Source of the DNA: Archaeoglobaceae archaeon
Lineage (GTDB): Archaea > Halobacteriota > Archaeoglobi > Archaeoglobales > Archaeoglobaceae
Direction of reading: 5' to 3'
DNA: 47,889 nucleotides
Assembly: GCA_026988525.1 (NCBI GenBank)
Contig: JALSLC010000025.1
Span: 1 to 47,889, forward strand
The translations under genes and the position numbers were made by a program. A model generated the notes under the pieces. The model was not told the origin of the DNA. It worked only from the letters and a program-made list of their open reading frames with translations, and searched no databases. Positions 1-47,889 of this stretch are shown here, in pieces (position 1 is the first letter of the stretch; the number at the start of each line of letters is the position of its first letter).

Positions 1-286
1 CCTTGCTTAGCAAATCCGTGGATCCTCTCGAAACAGGGATCGAGTCCGATGCGGAAACGATGATCTTCGCTTTCGATCCTTTTATAGCATCCAACACACT
101 TTCGGGTAACTCGTGAGCGTAAACGAATATTGCGTCACTTCTCTCGATATCTTCAACGTGATCTTCACAGGAAGAAGAGTTTACGGCTATAAAATTAAAT
201 TTCCACCTATCTGACTCCTCCTTCAGCACTTCCTTCAAGACGGGAAGCATCGTAGCCCCGTAGCCTATTATGAAGCACAATCGCAT
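1..286 (-). CDS. CobN-like chelatase, N-terminal part (runs off window)
   Basis: The reverse strand encodes 95 uninterrupted residues from an ATG at 286 to the window edge. The N-terminus (MRLCFIIGYGATMLPVLKEV, then a SDAIFVYAHELPESVLDAI stretch and IIVSASDS) resembles the first Rossmann-like segment of archaeal CobN/magnesium-chelatase H proteins, where a strand-turn-helix is followed by a statement-like hydrophobic strand. A second, complete CobN-like gene lies at 3868-7305 on the other strand, so this looks like a divergent paralogue. CobN is the large tetrapyrrole-binding subunit that inserts cobalt (or another metal) with an AAA+ partner. Only about 8 % of the expected protein is visible, so the family call rests on the N-terminus and context; another large cytosolic protein is possible. 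Confidence 0.55.
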   Translation of the reverse strand, partial: MRLCFIIGYGATMLPVLKEVLKEESDRWKFNFIAVNSSSCEDHVEDIERSDAIFVYAHELPESVLDAIKGSKAKIIVSASDSIPVSRGSTDLLSK

Positions 287-404
287 AAAATTTTTGACTT
301 TTATTGGCATTTAAGTGTTATCTTCTATAGAGTTTATGTGCTGAATTGGCAGAAAAAATCACACAATCAAAAACGTTTATATTCAATCCTCGAAACCGAT
401 CCGT
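287..404. promoter_or_regulatory. Divergent promoter region between the two chelatase/transport units
   Basis: No gene is visible in this 118-base AT-rich gap. On the plus strand a TATA-like element (gtttatatt, 375-383) is centred about 26 bases before the ATG at 405, which fits a leaderless transcript. On the minus strand a weaker element (cttaaatg, about 309-316) lies at a similar distance from the ATG at 286. No clear operator palindrome was found. Confidence 0.5.
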
Positions 405-920
405 ATGAAACTTGCACCCCTTCTACTCATCCTGCTTTTAGTTCCGGTTCATGCGTTAAACGTGAACGTCCCGTCAAACGTCGGAGTCAATGAGAAGTTC
501 AACATCACCGTAAAGCTGAACGGATCTTCCGTCGTCGGCTTGGCCTTAGAACTTCCGAACGGGTTGGAATTCGTCAACAGTTCCGTTCCCTACAAGATTT
601 CGGATAACACCGTTGCCCTCGCGATCGTGAACGGATCTTATGCTATCTGCACGCTTAAAGCTTTGAAGTGCGGCCGATACGAACTTAAAATAAGGTGGAG
701 CGACTTTCTGAGCGGGAAAAACGGAACGTTGGTCAGATGGATTTACGTTTCGCCTAAACCGTCCCTAACCCCAACAGAAACAGTCACCCCAACCGCAACT
801 CCCACTCGATACATGCCGACGCCAACGCCCACGACACCGGTTACTCCAACCAAAAAGACTCCGGGTTTCGAATTCATGGTTGCAATTTTAGCGATGCTAA
901 TTGCGCTGAGGAGGTGGTAG
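405..920 (+). CDS. Cohesin-like surface protein with PGF-CTERM anchor
   Basis: The 171-residue protein has a signal peptide (about residues 1-17), one beta-rich domain (about 18-115) and a Thr/Pro-rich linker (about 116-150). It ends in a C-terminal signal: PGF, a hydrophobic helix and RRW. PGF-CTERM tails are processed by archaeosortase A and fix proteins to the archaeal cell surface. The beta domain, with strands such as VGVNEKFNITVKL and a GLEFVNSS step, resembles the cohesin fold (carbohydrate-binding-like jelly roll). Cohesin domains are known in Archaeoglobus. The start ATG at 405 is supported by a TATA box about 26 bases upstream. It lies one base before the binding-protein gene, so the two are co-transcribed. 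The cohesin assignment is pattern-based; a general Ig-like stalk is the alternative. Confidence 0.7.
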   Translation: MKLAPLLLILLLVPVHALNVNVPSNVGVNEKFNITVKLNGSSVVGLALELPNGLEFVNSSVPYKISDNTVALAIVNGSYAICTLKALKCGRYELKIRWSDFLSGKNGTLVRWIYVSPKPSLTPTETVTPTATPTRYMPTPTPTTPVTPTKKTPGFEFMVAILAMLIALRRW

Positions 921-921
921 C

Positions 922-2070
922 GTGAGGAGAATAATTCTCGTCTTAGCTCTGCTGATATTCAGCGTGAGTCTGGCAAACGCGTCTTACATGGATCTGTTTA
1001 AGGACGGCAGGATAACCAAAGCCGAGCTTACCAATGCAGTCCTGAACTACATGCTCCACAAATCTAACTTGAGCTTCGAAGACGTTTGCGACGCATCCTA
1101 CGTTTACCTCTACTGGCACGGAAAACCTAAGACTATCGTAGATTCCGCGAACGATACCATAACGATTTACAGACCCGTTAAGAGGATAGTAGCGTTGTCA
1201 GTCGATTCTGCGGAAGCTCTGGCGATACTCGGTGCTAAGGGGGAAGTAGTAGGGGTAAGCAAATACGTTAAGGAAGAAAAGAGGCATTTCCCCGTTCTGA
1301 GTAAGTTGCCTTCCGTCGGAAGTTGCTTTAGCCCAAATGTGGAGGCGATAGTCGAGTTGCATCCCGATATTGTAATAACTTACGTGAAGTGGCCGGATAA
1401 GAGCGAACTCGAAGACAAAATAAAGCTCGTGGATCCGAGCATAAAGGTGGTAAGGCTTGACTTCTACAAAGCCTCAACGCTAAGAGAAGAGATGGAGAAA
1501 CTGGGCTATCTGCTCGATAAGGAAGAAAACGCAACCAAATACGTGAAGTGGTTCGACAAGTGGCTGAATTTCGTGAAGTCGAGGATTCCGGAAGAGAAGG
1601 TTAAAGTTTACACGTGCGGGAAACCCCTCAAAGCTTTCGGAGAGGGAACCGGCCTATACGATTTAACGGTCATGGCCGGAGGAGACAACGTTCTGAAGGG
1701 GAAGAAGGGATACTTCGACGTCGATCCGGAGCAGGTCGTCCTTTGGGCTCCACAAGTCATAGTAAGCTGGTGCTACGCGAAGGGATACAGTCCGGAAGCT
1801 AAGGAGATTATGAAAGAGAGGTTCCTGCAGATAGTGGAATTTCCGGGATGGGAGGACGTTCCGGCCGTGAAAAACGGAAGGGTTTACGTTATATCGTCGG
1901 ACATAGGCTCTTCCCCAGCTCTACCGGTTGGGTTGGTGACTGTTGCGAAGTGGCTTTATCCGGAGAAGTTCAAGGATGTCGATCCCAAGGGGATCATGCA
2001 GGAATACGTAAGCGAATTCTTACACCTGAAGTTCAACGTGAGCGAAGGATGCTTCGCGTATCCGCAATAG
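922..2070 (+). CDS. ABC transporter substrate-binding protein, BtuF/FhuD class, with dockerin/EF-hand-like N-terminus
   Basis: This 382-residue exported protein captures a metal-chelate or corrinoid for the BtuCD-like transporter encoded next. It has a signal peptide (1-20, cut site near ANA-S) with no lipobox cysteine. It then has a loop, D24-x-x-x-D28-G29-x-I31-x-x-x-E35, with EF-hand/dockerin spacing (position 3 is Phe, not Asp/Asn), followed by a short linker. The PF01497-type two-lobe fold begins near residue 85 (KRIVALSVDSAEALAILG, then NVEAIVELHPDIVI at about 139-152). GTG at 922 is one base after the upstream stop. Cobalamin, haem and ferric siderophore ligands cannot be told apart by eye; the CobN neighbours make a tetrapyrrole or cobalt-related ligand plausible. 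Confidence 0.85.
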   Translation: MRRIILVLALLIFSVSLANASYMDLFKDGRITKAELTNAVLNYMLHKSNLSFEDVCDASYVYLYWHGKPKTIVDSANDTITIYRPVKRIVALSVDSAEALAILGAKGEVVGVSKYVKEEKRHFPVLSKLPSVGSCFSPNVEAIVELHPDIVITYVKWPDKSELEDKIKLVDPSIKVVRLDFYKASTLREEMEKLGYLLDKEENATKYVKWFDKWLNFVKSRIPEEKVKVYTCGKPLKAFGEGTGLYDLTVMAGGDNVLKGKKGYFDVDPEQVVLWAPQVIVSWCYAKGYSPEAKEIMKERFLQIVEFPGWEDVPAVKNGRVYVISSDIGSSPALPVGLVTVAKWLYPEKFKDVDPKGIMQEYVSEFLHLKFNVSEGCFAYPQ

Positions 2071-3071
2071 AGGAATACGAAAAATATTCCTTGGGGAAGG
2101 TTTTGTTCATCCTAACAATTTTATTATTACTGATCTTAGCCGCCGGAATCGCCGTAACTTTGGGTTCGTATCCGATACCGTTCTTCAAGGTCTATTCGAT
2201 CCTAATAGAGCATCCGAACAGCGTTGAAGGGAGGATCGTCTGGTTCCTAAGAGTTCCGAGGGTTCTTATGGCGATAATAGCCGGCTCCGCTTTGGCATGT
2301 GCAGGAGCCATGACCCAAGGGATTCTCAGAAATCCTCTTGCCACACCCTACACTTTGGGAATATCATCTGCCGCGGGCTTAGGAGCGGCGATTGCAATCC
2401 TCTATTTGGGAAGCTACGCTGTAATACCGAACGCCTTCGTATTTTCCCTAATACCGGTTTTCGTAATACTCGCGATAGCCAAGATGAGGGGAGCTACTCC
2501 AGAAACCATGATTCTGGCAGGAATAGCGATGCTCTACATATTCAGCGCTGTGACGACGCTTCTGATGTTCTTCGCGAATCCGGAAGATGTGAAGGAGATA
2601 TACTTCTGGATCGTCGGCGATTTGGGAAAGGCCAGCTGGAAGGCTATTCTTCCAACCTTCGCATCCTTAGCGGTATGCTTCATCTTGCTCTTCTGGAAGA
2701 CTTGGGACGTCAACGTGATTATGATAGCTGGCGATGAGACTGCGAAAAGCTTGGGTGTGAATCCGGAAAGACTCAGGATCTTCGTGATGCTCATCTCCTC
2801 ATTCCTTACCGCATCCATAGTCAGCTTTACCGGAACGATAGGATTCGTATGCCTGGTAGCTCCGCATATATGCAGGATGATAATCGGCGGGGATTACAGA
2901 TATCTCCTTCCAGCCTCAACCCTATTCGGCGGTTTGCTTTTGCTTACGTGCGACACGATAGCGAGGACGGTTATGGCTCCGATAGTTCTACCCGTAGGAG
3001 TCATAACGAACTGCTTGGGCGGGCCGATGTTCCTCTATCTCTTGCTTAGAAGGAGGCGGGAGTATTGGTGA
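2049..3071 (+). CDS. ABC transporter permease, BtuC/FecCD family
   Basis: The 340-residue integral membrane protein has about ten hydrophobic helices and the FecCD-family hallmarks RVPRVLMAIIAGSALACAGAM near the N-terminus and GTIGFVCLVAPHICRMIIG near the C-terminus. It forms the channel for the substrate delivered by the preceding binding protein. I start it at ATG 2049, which overlaps the end of the binding-protein gene by 22 bases. The open frame extends back to 1848, but that part is a shadow of the upstream gene and has no family similarity. Its stop overlaps the start of the ATPase gene. The family length is about 330-350 residues, which fits. Confidence 0.9.
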   Translation: MLRVSAIEEYEKYSLGKVLFILTILLLLILAAGIAVTLGSYPIPFFKVYSILIEHPNSVEGRIVWFLRVPRVLMAIIAGSALACAGAMTQGILRNPLATPYTLGISSAAGLGAAIAILYLGSYAVIPNAFVFSLIPVFVILAIAKMRGATPETMILAGIAMLYIFSAVTTLLMFFANPEDVKEIYFWIVGDLGKASWKAILPTFASLAVCFILLFWKTWDVNVIMIAGDETAKSLGVNPERLRIFVMLISSFLTASIVSFTGTIGFVCLVAPHICRMIIGGDYRYLLPASTLFGGLLLLTCDTIARTVMAPIVLPVGVITNCLGGPMFLYLLLRRRREYW

Positions 3072-3823
3072 GGATTAGAATCAGGGAGTTGGAGTTCGAA
3101 TACAACAGCATTCCCGCGTTAAAGGGTATTTCGATCGACATAGGGGAGGAGTTCGTGGCGATAGTCGGCCCGAACGGGAGCGGAAAGACTACTCTGCTGA
3201 AGTGCATGTGCAAGATACTAAAGCCCAAGAAGGGCGTCGTCATGCTGAATGGTAGGGATATCAACGATTTGAGCCAGATGGAGATCGCCAAAAGGATCGG
3301 CTACGTCCCTCAAAACGTAAGCGGAACATTTCCGGCGAAGGTTTTCGAGGTAGTCTTGACTGGCAGAAGGCCATACATAGGATGGAAATGTAGCAGAAAA
3401 GATTTGGAAAAGGCTTCGGAAGTTCTGAGGGTTTTGGGATTGGAAGAATTGGCGATGAGGGATTTCGATACGCTGAGCGGGGGACAACAGCAGAAGGTTT
3501 TGATTGCGAGGGCTTTGGCTCAGGAGGTCGAAATATTGCTACTCGACGAGCCCACCGCAAATTTAGATCTGAAACATCAGCTCGAAGTCATGGAACTTCT
3601 GAAAAGTTTAACGAGAAAAGGTGTAACTGTTATTACTGCAATACACGACCTAAACTTAGCCTCGATGTTCGCGGACAGAATCGTTATGATGAGGGACGGC
3701 GAGATCTTCGCGATCGGAACGCCAAAAGATGTAGTAACCTCGGATAACGTCAGAGCCGTTTACGGTGTCGAGGTTAGAGTTCTGGAAGTGGATGGAAATC
3801 GCATAGTAGTTCCGCTGGCATAA
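3065..3823 (+). CDS. ABC transporter ATP-binding protein, BtuD/FecE family
   Basis: The 252-residue ATPase drives the importer encoded just upstream. Visible motifs are Walker A GPNGSGKT (35-42), Q-loop near VPQNVSG, signature LSGGQQQ (137-143), Walker B ILLLDEP (157-163) and the switch histidine in AIHDLN. Start is TTG 3065 or the adjacent GTG 3068; both overlap the permease stop, which implies translational coupling. Together with 922-3071 it forms a complete binding protein-permease-ATPase set. The substrate is not readable from the ATPase. CobN follows 44 bases later and may belong to the same transcript. Confidence 0.93.
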   Translation: MVRIRIRELEFEYNSIPALKGISIDIGEEFVAIVGPNGSGKTTLLKCMCKILKPKKGVVMLNGRDINDLSQMEIAKRIGYVPQNVSGTFPAKVFEVVLTGRRPYIGWKCSRKDLEKASEVLRVLGLEELAMRDFDTLSGGQQQKVLIARALAQEVEILLLDEPTANLDLKHQLEVMELLKSLTRKGVTVITAIHDLNLASMFADRIVMMRDGEIFAIGTPKDVVTSDNVRAVYGVEVRVLEVDGNRIVVPLA

Positions 3824-3867
3824 ACCTAACACAAAGATTTTTGTTTCGAAGTCAAGATAAATTGATC

Positions 3868-6800
3868 ATGCGTTCTATGCTCATAATAGCTTGGAACTCC
3901 CAGCACATCCACCAAGCTGTGAAGGATCTGACCGAGGAAGCAATAAGTTTTAAAATAGATGTTTTAGACGTTCAGACTTTGAATAGAACGAACGAACTTC
4001 CAGATCTCTCGAAATACGATATAGTGGTGATCAATCAGATGGGGAGAGGAGATTGGGAAAAAGAAATCGTTGAAAAAGCTAAGGATAAGATTTTCATAGC
4101 GTTCAATTCGAGCGTTGACGAACATTCTAACGTATCGAAAAAAGATTACGAAACTCTGAAGAGATATCTGGCTTACGACGGATTGGAGAATCTGAAGAAC
4201 TTCGTTAAGTTCTGCATGCGGTTAATAGATAAAAGTGTGAATGTCGAAGATCCAAAGCCGATGCCTTGGAACGGTATATACCATCCGAAGGGTGGACTGT
4301 TCGAAAATCTGAGGGATTATTTGAAGTGGTACGAGTTGAACTATAGCGATCTCGTAGGTTTGCTTTTCTATAGGGCGAGGTTTCTGTTCAGGAATACGGC
4401 TCACATCGACATGTTGATAGAGGAGCTTGAGAGAAGGGATATAGGTGTAATTCCAGTCTTTACGCTCACGTTTCCGGATAAGGATTTAGGAGCACCGGGA
4501 GTGGATGAAGCGATAAGGAAATACTTCTTCATGAACGATCGGCCTATCATATCCTTACTAATCTGGGGATTATACTTCAAGGTCTGCGACGACTTGAAAA
4601 TCCTCAAGAAGTTGGACGTGCCCGTTATAAACGCTATAGAGATCTACGCAAAAAGTCCTGAGGAGTGGATGAAAGATCCGAAGGGATTAAATCCGGTCAT
4701 GGTTTCGTTTGCGGTAGCTCTTCCGGAATTCAACGGTGTGATAAATCCGACGGTGTTTTCGGGTGAGATCCGAACTCAAACCGTTCTGAAGTCCGTTCCA
4801 ATAGAGGAAAGAATTAGGAGAATCGTTGAGCAGGTGGAGAGATGGCTTAAGCTTAGGAGGATGAAGAATTCGGAAAAGAAGGTAGCAATAGTTCTGCACA
4901 TCTCGGACATAGGCAATACCGAAGCTAACGTGGGAACCGCCTTAGGTTTGGATACGTTCGAAAGCGTTGTGGAAATACTCAGAGCTATGAAAAAGGCTGG
5001 CTATGACGTCAAAAACATACCCAAAGACGGAAGGGAACTTGCCAAGATGTTTTTAGAGAATAAACAGATGTGGGAGGGGATATGGAACTACAGTCCGAAT
5101 TACGCTTTCAAGATTTCGAAGGAAATGTATGCAAGGTGGTTTGAGGAGTTGCCTGAAAGGATCAGAAAATCGATGCTCGAAACTTGGGGGGAATTCGATG
5201 ATGTAGGGATTCCGGGAATTTCGTTCGGAAACGTCCTCGTAACTGTTCAGCCTCCAAGGGCTAAAACTTTCGATCCTGAGGAATTTCACAAGCTGATACA
5301 CAATCCAACCTTACCTATCCCCCATTACTACTACGCATTCTACAGATTTCTCAATGAAAACTTCGATGCGGTAATTCATTTAGGTAAACACGGAAGCGTG
5401 GAGTGGTTACCCGGAAAGAGCGTAGGTTTGTCCGAAGAATGCTATCCGGACTTATGTCTGCGTAGCATCCCAAACGTTTACGTTTACATAGTCAACAACC
5501 CTGCAGAGGGAACTCAGGCGAAAAGGAGGGGGTATTCGACGATAATAGATCATCTCCCACCATCCATGAAGAGATCGAACCGCTACGAAGAACTCGAAAT
5601 AGCCCTAAACGAATACTTCAAAGCTGAGGAGAGGGGGCTGAAAGAACAGAGGGAGATTGCAAAAAGGAGGATCATCGAGCTTGCGAAGAAGCTCAACTTC
5701 GAATTCAAGGATTTGGAGGATTTGCACACCAGGATAGTTGAGCAAAACGAATCCCTTTACTGCTACAGCCTCCACGTGTTCGGCAGGATAGATGAATCCA
5801 CTCTTGATGACTTCGTGAATTCCATAGTCAAGCCCGAAAGGTTCGTGCTGAAGGAGATGGGTGTAGATTACGCCGAATACCTTAGAAATCCGTTTAAGGT
5901 CGTAAACGGATACACTTTAGGCGAGATCGTTAACTCGATCAGAGATGAGGACATTCCGGAATTCTTAAAGGATGCGATGGAAAAGGCAAAAGCCGAAATC
6001 GAAGAGATGCGAATGGAAGTAAGAAGGAGGATAATGAACATAAGGGAGATCGAAAATCTTTTGAGAGCCTTGGAGGGCAAATTTATCGAACCTGCCCCAT
6101 CCGGAGATGTGACGAGAGGAAGGATGGAGGTTATACCCACTGGATTCAATTTCTATTCGGTGGATCCGAGAGCCATTCCGTCGAAGAGCGCTTGGGAAGT
6201 TGGAAAGAAGTTGGCCGAACAGCTGATCGATAAAATGATGAAGGAGAACGGGAAATATCCCGAAACGATAGCGTTCGTCGAATGGAGTAGCGATCCCATG
6301 AATACGGATGGAGAGCAGATAGCGCAGATTCTCTACCTATTGGGTGTCGAGCCCGTTTGGGAAGGGGATAGGGTGGTTGGGCTGAGCGTGATTCCGCTCG
6401 AAGACCTCAAAAGGCCGAGAATAGACGTGATAGTTAGAATAAGCGGTCTCTTCAGAGATACATTCATGAACCTCGTGGAACTTATAGATACAGCTGTTGC
6501 AAAGGTTGCGGGCTTGGACGAACCTCCTGATATGAACTACGTCAGAAAGCACTATCTCGAAGGCTTGAGACACAGGATTTTTGGAGATAAGCCCGGAGCA
6601 TACGGGGCTGGTGTAAACCATGCTATAAACTCCTCACATTGGCAGAGCGAGGAAGAGCTTGCGGAGATATACATAAACTGGGGTTGCTACGCCTACGGAA
6701 AGGATGCGTTCGGTGTGGAAGCTAAGGAGGAATTTAAGCTCGGCCTTAAGAGAGTTGAGGCCGTCGTGAGAAATCATTACACCGACGAATGGGACATAAC

Positions 6801-7305
6801 GGACGACGACTGTCCATACGCATTCCAAGGAGGTTTGGCGTTAACGGTGGAGAAGTTGACCGGAAAGAGACCGAAAGTTCTCATAGGGGATACGAGGAAT
6901 CCAGAGTCAGCGAAGATTGTAGATGCAAAGGAGGAAATCGAGAGGGTTGTGAGAAAGACCCTACTGAACGACGACTGGATTGAGGGTATGAAGAGGCACG
7001 GATACAAGGGAGCTGGAGACATCATGAAGAAGATCGTAAACGTTTACGGATGGCAGGTAACGACGAAGGCCGTGAAGGATTGGATATTCGACGAGATCGC
7101 CGAGAGGTTCGTGCTCGATGATAATATGAGGGAGTGGTTTAAGGAGAACAACCCCTATGCCGTGGAAGAGATAGCGAGGAGACTGCTCGAGGCGTATAAG
7201 AGGGGACTGTGGAAGGCAAAAGATGAAACAATTGAGAAGCTTAAGGAAATATATGTAGATATTGATGGCTATCTCGAAGACGATAAATTAATTTTAAATA
7301 TTTGA
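3868..7305 (+). CDS. cobN: CobN/magnesium-chelatase subunit H family protein
   Basis: About 1145 residues, the expected size for CobN. In cobalamin synthesis this subunit binds the tetrapyrrole and receives cobalt with the help of AAA+ (CobS/ChlI-like) and VWA (CobT/ChlD-like) subunits. Diagnostic sequence is near residues 503-540: HLGKHGSVEWLPGK, then NVYVYIVNNPAEGTQAKRRG and DHLPP. A C-terminal half has EWSSDPMNTDGEQIAQ and GINHAINS-like stretches. I prefer ATG 3868 (or 3877) over the in-frame TTG at 3841 because MRSMLIIAWNS begins like a Rossmann strand. It is linked to the upstream BtuFCD importer. No AAA+ chelatase partner is visible in the high-GC flank. Archaea carry several CobN-like paralogues, so cobalt specificity is inferred. 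Confidence 0.87.
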   Translation: MRSMLIIAWNSQHIHQAVKDLTEEAISFKIDVLDVQTLNRTNELPDLSKYDIVVINQMGRGDWEKEIVEKAKDKIFIAFNSSVDEHSNVSKKDYETLKRYLAYDGLENLKNFVKFCMRLIDKSVNVEDPKPMPWNGIYHPKGGLFENLRDYLKWYELNYSDLVGLLFYRARFLFRNTAHIDMLIEELERRDIGVIPVFTLTFPDKDLGAPGVDEAIRKYFFMNDRPIISLLIWGLYFKVCDDLKILKKLDVPVINAIEIYAKSPEEWMKDPKGLNPVMVSFAVALPEFNGVINPTVFSGEIRTQTVLKSVPIEERIRRIVEQVERWLKLRRMKNSEKKVAIVLHISDIGNTEANVGTALGLDTFESVVEILRAMKKAGYDVKNIPKDGRELAKMFLENKQMWEGIWNYSPNYAFKISKEMYARWFEELPERIRKSMLETWGEFDDVGIPGISFGNVLVTVQPPRAKTFDPEEFHKLIHNPTLPIPHYYYAFYRFLNENFDAVIHLGKHGSVEWLPGKSVGLSEECYPDLCLRSIPNVYVYIVNNPAEGTQAKRRGYSTIIDHLPPSMKRSNRYEELEIALNEYFKAEERGLKEQREIAKRRIIELAKKLNFEFKDLEDLHTRIVEQNESLYCYSLHVFGRIDESTLDDFVNSIVKPERFVLKEMGVDYAEYLRNPFKVVNGYTLGEIVNSIRDEDIPEFLKDAMEKAKAEIEEMRMEVRRRIMNIREIENLLRALEGKFIEPAPSGDVTRGRMEVIPTGFNFYSVDPRAIPSKSAWEVGKKLAEQLIDKMMKENGKYPETIAFVEWSSDPMNTDGEQIAQILYLLGVEPVWEGDRVVGLSVIPLEDLKRPRIDVIVRISGLFRDTFMNLVELIDTAVAKVAGLDEPPDMNYVRKHYLEGLRHRIFGDKPGAYGAGVNHAINSSHWQSEEELAEIYINWGCYAYGKDAFGVEAKEEFKLGLKRVEAVVRNHYTDEWDITDDDCPYAFQGGLALTVEKLTGKRPKVLIGDTRNPESAKIVDAKEEIERVVRKTLLNDDWIEGMKRHGYKGAGDIMKKIVNVYGWQVTTKAVKDWIFDEIAERFVLDDNMREWFKENNPYAVEEIARRLLEAYKRGLWKAKDETIEKLKEIYVDIDGYLEDDKLILNI

Positions 7306-7321
7306 TTTTAAACTTTAACAT

Positions 7322-9865
7322 GTGGCTACGATAACTAAGGATTTAAAAAGATTGATTATGTTTATATTAATACTTTTGTCTATATCATTTTTATATTCGT
7401 TTGTATCAAATCTAAATTTTACAAATACCGGGTTGCCTGGAATAGTTGGAACTGGTGGATATAAAGGTAGTAGCAATCCTGTACACACAGTACCCTCAAG
7501 CTTTTCTCAATCAAACATGGCTAATTTAAGTGAAATGTCAAATTCAGCAAAAGTACCTATTTACTTTGTTGAAGGTCTAAACGACTACACTTATCTTATG
7601 AGGCTATATACTTCTGCCTTTTACGATGAAAAAACACATTCTTGGATAGAGGAAAAAACACAACCAAAAGAAATGTCGCCTCCCAGTTATTTTACAACTC
7701 GTTATAAAGTCACTCCAATTGTAGAATTCAAAAATCATATTCCAGTCTCTCAGAAAACAGTTTTTGTAACGATAAAGGCAAAATATTTTCCAGAAACTTC
7801 AACGTTCTATATAAAATCAGATAAAAAACCATACGTTGGTTATTCTCTTGCATCACCCCCAAGAGCTCTTTGGGCAGCAAAAGTACCAAAAGATAGTCCA
7901 TACTTACAAGTAACTTGCCCCGGAAAAGATAGAATCAGAGCTTTGGCTTTGAAGGTAACAAAAGGTGCAAAAAATGATTATGAAAAAGCTGAAAAAATAG
8001 CTGAATTCCTTGAAACCAACTATACTTATGGCTTTACAACTTATTCTGGAGATCCCATATATGACTTTTTATTTGTGAAAAAAGTTGGAGTTTGTAAGCA
8101 GTTTGCTTCAGCTTTTGTAATGATGTGTAGATCGATTGGATTGCCTGCAAGAATGGTTTTTGGATACATGGCAAGACCCGAACCGTACAATCAAACTGTG
8201 TTTTCTTCTCAAGCACATGCGTGGGCAGAGGTGAAATTTAAAACAGGGTGGGTTGAATTTGATCCAACACCTTCCCAGAAAAAAATACCTACAGAATGTA
8301 CAATAACAAACATTTCAAAGAAAATTTACGTTGGCGAAAATTTAAGTCTTAGCGGTATAGTAAAATCTGAAGATCCTAAGTTACAAAATTACGTTTCTGG
8401 TTATGTTGAAATATATCTCGCAAAAAACAAAAACGATAGAAAATCATACAAATTTTTGGGATTGTTTCCCGTAAAAGGTGGTATATTTCATGCAAGTATA
8501 AAAGTAAACAAAACAGGAAAATACAATGTTTTAGCACATTATACAGGTAGTTTTATGTTTTACGCTTCTTGGAGCGATCCTATTGTTGAAATTCTCGGAA
8601 AACCATACATAGAAACTAACATTGGTAGTAAAGTTTGTGCTGGAGTTTGTAAAATCAGAGGAAAAGTTGTTTATGCAAAACCAATAAACGGTACAATTTA
8701 TTTGTTTGTTGATGGAAAAGAGTATAGAGAAAATTTTAACACAACTTTCTCTTTCCAAGTTTATTTATCTCCGGGAAAGCACAAGATAAAAATATTCTAT
8801 CCCGGATCAAAAGAATACTTTATAAGTCCAGTTAGCTGGGAAAGGGAAGTTGAAGCGGGATACGTTAAAGTTATTTTTTCGAATACTACAGCGGTTGTAG
8901 GAGAATATTGGATATCAAATGTTACAGTTCTGTTTAATGGTAAAGCTATAGAAGAAACCGTATATCTTGGATATCCGTTTTACGTTAATGTAAGTCACTT
9001 CATAAAAGTTATGAGTCCTAAACAAGAAGGAATATACGCTGTAAACTATTCTGTTCTATCTCTTGGCTATAATAGTGTTTTGAGGTTGTATGTTAAATCA
9101 CCAACTAAAATAAAAGCTGAAATAAATGGTAATACTCTGATTATTAGAGTTTTTGATAAAAATGGAAATATTGTAAAAGGAACTGTATATATCAATGGCA
9201 AGAAGTACTACGACCCCGGCACACTTAAAATAAAAGTAAAAAAAGATAAATTCGAAATATACTATGCGGGAGATGATATTCACTTTCCTTCAAAAATAGT
9301 GGTTACAAAACCTCTGCCAATTTGGATATACTTAATACCTTTACCTCTAATATTTTTATTGGCTTTAAAATTCAGGAAAAAGAGAACCCTTAGATTTGAA
9401 TACATGCCTCCTCCAGTATGGTTGCCCGAAAATGAAATCTCAATAAAAGCTACGGGGGAAGGGTTGGTTAGATTGAGTTTAAATGGTGAAAAAGTTGGTT
9501 TTGGTAAGAATGAGTGCACTTTTAAAGGAAAACTACCTATAGGTACTCACGAACTTTTAGCTGAAGTTTTAAATGAAAAAGGAAAAGTTTTAGAAAAGAA
9601 AAGTATGAAAATTCACGTGCTACCTTTTAGAAGGGCAATAGCAAAAATTTTCGAAGATGTTTTAGAGTTGTGTAAAAATAAAGGTTTGGATGTACAAAGC
9701 ACTACTGTTAGGGAGATAATGCAGTTTTTGAAAATTGAGGATGAATTAAAAAAAGAAATTCTGTCATTTTTTGAGCCTAAGAGATATGGGAAAGATTTTG
9801 GTAATAGGGAAGACTTAATCAAATTTTACGAATTGTGCAGAAGAGTTAGGAGGTGTCTTAGGTGA
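7322..9865 (+). CDS. Membrane-anchored transglutaminase-like protein
   Basis: The 847-residue protein has an N-terminal membrane segment (about 12-30) and a transglutaminase/papain-like core with the catalytic triad C258 (VGVCKQFA), H299 (AHAWAEV) and D314 (FDPTP). Several Ig-like beta domains follow (about 330-650), then a membrane segment near residue 665 followed by a basic KFRKKR stop, and a cytoplasmic C-terminal helical domain resembling the tail of TgpA/DUF4129 proteins. GTG 7322 is chosen because it keeps basic residues ahead of the first helix; ATG 7358 is possible. It opens a five-gene operon with MoxR and DUF58. Such sets are thought to act in envelope protein maturation, but the substrate is unknown. 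Base composition drops sharply here relative to the preceding gene. Confidence 0.85.
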   Translation: MATITKDLKRLIMFILILLSISFLYSFVSNLNFTNTGLPGIVGTGGYKGSSNPVHTVPSSFSQSNMANLSEMSNSAKVPIYFVEGLNDYTYLMRLYTSAFYDEKTHSWIEEKTQPKEMSPPSYFTTRYKVTPIVEFKNHIPVSQKTVFVTIKAKYFPETSTFYIKSDKKPYVGYSLASPPRALWAAKVPKDSPYLQVTCPGKDRIRALALKVTKGAKNDYEKAEKIAEFLETNYTYGFTTYSGDPIYDFLFVKKVGVCKQFASAFVMMCRSIGLPARMVFGYMARPEPYNQTVFSSQAHAWAEVKFKTGWVEFDPTPSQKKIPTECTITNISKKIYVGENLSLSGIVKSEDPKLQNYVSGYVEIYLAKNKNDRKSYKFLGLFPVKGGIFHASIKVNKTGKYNVLAHYTGSFMFYASWSDPIVEILGKPYIETNIGSKVCAGVCKIRGKVVYAKPINGTIYLFVDGKEYRENFNTTFSFQVYLSPGKHKIKIFYPGSKEYFISPVSWEREVEAGYVKVIFSNTTAVVGEYWISNVTVLFNGKAIEETVYLGYPFYVNVSHFIKVMSPKQEGIYAVNYSVLSLGYNSVLRLYVKSPTKIKAEINGNTLIIRVFDKNGNIVKGTVYINGKKYYDPGTLKIKVKKDKFEIYYAGDDIHFPSKIVVTKPLPIWIYLIPLPLIFLLALKFRKKRTLRFEYMPPPVWLPENEISIKATGEGLVRLSLNGEKVGFGKNECTFKGKLPIGTHELLAEVLNEKGKVLEKKSMKIHVLPFRRAIAKIFEDVLELCKNKGLDVQSTTVREIMQFLKIEDELKKEILSFFEPKRYGKDFGNREDLIKFYELCRRVRRCLR

Positions 9866-10839
9866 TTTCAATACTAACTTTAACTCTAATATTTGCAGCA
9901 ATTTATTGGATAGTAACTCATCAAACAGTTTACTTTGGTAAAGAGTTGGTGATAATTTCTACTGAAAACCTCGCAACTATATATATATTACTTTTAGCGG
10001 GAATACTGTCAAGAGGAAAACTGAAGTTTCTAAGACCATTTTTTGTTGCTTTAGCAATGTATCTGATTTCTAACTTGGTAATATTTAATCTACAAATGTA
10101 CTATCCAATCTCAGTAAACAGAATATTTCTCTTCATTTTTTTGATTTCAATAGCGATAGTAGTTTCGGATTTGCCAAAAAGACACATTACTTCATTTATT
10201 GGATTTTTACTTACTGCTATATCCTTATATATGCTTTTAGTCCAATATAATTCAACTTTGGCAATAGCAATAGCAGCATTTCTCGTTTATTTAGGAATAA
10301 CTGCATTGGCGTCTGGATTTGAAGGAATTATAGCGAAAGGTATCGCCTCTTCAAGAACTTATGTAGTATTAGCTTTAATAGGTCTTGCAATTCTCGAATT
10401 TGCAAGACCATATTTAAAAGGAGGATTGTTTGATTTTGCTGAATGGATTGTAGTAGCCCTTGCTGCTTTTTCAATTTTTAGAAATTTCAAGCCAGAGTAC
10501 GATGAAAGATATCTAAGTGAACATGTTAGCAGTGTTTCAAAATTAATAGACGAGTTATCTATGAATCTCGATAGAGCTGCAGACTTATTTGTCAAAAAAG
10601 GTGAAAAATCTATGCTCGTAACTTACTTGGTAAAAATTCTATTGGATTCTGGATACAAAGAAAAGGAAATTGCATCTAAAATATTGCCTATAGTCAACCA
10701 CTGTGATGAAAAAGTTTCAATTCTATCTTTTCCATGGGAAAGAGCTTTGATTGAGGGGAGAAATAGAAAGAAAAGAGAGAAAATTTTGAAAATAGTTATG
10801 AAATCTATTAAGGGAGGGGATAAAAATGAACGTTCGTGA
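9862..10839 (+). CDS. Polytopic membrane protein of the transglutaminase/MoxR operon
   Basis: I do not recognise a named family. The 325-residue protein has about eight hydrophobic helices over residues 1-210, then a soluble, charged, helical C-terminal region (about 215-325). The GTG start overlaps the upstream stop by four bases (gtga), and the end overlaps MoxR by 14 bases, so it is translationally coupled on both sides. The position suggests a membrane partner for the transglutaminase and DUF58 proteins. The cytoplasmic tail could be where the MoxR ATPase docks; that is inference from order only. Confidence 0.75.
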   Translation: MISILTLTLIFAAIYWIVTHQTVYFGKELVIISTENLATIYILLLAGILSRGKLKFLRPFFVALAMYLISNLVIFNLQMYYPISVNRIFLFIFLISIAIVVSDLPKRHITSFIGFLLTAISLYMLLVQYNSTLAIAIAAFLVYLGITALASGFEGIIAKGIASSRTYVVLALIGLAILEFARPYLKGGLFDFAEWIVVALAAFSIFRNFKPEYDERYLSEHVSSVSKLIDELSMNLDRAADLFVKKGEKSMLVTYLVKILLDSGYKEKEIASKILPIVNHCDEKVSILSFPWERALIEGRNRKKREKILKIVMKSIKGGDKNERS

Positions 10840-11806
10840 ATTTATGAGGTTGTGTGACAGCATAGTTAAAACAGTCTGTGATGTTTATGTGGGAGATAGT
10901 TTAATCGTTAAAAAAATGCTTGCAGCTTGTTTAAGTAATGGAAACGTTCTTTTTGAAGATTATCCGGGACTGGGTAAGACTCTCTTAGCAAAGGTCTTTG
11001 CGAAATCCATAGGCGCTGAATACAACAGAATTCAATTTACACCAGATTTACTCCCCGCAGATATAACTGGTACTAAGGTTTACAGAGGTGGGGAATTTGA
11101 GTTAATCAAAGGCCCAATTTTTACACATGTGTTACTGGCAGATGAAATAAATAGAAGTCCTCCAAAAACTCAATCAGCTTTACTTGAAGCGATGGAAGAA
11201 AAGCAAGTTACAATAGAGGGTGAAACACATACATTGGAATTACCGTTCTTCGTTATAGCCACTCAAAATCCGGTAGAGCAGGAGGGTACTTATCCATTAC
11301 CTGAAGCTCAGCTTGATAGATTTATGTTAAGACTATGCCCGGGATATCCAAGTAGTGTAGAAGAGGAAATGGAAATTCTAAGTAGAAGAATTGAATGGAT
11401 GAAAGATGATCCAACAGAAGATATATCTCCATGTGTAACTATTTCTGAATTTAGGGCAATGCAGGAATTTGTAGAATCATCAATTTACGTCAGTAAAAGT
11501 ATATTGAGATATATATCTGAGCTTGTTAGGGCTACAAGAAAGCACGAATACGTAGATGTAGGTTCAAGTCCAAGAGGTGGTTTAGCTTTGCTTAAAGTAA
11601 CAAGAGCTATAGCTGCGATGGATGGTAGAGATTATGTAGTTCCGGATGATGTTAAGCTCGTTGCAGTAGATGCTTTAGCTCACAGGATAATTCTAAAAGT
11701 TGAAAGAGCTGTAGAAGGAATTAGACCAGAAGTAGTTGTAGAGGATGTTCTCAAAGAAGTAGAGGTGCCAAAAGGTGATGAGGAAGGCAGGGGCTTCTCT
11801 CGTTAA
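10826..11806 (+). CDS. MoxR-family AAA+ ATPase
   Basis: The 326-residue ATPase has Walker A in EDYPGLGKT (about 44-52), Walker B in HVLLADEINR (101-110), the MoxR signature PPKTQSALLEAMEE, sensor ATQNPVEQEGTYPLPEAQLDRF-type region split around residues 148-170, and an arginine-containing SSPRGGLAL sensor-2 segment. MoxR proteins act as chaperone-like ATPases and are usually paired with DUF58 or VWA proteins, as here. ATG 10826 follows a gggagggg Shine-Dalgarno stretch. It overlaps both neighbours, which places it inside one operon. Confidence 0.93.
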   Translation: MNVREFMRLCDSIVKTVCDVYVGDSLIVKKMLAACLSNGNVLFEDYPGLGKTLLAKVFAKSIGAEYNRIQFTPDLLPADITGTKVYRGGEFELIKGPIFTHVLLADEINRSPPKTQSALLEAMEEKQVTIEGETHTLELPFFVIATQNPVEQEGTYPLPEAQLDRFMLRLCPGYPSSVEEEMEILSRRIEWMKDDPTEDISPCVTISEFRAMQEFVESSIYVSKSILRYISELVRATRKHEYVDVGSSPRGGLALLKVTRAIAAMDGRDYVVPDDVKLVAVDALAHRIILKVERAVEGIRPEVVVEDVLKEVEVPKGDEEGRGFSR

Positions 11807-12953
11807 ACTCATAGTATATTTGGTACTATTCGGATTGTTCTTAACTTCCCCAGAACTAATAAAATTAGCTATAATTCCTGCAATACTTTTGGTATTGCCT
11901 TTTGGTGTTAAAGTTAGAGTATTAAAAGAAGAATGGGATGAAAAAACTATTGTAGGTGGAAATTTTTCAGTTAATATACTAATAGATGTTGTAGGATTAG
12001 GTGTTTTGAGAATTAGGCACGATTTACCTGAATTTTTTGAAGTTGAGAATGGATCAAATTTTGCTGAGTGCATTGTTATTGGGAGAAGAGTTGTTAAACT
12101 TAAATATACTGCTAAAGCTACTAAAAGGGGGATATACAAGCTAAAAGATTTAGAATACGAAGTAGAGAGTCTTTCAAAGACATTCGTTAAGAGAGGTGTA
12201 ACAAACAGCTCTGTTACGGTAGAAGTAAAACACAGAATTCCAAAAATTAGAAAAATAAAAGAAGTAAGGGGTAGGGCAAAATCACCAATACCTGGAATAG
12301 ATATAGCGAAAATAGGAGTTCCCGGTACAGATTTTAGAGAAATAAGAGAGTACTTGCCTGGGGACTCTATGAAATTTGTTAATTGGAAAGCTACTGCCAG
12401 AAGAAATAAATTAATGGTAAATCAATATGAAGTAGAGGGTAAAAAGGCTGTGTGGATTTTTCTCGATTCCAACCCATACATGTTACATGGTACAAGTGTA
12501 AAAAATTACCTTGAATCTGCAATAGAAGTTGCAAATGCTTTGGCATATTACTACACATTTAGGGGTCACAAGGTAGGATTATACATTGTAGGTGATGGTA
12601 GAATATTTCATCCGGATGTGGGTAGTAGGCAGTTTAGAAGAATTAGTAAAGCACTACTTGAAGTTGAGGGAGGTAGAGAAAGTTTTGAAGAAGCTGTAGA
12701 AAAATGTAAGAAATTTTTATTGCTTTACAAACCTCTGGTAGTTGTTATAACGAGAGTTGAAAGAGTAAAATTGGACAATTTAATTAAATTATCTAAGGTA
12801 ATGCCAGTTCAGGTTATATCTCTAAAGGGATTGTATGAAGAAAGCTTTTCTGGAATTGTTATGGAGGCTGTAAGAAGGAGAGCTGTTACTTTACTTAGAA
12901 GTTGTGGTAACTGCGTTGAAGTGGATGTAAACAAATCGATAGTGTGGTGGTAA
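11778..12953 (+). CDS. DUF58 domain membrane protein
   Basis: The 391-residue protein begins with two hydrophobic segments (about residues 5-45). It then has a beta-rich region and the DUF58 core around residues 182-210 (GTDFREIREYLPGDSMKFVNWKA), followed by a VWA-like segment beginning VWIFLDSNPYM. DUF58 proteins resemble VWA domains and work with MoxR ATPases. ATG 11778 is preceded by an aaagg motif; a GTG at 11775 is directly adjacent. The gene overlaps MoxR by 29 bases, so the two are coupled. The lack of a complete MIDAS (DxSxS appears as DSN) suggests the VWA-like fold may not bind metal in the usual way. Confidence 0.88.
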   Translation: MRKAGASLVKLIVYLVLFGLFLTSPELIKLAIIPAILLVLPFGVKVRVLKEEWDEKTIVGGNFSVNILIDVVGLGVLRIRHDLPEFFEVENGSNFAECIVIGRRVVKLKYTAKATKRGIYKLKDLEYEVESLSKTFVKRGVTNSSVTVEVKHRIPKIRKIKEVRGRAKSPIPGIDIAKIGVPGTDFREIREYLPGDSMKFVNWKATARRNKLMVNQYEVEGKKAVWIFLDSNPYMLHGTSVKNYLESAIEVANALAYYYTFRGHKVGLYIVGDGRIFHPDVGSRQFRRISKALLEVEGGRESFEEAVEKCKKFLLLYKPLVVVITRVERVKLDNLIKLSKVMPVQVISLKGLYEESFSGIVMEAVRRRAVTLLRSCGNCVEVDVNKSIVWW

Positions 12954-12954
12954 A

Positions 12955-13479
12955 ATGAAGGAAAGTTGGAAACTAATAAGTCTTATATCGGCGGAAGTAT
13001 CGTTTTTACTTACATTAATGACGTATTCATCCTCATCTCTCTCTTATATTGTGAATCCCTTGTTTTTACTACCTTTATCTATAGTACCTCTACTCAGATG
13101 GAACAAAAATCCATTTAGTTTTGAATTTTTGACGATTCTATTGGCAATATACATACCAGAGATATTTCCATCTACTCCACTTTACACGTCCTTTATAAAT
13201 GCGATATACTTTGCTGGATTTGACAATGTAGCTAGGTATATCCATTCAATATTAGTTCCTCAACCTACACCTATATTACCTCTGGTTATAGCTTTATTCT
13301 GTTTTTCTCAAATGATAGAGAGAGAAAAAATACAGTACGTTGGAGTGGCTTTGTTATTATCTTTGACATCGTATCTTATATATCCGTTTTTGTTGCTATC
13401 TCTTAAATCCAGCTTTCTGTTGGCATTCTTGGCAGTTGGAATTTTGGCTATAGCGTGTTGGATGCTAAAATTGGATTAA
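12955..13479 (+). CDS. Small polytopic membrane protein ending the transglutaminase operon
   Basis: Unrecognised 174-residue protein with about five hydrophobic helices and few charged residues. It starts one base after the DUF58 stop, at ATG 12955, behind a gtggtgg purine-rich stretch. It closes the five-gene run 7322-13479 and meets the oppositely directed IorB-like gene 14 bases later. A role in the same envelope complex is inferred only from position. Confidence 0.75.
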   Translation: MKESWKLISLISAEVSFLLTLMTYSSSSLSYIVNPLFLLPLSIVPLLRWNKNPFSFEFLTILLAIYIPEIFPSTPLYTSFINAIYFAGFDNVARYIHSILVPQPTPILPLVIALFCFSQMIEREKIQYVGVALLLSLTSYLIYPFLLLSLKSSFLLAFLAVGILAIACWMLKLD

Positions 13480-13493
13480 AATTGAATTACTTT

Positions 13494-14084
13494 CTATACT
13501 ATAGATTCGTATCCCATTCTTAAAGCTTTGAGATTAACATCTACAAGTTTTTGTGGAAAAACTCCGAATATAGCTTTTTCCATAGATTCTAAGCTTAAAT
13601 AGTCACATAATCTGCAAAAAGCCCCAAGAACTACAACGTTTGAAGCTAAGACATTTCCAGCTTTGTTCGCAATCTCTCGTGCATTTAAAAAGTAGATTTT
13701 ATCTGTTATACTTTCTATTACATTTTTTTCTGGATACTTTGCTTCACCTCTGCTTACTGAGGGAGGTGCTATTTTATCTTCACTAACTATTGCAATAGTT
13801 TCATCATTTATGTAGTTAGTATATCTAAGGATTTCAGACATTTCAAGAGAAATAACGTAATCTGCACGACCTTCAGGAATTAAGGGCGCATATACATTAC
13901 CTATTCTTACATGCACTTCTACACTTCCACCTCTCTGTGCCATTCCATGAGTTTCAGCAGTAATTACATTTTTTCCTTCATACATTGCAGCTTTTGCAAG
14001 AATAGTTGCTGAAGTTAAAATTCCCTGACCACCAACACCAATGAGAAGAATGTTTAGTTTATCTTTTTGTTTGTCTTTCCGCAT
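13494..14084 (-). CDS. iorB: Indolepyruvate/2-oxoacid:ferredoxin oxidoreductase beta (gamma-type) subunit, IorB-like
   Basis: The 196-residue protein has the POR_N-gamma fold: LLIGVGGQGILTSATILAKAA at the N-terminus and ETHGMAQRGGSVEVHVRIG next, both classic IorB/KorC/PorC features. With the IorA subunit it oxidises aryl pyruvates from aromatic amino acids and reduces ferredoxin. The open frame extends upstream to 14168, but I choose ATG 14084: the family starts near here, and a TATA-like tttaaaac lies about 30 bases before it. No iorA gene is adjacent, so the catalytic partner must be elsewhere. It could serve another 2-oxoacid oxidoreductase. Confidence 0.85.
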   Translation of the reverse strand: MRKDKQKDKLNILLIGVGGQGILTSATILAKAAMYEGKNVITAETHGMAQRGGSVEVHVRIGNVYAPLIPEGRADYVISLEMSEILRYTNYINDETIAIVSEDKIAPPSVSRGEAKYPEKNVIESITDKIYFLNAREIANKAGNVLASNVVVLGAFCRLCDYLSLESMEKAIFGVFPQKLVDVNLKALRMGYESIV

Positions 14085-14178
14085 ATTCTCTACGGGAGAT
14101 AAAAAGGTTTTAAATTTTTGTTTTTTAGCTTTGTTTTTTAGCACAAAATATATACCCAACCTCTTCAATTAACCTTTG
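14085..14178. promoter_or_regulatory. Divergent promoters for iorB-like gene and the DUF5611-like gene
   Basis: The plus-strand TATA box aaatatata (14146-14154) is centred about 28 bases before ATG 14179. The minus-strand element (tttaaaac read on the minus strand, about 14109-14117) is about 28 bases before ATG 14084. The two elements are separate, unlike the shared ones at 16353 and 42271. Both genes appear leaderless or short-leadered. Confidence 0.5.
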
Positions 14179-14487
14179 ATGAGGGCTTATCCATTTAAAA
14201 GAGGTTACAAACCTACAGAGGAAAGACTAATTGAAATGATTGAAAAACATTTTGGGGAGTACGTTAAAGAGGGAGAATACTATATAGTTAGTTTTGGAGC
14301 TATAGAGGAATTGAGAATGAAACTTGAGGGCAAAAAATTGCTCGCAGAAACAAAGACAAATCCAAAGGCTCCAGAAGAAATTGCAGTAGAAACAATAAAA
14401 AAGTACAATAAATTTTTGCAAGACTTAACTGGTTATTCTGCAAAGGAAAGACAAAAATTGCTGAAAAAAGAGATAGAAAAATCATGA
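14179..14487 (+). CDS. Small conserved euryarchaeal protein (DUF5611-like)
   Basis: The 102-residue acidic protein begins MRAYPFKRGYKPT and contains SFGAIEELRMKLEGKKL and TIKKYNKFLQDLTGYSAKERQK. I associate this pattern with the DUF5611 family of methanogens and relatives; no function is known to me. ATG 14179 has a TATA box about 28 bases upstream, indicating a leaderless start. Its stop overlaps the start of phosphopantothenate synthetase (atga), so it may be co-translated with a coenzyme A biosynthesis enzyme. Confidence 0.75.
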   Translation: MRAYPFKRGYKPTEERLIEMIEKHFGEYVKEGEYYIVSFGAIEELRMKLEGKKLLAETKTNPKAPEEIAVETIKKYNKFLQDLTGYSAKERQKLLKKEIEKS

Positions 14488-15227
14488 AGATACCAGAATC
14501 TCATCCTCGTTATAAATCTTTAATTACAAGAGAAATGCTGGTAGATGCTTTTAAAGAAGGAGTAGTAGTTCCAGAGGGTTTAATAGCTCATGGAAGAGGA
14601 GAAACTTTTGACTACATAATTGGGGAAGTAAGTAGAGATTTTGCAATAAAAGCAGAGGAAGCGGCAGTAGCTCTGATGCTTTTATCTAAGAATCCAGTAA
14701 TTTCAGTAAATGGAAATGCTGCTGCTTTAGTCGCAAAACAACTTGCAGAACTTTCGGAGGTTTTAAATGTACCTCTTGAAGTTAATGTTTTTCACTGGAG
14801 CAAAGAAAGAGTAGAAAAAATTGCAAGATGGTTGAAAAGTAGGGGTTGTAAAAACGTTTTGTGGGCTGGCGATGCTGAGATAGATGGAATTGACCATTAT
14901 AGAAGGATTGTGGACAGAAGAGGCATATTTATAGCTGATACTGTTATGGTTATGCTTGAAGATGGAGACAGATGTGAAATTTTAAAGAAAAATGGAAAAA
15001 AAGTAATAGCTATCGACTTGAATCCATTATCCAGAACTGCAAGAATGGCAGATATAACAATAGTTAATAACGTAGTTAGAGCAATCCCGGAGATGGTCGA
15101 AATGGCAAAAAGATTTGCCAATAAAGATAGAGAATTTTTACTAAAAACTGTTGAAAACTACGATAACAGAAGAATTTTAAAAGAATCCATAAATGCAATA
15201 ATAGAATACTTGCAGAATTTTATTTAA
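14484..15227 (+). CDS. 4-phosphopantoate--beta-alanine ligase (archaeal phosphopantothenate synthetase)
   Basis: The 247-residue protein matches the archaeal PPS family (formerly DUF137): IPESHPRYKSLITRE at the N-terminus, GLIAHGRGETFDYIIGE, NPVISVNGNAAAL, and IAIDLNPLSRTARMADI-type sequence near residue 175. It joins 4-phosphopantoate to beta-alanine with ATP, replacing the bacterial PanC/PanK order of coenzyme A synthesis. Pantoate kinase, its pathway partner, is not adjacent. The start overlaps the upstream stop by four bases. The 3' end overlaps the convergent YdjM-like gene by eight bases. Confidence 0.93.
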   Translation: MKIPESHPRYKSLITREMLVDAFKEGVVVPEGLIAHGRGETFDYIIGEVSRDFAIKAEEAAVALMLLSKNPVISVNGNAAALVAKQLAELSEVLNVPLEVNVFHWSKERVEKIARWLKSRGCKNVLWAGDAEIDGIDHYRRIVDRRGIFIADTVMVMLEDGDRCEILKKNGKKVIAIDLNPLSRTARMADITIVNNVVRAIPEMVEMAKRFANKDREFLLKTVENYDNRRILKESINAIIEYLQNFI

Positions 15228-15687
15228 TACCTATTTTAATTGCATAATTGTGAATTGTGTAAGCTAAGTTTTTGATTATAGATAGATTTATTGAATAACC
15301 TTTCAGCTTTAAAAATATTAAAGCCAAGGATAGTGTAATTACTATGCCATTTCCAGATTTGCTGTTAAATCTAAATTTAGCTATTCTATAATTTTTCTTA
15401 GACGGATAAAACAATTCTACTCCTTCAGGATTGAGCATATCTGCAAAAATGTGAGTAATTACTCCAATTAAGACAGGTAATGCGAGATTGGGAAAAAGGG
15501 CTGAAGATATAACAAAACTTAATAAAGCAAACAAAATAGAGTGTGTAAAACCTCTATGTCTCAAGCCAAGTGTATGATCCATATCACTAACAATTCCAAA
15601 AAAAGAGGATGCTATTATTTGAGAGGGTGTTAAACCGACAAAAAAGGCTGTAGCTGCAGCAAAAAAAGCATGAGTCTTTCTAAGCAA
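15220..15687 (-). CDS. YdjM-like membrane-bound metal-dependent hydrolase (DUF457)
   Basis: The 155-residue membrane protein has four to five hydrophobic helices and the family's metal-ligand pattern: KTHAFFAA near the start, SDMDH, LRHRGFTHS and THIFADMLNPEGVE. The start codon is TTG at 15687, chosen because an aggaggtg Shine-Dalgarno sequence sits five bases before it. The PHP-domain gene ends four bases upstream, so the two are likely one operon. Members are loosely linked to lipid or envelope hydrolysis; the substrate is not known. Confidence 0.85.
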   Translation of the reverse strand: MLRKTHAFFAAATAFFVGLTPSQIIASSFFGIVSDMDHTLGLRHRGFTHSILFALLSFVISSALFPNLALPVLIGVITHIFADMLNPEGVELFYPSKKNYRIAKFRFNSKSGNGIVITLSLALIFLKLKGYSINLSIIKNLAYTIHNYAIKIGIK

Positions 15688-15691
15688 TAAT

Positions 15692-16327
15692 TCACCTCCT
15701 ATTCCATAGCTTTCTAAATAGCTTTCGATTGTTCTCTATAACTTTACAACTTGCTCCAGCAGCTAAGCAAATTTTAAGGGCAAAATCTGGACTAATTATA
15801 TCAGAAGGAGAGTGTGTATCTGTATTGATTACAGCTATTTCAGAGTACTTAGCTACACTACCATTTCCAAGGCAATGTCCTTTTCTTGCAGATATTTCAA
15901 GATAAATTCCAGAACTTTTTGCTTTATCTGCAAGTTCAGGATCTAATATACCCGGATGAGCCAAAATATGTGCATTACTTTCTATTGCAGCTAAGTTTGT
16001 ACCCTCCTTTACAGGTTCTACAAGAGTTTCACCATGCACGACAACTATCTCAGCTCCCTCACTTAATGCGAGTTCAACAGCCCTATCTATCAAAGAAGGT
16101 GGGATATGGGTAATTTCAACTCCTAAGAGTACCTTAATTTCGTAATCATCTCTTAAATCTTGGAGCTTTCTCAATTTATTTAGAATCCAAGAAATGTTTG
16201 TAAAATCAACATGATCCGTTATAGCAAATCCTGAAACACCTCTATCAGCCATTCTTCTAATCATCTCGGAAGGAATTAATTCACCATCGCTGAATATTGA
16301 ATGAGTATGCAAGTCGTAGTACTCCAT
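15692..16327 (-). CDS. PHP-domain metal-dependent phosphoesterase
   Basis: The 211-residue protein carries the PHP metal motifs: YDLHTHSIFSDG at the N-terminus, ITDHVDF, a GVEITH motif, VVVHGET, HILAHPG and a late INTDTHSP. This is the histidinol-phosphatase-like PHP group, which hydrolyses phosphoesters using a trinuclear metal site. The specific substrate is unknown, although histidine biosynthesis and nucleotide turnover are known roles for the superfamily. ATG 16327 lies about 31 bases from the centre of a TATA element shared with the divergent DUF211 gene. Confidence 0.88.
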   Translation of the reverse strand: MEYYDLHTHSIFSDGELIPSEMIRRMADRGVSGFAITDHVDFTNISWILNKLRKLQDLRDDYEIKVLLGVEITHIPPSLIDRAVELALSEGAEIVVVHGETLVEPVKEGTNLAAIESNAHILAHPGILDPELADKAKSSGIYLEISARKGHCLGNGSVAKYSEIAVINTDTHSPSDIISPDFALKICLAAGASCKVIENNRKLFRKLWNRR

Positions 16328-16381
16328 AAGCCTATTTTTAATGTGACAAAAGTTAAATATATTGGTGTTCTAAACCCTAAT
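16328..16381. promoter_or_regulatory. Shared near-palindromic TATA element between divergent leaderless genes
   Basis: The 54-base gap contains one AT-rich core, ttaaatatatt (16353-16363). Read in either direction it is a good archaeal TATA box. Its centre is about 24 bases from the plus-strand GTG at 16382 and about 31 bases from the minus-strand ATG at 16327. No other convincing TATA candidate is present, so one box may serve both genes. Confidence 0.55.
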
Positions 16382-16669
16382 GTGACAGGTATAAGAAGGC
16401 TTGTTTTAGATGTTATGAAACCACACGAACCTGACAACGTGTTTTTAGCTTTAAAGTTGAGTGAAATAGAAAACGTTGACGGTGTTAATTTAAGTTTAAT
16501 GGAGATTGACCAAAGTACTGAAACTTTGAAAATAACAATAGTTGGAGATAATATAAACTATAAAGAAGTGAAAAAGGTTATTGAAGATCTTGGTGCTGCA
16601 ATACACAGTGTTGATGAAATAGTTGCTGGTAAGAAAATTATAGATGCTGTAAAAACTGAACAAGATTAA
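16382..16669 (+). CDS. DUF211 family protein
   Basis: The 95-residue protein begins MTGIRRLVLDVMKPHEPD and has the GVNLSLMEIDQSTETLKITIVGDNI and EEIVAGK-like features of archaeal DUF211, a ferredoxin-like fold of about 95 residues with no established function. GTG 16382 is chosen over in-frame codons back to 16301 because the family starts here and the TATA box is centred 24 bases upstream. The upstream extension is merely the antisense of the PHP gene start. Confidence 0.87.
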   Translation: MTGIRRLVLDVMKPHEPDNVFLALKLSEIENVDGVNLSLMEIDQSTETLKITIVGDNINYKEVKKVIEDLGAAIHSVDEIVAGKKIIDAVKTEQD

Positions 16670-16700
16670 AGTTAAATAATCTAACTATCTTCATTTAGGC

Positions 16701-17957
16701 ATGGGCAAGACCATAGCTGAAAAAATCTTCTCTCTTGCATCAGGTAAGGACGTTAAAGCTGGAGATTTTGTTCTTGCAAAAATAGATAAAGCAATGGTTC
16801 ACGATATAACCGCACCACTCGCTATAAAAGCTTTAGAAAGAATTACTGGAGAAAGAAAAGTAAAGTATCCTGAAAGAGTTATAATGGCTTTTGACCACCA
16901 AGTCCCGGCTGATAGCATTAAAGCAGCAGAAACTCATAAGATGCTAAGGTTATTTGCAAAGGAGAATGGAATTTTAAATTACGATGTTAGAGAGGGAATA
17001 GCTCACCAAATAATGGTGGAAAAGGGGCATGCCTTACCCAACCAACTAATTGTTGGAGCGGATAGCCATACATGTATGTATGGTGCTTTAAGCTGTTTCT
17101 CTACTGGGATAGGTTCTACTGATATGGGTTTCGTTTTTGCTACGGGTAAGTTATGGTTCAAAGTTCCTGAAACTATTTACTTTGAAGTTAACGGCAAGCT
17201 TGAAAAGTATGTTTGCGGTAAAGACATCATATTAAAGTTAATTGGGATGGTTGGAGCTGATGGAGCAAACTACAAAGCTTGTGTGTATGGTGGAGACACA
17301 ATAAGAAAAATAGGTATGAGTGACAGGTTTACAATGTGCAACATGGCTATAGAAATGGGAGGAAAAGCAGGAATAGTTGAATTTGATAGCATAACTGAGA
17401 AGTATCTTAAAGAAATTGGTATAAAAGAAATAAAAGAAGAAATACTAAAAACGGATGAAGATGCCAAGTTTGAAAAAGTTGAACTCGATGTAAGTGGAAT
17501 GGAACCCCAAGTAGCTAAGCCACATAGAGTTGATAATGTGTGTGGTGTTTCAGAAGTGGAAGGTACTAAGGTAGATCAAGTTTTCATAGGCTCTTGCACT
17601 AATGGTAGGTATGAAGATCTTAAAGTTGCGGCTGAAATACTTAGAGGTGAAGAAGTAGCAAAAAATGTTAGGTTAATTGTTATACCTGCATCAAGAAGTA
17701 TATACAAAAAAGCCCTTAAAGATGGGATAATTGACATATTCGTTGAAGCTGGTGCCTTAGTTGAGTTTCCTTGCTGTGGACCATGTATGGGGGGTAGCTT
17801 TGGATTGATAGCAAGCGGAGAAGTTAGTGTATCTACATCCAACAGAAACTTTGTTGGAAGACAAGGAAGTCCTGAAGGAAAGATATATTTAGTTTCTCCA
17901 GCCACTGCGGCTGCTACAGCTATATACGGTGAAATAACTGATCCAAGAAAAGTATGA
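16701..17957 (+). CDS. leuC: 3-isopropylmalate/homoaconitate-type dehydratase large subunit
   Basis: The 418-residue aconitase-family large subunit carries the [4Fe-4S] ligands C299 (GSCTNGR), C359 and C362 (CCGPCMGG). Other markers are [19 protein letters not shown] and [22 protein letters not shown]. With a separate small subunit it isomerises isopropylmalate (leucine), or homologous substrates such as citramalate or homocitrate derivatives. The small subunit (LeuD/HacB) is not adjacent. The length fits the archaeal LeuC/HacA type, and substrate choice cannot be read by eye. The ATG lies 31 bases after DUF211. Confidence 0.9.
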
Positions 17958-17999
17958 TAAGAGCAAATTTAAAAAACTTATATTGTGTAGTGTAATTTA

Positions 18000-18851
18000 A
18001 TGCTTGATTTTTTAATTGAACAGGGTGTAGAACTTGCAAAAAGTGTAGATGCAAAAGCAGTAGTTGTTATCTCTAATAAAAATTTAAATGAAAAAATAAT
18101 TGATGGAATTAATATAATTCCTGCACCAAGGAGATATACTACCCTAATAGAAAGTGTAATTTCATCACTTGAGGCAGTAAATATAGATGAGATGCTGGGA
18201 AAGGAACTTGCTGAAAAGATGCTTTTGTTATCTCAATCAAAAGATTACATATCCTTGGTACTCTACTTAAAGGGACTTGGATTGGATAGAAGAGCAGTGG
18301 CTGTTACATGTATAGATTCGCTTAAAAGTGTGCTACTTGTAGATCTCGAAAAAGGAAGAATAAATTCGGCATTAAAAGAGTGTGCTGAAAGAGTTGAACC
18401 AAGAGTAATAAAAGCACTACTAACTGTATCTCTTAGCATAGCACATAAAGGTAGAGAAGGCAAACCAATAGGAACAGCTTTTGTGATAGGGGATGTAGAA
18501 GAGGTTCTTAGGAGAAGTAGGCAATTAATAATAAATCCATACAAAGGTCATCCAGAATCTGTTAGAGATGTAAAAGACCCATCTAACTGGGAGAGTATTA
18601 GAGAATTTGCGCAGTTAGATGGTGTTTTTGTTGTAGATGAAAAGGGGTATATAGTTACAGCTGGAAGATACATAGAAGTTCAGGCAGGAGATGTAAAAAT
18701 GAAGTCAGGCTTAGGTGGAAGACACCTTGCGTGTGCAGTAATATCAAGAGAAACTAACGCTATAGCTATAGTGGTATCTCAAAGTGGTGGAGATATAACT
18801 GTTTATAAAGATGGGGAAGAGATATTGTGCATACCAGCTTCAATACTTTGA
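18000..18851 (+). CDS. dacZ: Diadenylate cyclase, archaeal DacZ type
   Basis: The 283-residue protein has an N-terminal alpha/beta domain (about 1-125) and a C-terminal DisA_N/DAC domain. The catalytic signatures are DGVFVVDEKG (207-216, the DGA-like motif) and GLGGRHLACAVISRETNAIAIVVSQSGG (starting 237, the RHR-like motif, here GRHLA). DacZ condenses two ATP into cyclic di-AMP, a second messenger that is essential in some euryarchaea. A cttatatt element about 20 bases before ATG 18000 suggests a leaderless transcript. It sits between leuC and argJ with no obvious c-di-AMP receptor or phosphodiesterase; the PHP/DHH-type hydrolases would be candidates elsewhere. Confidence 0.88.
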   Translation: MLDFLIEQGVELAKSVDAKAVVVISNKNLNEKIIDGINIIPAPRRYTTLIESVISSLEAVNIDEMLGKELAEKMLLLSQSKDYISLVLYLKGLGLDRRAVAVTCIDSLKSVLLVDLEKGRINSALKECAERVEPRVIKALLTVSLSIAHKGREGKPIGTAFVIGDVEEVLRRSRQLIINPYKGHPESVRDVKDPSNWESIREFAQLDGVFVVDEKGYIVTAGRYIEVQAGDVKMKSGLGGRHLACAVISRETNAIAIVVSQSGGDITVYKDGEEILCIPASIL

Positions 18852-18889
18852 AAGGAAAGAAATAAAATTAATTACTTTAAATTTTGTCT

Positions 18890-20086
18890 ATGCAATTGAG
18901 ATACAAAACGCCTGAAGTAATTACTTCGGTTGAAGGAGTAAAATGCTCAGGAGTTAGAATTAAGGGCGGAGGTCTTGGATTGGTTGTATGTGATGGCAAG
19001 GCTGCTGGAGTTTTCACAACCAATAAGTTTAAGGCAGCACCAGTGATAGTAACAGAAAATCATTTGAAAAAGGGCTACATAAAAGGTATAATTGTTAATA
19101 GCGGTAATGCAAACGCATATACTGGAGAGCAGGGTATTAAAAATGCTATAAAAATGGCTGAATTGCTTGCTGAAAAAATTGGATGTAGTAGGGAGGAGAT
19201 AGTTGTATCATCTACTGGGGTTATTGGTGTTCAACTTGATATAAAGTGGATAGGATCTTTGTTTAACAGTGCTTATCCTCAAATTAATTCAAGTAGGGAA
19301 AACTCTTGGAAATTTGCAAAATCAATAACAACGACTGACTCTTTTACAAAACAGTGGGGTGTAAAAGTTGGAGATTGCGTGGTGGCTGGAGTTGCAAAAG
19401 GTGCTGGAATGATAGCTCCAAATATGGCAACTATGCTTGCTTACGTTTTTACAGATGCTAAAATTGATTGTGAAGGCATTATTAAAAAAGTAGTTAAAAA
19501 AACTTTTAACTCTATTACGGTTGATGGTGATACATCGACAAACGACTCTTTTATATTAGTTTCTACCGAAAAAAAAGAGTGTGATGAAAAAAAGATAGAA
19601 GAGGCTATAATGCATGTGTGTTCAGTTCTTGCAGAAATGATTGCTGCAGATGGTGAAGGAGCAAGCAAGTTAATGAGAGTTTTTGTTAGAGGTGCCAAAA
19701 ATGATGTTGAAGCAGAAAAAGCTGCGAGAGCAGTAGCCTCTTCTATTCTTGTAAAAACAGCACTTTTTGGGTGTGACGCTAACTGGGGAAGAGTTATTGC
19801 AGCTCTTGGCTATTCGGATGTTGAAATAAATGAAAACTTGGATTTAGATATTGTTGGATGTAAATGGGATGCAGAAGATGCTTTTAGAGGTGGTAAAGGC
19901 TTTAAGGTTGAACTAATAAAAAATGGAAAAGATACTGGGAAAAGGAGCTTAGCATCAAAGTTAATGAGAGAAAATGAAGTAGTAGAATACCACATAGATT
20001 TAAAGGTGGGTAATGGTAAATCATGCATCGTTGGATGTGATTTAAACCACAACTACGTAAAAATAAATTCAGAATATACTACTTAA
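18890..20086 (+). CDS. argJ: Glutamate N-acetyltransferase (ornithine acetyltransferase)
   Basis: The 398-residue ArgJ has the self-cleavage site ATML with T181 as the new N-terminal nucleophile, inside KGAGMIAPNMATMLAY. It also has the oxyanion-related STGVIG and the terminal GxDLNxxYVxINxEYTT pattern (here CDLNHNYVKINSEYTT). It transfers the acetyl group from N-acetylornithine to glutamate in the arginine cycle. ATG 18890 is chosen over TTG 18884; an aataaaatta element is about 24 bases upstream. Other arginine genes are not in view. The 3' end overlaps the convergent ASCH gene by four bases. Confidence 0.95.
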   Translation: MQLRYKTPEVITSVEGVKCSGVRIKGGGLGLVVCDGKAAGVFTTNKFKAAPVIVTENHLKKGYIKGIIVNSGNANAYTGEQGIKNAIKMAELLAEKIGCSREEIVVSSTGVIGVQLDIKWIGSLFNSAYPQINSSRENSWKFAKSITTTDSFTKQWGVKVGDCVVAGVAKGAGMIAPNMATMLAYVFTDAKIDCEGIIKKVVKKTFNSITVDGDTSTNDSFILVSTEKKECDEKKIEEAIMHVCSVLAEMIAADGEGASKLMRVFVRGAKNDVEAEKAARAVASSILVKTALFGCDANWGRVIAALGYSDVEINENLDLDIVGCKWDAEDAFRGGKGFKVELIKNGKDTGKRSLASKLMRENEVVEYHIDLKVGNGKSCIVGCDLNHNYVKINSEYTT

Positions 20087-20391
20087 ATTAGTTCAAAGTG
20101 TATTACAGTTACAAGATCTGCATCATCAATTTTTCCATATATTCTTTTTAGTGCTTTTATTAAATCTTCTTTGCTCTCGAATCCATCTTTTATTGCATCA
20201 TCATCGTTTAATTCTTTAACTCTCTTAACAACAGCTTTTTTAACTCTTGCTTTTGCAAACGGTTTTGAAGAGGCAGTTAGGTAAACTATCTTTCCCATTT
20301 CATAACTCTTTATACCTTTCCTTATAGTGCTTTTCTTTCTACCTGAAAGTATTAAATCGACGTACTCTTCATCGAAGTTTATTGATTTCAT
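20083..20391 (-). CDS. ASCH-domain (PUA-like) protein
   Basis: The 102-residue protein begins MKSINFDEEYVDLILSGRKKSTIRKG, the typical entry of ASCH domains (a PUA-like beta barrel with an SGRKKSTIR loop). ASCH proteins are thought to bind RNA or modified nucleosides. ATG 20391 is chosen because a TATA box (tatatttt on the plus strand, about 20411-20418) is 24 bases upstream; the open frame back to 20505 is AT-rich intergenic sequence. The substrate is unknown. Confidence 0.85.
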   Translation of the reverse strand: MKSINFDEEYVDLILSGRKKSTIRKGIKSYEMGKIVYLTASSKPFAKARVKKAVVKRVKELNDDDAIKDGFESKEDLIKALKRIYGKIDDADLVTVIHFELI

Positions 20392-20472
20392 GTTCAATGC
20401 ATTGTTTGGATATATTTTAATTTTCTGCACACATTGCTTAAACTTAAATAACTTAGTAAGGTAGCTAAATAC

Positions 20473-21504
20473 ATGGAGCTTATAAAAAAGCTTTGCGATG
20501 CTCATGGGATAAGTGGTTACGAGGATGAAGTGAGAGAAATAATTAGATGTGAGGTAGAGAATTACTCAGATAAAGTATATACGGATAAAATGGGGAATAT
20601 TATAGCTGTTAAGGAAGGAGAAGATAAAAAAGTAATGATTGCAGCACACATGGACGAAATTGGATTTATGGTAAAACATATTGAAGAACAAGGTTTTCTT
20701 AGAGTTACACCGATAGGTGGGTGGTTTTCTCAAACTGTTTTAAATCAAAGAGCGATTGTACATACTGATAAAGGCAAGATTGTTGGTGTTTTTGGGTGTA
20801 AGCCACCCCACATTATGAAGGAAGAGGAGAGAAAAAAAGTAATTAAAATTGAAGATATGTTTGTTGATATAGGTGCTGAATCAAGAGACGAAGCTAAGGA
20901 CATGGGTGTGGAAATAGGATGTCCAATAACTATTGATAGAGAACTCGTTAAACTTGGTGAAAATAGAATTACTGGGAAAGCAATAGACGATAGAGTAGGT
21001 GTTGCCGCACTAATAGACGTTTTTAGAGAAGTAAAAACAGATGTCACTCTTTACGCTGTATTTACAGTTCAAGAAGAAGTTGGATTAAAGGGAGCTAGAA
21101 CCTCCGCATTCTCTATAAATCCAGACATGGCTATAGCTTTGGATGTTTGTGTAGCAACAGATTTTCCCGGAGTAAATGCAAATCAGGAAATTAAACTTGG
21201 AAAGGGGCCTGCAATAACAGTAGTTGATGCTTCAGGAAGGGGCTTAATAGCTCATAAAAAAGTTTTGAAGTTGTTAAGAGAGACTGCGGAAAAATACGAA
21301 ATACCCTATCAACTTGAAGTTGGAGAAGGTGGAACTACAGATGCAACAGCAATACATCTTACAAGGGAAGGAATTCCATCGGGCGTGTTAAGCATACCTG
21401 CAAGGTACATCCATACTCCGGTGGAGGTAATAGATCTTAGAGATTACAACAATACAGTGTCTCTACTTAAAAAAAGCTTGGAGAGATGTGAAAAGTACTT
21501 GTAA
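20473..21504 (+). CDS. M42-family metallo-aminopeptidase (TET/glutamyl aminopeptidase type)
   Basis: The 343-residue cytosolic peptidase has the two-metal site motifs: AAHMDEIG (H59), GKAIDDRVG (bridging Asp), QEEVG (catalytic Glu), DVCVATD and YIHTPVEV near the C-terminus. M42 enzymes form tetrahedral dodecamers that trim peptides left by the proteasome. ATG 20473 follows a cttaaataact TATA-like element by about 28 bases. The C-terminal codons and stop lie within the first copy of a tandem 20-base duplication. Confidence 0.92.
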   Translation: MELIKKLCDAHGISGYEDEVREIIRCEVENYSDKVYTDKMGNIIAVKEGEDKKVMIAAHMDEIGFMVKHIEEQGFLRVTPIGGWFSQTVLNQRAIVHTDKGKIVGVFGCKPPHIMKEEERKKVIKIEDMFVDIGAESRDEAKDMGVEIGCPITIDRELVKLGENRITGKAIDDRVGVAALIDVFREVKTDVTLYAVFTVQEEVGLKGARTSAFSINPDMAIALDVCVATDFPGVNANQEIKLGKGPAITVVDASGRGLIAHKKVLKLLRETAEKYEIPYQLEVGEGGTTDATAIHLTREGIPSGVLSIPARYIHTPVEVIDLRDYNNTVSLLKKSLERCEKYL

Positions 21505-21526
21505 AAAGTGAAAGTACTTGTAAAAA
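21488..21526. repeat. Tandem 20-base duplication across a stop codon
   Basis: Two adjacent copies of gtgaaaagtacttgtaaaaa are visible; the second lacks one A. The first contains the last codons and TAA of the M42 peptidase gene, and the second lies just outside it and abuts the end of the fibrillarin gene. It looks like recent slippage rather than a functional element. Confidence 0.8.
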
Positions 21527-21527
21527 A

Positions 21528-22175
21528 TTACAAAACACAGTGAATAAATATGTGGTCTTTGTGATGTTTCAGTTTTCCAAACTTTACAATTTTTAAATTT
21601 TCTCCAATTTCCCTTAAAACGGATTCGTAAACTTCTTCTGGATCTATTGTTGAATCTATACTTCTTGCTTTAACCATTATTAGTGCATCCCCTCCTTTTT
21701 TTAGAAAGAAATCTATATTTTTCAAAAAAATCTCTACTTGGTTTTTCTGAGAAACGTCCTGATATATAAAATCCACTGGCTCGACTATTCCTGAATACTC
21801 CTCTGGTTTAGAGGCATCTTTTAGTAGAGGTATTATGTTTTTTCTCTCTTCTGCAAGCTCTATTAACTTCTTAAATGGTTTTGCAGAGTACTCTACAGCA
21901 TATATTATCCCTTTATCTACAATGTCTGCTAAGTGACTTACTGTTGTACCGCTTGCTGCACCCAAGTAAAGACACTTCCAGTTTCTTTGTATATCTAAGG
22001 TATAGTCTAACAGCATGGATGCTAGTTTACTCCTTGATGGAATCCACTCTCTATACTCATTCCACTTTCTCTCTCCGTAGTGTGGTGGATACAAACTCTT
22101 TGTTAATATTTTAGTACCTTCTTTACTTTCAACGATAAATACGTTATGAATAATTTTCTTTTTTATTTCATTCAT
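21528..22175 (-). CDS. flpA: Fibrillarin, C/D-box sRNP 2'-O-methyltransferase
   Basis: The 215-residue archaeal fibrillarin uses S-adenosylmethionine and guide RNAs to methylate ribose in rRNA and tRNA. Seen are the N-terminal SLYPPHYGERKWNEYREWIPSRSKLA-type segment (cut across residues 27-53), the SAM site YLGAASGTTVSHLADIV, the acidic YAVEYS turn and IYQDVSQKNQ. The partner Nop5 gene, usually adjacent, is absent here. The gene lies only 12 bases after the multihaem cytochrome pair in the same direction. ATG 22175 is preceded by a gagggg Shine-Dalgarno, consistent with an internal gene of a transcript. Confidence 0.95.
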   Translation of the reverse strand: MNEIKKKIIHNVFIVESKEGTKILTKSLYPPHYGERKWNEYREWIPSRSKLASMLLDYTLDIQRNWKCLYLGAASGTTVSHLADIVDKGIIYAVEYSAKPFKKLIELAEERKNIIPLLKDASKPEEYSGIVEPVDFIYQDVSQKNQVEIFLKNIDFFLKKGGDALIMVKARSIDSTIDPEEVYESVLREIGENLKIVKFGKLKHHKDHIFIHCVL

Positions 22176-22187
22176 TTTTTCCCCTCA

Positions 22188-23504
22188 TTATATTATAGTA
22201 TCCTGTCCACTTGGCTCAGATTGAATATCAAATCCTATAAATCCTTCATGACACCACTTACATGATGTTGCTGCATGAACTGCTGCTTCATGGCAAGCCA
22301 TGCAAACATCACCATGATACATTCTGCTATAGTTTGCAGTTTGATTTAACATGTTTTCGTGTCCTATTGCTATATACAAAGTGCTACCTCCTCCTCCACC
22401 GGGCAACCAGCCATAAGTGGCTATAACAGTGTAAGGATCGTAAGGTGTTCCATTTCCGTGGCAGGTAAGACACGATACCTTCTCAGCACAATGCACTTTA
22501 GTTGAATTAATTTCTATTGCTGCGGGGTATAAATTGTAAGTTGTATTGGCAGTAGGATTGTTAATAGCATAGCGATATAGATTGTGACATTCATCGCAGT
22601 AGCTGTTGTTTATCCAAGAGACGTTGAGAGTTGTTACACTCGTAGCCAATGCGTGGTATCTCGGATTGCCCCAGAGGTTTGTGGTATTCCATGCATTGTA
22701 AATCGGGGCATGAGTACCATTTATAAGCCCTAAATAAATATTTTCGTGGCAAGACGAACAATTTATTTTATTTAGTGGAATAAATTCGTGCATACCATTA
22801 AAGTTTGAGGGTGGGTTTATAGTTATGTTCGCATACCTCGTTCCATTTGGCGTAAAACTCGTAAAAGTATAGTAGTAGAGAGTATAGCTCAAATCATACT
22901 GATATTTAAACACCATATGCTTCGAAATGTTAGTGTGGCACATTAAACAAGCTAAGTTCTCGTCGCCTTTCTTTTCAAAGTAAGCTACCATCGCTTTATG
23001 TGCTGCAAAGTAGGGTATTGATGAGATAACAGTGACGTTGTGATTGTTAACAGTCTGAGTTACGTTAAAAGCTTTGGCTGGAGGAGCATGTACTAACTTC
23101 CCAAATCTGTTTACAACCCAAACACCATTACCTCCATGGCAGTCTAAGCAACTTGGAACGTAAGCTGCATGGGTTTGTATTCCGGGATGTGCACCAGTAC
23201 TATTTATAACTGCAAATTTTATTCCAGTACCATTAAATCTATGGCAAGTTTCACAACTTAGATCGTAGTGTGGTGAGCTTGGATTGGAATACAACTCCTC
23301 CCATATATGGTAGTGACAAAGTTTACAGTATTCTGTCTGCCCATTTGCTGTTGTAACGTTAATAACACCTGTCGTAGGATTTGTTGAAAAGTTGTACATT
23401 GTGTGAGTTCCTACAAAAAGTGATGTGGAATGAGGAGAATAAATTAGGAACAATGCGGTAATAGCTATACCAATTAGTGTTAAAGCTAAGAGTTTTGTTG
23501 TCAT
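22188..23504 (-). CDS. Exported nine-haem c-type cytochrome
   Basis: The 438-residue protein has an N-terminal hydrophobic segment (about 4-22) and nine CxxCH sites, starting at C60, C84, C119, C186, C249, C303, C345, C401 and C415. It is rich in Asn/Thr glycosylation-like sites and lacks a C-terminal membrane helix. It is therefore a surface or pseudoperiplasmic electron carrier, probably linked to extracellular or membrane-bound electron transfer. The N-terminal about 125 residues align with the smaller cytochrome upstream (SLFVGTH / SLFAGQH, three early haem sites), showing paralogy. Its ATG overlaps the upstream stop by four bases. The redox partner is unknown. Confidence 0.92.
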   Translation of the reverse strand: MTTKLLALTLIGIAITALFLIYSPHSTSLFVGTHTMYNFSTNPTTGVINVTTANGQTEYCKLCHYHIWEELYSNPSSPHYDLSCETCHRFNGTGIKFAVINSTGAHPGIQTHAAYVPSCLDCHGGNGVWVVNRFGKLVHAPPAKAFNVTQTVNNHNVTVISSIPYFAAHKAMVAYFEKKGDENLACLMCHTNISKHMVFKYQYDLSYTLYYYTFTSFTPNGTRYANITINPPSNFNGMHEFIPLNKINCSSCHENIYLGLINGTHAPIYNAWNTTNLWGNPRYHALATSVTTLNVSWINNSYCDECHNLYRYAINNPTANTTYNLYPAAIEINSTKVHCAEKVSCLTCHGNGTPYDPYTVIATYGWLPGGGGGSTLYIAIGHENMLNQTANYSRMYHGDVCMACHEAAVHAATSCKWCHEGFIGFDIQSEPSGQDTII

Positions 23505-24190
23505 GGTTTCACCTCCGTAATATTGGTGTAACCAAAACTATCAGATGTAACGTTAATGTACGACTCGTTTAAACCTGTTAATGAGTAATAGCCCAATATT
23601 ACATGATCAGTAGATATGTTAATCCACTTATATACATGAAAGTTTATCGTGATGTTTACCTTCATGTGACAGGCTACACAAGCTTCAGTCGAGTCTCTGA
23701 GTGTATTATTTTTTATTGCATTTGCCACAAATGAGTTGTGAGCTGAACACATACCAGTAAACGTAAGATTGGAATATCTATAATTAGACTTTACACCAAA
23801 AGCAGTTATATTAAATGTACCAGCAAATGGGCCGGGCATAGAACTGTTTAAGGATGCATTTATTTGATGGCACAGCATACAAGCTACAGTTGTAGCAGCA
23901 TGAGCTTGCTTTCCCGGTTGGTAGTCCGTTATTTTTCCGTTCTTCACTTCTGCGTAAGTTATACTCAAGTTCGCTCTATGGCAGGCGCAACCCATATTTT
24001 TGTGATAGCTATCTTTCAATTCTTCATAAACATCGGCATGACATTTCTGGCATGGGACTTGATTTCCATTCCCACTTATGTTGTACCACCAGTGCTGCCC
24101 GGCGAAAAGCGAAGCTGTTTGAGGCATTACAAGCATACCAACTGCAAAAATTACGATGGTTAGTAGTATAACTTTTGCAATATTGCTCAT
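23501..24190 (-). CDS. Exported small multihaem cytochrome with one atypical CxCH site
   Basis: The 229-residue protein has an N-terminal hydrophobic segment (about 7-25) and canonical haem sites at C47 (CQKCH), C104 (CMLCH) and C171 (CVACH). A fourth site is at C68, where the sequence is CACH, one residue short of CxxCH; the paralogue has CETCH in the aligned place. The count of three or four haems, small size and Asn/Thr-rich surface recall the tetrahaem subunits reported to build cytochrome filaments in Archaeoglobus veneficus and Pyrobaculum; this is only a resemblance. It is the first gene of the cytochrome pair, and the ATG is 95 bases from the divergent gene at 24286. Confidence 0.88.
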   Translation of the reverse strand: MSNIAKVILLTIVIFAVGMLVMPQTASLFAGQHWWYNISGNGNQVPCQKCHADVYEELKDSYHKNMGCACHRANLSITYAEVKNGKITDYQPGKQAHAATTVACMLCHQINASLNSSMPGPFAGTFNITAFGVKSNYRYSNLTFTGMCSAHNSFVANAIKNNTLRDSTEACVACHMKVNITINFHVYKWINISTDHVILGYYSLTGLNESYINVTSDSFGYTNITEVKP

Positions 24191-24285
24191 ATCATCTCAT
24201 CTTTTGTAACTCATCAAATTTAATTTTTTCTTGTTTATTCATGATTATAAAAACGATTTAATATCTTTCTTGTAGATGCACAGTT

Positions 24286-24684
24286 ATGAAGGTTAAGGAA
24301 GCTCCAAAAACATCTGCTACTATAGTTGTTAGATCTGCATCTAATGCTAGGATAACTCAATCTAAAAATCCATTTCTCGAATTAATGAGAAGGCTATTTA
24401 GAAATGAGGAAATAGCTATGAAAGCAGTTAAATTTGTAACAATAATTGATGAAAGACAAAAGGCTGGAAAACCTTTGAAAGTGGAGGAATGGGAAAATTT
24501 ATTGGAAGAGCTAAAAATGGTTAGATCATCGTTTTATTCAATGAGAAATAGGCTTATTGGGGCTGGAATGATAACAATAAGAAATGGAGAATATAGATTA
24601 TCTGGTGTTTTTAGCAGAGATCTTGTAGATATGGCAAGATGGTGGTGGACTGTAATGCTTGGCTACGATCCAGAGACTTTGTGA
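24286..24684 (+). CDS. Small conserved protein, probable winged-helix type
   Basis: I do not recognise a named family. The 132-residue protein has a disordered Ala/Ser/Thr start, then helices (about 30-75) and a helix-turn-strand pattern, [35 protein letters not shown], that looks like a winged helix with a beta wing. It ends with a Trp-rich [16 protein letters not shown] 24286 has a gatttaatatc TATA-like element about 27 bases upstream, so it appears leaderless. It is divergent from the cytochrome genes and lies just before the acyl-CoA dehydrogenase, so regulation of either is possible but unproven. Confidence 0.65.
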
Positions 24685-24693
24685 GGTGATATT

Positions 24694-25662
24694 ATTAGCT
24701 TTGAAAAACTTCTAATCAAAGCCAAGAAATCTGCTTTTGAAATGGATAAAAAGAACGAAATGAATCCTGAATTAATAAGATTAGCTAAAAAGTGTGGTTT
24801 ACTAAACCCAAAAATAGAGAATTTACTAGACTTCTGTAAAATAGTTGAGGACATTGCAAAGGTAAATCAATCTTTTGCTCTATCAATAGTTGCAAACGCT
24901 ATGACTTGTTTTGCTCTTGATTTATCTGATATTCAACCTGAGAACGAGCTTTCCAGTTTTTCTTTAACTGAGCCAACGTCCGGTAGCGACATCAAAAATT
25001 TAAAAACTTTTTACGATTTTAAGATAGTTAAAGGAGTAAAAACTCTTGTAACCAATGCCGAGATGGCAAAAAATTTTATGGTACTTGCTAAAACTGAAAA
25101 AGGAGAAGTTCTTTGTTTGTGTAAGCGTAAAAACAATTGTATTTCAGTAAGGAAGCTTGATACTACTGCTTTTAGGGGGAGCGGTATAGGTGTTGTAAAG
25201 TTTAATGTTGAACCAGAAATAGTTTTGAAAGATGGTATTAGACTATCACTTAACGTATTAAATTATTCCAGACCGGCATTTTCAGCTATAGCTCTGGGCA
25301 TTTCTGAAAAATGTTTTGAAATAGCATTAAACTATGCAAAAAGAAGAAAGAGTTTCAATAAAAAATTAATAGAGCATCAAGCAGTAAAATTTGCACTTGC
25401 TGAATGTTTTGCTGAAATAGAGAGTCTCAAAAGTATGGTTTACAAAGCAAGCAAAAAACCAAACTCAGTTACATCAGCAGTTTGTAAGTTATTAGCAGCT
25501 AAAACCATAAAAAAAGTTGTAGATTGTACAATGCAAGTTCTTGGAGGTCACAGTCTTGTTAGAGGGGGATATGTAGAGAGAGCTTATAGGGATTGTAAAG
25601 CATTTGACATAGGTGAAGGAACAAATGAAGTTATGAAAATAATCATTTCAAAAACATTTTGA
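24694..25662 (+). CDS. Short acyl-CoA dehydrogenase-family protein, probable ATT start
   Basis: The protein oxidises an acyl-CoA or similar thioester with FAD if active. Visible markers are SLTEPTSGSD (FAD/substrate loop), AFRGSGIGVVKF, NYAKRRKSFNKKLIEHQAVKFALAE, MQVLGGHSLVRGGY and GEGTNEV with the usual catalytic-glutamate position. It is about 322 residues from ATT 24694 (or 306 from ATG 24742), versus about 380 for the family, with roughly 30-40 residues missing from the N-terminal helical domain. I choose ATT 24694 because a gaggtgat Shine-Dalgarno sequence (24683-24690) is ideally placed for it, the reading frame from there is family-like (SFEKLLIKAKKSAFEM), and no ATG/GTG/TTG is in frame before 24742. 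Substrate unknown. Confidence 0.75.
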   Translation: MSFEKLLIKAKKSAFEMDKKNEMNPELIRLAKKCGLLNPKIENLLDFCKIVEDIAKVNQSFALSIVANAMTCFALDLSDIQPENELSSFSLTEPTSGSDIKNLKTFYDFKIVKGVKTLVTNAEMAKNFMVLAKTEKGEVLCLCKRKNNCISVRKLDTTAFRGSGIGVVKFNVEPEIVLKDGIRLSLNVLNYSRPAFSAIALGISEKCFEIALNYAKRRKSFNKKLIEHQAVKFALAECFAEIESLKSMVYKASKKPNSVTSAVCKLLAAKTIKKVVDCTMQVLGGHSLVRGGYVERAYRDCKAFDIGEGTNEVMKIIISKTF

Positions 25663-25703
25663 GCGAAAGGGATATATACTCACCAAAGTTATGCTTCAAC
25701 TAA

Positions 25704-25778
25704 GCTCCGGTGGTGTAGCCCGGCCAATCATTCCGGCCTTTCGAGCCGGCGACCCGGGTTCAAATCCCGGCCGGAGCA
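25704..25778 (+). tRNA. tRNA-Glu (anticodon UUC)
   Basis: A 75-base cloverleaf can be drawn: acceptor stem GCTCCGG/CCGGAGC (25704-25710 with 25771-25777), anticodon stem CCGGC/GCCGG with loop CTTTCGA and anticodon TTC at 25740-25742, and T arm CCGGG-TTCAAAT-CCCGG. The discriminator is A at 25778 and CCA is not encoded. No intron is present. A TATA box (gatatatact, 25671-25680) is centred about 28 bases before the first base. Confidence 0.97.
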
Positions 25779-25805
25779 TAATCTTTTTCTTTGGAGGTGA
25801 ATCAA

Positions 25806-26117
25806 CTGGTTAAATCTGAAGAAAAGGCAGTAAAAATAATTAGAGCGGGAGGTATAATTTCTGCTGTTGAAGGAATAATTCTTGTTTTGTACTACATATT
25901 TAGAATTTCCAAAAGTCTCTGGTCTTCTCTACCAGCTCTACCAATCATTCCTATTTCAATTTGGATTTTTTGGACAAGTGATAAAATTGCTGAAATGGTA
26001 AAACTTGGAATGTACGAGGAGGCAAAAATTAAACTTTTACCGCCAATTGTCGCTTCTTTACTCTTAACGAGTAGAATTGGTGGAATTCTTTTGTTACTTG
26101 GGTACCTTATGATTTAA
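25806..26117 (+). CDS. Small membrane protein, probable CTG start
   Basis: Unrecognised protein of about 103 residues with three hydrophobic segments: GGIISAVEGIILVLYYIF, LPALPIIPISIWIFW and the C-terminal IGGILLLLGYLMI. A textbook ggaggtg Shine-Dalgarno sequence (25793-25799) is followed six bases later by CTG 25806. The other in-frame candidates, TTG 25791 and GTG 25797, overlap the Shine-Dalgarno itself, so CTG is preferred. It follows tRNA-Glu by 27 bases and may lie on the same primary transcript. The stop region lies in a short tandem duplication. Confidence 0.65.
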   Translation: MVKSEEKAVKIIRAGGIISAVEGIILVLYYIFRISKSLWSSLPALPIIPISIWIFWTSDKIAEMVKLGMYEEAKIKLLPPIVASLLLTSRIGGILLLLGYLMI

Positions 26118-26135
26118 AAATTTATGATTTAAAAA
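26107..26135. repeat. Tandem 15-base duplication across a stop codon
   Basis: The sequence ttatgatttaaaaa occurs at 26107-26120 and again at 26122-26135. The first copy contains the last two codons and stop of the preceding membrane-protein gene. It resembles the duplication at 21488-21526 in position relative to a stop codon. Confidence 0.75.
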
Positions 26136-26169
26136 TATTTAAAATTACTTTATTTTAAAGTAAATCTTT

Positions 26170-26619
26170 TTATGAAAATATATTTAAAATAACACTTATT
26201 AAAATCGATTCTAAAAAGATTTGGACGAATATTCCGAGCAATCCAAAAGTTGTATAAAGAAAACCAGTATATCTAATTTTAGATAATAGCGGATAAATTA
26301 CTGAATAAGTTAAATAATTTTCACGCCCAGTAGGATAGAGAAATCCTATAATAAAGGCAGGGATTGTAATTAGGTATTTCTTCCTTAAAACCATGGAATA
26401 AGCTGAAGTTACTGCTAAAGCAATTATTGTAGCTAAAATTAAAGACGATAAATTCATAAAAAATAAATTTTTGTTAATGTAAATTAAAGAGGAGAGAAAA
26501 CAGAAAAACAATCCTAGAGCGAAGTAGTGTTTTGGTTTAAGTTTTAACTCATATAAAAGAAACGAGAATATTGATAAGCTAATACCACTCAAAATTAATT
26601 TCAAAATTAACTCGAACAT
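26170..26619 (-). CDS. Hydrophobic membrane protein of unknown function
   Basis: Unrecognised 149-residue protein with about five hydrophobic helices and short basic loops (KLKPKH, LRKKYL). A conserved-looking PTGRENYLTYSVIYP loop sits between helices 3 and 4. ATG 26619 is 72 bases from the divergent MEMO gene, and both lie around AT-rich promoter-like sequence. There is no partner gene in the same direction. Confidence 0.6.
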   Translation of the reverse strand: MFELILKLILSGISLSIFSFLLYELKLKPKHYFALGLFFCFLSSLIYINKNLFFMNLSSLILATIIALAVTSAYSMVLRKKYLITIPAFIIGFLYPTGRENYLTYSVIYPLLSKIRYTGFLYTTFGLLGIFVQIFLESILISVILNIFS

Positions 26620-26691
26620 ACTTTGTTAATTAACTTTTAGTATTAATTATTTACCGGTATGGTTATTTAACTGAACTTCAAAAAACTAAGT

Positions 26692-27471
26692 ATGAGATTT
26701 CCAGCTGTGGCAGGTTCGTTCTACCCTTCGAATCCAGAATCACTTATTGCAATGTTGGAAGAATTTATTAGAAGAAATCCACAAAGGGATATTATAGCTG
26801 GAGTTTCACCTCATGCTGGGTACATTTACTCCGGTAGAACTGCAGGAAAATTGTATTCAATAATTCCAGATGCTGAAACTTATGTTATACTTGGACCGAA
26901 CCATACTGGGTATGGTTCAATGGTAGCTGTTTCAACGGATACTTGGGTAACTCCTCTTGGAGAAATTGAAACTGATAGGGAATTTATAGATGCTATGCCC
27001 GGAATAATAGTGGATAGGGATGAAATAGCTCATAAGTACGAGCATTCTATAGAAGTGCAATTACCCTTCCTACAATATATATGTGATGATTTTGAAATAG
27101 TTCCGATATGTATGGGTTTGCAGGATGAGGAAACTGCAAGGGATGTTGCCGAAGAAATTCTAATTGCTAAGGAAAGAACAGGAAGAGATATTGTAGTTAT
27201 TGCTTCAAGTGATATGCATCATTACTTACCAGATAATATATGTAGGGATAGAGACTCAAAAGTTATAGATTCGATTCTTTCTATGGATGTGTCAAAGTTT
27301 TACTCAACGATAAATCGACTGCAGGCAAGCGTTTGTGGTGTAGGCCCCATAGCAGTGGCTATGCTTTACTCTCAGGGAGGTTATGCAGAACTAATAGACT
27401 ACTCTACGAGTGGAGATGTAGCTGACAAAAGCCAAGTTGTAGGTTATGCGGCAATAGCTTTTAGAAAGTAG
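26692..27471 (+). CDS. MEMO1-family protein
   Basis: The 259-residue protein matches the MEMO/AmmeMemoRadiSam fold related to class III extradiol dioxygenases: RFPAVAGSFYPSNP, GVSPHAGYIYSGRTAGK, LGPNHTGYG, YEHSIEVQLPFLQY, SSDMHHY and CGVGPIAVAM. Putative metal-ligand histidines lie in the HAGY, HTGY and DMHH motifs. The biochemical role is unsettled. It is the first gene of the isoprenoid operon, two bases before mevalonate kinase, an arrangement common in archaea. A gttatttaactg TATA-like element lies about 25 bases before ATG 26692. Confidence 0.92.
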   Translation: MRFPAVAGSFYPSNPESLIAMLEEFIRRNPQRDIIAGVSPHAGYIYSGRTAGKLYSIIPDAETYVILGPNHTGYGSMVAVSTDTWVTPLGEIETDREFIDAMPGIIVDRDEIAHKYEHSIEVQLPFLQYICDDFEIVPICMGLQDEETARDVAEEILIAKERTGRDIVVIASSDMHHYLPDNICRDRDSKVIDSILSMDVSKFYSTINRLQASVCGVGPIAVAMLYSQGGYAELIDYSTSGDVADKSQVVGYAAIAFRK

Positions 27472-27473
27472 AT

Positions 27474-28364
27474 ATGACGGTTAGTTCTGCTCCGGGTAAA
27501 GTAATTATCTCTGGAGAACACTCAGTTGTCTATGGAAAGCATGCCATAGTAAGTGCTATTGATTTAAGGTGCTACGTTAACGTTGAAAAAGCTGATAGAG
27601 TAAAAATAGAGTCTGAACTTGGGAAAACAGGAATTGACTTCAAAACACATCCATACATTAGTTGGTGTATTAAATTGTTGGAAGAAAAAACAGGCAAGAA
27701 TATAAGACCCCACATCAAAGTTAAAAGTCAAATACCTGTGGCATCTGGACTTGGAAGCTCTGCTGCTGTAACAGTAGCCACGATTTTTTCAATATGCAAG
27801 GAGTACGAAATAGATTTTGATTTAAAAGATGTGTACGAACTTTCAAAGGAAGTTGAAATTAAAGTTCAGGGGAAGGCTAGTGGGGTAGATTCTTTCGTAT
27901 CTACTTATGGTAAGTCGTGGTTAATGCCTGAAAAAGAAGAAATCAATTTGGATTATATAGTTGGTATAGTTAATACTGGAGAGAGTAGTATTACTGCAGA
28001 AATGGTAAAAAAAGTTTGGAAATTGAAAGAAAAGTATCCTTCAGTGGTAAATAAGATATTCGATGTAATGGATGGGATTACCTTAGAGTTAAAAGATAGT
28101 TTAGTAAGAGGAGATAAAACAGCAATTTTTGATCTTTTTAGAATGAATCAAAGTATGCTAAAAGCTATTGGTGTTAGTACTGAAAAAATAGATGAAATTG
28201 TTTCAAAATTTGAAAAAATGGGTTATCCATCAAAACTTACTGGTGCTGGTGGTGGTGGTTGCGTAATAGCTATTTTTTTGTCTGATAAAATGAAGAAAAG
28301 TAATATAGACGGTATGCTTACAACTTCCCTTGGAGCTGAGGGGGTTAGAGAGGAGATAGTATGA
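27474..28364 (+). CDS. mvk: Mevalonate kinase
   Basis: The 296-residue GHMP kinase phosphorylates mevalonate in archaeal lipid synthesis. Motif 1 is SAPGKVIISGEHSVVYGKHA (residues about 4-23), motif 2 is PVASGLGSSAAV, and motif 3 is KLTGAGGGGCVIAI near the C-terminus. The start at ATG 27474 is two bases after the MEMO stop, and the end overlaps isopentenyl phosphate kinase by four bases, so the genes are coupled. The downstream IPK implies the archaeal alternative mevalonate pathway rather than the classical one. Confidence 0.96.
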   Translation: MTVSSAPGKVIISGEHSVVYGKHAIVSAIDLRCYVNVEKADRVKIESELGKTGIDFKTHPYISWCIKLLEEKTGKNIRPHIKVKSQIPVASGLGSSAAVTVATIFSICKEYEIDFDLKDVYELSKEVEIKVQGKASGVDSFVSTYGKSWLMPEKEEINLDYIVGIVNTGESSITAEMVKKVWKLKEKYPSVVNKIFDVMDGITLELKDSLVRGDKTAIFDLFRMNQSMLKAIGVSTEKIDEIVSKFEKMGYPSKLTGAGGGGCVIAIFLSDKMKKSNIDGMLTTSLGAEGVREEIV

Positions 28365-29083
28365 GAGTTATACTCAAGCTTGGAGGAGCTATAATAACAG
28401 ATAAAAGAGAGGGTTTGTTTGATAAAGCTGAATACAACACAATAAACAGATTAGCAGAAGAGATAGCTGAGGTTAAAGATGTTGAGCTAATTCTCGTTCA
28501 TGGTGCAGGTTCTTTTGGGCACCCATATATAAAAAAATATGGATTAAGTCCAGAAGGTATTTCGAGAACACACTTAGCTTGTGAAAGATTGTGTACTATA
28601 ATTTGTAATGCTCTTTTAGATAAAGGACTAAATCCAGCTCCGATTCATCCATTCTCCAGTTTTAAAATTGAAAACTGCAATATTAAATATGATCCCCAGA
28701 TATTTGAGGAGCTAATGGAGGAATTTATACCAGTCACACACGGAGATGTTGTAAGAAAAGATTCGGAATGGTGTGTACTTTCTGGAGACGATATTGTAGT
28801 TGAACTTGCTAAAAAGCTTAAAGCTGATAGAGTTGGTTTTGCCACAAAAACACAAATATACTTTAGAGGACAGCCGGTAGAAGAGTTTCATCTTGAAAAA
28901 TTGCATGAACTTGACTCTAAGGAAGATAACACTTCAGATGTGACTGGAGGCATGTTCGGAAAATTAAAAAAAGTAATGGAAATTGTGGATAGAGTGGAAG
29001 TATTTGTATTTAATGGTATGATAAACGGAAGTGTTTCATCTTTCCTTAGAGGGGCTGATGTTGGAACAAAAATACTGCCATGA
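28361..29083 (+). CDS. ipk: Isopentenyl phosphate kinase
   Basis: The 240-residue amino-acid-kinase-fold enzyme converts isopentenyl phosphate to isopentenyl diphosphate. It shows LKLGGAIITDKREG at the N-terminus, GAGSFGHPYIKKYGL with the hallmark histidine that separates IPK from related kinases, SGDDIVVELA and VTGGMFGKLKKV. This is the diagnostic step of the archaeal alternative mevalonate route. Start overlaps mvk by four bases; idi follows 10 bases later. Confidence 0.95.
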   Translation: MRVILKLGGAIITDKREGLFDKAEYNTINRLAEEIAEVKDVELILVHGAGSFGHPYIKKYGLSPEGISRTHLACERLCTIICNALLDKGLNPAPIHPFSSFKIENCNIKYDPQIFEELMEEFIPVTHGDVVRKDSEWCVLSGDDIVVELAKKLKADRVGFATKTQIYFRGQPVEEFHLEKLHELDSKEDNTSDVTGGMFGKLKKVMEIVDRVEVFVFNGMINGSVSSFLRGADVGTKILP

Positions 29084-29093
29084 AGGTGGGGAA

Positions 29094-30158
29094 ATGAGTG
29101 AAACATCGAATAGAAAATTGGAGCATATAAAAATATGTCTCGAAAAGAAAGTGGAATCGAATTACACTGGATTTGAAGACGTTGAGCTTATCCATCATGC
29201 TCTACCAGAACTTGACTTTGAAAAAATAGATTTAGAAGTGGAATTTTTGGGTAATAAACTTTCTGCTCCATTTCTCATAGCTTCAATGACCGGCGGACAT
29301 AGAGAAGTAACAGAGATAAATAAAAATCTAGCAATAGCAGTTGAAGAATTGGGTCTTGGAATGGGTGTTGGTAGTCAAAGAGCTGCAATAGAATGCCCAG
29401 AAAAAGATATAATCGAAAGTTTTATTATAGTTAGAGATTACGCACCTAACGCGTTTATTTATGCTAATATTGGTATAGCCCAAATAACAAAGGATATAGA
29501 GATTGCTGAAAAAGCTGTAGAAATGATCGATGCAAATGCATTGGCTGTTCATTTAAACTTCTTACAGGAGGCTATTCAACCTGAAGGAGATAAAAATGCG
29601 GAAGGATGTTTAAATGCTTTGGAAGAACTTTGTTCCACTTTAAAAGTTCCGGTAATAGTTAAGGAGACTGGAGCAGGCATATCAAAAAAGGTAGCTCAAT
29701 TGGTAAAAGACGCTGGAGTGTCAGCAATAGATGTTGGGGGAAAGGGAGGTACAAGTTGGAGCGGGGTAGAAGTTTATAGAGCAGAAGGTGTATGGAAAGA
29801 AATTGGCAGGGATTTTTGGAATTGGGGTATTCCAACTGCATTTTGCATAGTTGATTGTAGGGATATACTACCCACGATTGCTACTGGTGGCATAAGAAAC
29901 GGTATAGATGTTGCAAAAGCCTTAGCTTTGGGTGCAAAACTTGCCAGTTCAGCGCTACCTTTTTTAAAACCAGCTACAATATCTGCAGAAAAAGTTATAG
30001 AAAAACTTGAGTATTTTATTCTTGGACTTAAAGTAGCAATGTTTTTAACCTCATCTAAAACTGTCGAGGATTTGAAAGGAAAAATCTTTATCACTGGTAG
30101 GTTGAGGGAGTGGATATCTTCTAATGGGGGAAATAGTGATGCGTTCAGCGCTCATTGA
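29094..30158 (+). CDS. fni: Type II isopentenyl-diphosphate delta-isomerase
   Basis: The 354-residue FMN-dependent TIM-barrel enzyme interconverts IPP and DMAPP. Seen are SNRKLEHIKICLEKKVES near the start, APFLIASMTGGH, GMGVGSQRAAIE, HLNFLQEAIQPEG, VIVKETGAGIS and IATGGIRNGIDVAKALALGA. ATG 29094 is chosen over the in-frame ATG at 29031 because the latter overlaps IPK and has no family sequence, while gtggggaa precedes 29094. The end overlaps the prenyl synthase gene. Confidence 0.95.
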   Translation: MSETSNRKLEHIKICLEKKVESNYTGFEDVELIHHALPELDFEKIDLEVEFLGNKLSAPFLIASMTGGHREVTEINKNLAIAVEELGLGMGVGSQRAAIECPEKDIIESFIIVRDYAPNAFIYANIGIAQITKDIEIAEKAVEMIDANALAVHLNFLQEAIQPEGDKNAEGCLNALEELCSTLKVPVIVKETGAGISKKVAQLVKDAGVSAIDVGGKGGTSWSGVEVYRAEGVWKEIGRDFWNWGIPTAFCIVDCRDILPTIATGGIRNGIDVAKALALGAKLASSALPFLKPATISAEKVIEKLEYFILGLKVAMFLTSSKTVEDLKGKIFITGRLREWISSNGGNSDAFSAH

Positions 30159-31110
30159 GGAAGTTAAAAAAAGAAGTAAAATCATAAATAATGCTATAGA
30201 AGAGTTACTACCAGTTAAAAAACCAGATGGATTGTACAAAGCTGCAAGGCATTTAATAGATGCTGGTGGAAAAAGGCTTAGGCCTGTAATGTGTTTAATT
30301 TCTTCTGAGGCTATTGGGATTGATAGTAAAAGTGTTGTTAAAGCCGCTGTAGCAGTTGAAACTGTACACAATTTCACACTAATTCATGATGATATAATGG
30401 ATAGAGATGAAATGAGAAGAGGTGTAAAAACAGTTCACACTGTTTATGGAGAGCCAACCGCAATCCTTGCGGGAGATACACTTTTTGCAAAAGCTTTTAG
30501 CATTTTGTCCGATAGTGAATTTAAAGCTGAAAATGTGGTTAAAGCTTGTAAAATGCTTGCAGATGTTTGTGTGGAAATATGTGAGGGACAATACATAGAT
30601 ATGAACTTTGAAAAAATGAATCTAAAAGAGGTAAATGAAGAAGATTATTTAGAAATGGTAAGGAAAAAAACTGCAGTACTTATTGCCTGTTCTTGTTCAA
30701 TACCTGCTGTTTTAGCTGGAGAAACAAAATATTCAGAATATTTATGGAATTTTGGGGAATTGTGTGGTATAGGCTTTCAAATACACGATGATATACTTGA
30801 CTTGATTGGCAAAGATAAAATTGGGAAAGACTGGGGTAGCGACCTTCTTGAGGGTAAAAAAACACTAATTGTTATAAGAGCAGCTAAGCTTGGAGTTGAA
30901 ATACCTATTTTCGGTAAAGGAAAAGCAAAACCAGAGGAGATTAGTAAATCTGTAAAAATTCTTGAAGATTGTGGTGCTATAGACTACGCTAGAAACAAAG
31001 CAAAAAAGTATGTAGAAAAAGGGAAAAAAGAGTTAAAAAAACTTCCAGATAGTGAAGCGAGAAAATTACTTGAAAGTTTGGCGGATTACCTAATTTCAAG
31101 AGACCATTGA
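30139..31110 (+). CDS. Polyprenyl (geranylgeranyl) diphosphate synthase
   Basis: The 323-residue trans-prenyltransferase builds the C15-C25 chains for archaeal ether lipids. The first aspartate-rich motif is DDIMDRD starting at D84, and the second is QIHDDILDLIG. LIDAGGKRLRP is the IPP-binding GGKRxRP site. ATG 30139 is preferred over ATG 30124 since gggggaaa sits about seven bases before it. Chain length cannot be set by eye; geranylgeranyl is the usual product in this operon context. It ends the operon and faces the convergent dys gene. Confidence 0.93.
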   Translation: MRSALIEEVKKRSKIINNAIEELLPVKKPDGLYKAARHLIDAGGKRLRPVMCLISSEAIGIDSKSVVKAAVAVETVHNFTLIHDDIMDRDEMRRGVKTVHTVYGEPTAILAGDTLFAKAFSILSDSEFKAENVVKACKMLADVCVEICEGQYIDMNFEKMNLKEVNEEDYLEMVRKKTAVLIACSCSIPAVLAGETKYSEYLWNFGELCGIGFQIHDDILDLIGKDKIGKDWGSDLLEGKKTLIVIRAAKLGVEIPIFGKGKAKPEEISKSVKILEDCGAIDYARNKAKKYVEKGKKELKKLPDSEARKLLESLADYLISRDH

Positions 31111-31120
31111 TTAGATTTTT

Positions 31121-32071
31121 TCACATTCTGTCTATTAAGGCGTAAGCCAACAATGGTAGAATTACGGTCGCATCACCTTCTACAGTTACTTTTTTTGCCT
31201 TTTCTTTTATTTTACCCCAAGAAATAGCCTCCCTCGGCCTCGCACCAGATAAACTACCATCCCATTCAACAGCAGTTGTAATGTAAACTGCGAAGTCTAA
31301 CCCCTCTTTAAATTGGTTCCACCATATAGTATGGTGTTTGCTTATACCTCCGCCTATTATAATGGCTCCAGTTTTTTCTGAAGAATAAACTATATCGCTT
31401 AATTCACACTCATCCTTTAAAACATCTATTGTAAAGTCTTTGTGTTGCTGATAAAAAATCCAGAGTTGACTTCCAAAGGCGCCGTCTGTTATTCCCGGAA
31501 CAAAAATAGGTATTTTATTTTTATAACACCAATATACTATAGAACTTTCACTATTTTTTTCACCTTTTAGCCTTTTACCTACTTCCCATATAAGCTCCCT
31601 TGTTGATAGTCTTTTTTTATCTTTATATATGTCCTCAAGCATAGGTAAAATTTTTTCTTCAATAATTAGTCCATAACATTCGTTCGGTGTTAGAACATTT
31701 CCTATTCTATTTATTCCAAGTTTGTGCAATTCTGAATCATCCAATGAAAAAGATCCGTGATAGTAGTCTTTCCATATTCTAGCAAGATCATGATCTAAGG
31801 TACCGCAAGTAGTTATTATTACATCCACCAAGTTTCTCTTAACTAATTCCTTTAGAATGCCTCTAACTCCAGTAGATACTATTGCAGCTGGAAAAGATAG
31901 AAATACTGTCGTTTTCTCATCTTTTATCATTTCTTCTACAATATCTACTGCATCAGCGAGTTTTTTTGCTGTAAATCCTCCTACAGATGAAAACTGTTTT
32001 ATTAGATCTGATATACTGGTATTTTCCTTTAAATCTAAATCTTTTACTGGTTTCATGTCTTTAAGCACCAT
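31121..32071 (-). CDS. dys: Deoxyhypusine synthase
   Basis: The 316-residue NAD-dependent enzyme transfers the butylamine group of spermidine to a lysine of aIF5A. The catalytic lysine K245 lies in IIGGGISKHHTIWWN. Other markers are SFPAAIVSTGVRG, TTCGTLDHDLAR, PIFVPGITDGAFGSQLW and EWDGSLSGARPREAISWGK. ATG 32071 is leaderless, with a taaaataaac TATA-like element about 25 bases upstream on the minus strand. Convergent with the prenyl synthase gene. Confidence 0.95.
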   Translation of the reverse strand: MVLKDMKPVKDLDLKENTSISDLIKQFSSVGGFTAKKLADAVDIVEEMIKDEKTTVFLSFPAAIVSTGVRGILKELVKRNLVDVIITTCGTLDHDLARIWKDYYHGSFSLDDSELHKLGINRIGNVLTPNECYGLIIEEKILPMLEDIYKDKKRLSTRELIWEVGKRLKGEKNSESSIVYWCYKNKIPIFVPGITDGAFGSQLWIFYQQHKDFTIDVLKDECELSDIVYSSEKTGAIIIGGGISKHHTIWWNQFKEGLDFAVYITTAVEWDGSLSGARPREAISWGKIKEKAKKVTVEGDATVILPLLAYALIDRM

Positions 32072-32153
32072 ATTTTCAGATTGTATCTTGGTTTATTTTA
32101 ATTGTTCTTGTAGAATCCAAACATTTTTTAATGAAAAATGATAAAAATAAAAC

Positions 32154-32348
32154 GTGTGTGAGTCTAAGGTTTTTTTAAAGGAAGGTGGAAAGGAAGAATT
32201 AGTGATGGAAGATGTAATAAGGATCGAAGTTTTGAAAGAAAAAATTAGGCTGTACGATATTTTTGGAGAATCCAAAGAAGTTAAAGGAAAAATAGTTCTA
32301 GTAGATATGAGTTCTCATAGGGTGGTGATTGAAGGTGGCGAAATGTAG
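32154..32348 (+). CDS. CooT-family small nickel-binding protein
   Basis: The 64-residue protein begins MCESKVFLKEG and has EELVMEDVIRIEVLKEKIRLYDIFGE, the pattern of CooT proteins. CooT of Rhodospirillum binds Ni(II) through the N-terminal cysteine (C2 here) as part of carbon monoxide dehydrogenase maturation. GTG 32154 is forced because translation must begin directly before Cys2. No CODH genes are in view; it overlaps the GAPDH start by 14 bases instead. Confidence 0.85.
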   Translation: MCESKVFLKEGGKEELVMEDVIRIEVLKEKIRLYDIFGESKEVKGKIVLVDMSSHRVVIEGGEM

Positions 32349-33384
32349 AGGGAATAAAAAAAAGGGTAAAATAAAAGTTGCGATAAACGGATACGGTACC
32401 ATAGGTAAAAGAGTTGCTGATGCAGTCAAATTACAAAAGGATATGAGCGTTGTAGGTGTTACTAAGACTAAACCAGATTTTGAAGCTAAAATGGCTGTTA
32501 AAAAGGGATATAAACTCTATGCAGCCATACCTGAGAGAGTAGAATTATTTGAAAAAGCGGGAATCAAAATAGAAGGTACCATAGATGATTTACTTGAGAA
32601 AGCAGATATTGTTATCGATTGCAGTCCCGGTAAAATTGGAGCTGAAAATAAAGAAAAATACGTGAAAGCAGGGGTTAAAGCTATTTTTCAGGGTGGAGAG
32701 AAAGCTAATGTTGCAGAAACATCATTTAACGCATTATCTTGCTACGATAAAGCTTTGGGAAAGAATTATGTCAGAGTGGTTAGCTGCAATACTACTGGTT
32801 TAACAAGGGTACTCTATCTAATTAAGGAAAACTTCGGGATAAAAAAAGTTAGAGCTACGATGATCAGGAGGGTAGTAGATCCAAAAGAAGATAAAAAAGG
32901 TCTCGTAAACGGAATTATGCCTAATCCGATTACTCTGCCTTCACACCATGGTCCAGATGTTCAAACGGTTCTTGATGTTGATATAACAACAGTAGCATTT
33001 AAAGTACCATCTACGCTAATGCACATTCACTCTATAAATGTAGTTCCAGAAAAAATTCCAGAAAGAGAAGATTTATTGGAGGTTTTAAGAAGTGAACCAA
33101 GAATTTTACTTTTAAAAGAGAATGATGGTTTCACTTCTACTGCCAAAATAATTGAGTGGGCAAGAGAAGTAAGAATGAGATACGATTTATATGAAAATTG
33201 TGTTTGGGAAGACAGTGTGTCTATTGTGGATGGAGAGATCTACCTGACACAAGCCATACATCAGGAAGCGATAGTTGTTCCTGAAAATATCGATGCAATA
33301 AGGGCTATGTTTGAACTTAAGAGTAGAGAAGAAAGTATGAAGCTAACAAACAACTCCTTGGGTATAGGTAAAATTAAAATTTAA
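32335..33384 (+). CDS. gap: Archaeal-type glyceraldehyde-3-phosphate dehydrogenase
   Basis: The 349-residue archaeal GAPDH (type II) has KVAINGYGTIGKRVADAV (NAD(P) Rossmann site at about 15-32), DCSPGKIGAENKEKY, QGGEKANV, and catalytic C151 in VVSCNTTGLTR. PSTLMHIHSINV and YLTQAIHQEAIVVPEN are also family sequence. It works in gluconeogenesis. The N-terminus has an unusual basic AKCRGNKKKGKIK extension ahead of KVAING. I choose GTG 32335 because ggtggtgat lies five bases before it; TTG 32329 is the alternative. It overlaps CooT by 14 bases. Confidence 0.94.
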   Translation: MAKCRGNKKKGKIKVAINGYGTIGKRVADAVKLQKDMSVVGVTKTKPDFEAKMAVKKGYKLYAAIPERVELFEKAGIKIEGTIDDLLEKADIVIDCSPGKIGAENKEKYVKAGVKAIFQGGEKANVAETSFNALSCYDKALGKNYVRVVSCNTTGLTRVLYLIKENFGIKKVRATMIRRVVDPKEDKKGLVNGIMPNPITLPSHHGPDVQTVLDVDITTVAFKVPSTLMHIHSINVVPEKIPEREDLLEVLRSEPRILLLKENDGFTSTAKIIEWAREVRMRYDLYENCVWEDSVSIVDGEIYLTQAIHQEAIVVPENIDAIRAMFELKSREESMKLTNNSLGIGKIKI

Positions 33385-33519
33385 TTTTTAATTAACTTAA
33401 CTAATTTTTATTTTTTATAATAATTTTTACTTCTAAAAATAGCTAATCTAAAAGTAGAAATTTAAAATATGATCAACAGTACCAGAAAAATAAAAATTCA
33501 AAAGCTAAACTTTCGCCCT

Positions 33520-35274
33520 ATGAGGTTAGCAGTAATTGACGCTAAAAAATGTAAACCCAAGAGATGCAGTCTTGAATGCATTAAATATTGCCCCAAGGTT
33601 AGGACTGGCGCCGAGGTTATAAAGGTGAATGAAATTGCTACAATTTCAGAAGAGTTATGTGTGGGATGTGGTATTTGTGTAAAAAAATGTCCTTTTAAAG
33701 CTATATCTATTGTAAATTTACCTGAAAGATTGGAGGGTAAAGAAGTTCATAGATATGGAAAAAATGGTTTCGTTCTATACAATTTGCCCATTCCTAAAAA
33801 AGGATACGTTGTTGGATTACTTGGAGCCAATGGTACTGGGAAAACGACAGCCGTAAAAATTCTCTCTGGGCAAATAAGACCTAACTTGGGGAAAGATGAA
33901 GCAAGTTGGGATGAAATATTTGAAAGATTTTCAGGAACTGAGCTAATAGATTATTTAAAAGCTCTTGCGGATGGTAAAATTAGGACTGCAGTAAAACCAC
34001 AGTATATTGAAGCAATACCTAAGGTTTACAGAGGGAAAGCAGAAGAATTGTTAAAGAGAGTAGATGAAATAGGTAAGGCTGATGAGTACGTTTCAAAACT
34101 TGGATTAGAAAACTCAATTAAGAAAGATGTTTCAGAGTTAAGTGGTGGAGAACTACAAAGACTTGCTATAGCCGCTTGTTTGCTTAAAGATGCAGATTTT
34201 TACTTTCTTGACGAAATAACATCTTATCTGGATATTTATCAAAGAATTGCTGCTGCAAAAGTAGTTAGAGAGGTAGCAGAGAAAAAACCAGTTTTAATTG
34301 TTGAACACGATATAGCCATTCTTGATTTACTGGCTGATTTAGTTCATATAAGTTACGGAGAACCGGGCGTTTATGGTATTATAACAAATCCAAAAAGTGT
34401 TAGAGTTGGTATAAATCAATACTTGAAAGGTTATTTACCTGAGGAGAATGTGCAGATTAGGGATAAGCCTATCGAATTCGATATGTTTCAACCAAGAGAG
34501 AGTGAATGTGAAAAAGTTCTTGTTGAGTATCCCAGTTTTACAAAAACTTATCCAAAGTTTAAACTTGAGGCTAGTAGTGGTGATATAAAAGTTGGAGAAG
34601 TACTCGGTATTGTTGGAGCTAATGCGACTGGTAAATCTACCTTCGTCAAAGTACTCGCGGGTGTGGATAAGGATGATGATGGTAGAGTTAAGTTAGAATT
34701 GAAGGTTTCATACAAACCACAGTATATCAAAGCTGATAGTCCTGCCAGAGTCATAGATTATCTCAGGGCAATAAATCCAGCTGTTGAAACTTCATACTAC
34801 AAAACAGAATTCATCAAACCACTCAGAATAGATAGGATTATGGATAAAAGATTGAGTGAGTTGAGTGGTGGTGAGTTACAAAGAGTTGCTATAGTTGCAT
34901 GTCTTTTAAGAGATGCTGATTTATACTTATTGGATGAGCCTTCAGCACACCTTGATGTTGAACAGAGAACTGAAGCTGCAAGAATGATTAGGAGATTTGC
35001 GATGAACATGGAAAAAAGTGTTTTAGTAGTAGATCATGACATATACCTAATAGACATGGTAAGCGATAGACTTCTCGTTTTTGAAGGAGATCCGGGAAAA
35101 TTCGGAAAAGCGAGTAAACCCATGAATATGAGAGAGGGTATGAACAAGTTTTTGTCTAAATTGGAAATTACTTTTAGGAGAGATGAAGAAACAAAAAGAC
35201 CAAGAATAAATAAGCCCGGCTCAAGACTGGACAGAGAACAGAAGGCTAAGGGCGAATACTACTATTACTTTTGA
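33520..35274 (+). CDS. ABCE1/Rli1 ribosome-recycling ATPase
   Basis: The 584-residue protein splits ribosomes with aRF1/Pelota. The N-terminal iron-sulphur domain has C11, C16, C20, C24 and C47, C50, C53, C57 for two [4Fe-4S] clusters. NBD1 has GANGTGKTT and LSGGELQRLA; NBD2 has GANATGKSTF and LSGGELQRVA with LLDEPSAHLD. In NBD1 the D-loop region reads DEITSYLD, with Ile where Pro is usual. ATG 33520 is chosen because MRLAVIDAKKC is the conserved start; the frame extends back to 33469 with no family match. The 85 bases before 33469 are AT-rich and hold the promoter. Confidence 0.96.
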   Translation: MRLAVIDAKKCKPKRCSLECIKYCPKVRTGAEVIKVNEIATISEELCVGCGICVKKCPFKAISIVNLPERLEGKEVHRYGKNGFVLYNLPIPKKGYVVGLLGANGTGKTTAVKILSGQIRPNLGKDEASWDEIFERFSGTELIDYLKALADGKIRTAVKPQYIEAIPKVYRGKAEELLKRVDEIGKADEYVSKLGLENSIKKDVSELSGGELQRLAIAACLLKDADFYFLDEITSYLDIYQRIAAAKVVREVAEKKPVLIVEHDIAILDLLADLVHISYGEPGVYGIITNPKSVRVGINQYLKGYLPEENVQIRDKPIEFDMFQPRESECEKVLVEYPSFTKTYPKFKLEASSGDIKVGEVLGIVGANATGKSTFVKVLAGVDKDDDGRVKLELKVSYKPQYIKADSPARVIDYLRAINPAVETSYYKTEFIKPLRIDRIMDKRLSELSGGELQRVAIVACLLRDADLYLLDEPSAHLDVEQRTEAARMIRRFAMNMEKSVLVVDHDIYLIDMVSDRLLVFEGDPGKFGKASKPMNMREGMNKFLSKLEITFRRDEETKRPRINKPGSRLDREQKAKGEYYYYF

Positions 35275-35390
35275 ATTTTTATTATATAATCTTAAAATTT
35301 ATAAAATTTATATTATTTGGATTCACGTTAATAGTATTAACTTAAAAATTAAAACGCAAAAATATTAAATTAACAAAAAATTATAAAAAA

Positions 35391-36215
35391 TTAGCTTTCG
35401 TAACTATTTGCACAAGCCACGAATTCCATATCAATGTTTCCAGTATAGTTTCCAACAGGTAGGGGTACGGGTCTTTTTAATTCAAAAGAAACATCAATTT
35501 TACTCTTAGAGGGTATTTCAACAATTTCAATGTAATTGTTACTGAGTGCTTTTCCATTACAACTAAGGTATTCAGGTGAAAAAGATTCATTTTCGTTTAC
35601 AAATCTATTTGCTTTAATAAGAAGTTTTAAACTCATTCCAACATTATCTGGATCAAGATTTTCAATTGTAACTTTTTTAGTTGAGGTTTCTCCTGGCGCT
35701 CCTTTACCAAAGTCTATTGACTCTGGTACTATGTTAACTCCAACAGCAGGATTTAAAAATAGACTTCCTACGGTCTTCTCGCTCTCCAATCCATGTGCAT
35801 CAACTACTTTAATTTTTAGAATATATTTTCCATAATCCTTAGATTTAACGAGATATGAACCTTCACTTACAACTTTGCACTTTCCAACTTCAACTATTTT
35901 TAAATTCACAGTTTTTGTATCATTGGTGTTATAAATAATCGCATGTACAGAGGAAATGTCCTTACCACCATTCATATCATTAGCTTCTACTTTAAATATT
36001 ATCTTTTCACCAGTAAATGCGAACATAACTTTACCTTTATGAGCAATTACCTGTACATTTTGTACTGTTGGTTTTACATTTTTTGATTCGCACGTTGAGT
36101 TCAAACTAACTTTTAAATTTGATTTTCCGGTAATACTTAGAGGTTTGGCATTTGTAGTCCCAACAGCTGAAATTAATACTAATATCAAAACCAAAGCACA
36201 CTTCTTAGAGTGCAT
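35391..36215 (-). CDS. Exported beta-rich protein, paralogue of 37105-38064
   Basis: Unrecognised family. The 274-residue protein has a signal peptide (about 1-23, TTNA-K) and no C-terminal membrane helix. It aligns end to end with the protein at 37105-38064: TVQNV near the N-terminus, FTGEKIIFKVEANDMNG, YGKYILKIKVVDAHGLE, SLFLNPAVGVNI, IDFGKGAPGETSTKKVTIENLDPDNVG and a final GNYTGNIDMEFVA. The FGxxxPGxT...N.DPDN region looks like a beta-sandwich strand pair found in many surface proteins, including camelysin/TasA-like fibre proteins. It is the last gene of the one-directional exported cluster. A secreted structural or filament subunit is a guess. Confidence 0.7.
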   Translation of the reverse strand: MHSKKCALVLILVLISAVGTTNAKPLSITGKSNLKVSLNSTCESKNVKPTVQNVQVIAHKGKVMFAFTGEKIIFKVEANDMNGGKDISSVHAIIYNTNDTKTVNLKIVEVGKCKVVSEGSYLVKSKDYGKYILKIKVVDAHGLESEKTVGSLFLNPAVGVNIVPESIDFGKGAPGETSTKKVTIENLDPDNVGMSLKLLIKANRFVNENESFSPEYLSCNGKALSNNYIEIVEIPSKSKIDVSFELKRPVPLPVGNYTGNIDMEFVACANSYES

Positions 36216-36312
36216 ATTACAGTTATAATTTTTAGAATATTTAAATTCTATGTATTTAAAGAACTTATTTTAGATAATTATTATTTGTATTTAAAAATAA
36301 AAATTAGTATAA

Positions 36313-36486
36313 TTAGATTATAACTGAGACTGGTATTGTTACAACACTCGCTGGATGTAATGCCCAAATGAAGTACATAATATAATATAGTGGCATCTCT
36401 GCATCGAAGCCAGTATATGCCATTGCTGGTGCCATTGAAATTACTATTGCTAATAAACTTGCCAATATTGGGAGTTTCAATTTCAT
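36313..36486 (-). CDS. 57-residue exported hydrophobic peptide
   Basis: A short gene of 57 codons with a signal peptide (MKLKLPILASLLAIVISMAP, cut site near AMA-Y) and a short hydrophobic mature part of about 34 residues, including YYIMYFIWALHPASVV and ending PVSVII. Support comes from a textbook aaggaggtg Shine-Dalgarno sequence seven bases before ATG 36486, a clean frame, and placement in line with the exported genes on either side. I recognise no family. It could be a pilus-like or membrane-inserting subunit, a pheromone-like peptide, or an assembly factor; none is shown. Confidence 0.65.
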   Translation of the reverse strand: MKLKLPILASLLAIVISMAPAMAYTGFDAEMPLYYIMYFIWALHPASVVTIPVSVII

Positions 36487-36557
36487 GTCTTACACCTCCT
36501 TCAATTTTTAAAAGTATTATTTTTTATATTATATATATTTTTTGGTATTTAAAAAAA

Positions 36558-37070
36558 TTATAACTTTCTCTTGAGAAGTAAAGCTAAAACTATTGCTATA
36601 AGGCAGTATATTGTAAAGAATCCGGGGATACTATTTCTAGCTTTTCCAACAGTTTTTATTTCGACACTAACTGGAAAAGCTATAGAAGTCTTTAAATATG
36701 AGCCTCCTTTTGAATTTGTGCCTATTTTTTCAAATTTAACAATTATACTACCGTTGTATGATCCAGCTTTTTTAATATTGAATGTTAAATTTACACTACT
36801 CTTAGCTCCTGCATTTAAGCTAAAATTATTCTTAGAGAATACAACATTTACATTCTCGCTATTGTTTATGTCTCCTTGGGGTTTTAGAGTTATTTTAACT
36901 GGATAATTGTTTGTGTTGTATATTCTTAAATCTACAGTAACTTTCTTGGGCAAATCACTTGCATTTACTTTAACTGCAATTTTTGGTGGGGTAATTGCAC
37001 CTCCAAACCCGTAAACTGGGTGAATTAAAGCAATAAGTATAATTGCTAATATAAAATATATTTTTTTCAT
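36558..37070 (-). CDS. Exported protein with PGF-CTERM-like C-terminal anchor
   Basis: The 170-residue protein has a signal peptide (MKKIYFILAIILIALIHPVYG) and one Ig-like beta domain (about 22-140, with VTVDLRIYNTNNYPVKITL and AGAKSSVNLTFNI). It ends in IPGFFTIYCLIAIVLALLLKRKL-like sequence: PGF, a hydrophobic helix and basic residues, as in archaeosortase substrates. The domain resembles NEW/CARDB-type surface modules. ATG 37070 is chosen because a gaggtg Shine-Dalgarno lies just before it; the frame also has a GTG at 37079 inside that motif. It lies 34 bases downstream of the 319-residue exported protein and could anchor it at the surface. Confidence 0.75.
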   Translation of the reverse strand: MKKIYFILAIILIALIHPVYGFGGAITPPKIAVKVNASDLPKKVTVDLRIYNTNNYPVKITLKPQGDINNSENVNVVFSKNNFSLNAGAKSSVNLTFNIKKAGSYNGSIIVKFEKIGTNSKGGSYLKTSIAFPVSVEIKTVGKARNSIPGFFTIYCLIAIVLALLLKRKL

Positions 37071-37104
37071 TACGTTCACCTCAAAAAATTAAAATTTAAA
37101 AAAT

Positions 37105-38064
37105 TTAAATTCCTACAGCATATATTGTAGCAGATCCGGAGTACGTTCCACTTACAAGTGGTGATGGTACGTTTAAGTACATATCGAACATCAATGCATT
37201 ACTTTGACCTGGCTTAAGGAAATCAAACAACGTTATTTGAGCAGAACTACTCATAGTTACATTGTAATCGTAAGTTATACCATTCGCCTGTATTATATGT
37301 GCTCTCATGTTACTTGCTGGTATTTGTCCTCCACCATTCTGATTTGTCAAATCTGTTGTGGAGATACCAACTATAACTTTTAGACCAACATTGTCCGGAT
37401 CAGTATTATTCACGACTATTGGGCTTTCTTGAGCCATAACATTTGTATCTCCCGGATTAACGTTTCCGAACGTTATACTTGTTGTATTGGCATCTATACC
37501 TACTGCAGGATTTAAGAATATCTTTCCGACACAAATAGTGTTATCATCTGCTGCTAAGCTGTGTTCATCGGCAGCCATTATATAGATATAATACAATCCA
37601 TATTGGTTACCAACAGTCCAATCCTTCTGAAATGTTAAGTTGTATTGGTCACCATCACCAACTGTTGAAGGGTTGTATCCTGCTTGTAGTATAATTTCAT
37701 TTCCATTGCCAACATATGGGTAATCTGGATCTAAGACTACTTTAACATCTCCGTTGTCTAAGTCTCCTTCACCGTTTTGATCACTTACATTTATTTTGAA
37801 GTATACTCCTTCACCATAAAAGGCGTAAGGTACTGTTGCATTAGTTCTAATTAAACCTGGTGCTGCAAGTCCTCCAACTACTTCGTAAACTTTATAATTT
37901 TGTACTGTATATATTTGCATTACAAATGTGTTATTATGTATATAAGGTTCTACATTTTGTACTGTTGTTGTAACAGAAGTTTGTTGCTGTGTTACTGCAC
38001 CAAAAACGGGCATACTAAGTAGAGATACTAGTACGCAAACCAAAATAAACACTTTTTTATCCAT
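37105..38064 (-). CDS. Exported beta-rich protein, first structural gene of the cluster
   Basis: Unrecognised 319-residue secreted protein with a signal peptide (about 1-22, VFG-A). It has a Gln/Thr-rich start, an Asp/Gly-rich segment (about 100-135, SDQNGEGDLDNGD) that could bind calcium, and a C-terminal beta region with IFLNPAVG, ITFGNVNPGDT and NNTDPDNVG. The end, SGTYSGSATIYAVGI, has no anchor. It is the full-length paralogue of 35391-36215. ATG 38064 has an agaggtg Shine-Dalgarno and an AT-rich 240-base upstream region. Low charge, many Asn/Thr sites and the extracellular features suggest a cell-surface or fibre protein. Confidence 0.72.
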   Translation of the reverse strand: MDKKVFILVCVLVSLLSMPVFGAVTQQQTSVTTTVQNVEPYIHNNTFVMQIYTVQNYKVYEVVGGLAAPGLIRTNATVPYAFYGEGVYFKINVSDQNGEGDLDNGDVKVVLDPDYPYVGNGNEIILQAGYNPSTVGDGDQYNLTFQKDWTVGNQYGLYYIYIMAADEHSLAADDNTICVGKIFLNPAVGIDANTTSITFGNVNPGDTNVMAQESPIVVNNTDPDNVGLKVIVGISTTDLTNQNGGGQIPASNMRAHIIQANGITYDYNVTMSSSAQITLFDFLKPGQSNALMFDMYLNVPSPLVSGTYSGSATIYAVGI

Positions 38065-38306
38065 CGCTTAGCACCTCTAATACAACTAAATTTTTATTTA
38101 ATTTAATTTTTTTGAATTAAATAAAATTAATATATTTATTTCTGAATATAAATTTCTACAAACAGTTTTTAAATATGGTTACCTATAATAATCAGTTTTA
38201 ATAACTTTTTGTACATGCTGGGATACAAATATAACTAATGTTAATACTTTAAAATTAAAATAAATAATAAAAATGAAAAGTATAGCAGAATTAAATTAAA
38301 ATAAAG
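38065..38306. other. AT-rich non-coding gap upstream of the exported cluster
   Basis: No open reading frame with a start and Shine-Dalgarno is seen in these 242 bases. The sequence is more than 75 % AT, with several TATA-like stretches on the minus strand (aaatttatattc and aaatatattaattt, about 38125-38160). These would suit a promoter with a leader for the exported genes. No inverted repeat long enough to call an operator was found. Confidence 0.5.
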
Positions 38307-38555
38307 CTAAGAAATTAAATATTCTTCATCTATGTGTAATAGCAAATTTACTAACTTTAGGCCCTTTTCTGTAATTGAATATTTATCATTAAATCTAATA
38401 ATTAAACCATTGTTTTCAAGATAATTTAGAACTTCAAGACCTTTATTAAAATTAAGATTTGATCTTTTTATTATTTCTGTTTTACTCATATCTTTTTTAG
38501 TAAGTAACTCAAGAATTTCCTTCACTATTTCAATCCAACACCTTCTTAATCTCAT
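38307..38555 (-). CDS. Winged-helix DNA-binding protein
   Basis: The 82-residue protein shows an archaeal wHTH pattern: EILELLTKKDMSKTEIIKRSNLNFNKGLEVLNYLENNGLI (helices 1-3), then FNDKYSITEKGLKLVNLL (wing and terminal helix). This is similar to the HTH_45 group. I choose ATG 38555 (MRLRRCW); the open frame runs back to 38618 through very AT-rich sequence. It is 240 bases upstream of, and in line with, the exported-protein cluster, so it is the obvious candidate regulator of it, by position only. Confidence 0.7.
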   Translation of the reverse strand: MRLRRCWIEIVKEILELLTKKDMSKTEIIKRSNLNFNKGLEVLNYLENNGLIIRFNDKYSITEKGLKLVNLLLHIDEEYLIS

Positions 38556-38770
38556 AAAGATATATAAAAAATCTATAATATAAATTATTTTCGATTTTTT
38601 AATTGTATATTTTATCATAATCGTTATGATAGTAAGATATCGTAAAATTAAATTATAATTTATATATAAAAAATAAATTTAAATATTTAAATTTAAAAAA
38701 ATCAACAAGCAAATTAAAAGCTGTTGGCAAAAACGTTAATGTTTTATCGTAATCTATTTTTTTCTGAAAC

Positions 38771-39664
38771 ATGATGGTTGGGGGAGTAGAAATAGAGGAC
38801 ACGTTTTGTGAGGTTTTTGATGTTTATGTATCAAGAGTTGTAATTACAGCTTACAACAGAAACTTAGCTAAAATTGCTGCAAACGAAATGAGTGGTTTTG
38901 CGACATCTGTTATAATGTGTCCTGTTGAAGCTGGGATTGAGAGACACCTAAGTGCTGATGAAACACCAGATGGACGGGCTGGTGTAAGTGTTCTTTTATG
39001 CCATCCTTCCAAGAAAACACTACAAAGACAACTAATCGAAAGAATTGGACAATGTGTTTTAACAGCACCAACTGCAAATGCTTACGACGGATTAAAAGAA
39101 GAAAAAGATAGATTTGATGCAGGTAATAAGCTTAGATATTTTGGAGATGGATACGAAAAGCTAATAGAAGTGCAAGGAAGGAAATGTTGGTCTATACCAA
39201 TAATGGAGGGGGAATTTATAGTTGAAAACGATTTTGGAATTGCTAAGGGTGTTGCAGGAGGTAATATTTTTATAATGGGTGAAAATCAAGCTTCAGCTTT
39301 AAATGCAGCTATTGCTGCAGTTGATGCTATAAGAGATATGGAAGGTGTAATAACGCCTTTTCCCGGTGGAATTGTGGCTTCCGGATCTAAGGTTGGTAGT
39401 AAAAAATATAAATTTTTAAAGGCAACCACAAACGAAAGTTTTGTTCCCGCTTTAAGAAACGTAGTTGAATCAAAAGTTCCAGAGAATGTTGAAGCTATAT
39501 ATGAAATAGTTGTAAATGGTTTAGATCTCGAATGTGTAAAAAATGCTTTAAAAAAGTGTATTCTTGCAGCTACTAAGATTAAAGGCGTGGTAAAAATTTC
39601 TGCAGGAAATTATGACGGAAAATTGGGCAAACATAAAATATATTTAAAAGAATTATTCATATAA
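38771..39664 (+). CDS. ftr: Formylmethanofuran--tetrahydromethanopterin formyltransferase
   Basis: The 297-residue Ftr moves the formyl group between methanofuran and tetrahydromethanopterin. Seen are VGGVEIEDTFCEVFDV, TSVIMCPVEAGIE, ETPDGRAGVSV, RIGQCVLTAPTANAYDG, GEFIVENDFGIAKGVAGGNIFIMGE and TPFPGGIVASGSKVGSKKY. In Archaeoglobus it runs oxidatively towards CO2. ATG 38771 or the next ATG 38774 start it; atgttttatcg about 26 bases upstream may be the TATA box. It is 5 kb from fwdCA and alone in its unit. Confidence 0.96.
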   Translation: MMVGGVEIEDTFCEVFDVYVSRVVITAYNRNLAKIAANEMSGFATSVIMCPVEAGIERHLSADETPDGRAGVSVLLCHPSKKTLQRQLIERIGQCVLTAPTANAYDGLKEEKDRFDAGNKLRYFGDGYEKLIEVQGRKCWSIPIMEGEFIVENDFGIAKGVAGGNIFIMGENQASALNAAIAAVDAIRDMEGVITPFPGGIVASGSKVGSKKYKFLKATTNESFVPALRNVVESKVPENVEAIYEIVVNGLDLECVKNALKKCILAATKIKGVVKISAGNYDGKLGKHKIYLKELFI

Positions 39665-39730
39665 CAATTATTATTTTTTAGATTTTGACTTTATTATTGG
39701 AATATATCATTATCACGATACACATATAGT
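39665..39730. terminator. T-rich end of ftr and spacer
   Basis: Just after the ftr stop a run attattattttttagattttgac (about 39669-39690, quoted in part) is U-rich on the transcript and matches the usual archaeal terminator type. No hairpin is evident. The rest is promoter-proximal AT-rich spacer. Confidence 0.35.
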
Positions 39731-39905
39731 AAACCTTATATTTATCCTAATAACGTCTAATTATGTCGGACAAAAGTAGGACATAAGTATGGCGGTGGCG
39801 GTACAATCGTATGGCGATGGCATCCCGTGGAGAGGACACCTGAAGAAAGGATGAGGGTGTCGCTTAGTTTTTGGAGGCGCCGAAGTTTATTCAATTGGTG
39901 GTAGA
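39731..39905 (+). ncRNA. GC-rich structured leader or small RNA ahead of cdrS-ftsZ
   Basis: A TATA box (cttatattta, about 39735-39744) predicts transcription from about 39763, leaving a leader of about 140 bases before the RHH gene. From 39763 to 39885 the sequence is markedly richer in GC than everything nearby. It contains possible stems atgtc/gacat (39764-39784) and gacacc/ggtgtc (39835-39861), a repeated gtatggcg (39787 and 39809) and a ggcgcc palindrome (39876-39881). A 21-codon open frame with ATG 39789 and TGA ending 39854 also spans it. It may be a riboswitch-like leader, a small RNA or a leader peptide; I match it to no known class. Confidence 0.5.
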
Positions 39906-40079
39906 ATGAGGAAAGTATCGGTAAGATTAACTGACAAACACTACGAAATGTTAGAGCAATTAGTTATAGAGGGAGAGTACGCATCAGTAAGCGAGGCAAT
40001 AAGAGATGCTATAAGGCGCCTCCTACAAGAAAAGGCTGAAATTATTGAAAGGAGCAGAGATTTAAGCTCCTACAGGTAG
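39906..40079 (+). CDS. cdrS: CdrS-like ribbon-helix-helix regulator
   Basis: The 57-residue protein begins [20 protein letters not shown] and continues [17 protein letters not shown], a compact MetJ/Arc ribbon-helix-helix fold: a DNA-binding strand (RKVSVRL) followed by two helices. In haloarchaea a short RHH protein, CdrS, is encoded directly before ftsZ2 and controls cell-division genes; the same order is seen here, 13 bases before ftsZ. ATG 39906 has ggtggta before it. The gene is too short for many gene callers. The symbol rests on context and size. Confidence 0.82.
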
Positions 40080-40092
40080 GGTGGTGTCTGTA

Positions 40093-41232
40093 ATGAAATC
40101 GTATGTTAGTAAAGCTCAGGAATTTTACAATCTTGAAAAGAGAAGTAGAAAAAAAGCTTTGAAGGATGATGAATTTGGTACAGCAAAGATAGTGGTAGTT
40201 GGATGTGGCGGTTCTGGTAACAATACTATTAATAGACTAAAAAACATCGGTGTTGATGGAGTTTTAACCATAGCTGTAAATACAGATAGACAGCACTTAG
40301 AGAGAATAAAGGCTGATAAAAAAGTTTTGATAGGTAGAAGTCTTACGAAAGGTCTTGGTGCGGGAGGATATCCTGAAGTAGGACGAAAGGCTGCAGAAAT
40401 GGCAAGGGGAACGTTCGAAGAATTGTTAAGCGATGCGGATTTAGTATTTGTTTGTGCGGGAATGGGCGGTGGAACTGGAACAGGCTCAGCGCCAGTTATA
40501 GCAGAGATAGCAAAGAAACAGGGAGCAATTGTAATAGGTATGGTTCAAACGCCTTTTAAAGTTGAAAGGGCTAGACTTGCTAAGGCTGAAGAGGGGCTTA
40601 AAGAATTAAGAAAGAATGCTGACACAGTTGTAGTGCTTGACAACAATAAGTTGTTGGAGTACGTACCAAACTTACCTATAGAAAAAGCTTTTAGTGTTAT
40701 GGACCAATTAATAGCTGAAACTATAAAAGGGCTTTCAGATACAATAACCAAGCCATCTTTAATAAACATAGATTTTGCAGACGTGAGGGCGGTAATGGAA
40801 CATGGAGGAGTAGCAGTAATGCTTGTTGGAGAGTCTAAAGCTCAGAACAAAGTTCAGGAAGTTGTTAGAGATTGTTTAACACATCCACTACTTGACGTAG
40901 ATTATAGAGGTGCGACTGGAGCTTTAATTCACATAACGGGTGGAGAGAATTTAAGTATAAAAGAAGCTGAGGAAATAGTAGATAACTTGACTTTCGAAAT
41001 AGATCCAAGTGCAAACGTTATTTGGGGTGCGAGAATAGAAGAAGGACTCGACCTCGTTAAAGTAGTAGCAATAATGACCGGTGTTAAAGATAGTGGCCTT
41101 AGTTTTTGTGGTAGTGATATAGAAACACCTACTTTTAGAAGAATAAAAAATAATAGCAACCTTAGAAAAGAAATGACAAAACCAAAAATCGGCGCCAGCG
41201 TTATGAGTATGATGGGCATAGATGTTCTTTAA
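40093..41232 (+). CDS. ftsZ: Cell-division GTPase FtsZ
   Basis: The 379-residue tubulin-fold GTPase forms the division ring. Seen are [16 protein letters not shown] (35-50), the tubulin signature [10 protein letters not shown] (125-134), [18 protein letters not shown], a T7-type loop [12 protein letters not shown] and WGARIEE. An N-terminal extension of about 30 residues precedes the fold, and the C-terminus ends [12 protein letters not shown] 40093 is chosen because ggtggtg lies six bases before it; GTG 40081 and 40084 overlap that site. Co-transcribed with the RHH gene. The C-terminal segment [15 protein letters not shown] may be the partner-binding (SepF-type) tail. Confidence 0.96.
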
Positions 41233-41237
41233 ATTTT

Positions 41238-42251
41238 TTAGTACACGTAAGCATCTACAACAACATGTAAGACTCCGGGAGAGTAATTTTTTACTTTTCT
41301 AATACATCCAATTGTTACGTTTTTTCCTGCTTTTTTTACAGCAGAAATTACTCTTCTAATTGGCCTTTCTATTACCGCTTCCGGAACTGATTCATGATAG
41401 TGTATCCAACCTCTATCTTTTAGGGCATTTATAGCTACTGGAAGAAATTTGTGACAGTTTATATGACCCATAACCACTCTATCTGCCACGTTTTCAGGGG
41501 TTACATACATAGAATCTCCGAGTATTGGGATTACACATTCAACTTCGTTTAGTTTTATGTTTTCAAGTAAATAGTGGTAGGAATCTGGATTTATTTCTAT
41601 TGCATAAACTCTCTTAGCTTTTTTGGCCATGGGTATTGTAAAATAGCCAATACCGGCGAACATGTCAATAACCACTTCTTTCTTAACTATTTTACCCATT
41701 CTAATTCTTTCAGCCTGATTTCCTGGACTGAACATGACTTTCGAAACATCAAACTTATAAATACAGTTTCCTTCCCTATGAATTGTTTCCCCACCTCTAC
41801 CAGCTATCAATTCGACCTCAGGTTTTCTTAACTGCCCTCTTTTACCTTTGTCCCACCATACTGACTTGCAGTGCGTATTTATTTCAAGCAAAGCCTTACC
41901 TATTAAATTTGAATAGTCCTTTAGTTCTTCAGGTATTTTAACTAGAACTATATTTCCAAGTACTTTGTACGTTCTTGGCAGTATGTGTCGAATTTTTTTA
42001 AACTCTTCTTCGGGTAAGTATTTTTGAATTGCTTCTTCTATCGTTTTCGACTTGGAATATACTGGTTTTTCTTGAACTACTATCTCATAACCTTTTAGTA
42101 GTTCTCTAATATTTTCACAGTCTTTTATGGGTATTTCTACAAAATTTTCTTTTGATATAATTCTTCTGCTTTTATCTCTAAGATTGTATTTTTCAATTAA
42201 TTTTATTGTTTTTCCAGCTAACTTTTTATTGATTCTTACTGCAAGTTTCAC
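41238..42251 (-). CDS. taw2: Taw2-like tRNA wyosine aminocarboxypropyltransferase (Trm5 family)
   Basis: The 337-residue protein has a Trm5/Taw2 fold with EVVIDMFAGIGYFTIPMAKKA as the SAM site and YAIEINPDSYHYLLENIKLN next. The catalytic region reads DRVVMGHINCHKFLPVAI followed by GWIHYHESVPE. The MG(Y/H) motif, instead of the NLP of Trm5 methyltransferases, points to Taw2, which adds the 3-amino-3-carboxypropyl group in wyosine synthesis at position 37 of tRNA-Phe. GTG 42251 is chosen: the TATA element at 42271-42281 is centred 25 bases away, and ATG 42269 would be too close to it. Confidence 0.82.
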   Translation of the reverse strand: MKLAVRINKKLAGKTIKLIEKYNLRDKSRRIISKENFVEIPIKDCENIRELLKGYEIVVQEKPVYSKSKTIEEAIQKYLPEEEFKKIRHILPRTYKVLGNIVLVKIPEELKDYSNLIGKALLEINTHCKSVWWDKGKRGQLRKPEVELIAGRGGETIHREGNCIYKFDVSKVMFSPGNQAERIRMGKIVKKEVVIDMFAGIGYFTIPMAKKAKRVYAIEINPDSYHYLLENIKLNEVECVIPILGDSMYVTPENVADRVVMGHINCHKFLPVAINALKDRGWIHYHESVPEAVIERPIRRVISAVKKAGKNVTIGCIRKVKNYSPGVLHVVVDAYVY

Positions 42252-42301
42252 AATTTTTACATAGAGCAATCGTTAAATAAGTGTAGCTGAAGCCTAACTT
42301 T
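42252..42301. promoter_or_regulatory. Shared TATA element between taw2 and nfu-like gene
   Basis: The 50-base gap contains one near-palindromic AT core, cgttaaataag (42271-42281). Its centre is about 25 bases from GTG 42251 on the minus strand and about 26 bases from ATG 42302 on the plus strand. One box could therefore direct both leaderless transcripts, as at 16353-16363. Confidence 0.6.
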
Positions 42302-42541
42302 ATGGCCGAGTCACTAAAAGATAAAGTAGAAAAGATAATTGATGAAGAAATACGGCCCATCCTGATGCAGGATGGGGGAAACATTGCAGTTGTTGATGTT
42401 GATGAAGAAAAAGGTATTGTTATTGTGCAATTGCTTGGAGCTTGCCACGGCTGTCCGATGTCACAGTTTACGCTTGGAATGTTTGTTGAGCAAAGACTTA
42501 AACAAAAAATACCTGAGATAAAAAAAGTACTGCCCGTTTAG
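42302..42541 (+). CDS. NifU C-terminal domain (Nfu-type) iron-sulphur carrier
   Basis: The 79-residue protein is a stand-alone Nfu domain: EEIRPILMQDGGNIAVVDVDE and the cluster-binding C48-x-x-C51 in GACHGCPMSQFTLG. Such proteins assemble or deliver [4Fe-4S] clusters. ATG 42302 is leaderless with the shared TATA element. The next gene, a CxC/CxxC protein, begins 10 bases later and is likely co-transcribed. Confidence 0.92.
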   Translation: MAESLKDKVEKIIDEEIRPILMQDGGNIAVVDVDEEKGIVIVQLLGACHGCPMSQFTLGMFVEQRLKQKIPEIKKVLPV

Positions 42542-42551
42542 GGTGGTAAAA

Positions 42552-42974
42552 ATGGAATTAGTCTTCTTAGAGCCTTTGGAAAGTATAATTTTTGATGGAA
42601 GGGTAATAAAAGGCATAAAAGTTAAAGAAAAAACATTTGGTGGATTTTGCGAATGTGGGGGCGTAATGTATCAGAAAATGCGTTTTATTGATTCTAAGAC
42701 GGGAATTCTTGTTTCTGAATGTGATAAATGCTGGAAAAATGATGCACTAATAATATCCATGCTTGATGGAAGAGTTATGGATAGAGCAGATCTCAAATTA
42801 GTGGATAGAAGCAATTTTCCTGAATTTTTGAAAAAAATTCTAAGTGAATCAGAATTTAAAGCTGTAATAGCTAAAGCGTATGGTAAAGAATATAATCCAT
42901 CATCGTACAGTAAGGCAAAAAGAAAATTAGAGGAAATGAATCTTGAAATTAGCACAATTTTATCTATTATCTAA
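42552..42974 (+). CDS. Zinc-ribbon-like conserved protein
   Basis: I do not recognise a named family. The 140-residue protein has a beta-rich start (ELVFLEPLESIIFDGRVIKGIKVKEKTFGG), a probable metal ribbon made of CEC (residues about 33-35) and CDKC (about 56-59), and a helical C-terminal half. ATG 42552 has agggtggt before it; a GTG at 42543 overlaps that site. Linkage to the Nfu gene suggests metal or iron-sulphur handling, by position only. Confidence 0.7.
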   Translation: MELVFLEPLESIIFDGRVIKGIKVKEKTFGGFCECGGVMYQKMRFIDSKTGILVSECDKCWKNDALIISMLDGRVMDRADLKLVDRSNFPEFLKKILSESEFKAVIAKAYGKEYNPSSYSKAKRKLEEMNLEISTILSII

Positions 42975-43042
42975 ACTAAATTTAATTTTTTATAAATTTC
43001 CTAATTTTCAATAAAAAATTAAAATAAAAAATTAAGATATAA

Positions 43043-44194
43043 TTAAAGTTCATCAAAAGTAATTATCCTTACTGATGTAGGAACTTTCACCACGCTACCA
43101 AGTCTAACTCCGACTAAGCATGATATCTCTTTTTTTGCTGCCAAGTCAATCACTCTCTGTGTTATCACTCCATCAAAAACTATACTTGAAACTTTCAAAT
43201 TGTTTGTTTTCAAGACTTTAACTAAGTCCCTAACTGGCACTTCCTTGATTACATTAAAGTTCTTATCGAGAAGTTTTGCAATTAATCGACCCTCGACATC
43301 TTGTTTATGTTTTTTCAACTCAATTATTGTGTCATGTTTCTCTTCTTTCTCCTTAGTCTGATGTTCTCTCTTAACAATGTGTATTTGTTCTACTGGTACT
43401 TTGTTTCTTAGAGATTTAACGATCTCCTTTTGAGTTAAATCTTCTACGCCTTTTCCTTCTGGTGCTCTTGCAACATAATCGATGTCTGCAACTTGTAAAA
43501 GCTCTTTTAATATTAGATCTCCACCTCTATCTCCATCAAGGAAAGCTGTTACTGTTTTCTCCTTACTGAGTTCAATTATCGTTTTAGGAACGTTTGTCCC
43601 TTCAACTGCTATTACATTTTTTATTCCATGTCTAAGTAAGTTTAGTACGTCAGCTCTTCCTTCAACCACTATTATCGCGTCGCTATCGTTCACTGCAGGA
43701 CCAGCAGGTAGTTTTTCTTCTCCGTATTCTATAACTTCTTCAGCTCTAACTGCCTGTCTAACTAAGTCAGCAATCTTTTCTGATTCTATTTCAGGTTCTT
43801 CGAATAATTCCCTCAATATATCTTTCGCTCTTTCCACTATTTTTCGTCTTTTGCTCGCTCTTACATCTTCTATTTTTAGTATTCTTATTTTTGCTGAACA
43901 AGGCCCAACTCTTTCTATGGTCTCTAAAGCAGCAGCAAGTATTGCGGTTTCTATTTTGTCAAGACTTGAAGGCACCTTAATTTCACCATAACTTTTACCA
44001 CCCTTACTCTCTACTTTTACCTCAATTCTACCAATTCTACCAGTTTTCTGCAACTCCCTAAGATCAAGATCTTCCCCAAGCAGACCCTCTGTCTGCCCAA
44101 ATATAGCTCCAACAACATCTGGCCTTTCAACAACACCATCTGCAATAATTTCTGCATGAATTAGATACTTCGTTGTATCGCTTGGAGCTTTCAT
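43043..44194 (-). CDS. dnaG: Archaeal DnaG primase-like protein
   Basis: The 383-residue archaeal DnaG has an N-terminal domain beginning [15 protein letters not shown] and [31 protein letters not shown], then a Toprim domain with [25 protein letters not shown] and [12 protein letters not shown]. It associates with the archaeal exosome as a poly(A)-binding subunit and has primase-like activity in some species. I start at ATG 44194 (SD ggagg ten bases upstream); ATG 44224 is possible because a ttattaaa element lies about 26 bases before it, implying a leaderless start with ten extra residues. Antisense open frames across it are shadows. Confidence 0.94.
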
Positions 44195-44275
44195 TGGTAT
44201 CACGCCTCCATCAAACTCTATCATGCCAAATCACTGATTCAGTTTAATAAAGATGCATAACCCTATTATAAATAG

Positions 44276-45025
44276 TTATTTGTTCTCACCAATTTCTCTA
44301 ACATAAAGTCTACCATTACTTTTTTTTACGGCTTTATCCCCTTCAAACACGTGATATACTTCATTTTCAAATTTATCTTTTCCCAAGTAAATAAATCCCG
44401 GTAAAACTTCTTCAACTCTCTCAAGCACAATAGTTCCAGATTTCATATTAGCTCCAGCTCTAATAGCTTCGTAAGCTCTTAACAACCCACCATTAATCAT
44501 ACCACCAAAAAACATACCGGCTTTACCTTTAACAATTATTTCTCCACCTCTCATTTTTATACCTACCTCATTACCAGCGTCTCCATTCACTTTTATCTTT
44601 CCACCTTTCATCCCATAATCTCCTCTATAGGCTGAGCCTAAGTAATCACCAGCACTTCCTACAATTTCTATTTCTCCACCGCTCATATTCATACCGGCAA
44701 ATCTATCAACGTTTCCATTCACTATTATTTTTCCACCTTTCATAAATGCACCAAGATACATACCTACATCTCCATCAACGTATATTTCGCCTTTTTTCAT
44801 GTTAAATCCAATTTTTTTTACTCTATCTAACCATTTGCCTTTAAAGGTCAACACTCCCTCTATCTCCTCAACTTCAAACAACTCTTCAACTTTGACTTCT
44901 TTTTTTCCTTCTCTAATTGTTAGGTTTTTCACTTCTTTTTCTTTTAAACCTTCAAGCTTTTCAGGTATGAGTGTATCTACTTCAATACACACATCTGGTT
45001 TTGTTTTAATTGTGAATAGGTACAC
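44276..45025 (-). CDS. fwdC: Formylmethanofuran dehydrogenase subunit C
   Basis: The 249-residue subunit has an N-terminal small domain and a C-terminal beta-helix of repeated turns such as GGKIIVNGNVDRFAGMNMSGGEI, GKIKVNGDAGNEVGIKM and GEIIVKGKAGMFFGGMINGG, as in glutamate synthase C-terminal-like FwdC/FmdC. It links the active subunits of the CO2/formylmethanofuran enzyme. GTG 45025 follows aggaggtg by five bases, and the start lies 20 bases inside the end of fwdA. FwdB and FwdD are not in view. Confidence 0.95.
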   Translation of the reverse strand: MYLFTIKTKPDVCIEVDTLIPEKLEGLKEKEVKNLTIREGKKEVKVEELFEVEEIEGVLTFKGKWLDRVKKIGFNMKKGEIYVDGDVGMYLGAFMKGGKIIVNGNVDRFAGMNMSGGEIEIVGSAGDYLGSAYRGDYGMKGGKIKVNGDAGNEVGIKMRGGEIIVKGKAGMFFGGMINGGLLRAYEAIRAGANMKSGTIVLERVEEVLPGFIYLGKDKFENEVYHVFEGDKAVKKSNGRLYVREIGENK

Positions 45026-46700
45026 TCTTACACCTCCTCTCTTTAATAGCTACACTTTCACACATCCTCATCTCATTGACATCTACAATGTAATTTTGCA
45101 TGGATACAGTGTAGTAATCTCTAAAGTATGTGTTAACTTCTTTTTCAATCCATTTATCGTAATCTAATTCCAAATATCTTGTAATACCACTTACAGGTTT
45201 GATCACTTCTCCTTCCTTAACTACTATCTCTCCCCTTTTTATTGTTAAATACGCTCTTGAGAAAGCTTTTATTATGTCTTCGTAGTTTCTTGTATCAACA
45301 TCTGCTGGCAAATCGTAAACGGCAACATCTGCTATTGCTCCTTCGCCAAGGTGTCCTTTATCTTTGAATCCTGCTGTCATAGCCTGATTAGCTCTTGTTA
45401 CCATTGCTATTTCATACAATGTGTATTCTCTATCTATACTTCCGAGCATAGTTCTCTTAGTTGCAGATGCATTTACCTTAGAAAGCATTTCTTCTCTAAA
45501 TTTTTTACTCATTAGTAGTGCGATTATTTCTGGATATTTTGTAAAAGGTGCACCGTTTGGATGATCTGTTGTCAGCATAACTTTTTCAGTTGGAATTAGT
45601 AGTGCTATCTCCAAGCCAATAGCCCATTGAATAGCATTTACAGGACTTTTACTACTATAAAATATGGGTGTTATACCTGGGGCAGTTTCAAGTTCAACGT
45701 CTTTATTGGCCCATTTTCTTCCAGTAAGAAGTTGTAGATGATATTCCATAGGTCCATCTGCAGTCATGGTTGTTGTATCCCCAAACATAAGATTGCCCGT
45801 ATCTATGGTAACATCGTGTTTTTTTACTATTTTTGCAACTTCCTCTACACCACTTTCAAAGTTTTTCCAGCTATCTCCAGCATAGCAGTGAAATTGTAGA
45901 TGAGTTAAATGTAAGAGGGGTCTATCTTTTCTTTCAAATTTACTGGTAAGTTTAATAGTTTCAATAGTTGTTTCAAAGTTGCCGGGTTCCCCAAGATTGT
46001 TACAATGTAAATGTAATGAATGGGGAAGAGACAATTCCTCTATAGCTGAAATTATTGATTTCAGTATTTCTCTTGGAGTAACTCCAAATTCTGGAACTTC
46101 ATCATCAAGGCTTTCTATTTCTCTTCTCCATCCCCACGCCTCAGTTCCACCAGGGTTCACAACTTTTACAGCATAGCCCTTAGTAGCATGTAATAACCAA
46201 GCGACATAATTTTTTATAGCATCATAATCTTTTTCAACAATTTTGTCCATTATAAACCAATTTCCATCAAATAGAGGAAATAAAGCTTTATCAAGTATTG
46301 GAATTTCATTTAACTCGTGATGAGTATGTCTCGCCATTAAAGGTGGTGTAGCTGGGGCAAGAGCTGTTGTATAACCCATCCTTGCATACTCGTAACCAGT
46401 TATGTGAACACTTAATACAGATTTACCACTCCCAGATCTAAGATTTCCCTTCTTAGGAACAAGATTTTTAAGACTATCTTCTGGTCTCATTATTCTACCG
46501 ACGTTTTCCTTACCTCCTGCTATGTGAGTATGAATGTCAAATCCTCCGGGCATAACTATTTTTCCTTTAAGATCGATTTCCTTAGCTCCGAATCTAATTT
46601 TACTAACAATTCTACCATTATTTATGAATATATCCATTTTTTCTCCATTTATTCCATTTACAGGATCAAAAACTATTCCATTTTTTAGTACAAGTTTCAT
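45006..46700 (-). CDS. fwdA: Formylmethanofuran dehydrogenase subunit A
   Basis: The 564-residue amidohydrolase-fold subunit handles the formyl transfer to methanofuran. Metal-site motifs are FDIHTHIAGG (H57, H59), K179 in YAVKVVNPGG (the carboxylated lysine of the family), HLHCNNLG, HLTHLQFHCY and TTDHPNGAPF. It pairs with fwdC and, elsewhere, fwdB/D to fix or release CO2. Translation starts at ATG 46700 with a gaggtgtt-type site upstream. The C-terminal tail (MQNYIVDVNEMRMCESVAIKERRCKS) has two cysteines beyond the usual end. The GC-rich flank starts about 120 bases upstream. Confidence 0.95.
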   Translation of the reverse strand: MKLVLKNGIVFDPVNGINGEKMDIFINNGRIVSKIRFGAKEIDLKGKIVMPGGFDIHTHIAGGKENVGRIMRPEDSLKNLVPKKGNLRSGSGKSVLSVHITGYEYARMGYTTALAPATPPLMARHTHHELNEIPILDKALFPLFDGNWFIMDKIVEKDYDAIKNYVAWLLHATKGYAVKVVNPGGTEAWGWRREIESLDDEVPEFGVTPREILKSIISAIEELSLPHSLHLHCNNLGEPGNFETTIETIKLTSKFERKDRPLLHLTHLQFHCYAGDSWKNFESGVEEVAKIVKKHDVTIDTGNLMFGDTTTMTADGPMEYHLQLLTGRKWANKDVELETAPGITPIFYSSKSPVNAIQWAIGLEIALLIPTEKVMLTTDHPNGAPFTKYPEIIALLMSKKFREEMLSKVNASATKRTMLGSIDREYTLYEIAMVTRANQAMTAGFKDKGHLGEGAIADVAVYDLPADVDTRNYEDIIKAFSRAYLTIKRGEIVVKEGEVIKPVSGITRYLELDYDKWIEKEVNTYFRDYYTVSMQNYIVDVNEMRMCESVAIKERRCKSVPIHN

Positions 46701-46816
46701 AATAACACCTTTTTTAATGCTTTATCATTTGAAATCCATCTGGTTTTTGAATTTTTTGGTTCAAATCTTTACTTAAAATAATTTTTATAAAAGGTTTAAA
46801 TTAATCTCTGATGTTT
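46701..46816. promoter_or_regulatory. Promoter of fwdA and compositional boundary
   Basis: No gene is seen in the 116-base gap. On the minus strand an aaaccttttataaaaatt stretch (about 46778-46795) is a good TATA box with a leader of about 75 bases to ATG 46700, preceded by an aaggtg ribosome-binding site. GC content jumps upwards just beyond 46816. Confidence 0.5.
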
Positions 46817-47827
46817 TTAATTTGTATTAGATGAAATTTCATTCAAAGCCCTTAGAACGACAAAATCCTTTTCGATTTTTTCGAAGATCTTCTTGTTTCC
46901 GTCAGTTATCAGAACCCTCTCTTCATTCCAGTCGTCGGGGTTCTTGCCCTTCCAGATTCCAAAAACGTGTATTCCAGAGATGTTGATGAAGCCGAAAATT
47001 ACAGCCATCGTATATATTAAATCGCATACGTTTTCCCAGTCCGTTCTGATCTTTCTTTCATGTACCTTCGGAAACTCGAAGAGAATAGGTTTAACTCCAA
47101 ATCCAGCGGCAATCTCATACATGGTCTTATCGAGGGTTATTAGCCAGACGTCGCAGTTTCTCGCCCTTGCAAAATTTCCGAGTGCCTCAGCGATCTCGTT
47201 GTCTCCAGTTCCGGATGGAATTTCCTCAAGTGTAACATTCTTTTTAAACCTATCGTATTCGGCTTTTCCTATCTTCTTAATCCTTTCCCTAACTTTCGGC
47301 TGATTTAAAAATTGCTTGAATCTCCCATCTTTTTGTGTCAGACGTCTAAGTTCGTATTCGCTGTATTTTCCTGCTACTTCTTTAAAAAGTTCTTTTCTTA
47401 CCCCATCCGCAACGACAAATACCCCTTGCTTGACATACCGATCAAGCTGGTAGCTAATCCTGTTTATGAAACAGTTAGTATCGAACGATACGTATAATGG
47501 CCTCTGCCTCTCGTATATGCTTTTCTTGAATTCGTTTGCGATTTTATTATACTGCTTATCCCATTCTTCAAGCTTAAGAACTCCGGCAGAAACCAAAGAT
47601 GTGACGTAATTCGAGTAATCGGGCAATATTTCTTCGTGCTCGAAAGTCAGTTCGCTGTATTTATTCTCGTCCATAACCGTAACTTTGGCGCGGTCATCCT
47701 TTAAATCGACAGAAGCTAAGGATGAATCTTTTTCGTCTATCTTCAATTTGGTCTTTATCTCAAAATCGGGATTCTTCTCGTAGAGGTTGTTCAGTAAAAC
47801 CATCAGCTCATCTCTTCCAACCTTCAT
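46817..47827 (-). CDS. PIN-like nuclease-domain protein
   Basis: The 336-residue protein has an uncharacterised N-terminal half (about 1-105) and a PIN-type fold with acidic residues D116 (SFDTNCFINR), E147 (DGVRKEL), D209/E211 (GTGDNEIAEAL) and D233 (LITLDKT), the pattern of Mg-dependent ribonucleases. The C-terminal region (about 255-336) is conserved-looking but unknown to me. ATG 47827 has gggaggag before it and overlaps an upstream partial frame by 20 bases. Base composition is much GC-richer than that of fwdA. A toxin or RNA-processing role is possible; no antitoxin is adjacent within view. Confidence 0.75.
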   Translation of the reverse strand: MKVGRDELMVLLNNLYEKNPDFEIKTKLKIDEKDSSLASVDLKDDRAKVTVMDENKYSELTFEHEEILPDYSNYVTSLVSAGVLKLEEWDKQYNKIANEFKKSIYERQRPLYVSFDTNCFINRISYQLDRYVKQGVFVVADGVRKELFKEVAGKYSEYELRRLTQKDGRFKQFLNQPKVRERIKKIGKAEYDRFKKNVTLEEIPSGTGDNEIAEALGNFARARNCDVWLITLDKTMYEIAAGFGVKPILFEFPKVHERKIRTDWENVCDLIYTMAVIFGFINISGIHVFGIWKGKNPDDWNEERVLITDGNKKIFEKIEKDFVVLRALNEISSNTN

Positions 47828-47889
47828 ACAGCTCCTCCCTCATGTCGTAAAGCTTTTGGGTCGAAAACGGTATCAAAACCAAAGGCTTG
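47808..47889 (-). CDS. C-terminal fragment of an upstream gene (runs off window)
   Basis: An uninterrupted minus-strand frame enters from the window edge and stops at 47808-47810, giving about 26 residues (KPLVLIPFSTQKLYDMREEL onward). Its stop overlaps the first codons of the PIN-like gene by 20 bases, and the ribosome-binding site of that gene lies inside it, as for two genes in one operon. Family cannot be judged. Confidence 0.45.
   Translation of the reverse strand, partial: KPLVLIPFSTQKLYDMREELYEGWKR

Follow-up and report, generated by a model that had tools for sequence, protein, structure and literature searches.

A recurring pair of secreted and anchored beta-sandwich proteins points to a possible, as yet unrecognised fibre or coat system on the surface of Archaeoglobaceae and methane-oxidising archaea

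Strand-complemented fibres that form without an usher exist, and they include the archaeal threads (PMC9715654) and TasA/ABP (PMC9674648). The threads of Sulfolobus (Saci_0406/Saci_0405) are built from a Sec-secreted Ig-type subunit with an N-terminal tail, and no definite chaperone or usher was found in the thread gene cluster (PMC9715654). How archaeal donor-strand fibres are assembled is an open question, for which a conserved pair of an incomplete subunit and a PapD-like anchored partner would be a candidate for the missing assembly factor. In Firmicutes, a typical WxL/WxLIP cluster encodes a pair of secreted proteins that end in a beta-sandwich, along with an Ig-type protein with a C-terminal transmembrane (TM) segment (PMC10599100, PMC9772566), and in AlphaFold2 predictions a strand of WxLIP fills a gap in WxL (PMC10599100).

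Here we describe an archaeal locus that can be compared with these systems. The window analysed is a stretch of 47,889 nucleotides of an Archaeoglobaceae archaeon (GCA_026988525.1, contig JALSLC010000025.1), whose genome is 1.43 Mb in size and 99.8% complete.

The five-gene locus and its distribution

The original prediction proposed an AT-rich cluster of five genes with the same direction at positions 35391-38555, and this was borne out: five minus-strand ORFs are found there in the proposed order, with a GC content of 0.301 compared to 0.364 for the window. The lowest-GC 1-kb bin in the window corresponds to positions 38001-39000 (0.244). The cluster comprises a winged-helix (wHTH) regulator of the HTH_45 type with 82 amino acids (38307..38555, minus strand), whose start is the ATG kept in a sister species; S1, a secreted subunit of 319 amino acids with a signal peptide and two beta-sandwich domains (37105..38064, minus strand); A, an anchored partner of 170 amino acids, counted from a conserved ATG, with a signal peptide, a PapD-like domain and a C-terminal TM segment (36558..37070, minus strand); p57, an exported hydrophobic peptide of 57 amino acids (36313..36486, minus strand); and S2, a secreted paralogue of S1 with 274 amino acids (35391..36215, minus strand). 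It is flanked by a plus-strand ABCE1 gene and by a gene whose sequence identifies it as probable Ftr (formylmethanofuran:tetrahydromethanopterin formyltransferase); among the other Archaeoglobaceae checked, ABCE1 is not beside Ftr.

In the sister species, which belongs to the same genus (contig JALSQI010000031.1), the five genes are found again, with their order, their orientation and the ABCE1/Ftr flanks unchanged. Amino acid identities between both species are 70% for S1, 66-68% for A, 57-63% for both p57 and wHTH, and 50% for S2, which evolves faster than S1. Substitutions are biased to third codon positions in the five genes, p57 included, and this bias together with the conservation in the sister species indicates that all five are real genes, even the one with 57 residues.

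The complete set is present in two of the six genomes of the genus, and a divergent pair of S and A genes was found in one other Archaeoglobaceae genus (L027). Matches to S were detected in 17 of 393 genomes drawn from the phylum, and in 23 of the 58 genomes of the class that contains the Methanophagales record JAFNKG010000056.1. Carriers include a Methanophagales (ANME-1) genome, an ANME-2c genome and a Methanococci MAG, whose protein is 42% identical to S1. A maximum-likelihood tree groups this protein with the S1 pair of the two sister species (98/97), separate from the S2 pair (100/100), so that the split between S1 and S2 predates both species. The 42% identity across phyla suggests a transfer among vent archaea.

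An A profile searched against 18 genomes retrieved 19 strong ORFs, all distinct (E up to 1e-20), and for 18 of them, counted by hand, an S match is no more than a few kb away; since the A genes behind the profile were themselves found next to S, this linkage holds for this subfamily only. Iterative profiles drifted, that of A into S2 proteins and that of p57 into an unrelated ORF, and cleaner alignments were used instead. S and A pairs recur in other archaea, and all five genes in the sister species. The first of the two outcomes named as refuting the original prediction, a lack of joint conservation of the genes, was therefore checked with a result that favours the prediction.

Direct reading of the upstream regions found Shine-Dalgarno-like sites (GAGGTG/GGAGGTG) before S1, A and p57, and no such site upstream of the ATG of S2. 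A TATA-like box, TTTAAATAT (36237..36245, minus strand), is found upstream of S2 instead, with its centre about 26 nt before the ATG, and the sister species has a similar box. These signals suggest that S2 has its own leaderless transcript, and because the Shine-Dalgarno-like sites of S1, A and p57 contrast with their lack and the TATA-like box at S2, the five genes probably do not form one operon. The wHTH protein matches Pfam PF14947 (E 1e-15). A gene of the same type is found at seven of the S/A loci examined (the window, L006 of the sister species, L036, L044, L081, L085 and L086), and it is probably a local regulator of the cluster.

S1, S2 and the anchored partner A

S1 and S2 had been described as full-length paralogues, which agrees with their sequence identity of 35% across 170 residues (E 7e-15). 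The motifs proposed to be shared by them are positionally homologous with the exception of TVQNV, which does not stand in register: when the family is aligned, TVQNV-EP of S1 pairs with ESKNV-KP of S2, and the TVQNV of S2 sits further on. Both proteins show signal peptides in their sequence and are thus predicted to be exported by Sec. S1 is acidic (net charge -18) and S2 is basic (+3). In both Archaeoglobaceae species the charge of A is +8 to +10 compared to -18 for S1; charge complementarity as a general rule was discarded, as both members of the ANME pairs are acidic.

The AlphaFold2 monomer model of S1, obtained with 16 aligned sequences, has a mean pLDDT of 86.6 and shows two sandwiches, at residues ~41-184 and 190-318. 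Domain 1 (37510..37944, minus strand) is Ig/cadherin-like, and its nearest sequence-profile match corresponds to GspB-type adhesin domains (weak, E 0.003). Foldseek against solved structures reported, among the top 50 matches, only weak tandem-sandwich similarities, such as antigen I/II C-domains (E 1e-5, TM ~0.33) and RbmA, and no pilin, TasA, bundling-pilus, thread or S-layer protein. A viral origin of S was also considered and rejected, with no relative found by a pattern scan of 2.9 million viral contigs and generic Ig-type matches in BFVD.

The N-terminal extension of S1, residues 23-40 (37945..37998, minus strand), is a candidate donor strand on the basis of its low pLDDT, conservation and alternation. 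In the AlphaFold2 model, residues 18-40 are poorly resolved and the extension has a pLDDT of ~50-67. This extension is 79% identical between the sister species, compared to 45-50% over the next 40 residues. Furthermore, hydrophobicity alternates along it across 16 family proteins, to a degree that none of 20000 shuffles equalled (alignment bias uncorrected); without the conserved V, the value from the shuffle test, equally uncorrected for alignment bias, is 0.00075.

Domain 2 of S1 (37108..37509, minus strand) is a PapD/ASH-type sandwich which, by homology to A, ends after strand F. Profiles of S domain 2 and of the A ectodomain align in hhalign with 91.9% probability (E 7e-7), compared to no more than 0.1% for five column-shuffled controls, and at the profile level the two are homologous. 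The alignment stops at the C-terminus of S, which corresponds to residue 115 of A, and A goes on with a loop, strand G (residues 129-141) and the TM segment. Among the 16 family proteins, S ends 8-9 residues past the GxYxG motif in 14 and 14-15 residues past it in the other two. In a wider and noisier set obtained with the S profile, most carriers of the motif end 7-15 residues past it, although several divergent or multidomain proteins do not. S therefore appears to be one strand short of a complete fold, without strand G, although the folds of S and A are otherwise ordinary beta-sandwich types. For the second refuting outcome named in the original prediction, ordinary S-layer Ig modules that have no assembly interfaces, these two observations point in opposite directions. 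Against strand complementation counts the AlphaFold2 monomer itself, in which domain 2 is confident even without the missing strand.

The AlphaFold2 model of A (pLDDT 84.5) shows a signal peptide, a single sandwich and a TM helix. Foldseek assigned it to the PapD-like superfamily, with a ciliary central-pair protein, Caf1M, CEP192 and FimC as the best matches (E 1e-7 to 1e-5). Pilus chaperones were matched with a probability of 1.00 (Caf1M, E 2e-7; FimC, E ~5e-6), and PapD was also matched; because ASH/MSP domains match equally well, this similarity holds at the superfamily level only. PapD-like/ASH is a broad superfamily, which counts against the strand-complemented fibre or lattice favoured below. 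PapD_N (PF00345) is absent among the Pfam matches of A up to E 10 and of its relatives up to E 1, and homology to FimC was rejected by profile comparison (hhalign 0.3%). Strand G of A (36648..36686, minus strand), located in the AlphaFold2 model, carries the motif phi-x-phi-P-x-x-phi-x-I, which is kept in most A relatives and has no equivalent in S. The C-terminus of A, originally proposed as a PGF-CTERM anchor, consists of a PGF tripeptide followed by a TM helix and a basic tail. Curated PGF-CTERM models do not match the protein, although the archaeosortase ArtA is encoded in the genome (E 3.5e-66).

In contrast to S and A, p57 is confined to the two sister species, with no credible relative in the 393 genomes, and was discarded as a component of the conserved core; its other matches in these genomes are weak (E > 0.002) and two of them contain stops. 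The C-terminal VTIPVSVII of p57 resembles strand G of A, and this match to the motif is equalled by 7-11% of composition shuffles. That p57 mimics strand G is offered only as an idea drawn from the sequence.

Possible assembly and alternative explanations

An incomplete sandwich, an N-terminal strand and a neighbouring PapD-like partner are each ordinary on their own; together, they are the anatomy of a strand-complemented subunit. The pairing of S and A recurs in methane-oxidising archaea, which suggests a fibre or coat system of the cell surface that has so far gone unrecognised. The surface fibre or coat initially proposed is supported in part, by exported beta-rich subunits that have an anchored partner. 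The comparison with TasA/camelysin that had been suggested showed no relation in Pfam, PDB sequences or the top 50 Foldseek matches. The papers searched describe no counterpart, and the original prediction had recognised none.

The reading that we favour is a strand-complemented fibre or lattice rooted by A, and we hold it tentatively, a little closer to doubt than to confidence. In this fibre or lattice, S1 and S2 would be exported by Sec, each with a PapD/ASH-type domain, one strand short, behind an Ig-like one, and A would be a membrane-anchored relative of S domain 2 that has kept the final strand. The gap in S domain 2 would be filled by a strand of another chain, with A, S or both as donors. 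The first step may fall to A, which, tethered at the surface, would serve as chaperone or nucleator and as anchor, like FimC, TapA or WxLIP. S1 subunits could then link up with one another by way of their N-terminal extensions, and A would hold the resulting thread-like fibre or lattice to the membrane. The faster-evolving S2 might be a tip, cap or minor subunit, and p57 a lineage-specific accessory peptide. An unlikely version of these ideas is a hitherto undescribed, usher-less archaeal pilus-like system common to ANME-1, ANME-2c, Archaeoglobaceae and vent Methanococci, in which the PapD-like anchored A would be chaperone and root of subunits without strand G, and p57 a free capping strand.

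The same inventory of two secreted proteins and an Ig-type TM protein could also form a non-polymerising complex like that of WxL and WxLIP, in which A anchors one or two S by strand donation and S domain 1 serves as an adhesin or ligand head. The predicted filling of the WxL gap by a WxLIP strand, the weak likeness of S domain 1 to GspB-type adhesin domains and the weak WxLIP_PGBD matches of S domain 2 (E 0.01-0.25) fit such a complex. WxL proteins target peptidoglycan, which is not expected in these archaea; a PF13731 WxL match was found in none of 10 genomes, and the conserved N-terminal extension of S is left unexplained by the WxL analogy itself. We regard this complex as somewhat unlikely. 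It would be quite unlikely, in our judgement, that S and A are ordinary S-layer-associated or adhesive Ig-module proteins without strand complementation, with A as a separate anchored Ig protein. Every fold here is a common beta-sandwich type, the structural matches of S are weak and generic, and these archaea commonly have surface proteins with Ig, CARDB or NEW3 domains, to which weak matches were obtained. Nevertheless, unrelated modules would be expected neither to end at a constant point that leaves out one strand of a homologous domain nor to show the tight linkage of S and A genes. True membership in the TasA/camelysin or archaeal bundling pilus families is very improbable: secreted beta-sandwich subunits with a possible N-terminal donor strand are reminiscent of TasA, but the Pfam M73/camelysin model has no match, TasA and ABP are absent from the PDB sequence matches and the top 50 Foldseek results, and the two-domain architecture of S differs.

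If the pair is such an assembly factor, its presence in ANME would be relevant to surface construction in methane-oxidising consortia and to the way in which these hold partners, and the gene set is defined and open to structure prediction and expression tests.

Comparison with known systems

WxL/WxLIP clusters and archaeal threads are taken as close working analogues of the locus, by analogy and with no claim of family membership. As in WxL/WxLIP, two secreted proteins ending in a beta-sandwich accompany an Ig-type protein with a C-terminal TM segment, and an anchored partner may donate a strand to the secreted protein, as predicted in WxL and inferred here. The differences are that the A protein of the window consists of a single domain instead of DUF916 and DUF3324, and that the hosts are archaea, without the expected peptidoglycan target. 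WxL identity was rejected by sequence, as the 10 genomes gave no PF13731 match at E up to 1 and the control in Lactococcus did. The WxLIP PGBD domain (PF06030) has no match in the window genome; in ANME-1 genomes its matches are scattered and mostly sub-threshold, some of them within S domain 2.

The locus resembles the archaeal threads in that its Ig-type subunit is secreted by Sec and carries an N-terminal tail, and in that two paralogues are encoded in a neighbourhood that is conserved; threads form without an usher, and none is expected here. The thread subunit has an acceptor groove, for which the gap that the short C-terminus would leave in S is a candidate counterpart. In contrast to the single head domain of the threads, which belong to Crenarchaea, S has two domains; no chaperone is assignable in the thread cluster, whereas the PapD-like anchored A is present here. 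The thread subunit (arCOG10215) is not among the PDB sequence matches or the top 50 folds of S1.

TasA/TapA of Bacillus and the archaeal bundling pili (PMC9674648) are donor-strand fibres, while the system described here is known from genes and monomer models. Their operons contain a dedicated accessory or nucleating protein to which A is comparable; however, S has two domains and the cluster has no gene for a SipW-type peptidase.

Chaperone-usher pili (FimC/FimA, Caf1M/Caf1) differ from the locus in that no PapD_N or pilin sequence match was found and in that A is membrane-anchored and without the second chaperone domain. An outer membrane is not expected in this group of archaea, and hence no usher either. 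The fold of A is that of the first, PapD-like domain of these chaperones, and S domain 2 appears to stop after strand F, as the pilin does.

C-terminal strand of the exported peptide

The C-terminal strand of p57, the 57-residue exported hydrophobic peptide, has the sequence VTIPVSVII (36316-36342, minus strand) and matches the motif of strand G, the final strand of the membrane-anchored PapD-like A proteins, although this match was not significant by shuffling. The corresponding strand in the sister species p57 is VTIPIFMTI.

S/A neighbourhoods in ANME-1-class genomes

Very large exported proteins of 1187-1294 residues adjoin the genes of A and of the secreted beta-sandwich protein S in ANME-1-class genomes (L048:645-4493, L049:1278-5162 and L043:6256-9819), and may be additional components. 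Two other loci of this class, L081 and L085, show a second S/A subtype with the S C-terminus GTYYVQIAN-, a distinct A, multiple S copies and its own winged-helix regulator.

Other regions of the window

Positions 1-7300 show a GC content of 0.44-0.49 versus 0.30-0.39 across the remaining window, and may be either an island that was acquired or a join between contigs. Besides ABC uptake genes, this stretch encodes a PGF-CTERM protein and a 1154-residue protein which, by its sequence, looks CobN-like. Two overlapping genes (22188-24190, minus strand) encode exported multihaem-type cytochromes with weak matches to cytochrome c7/c3. At 7322-13479 (plus strand), a protein with transglutaminase-core, Ig and transmembrane regions is followed by genes whose sequences look like those of a MoxR ATPase and DUF58-type proteins, a group resembling an export-linked surface-protein operon.
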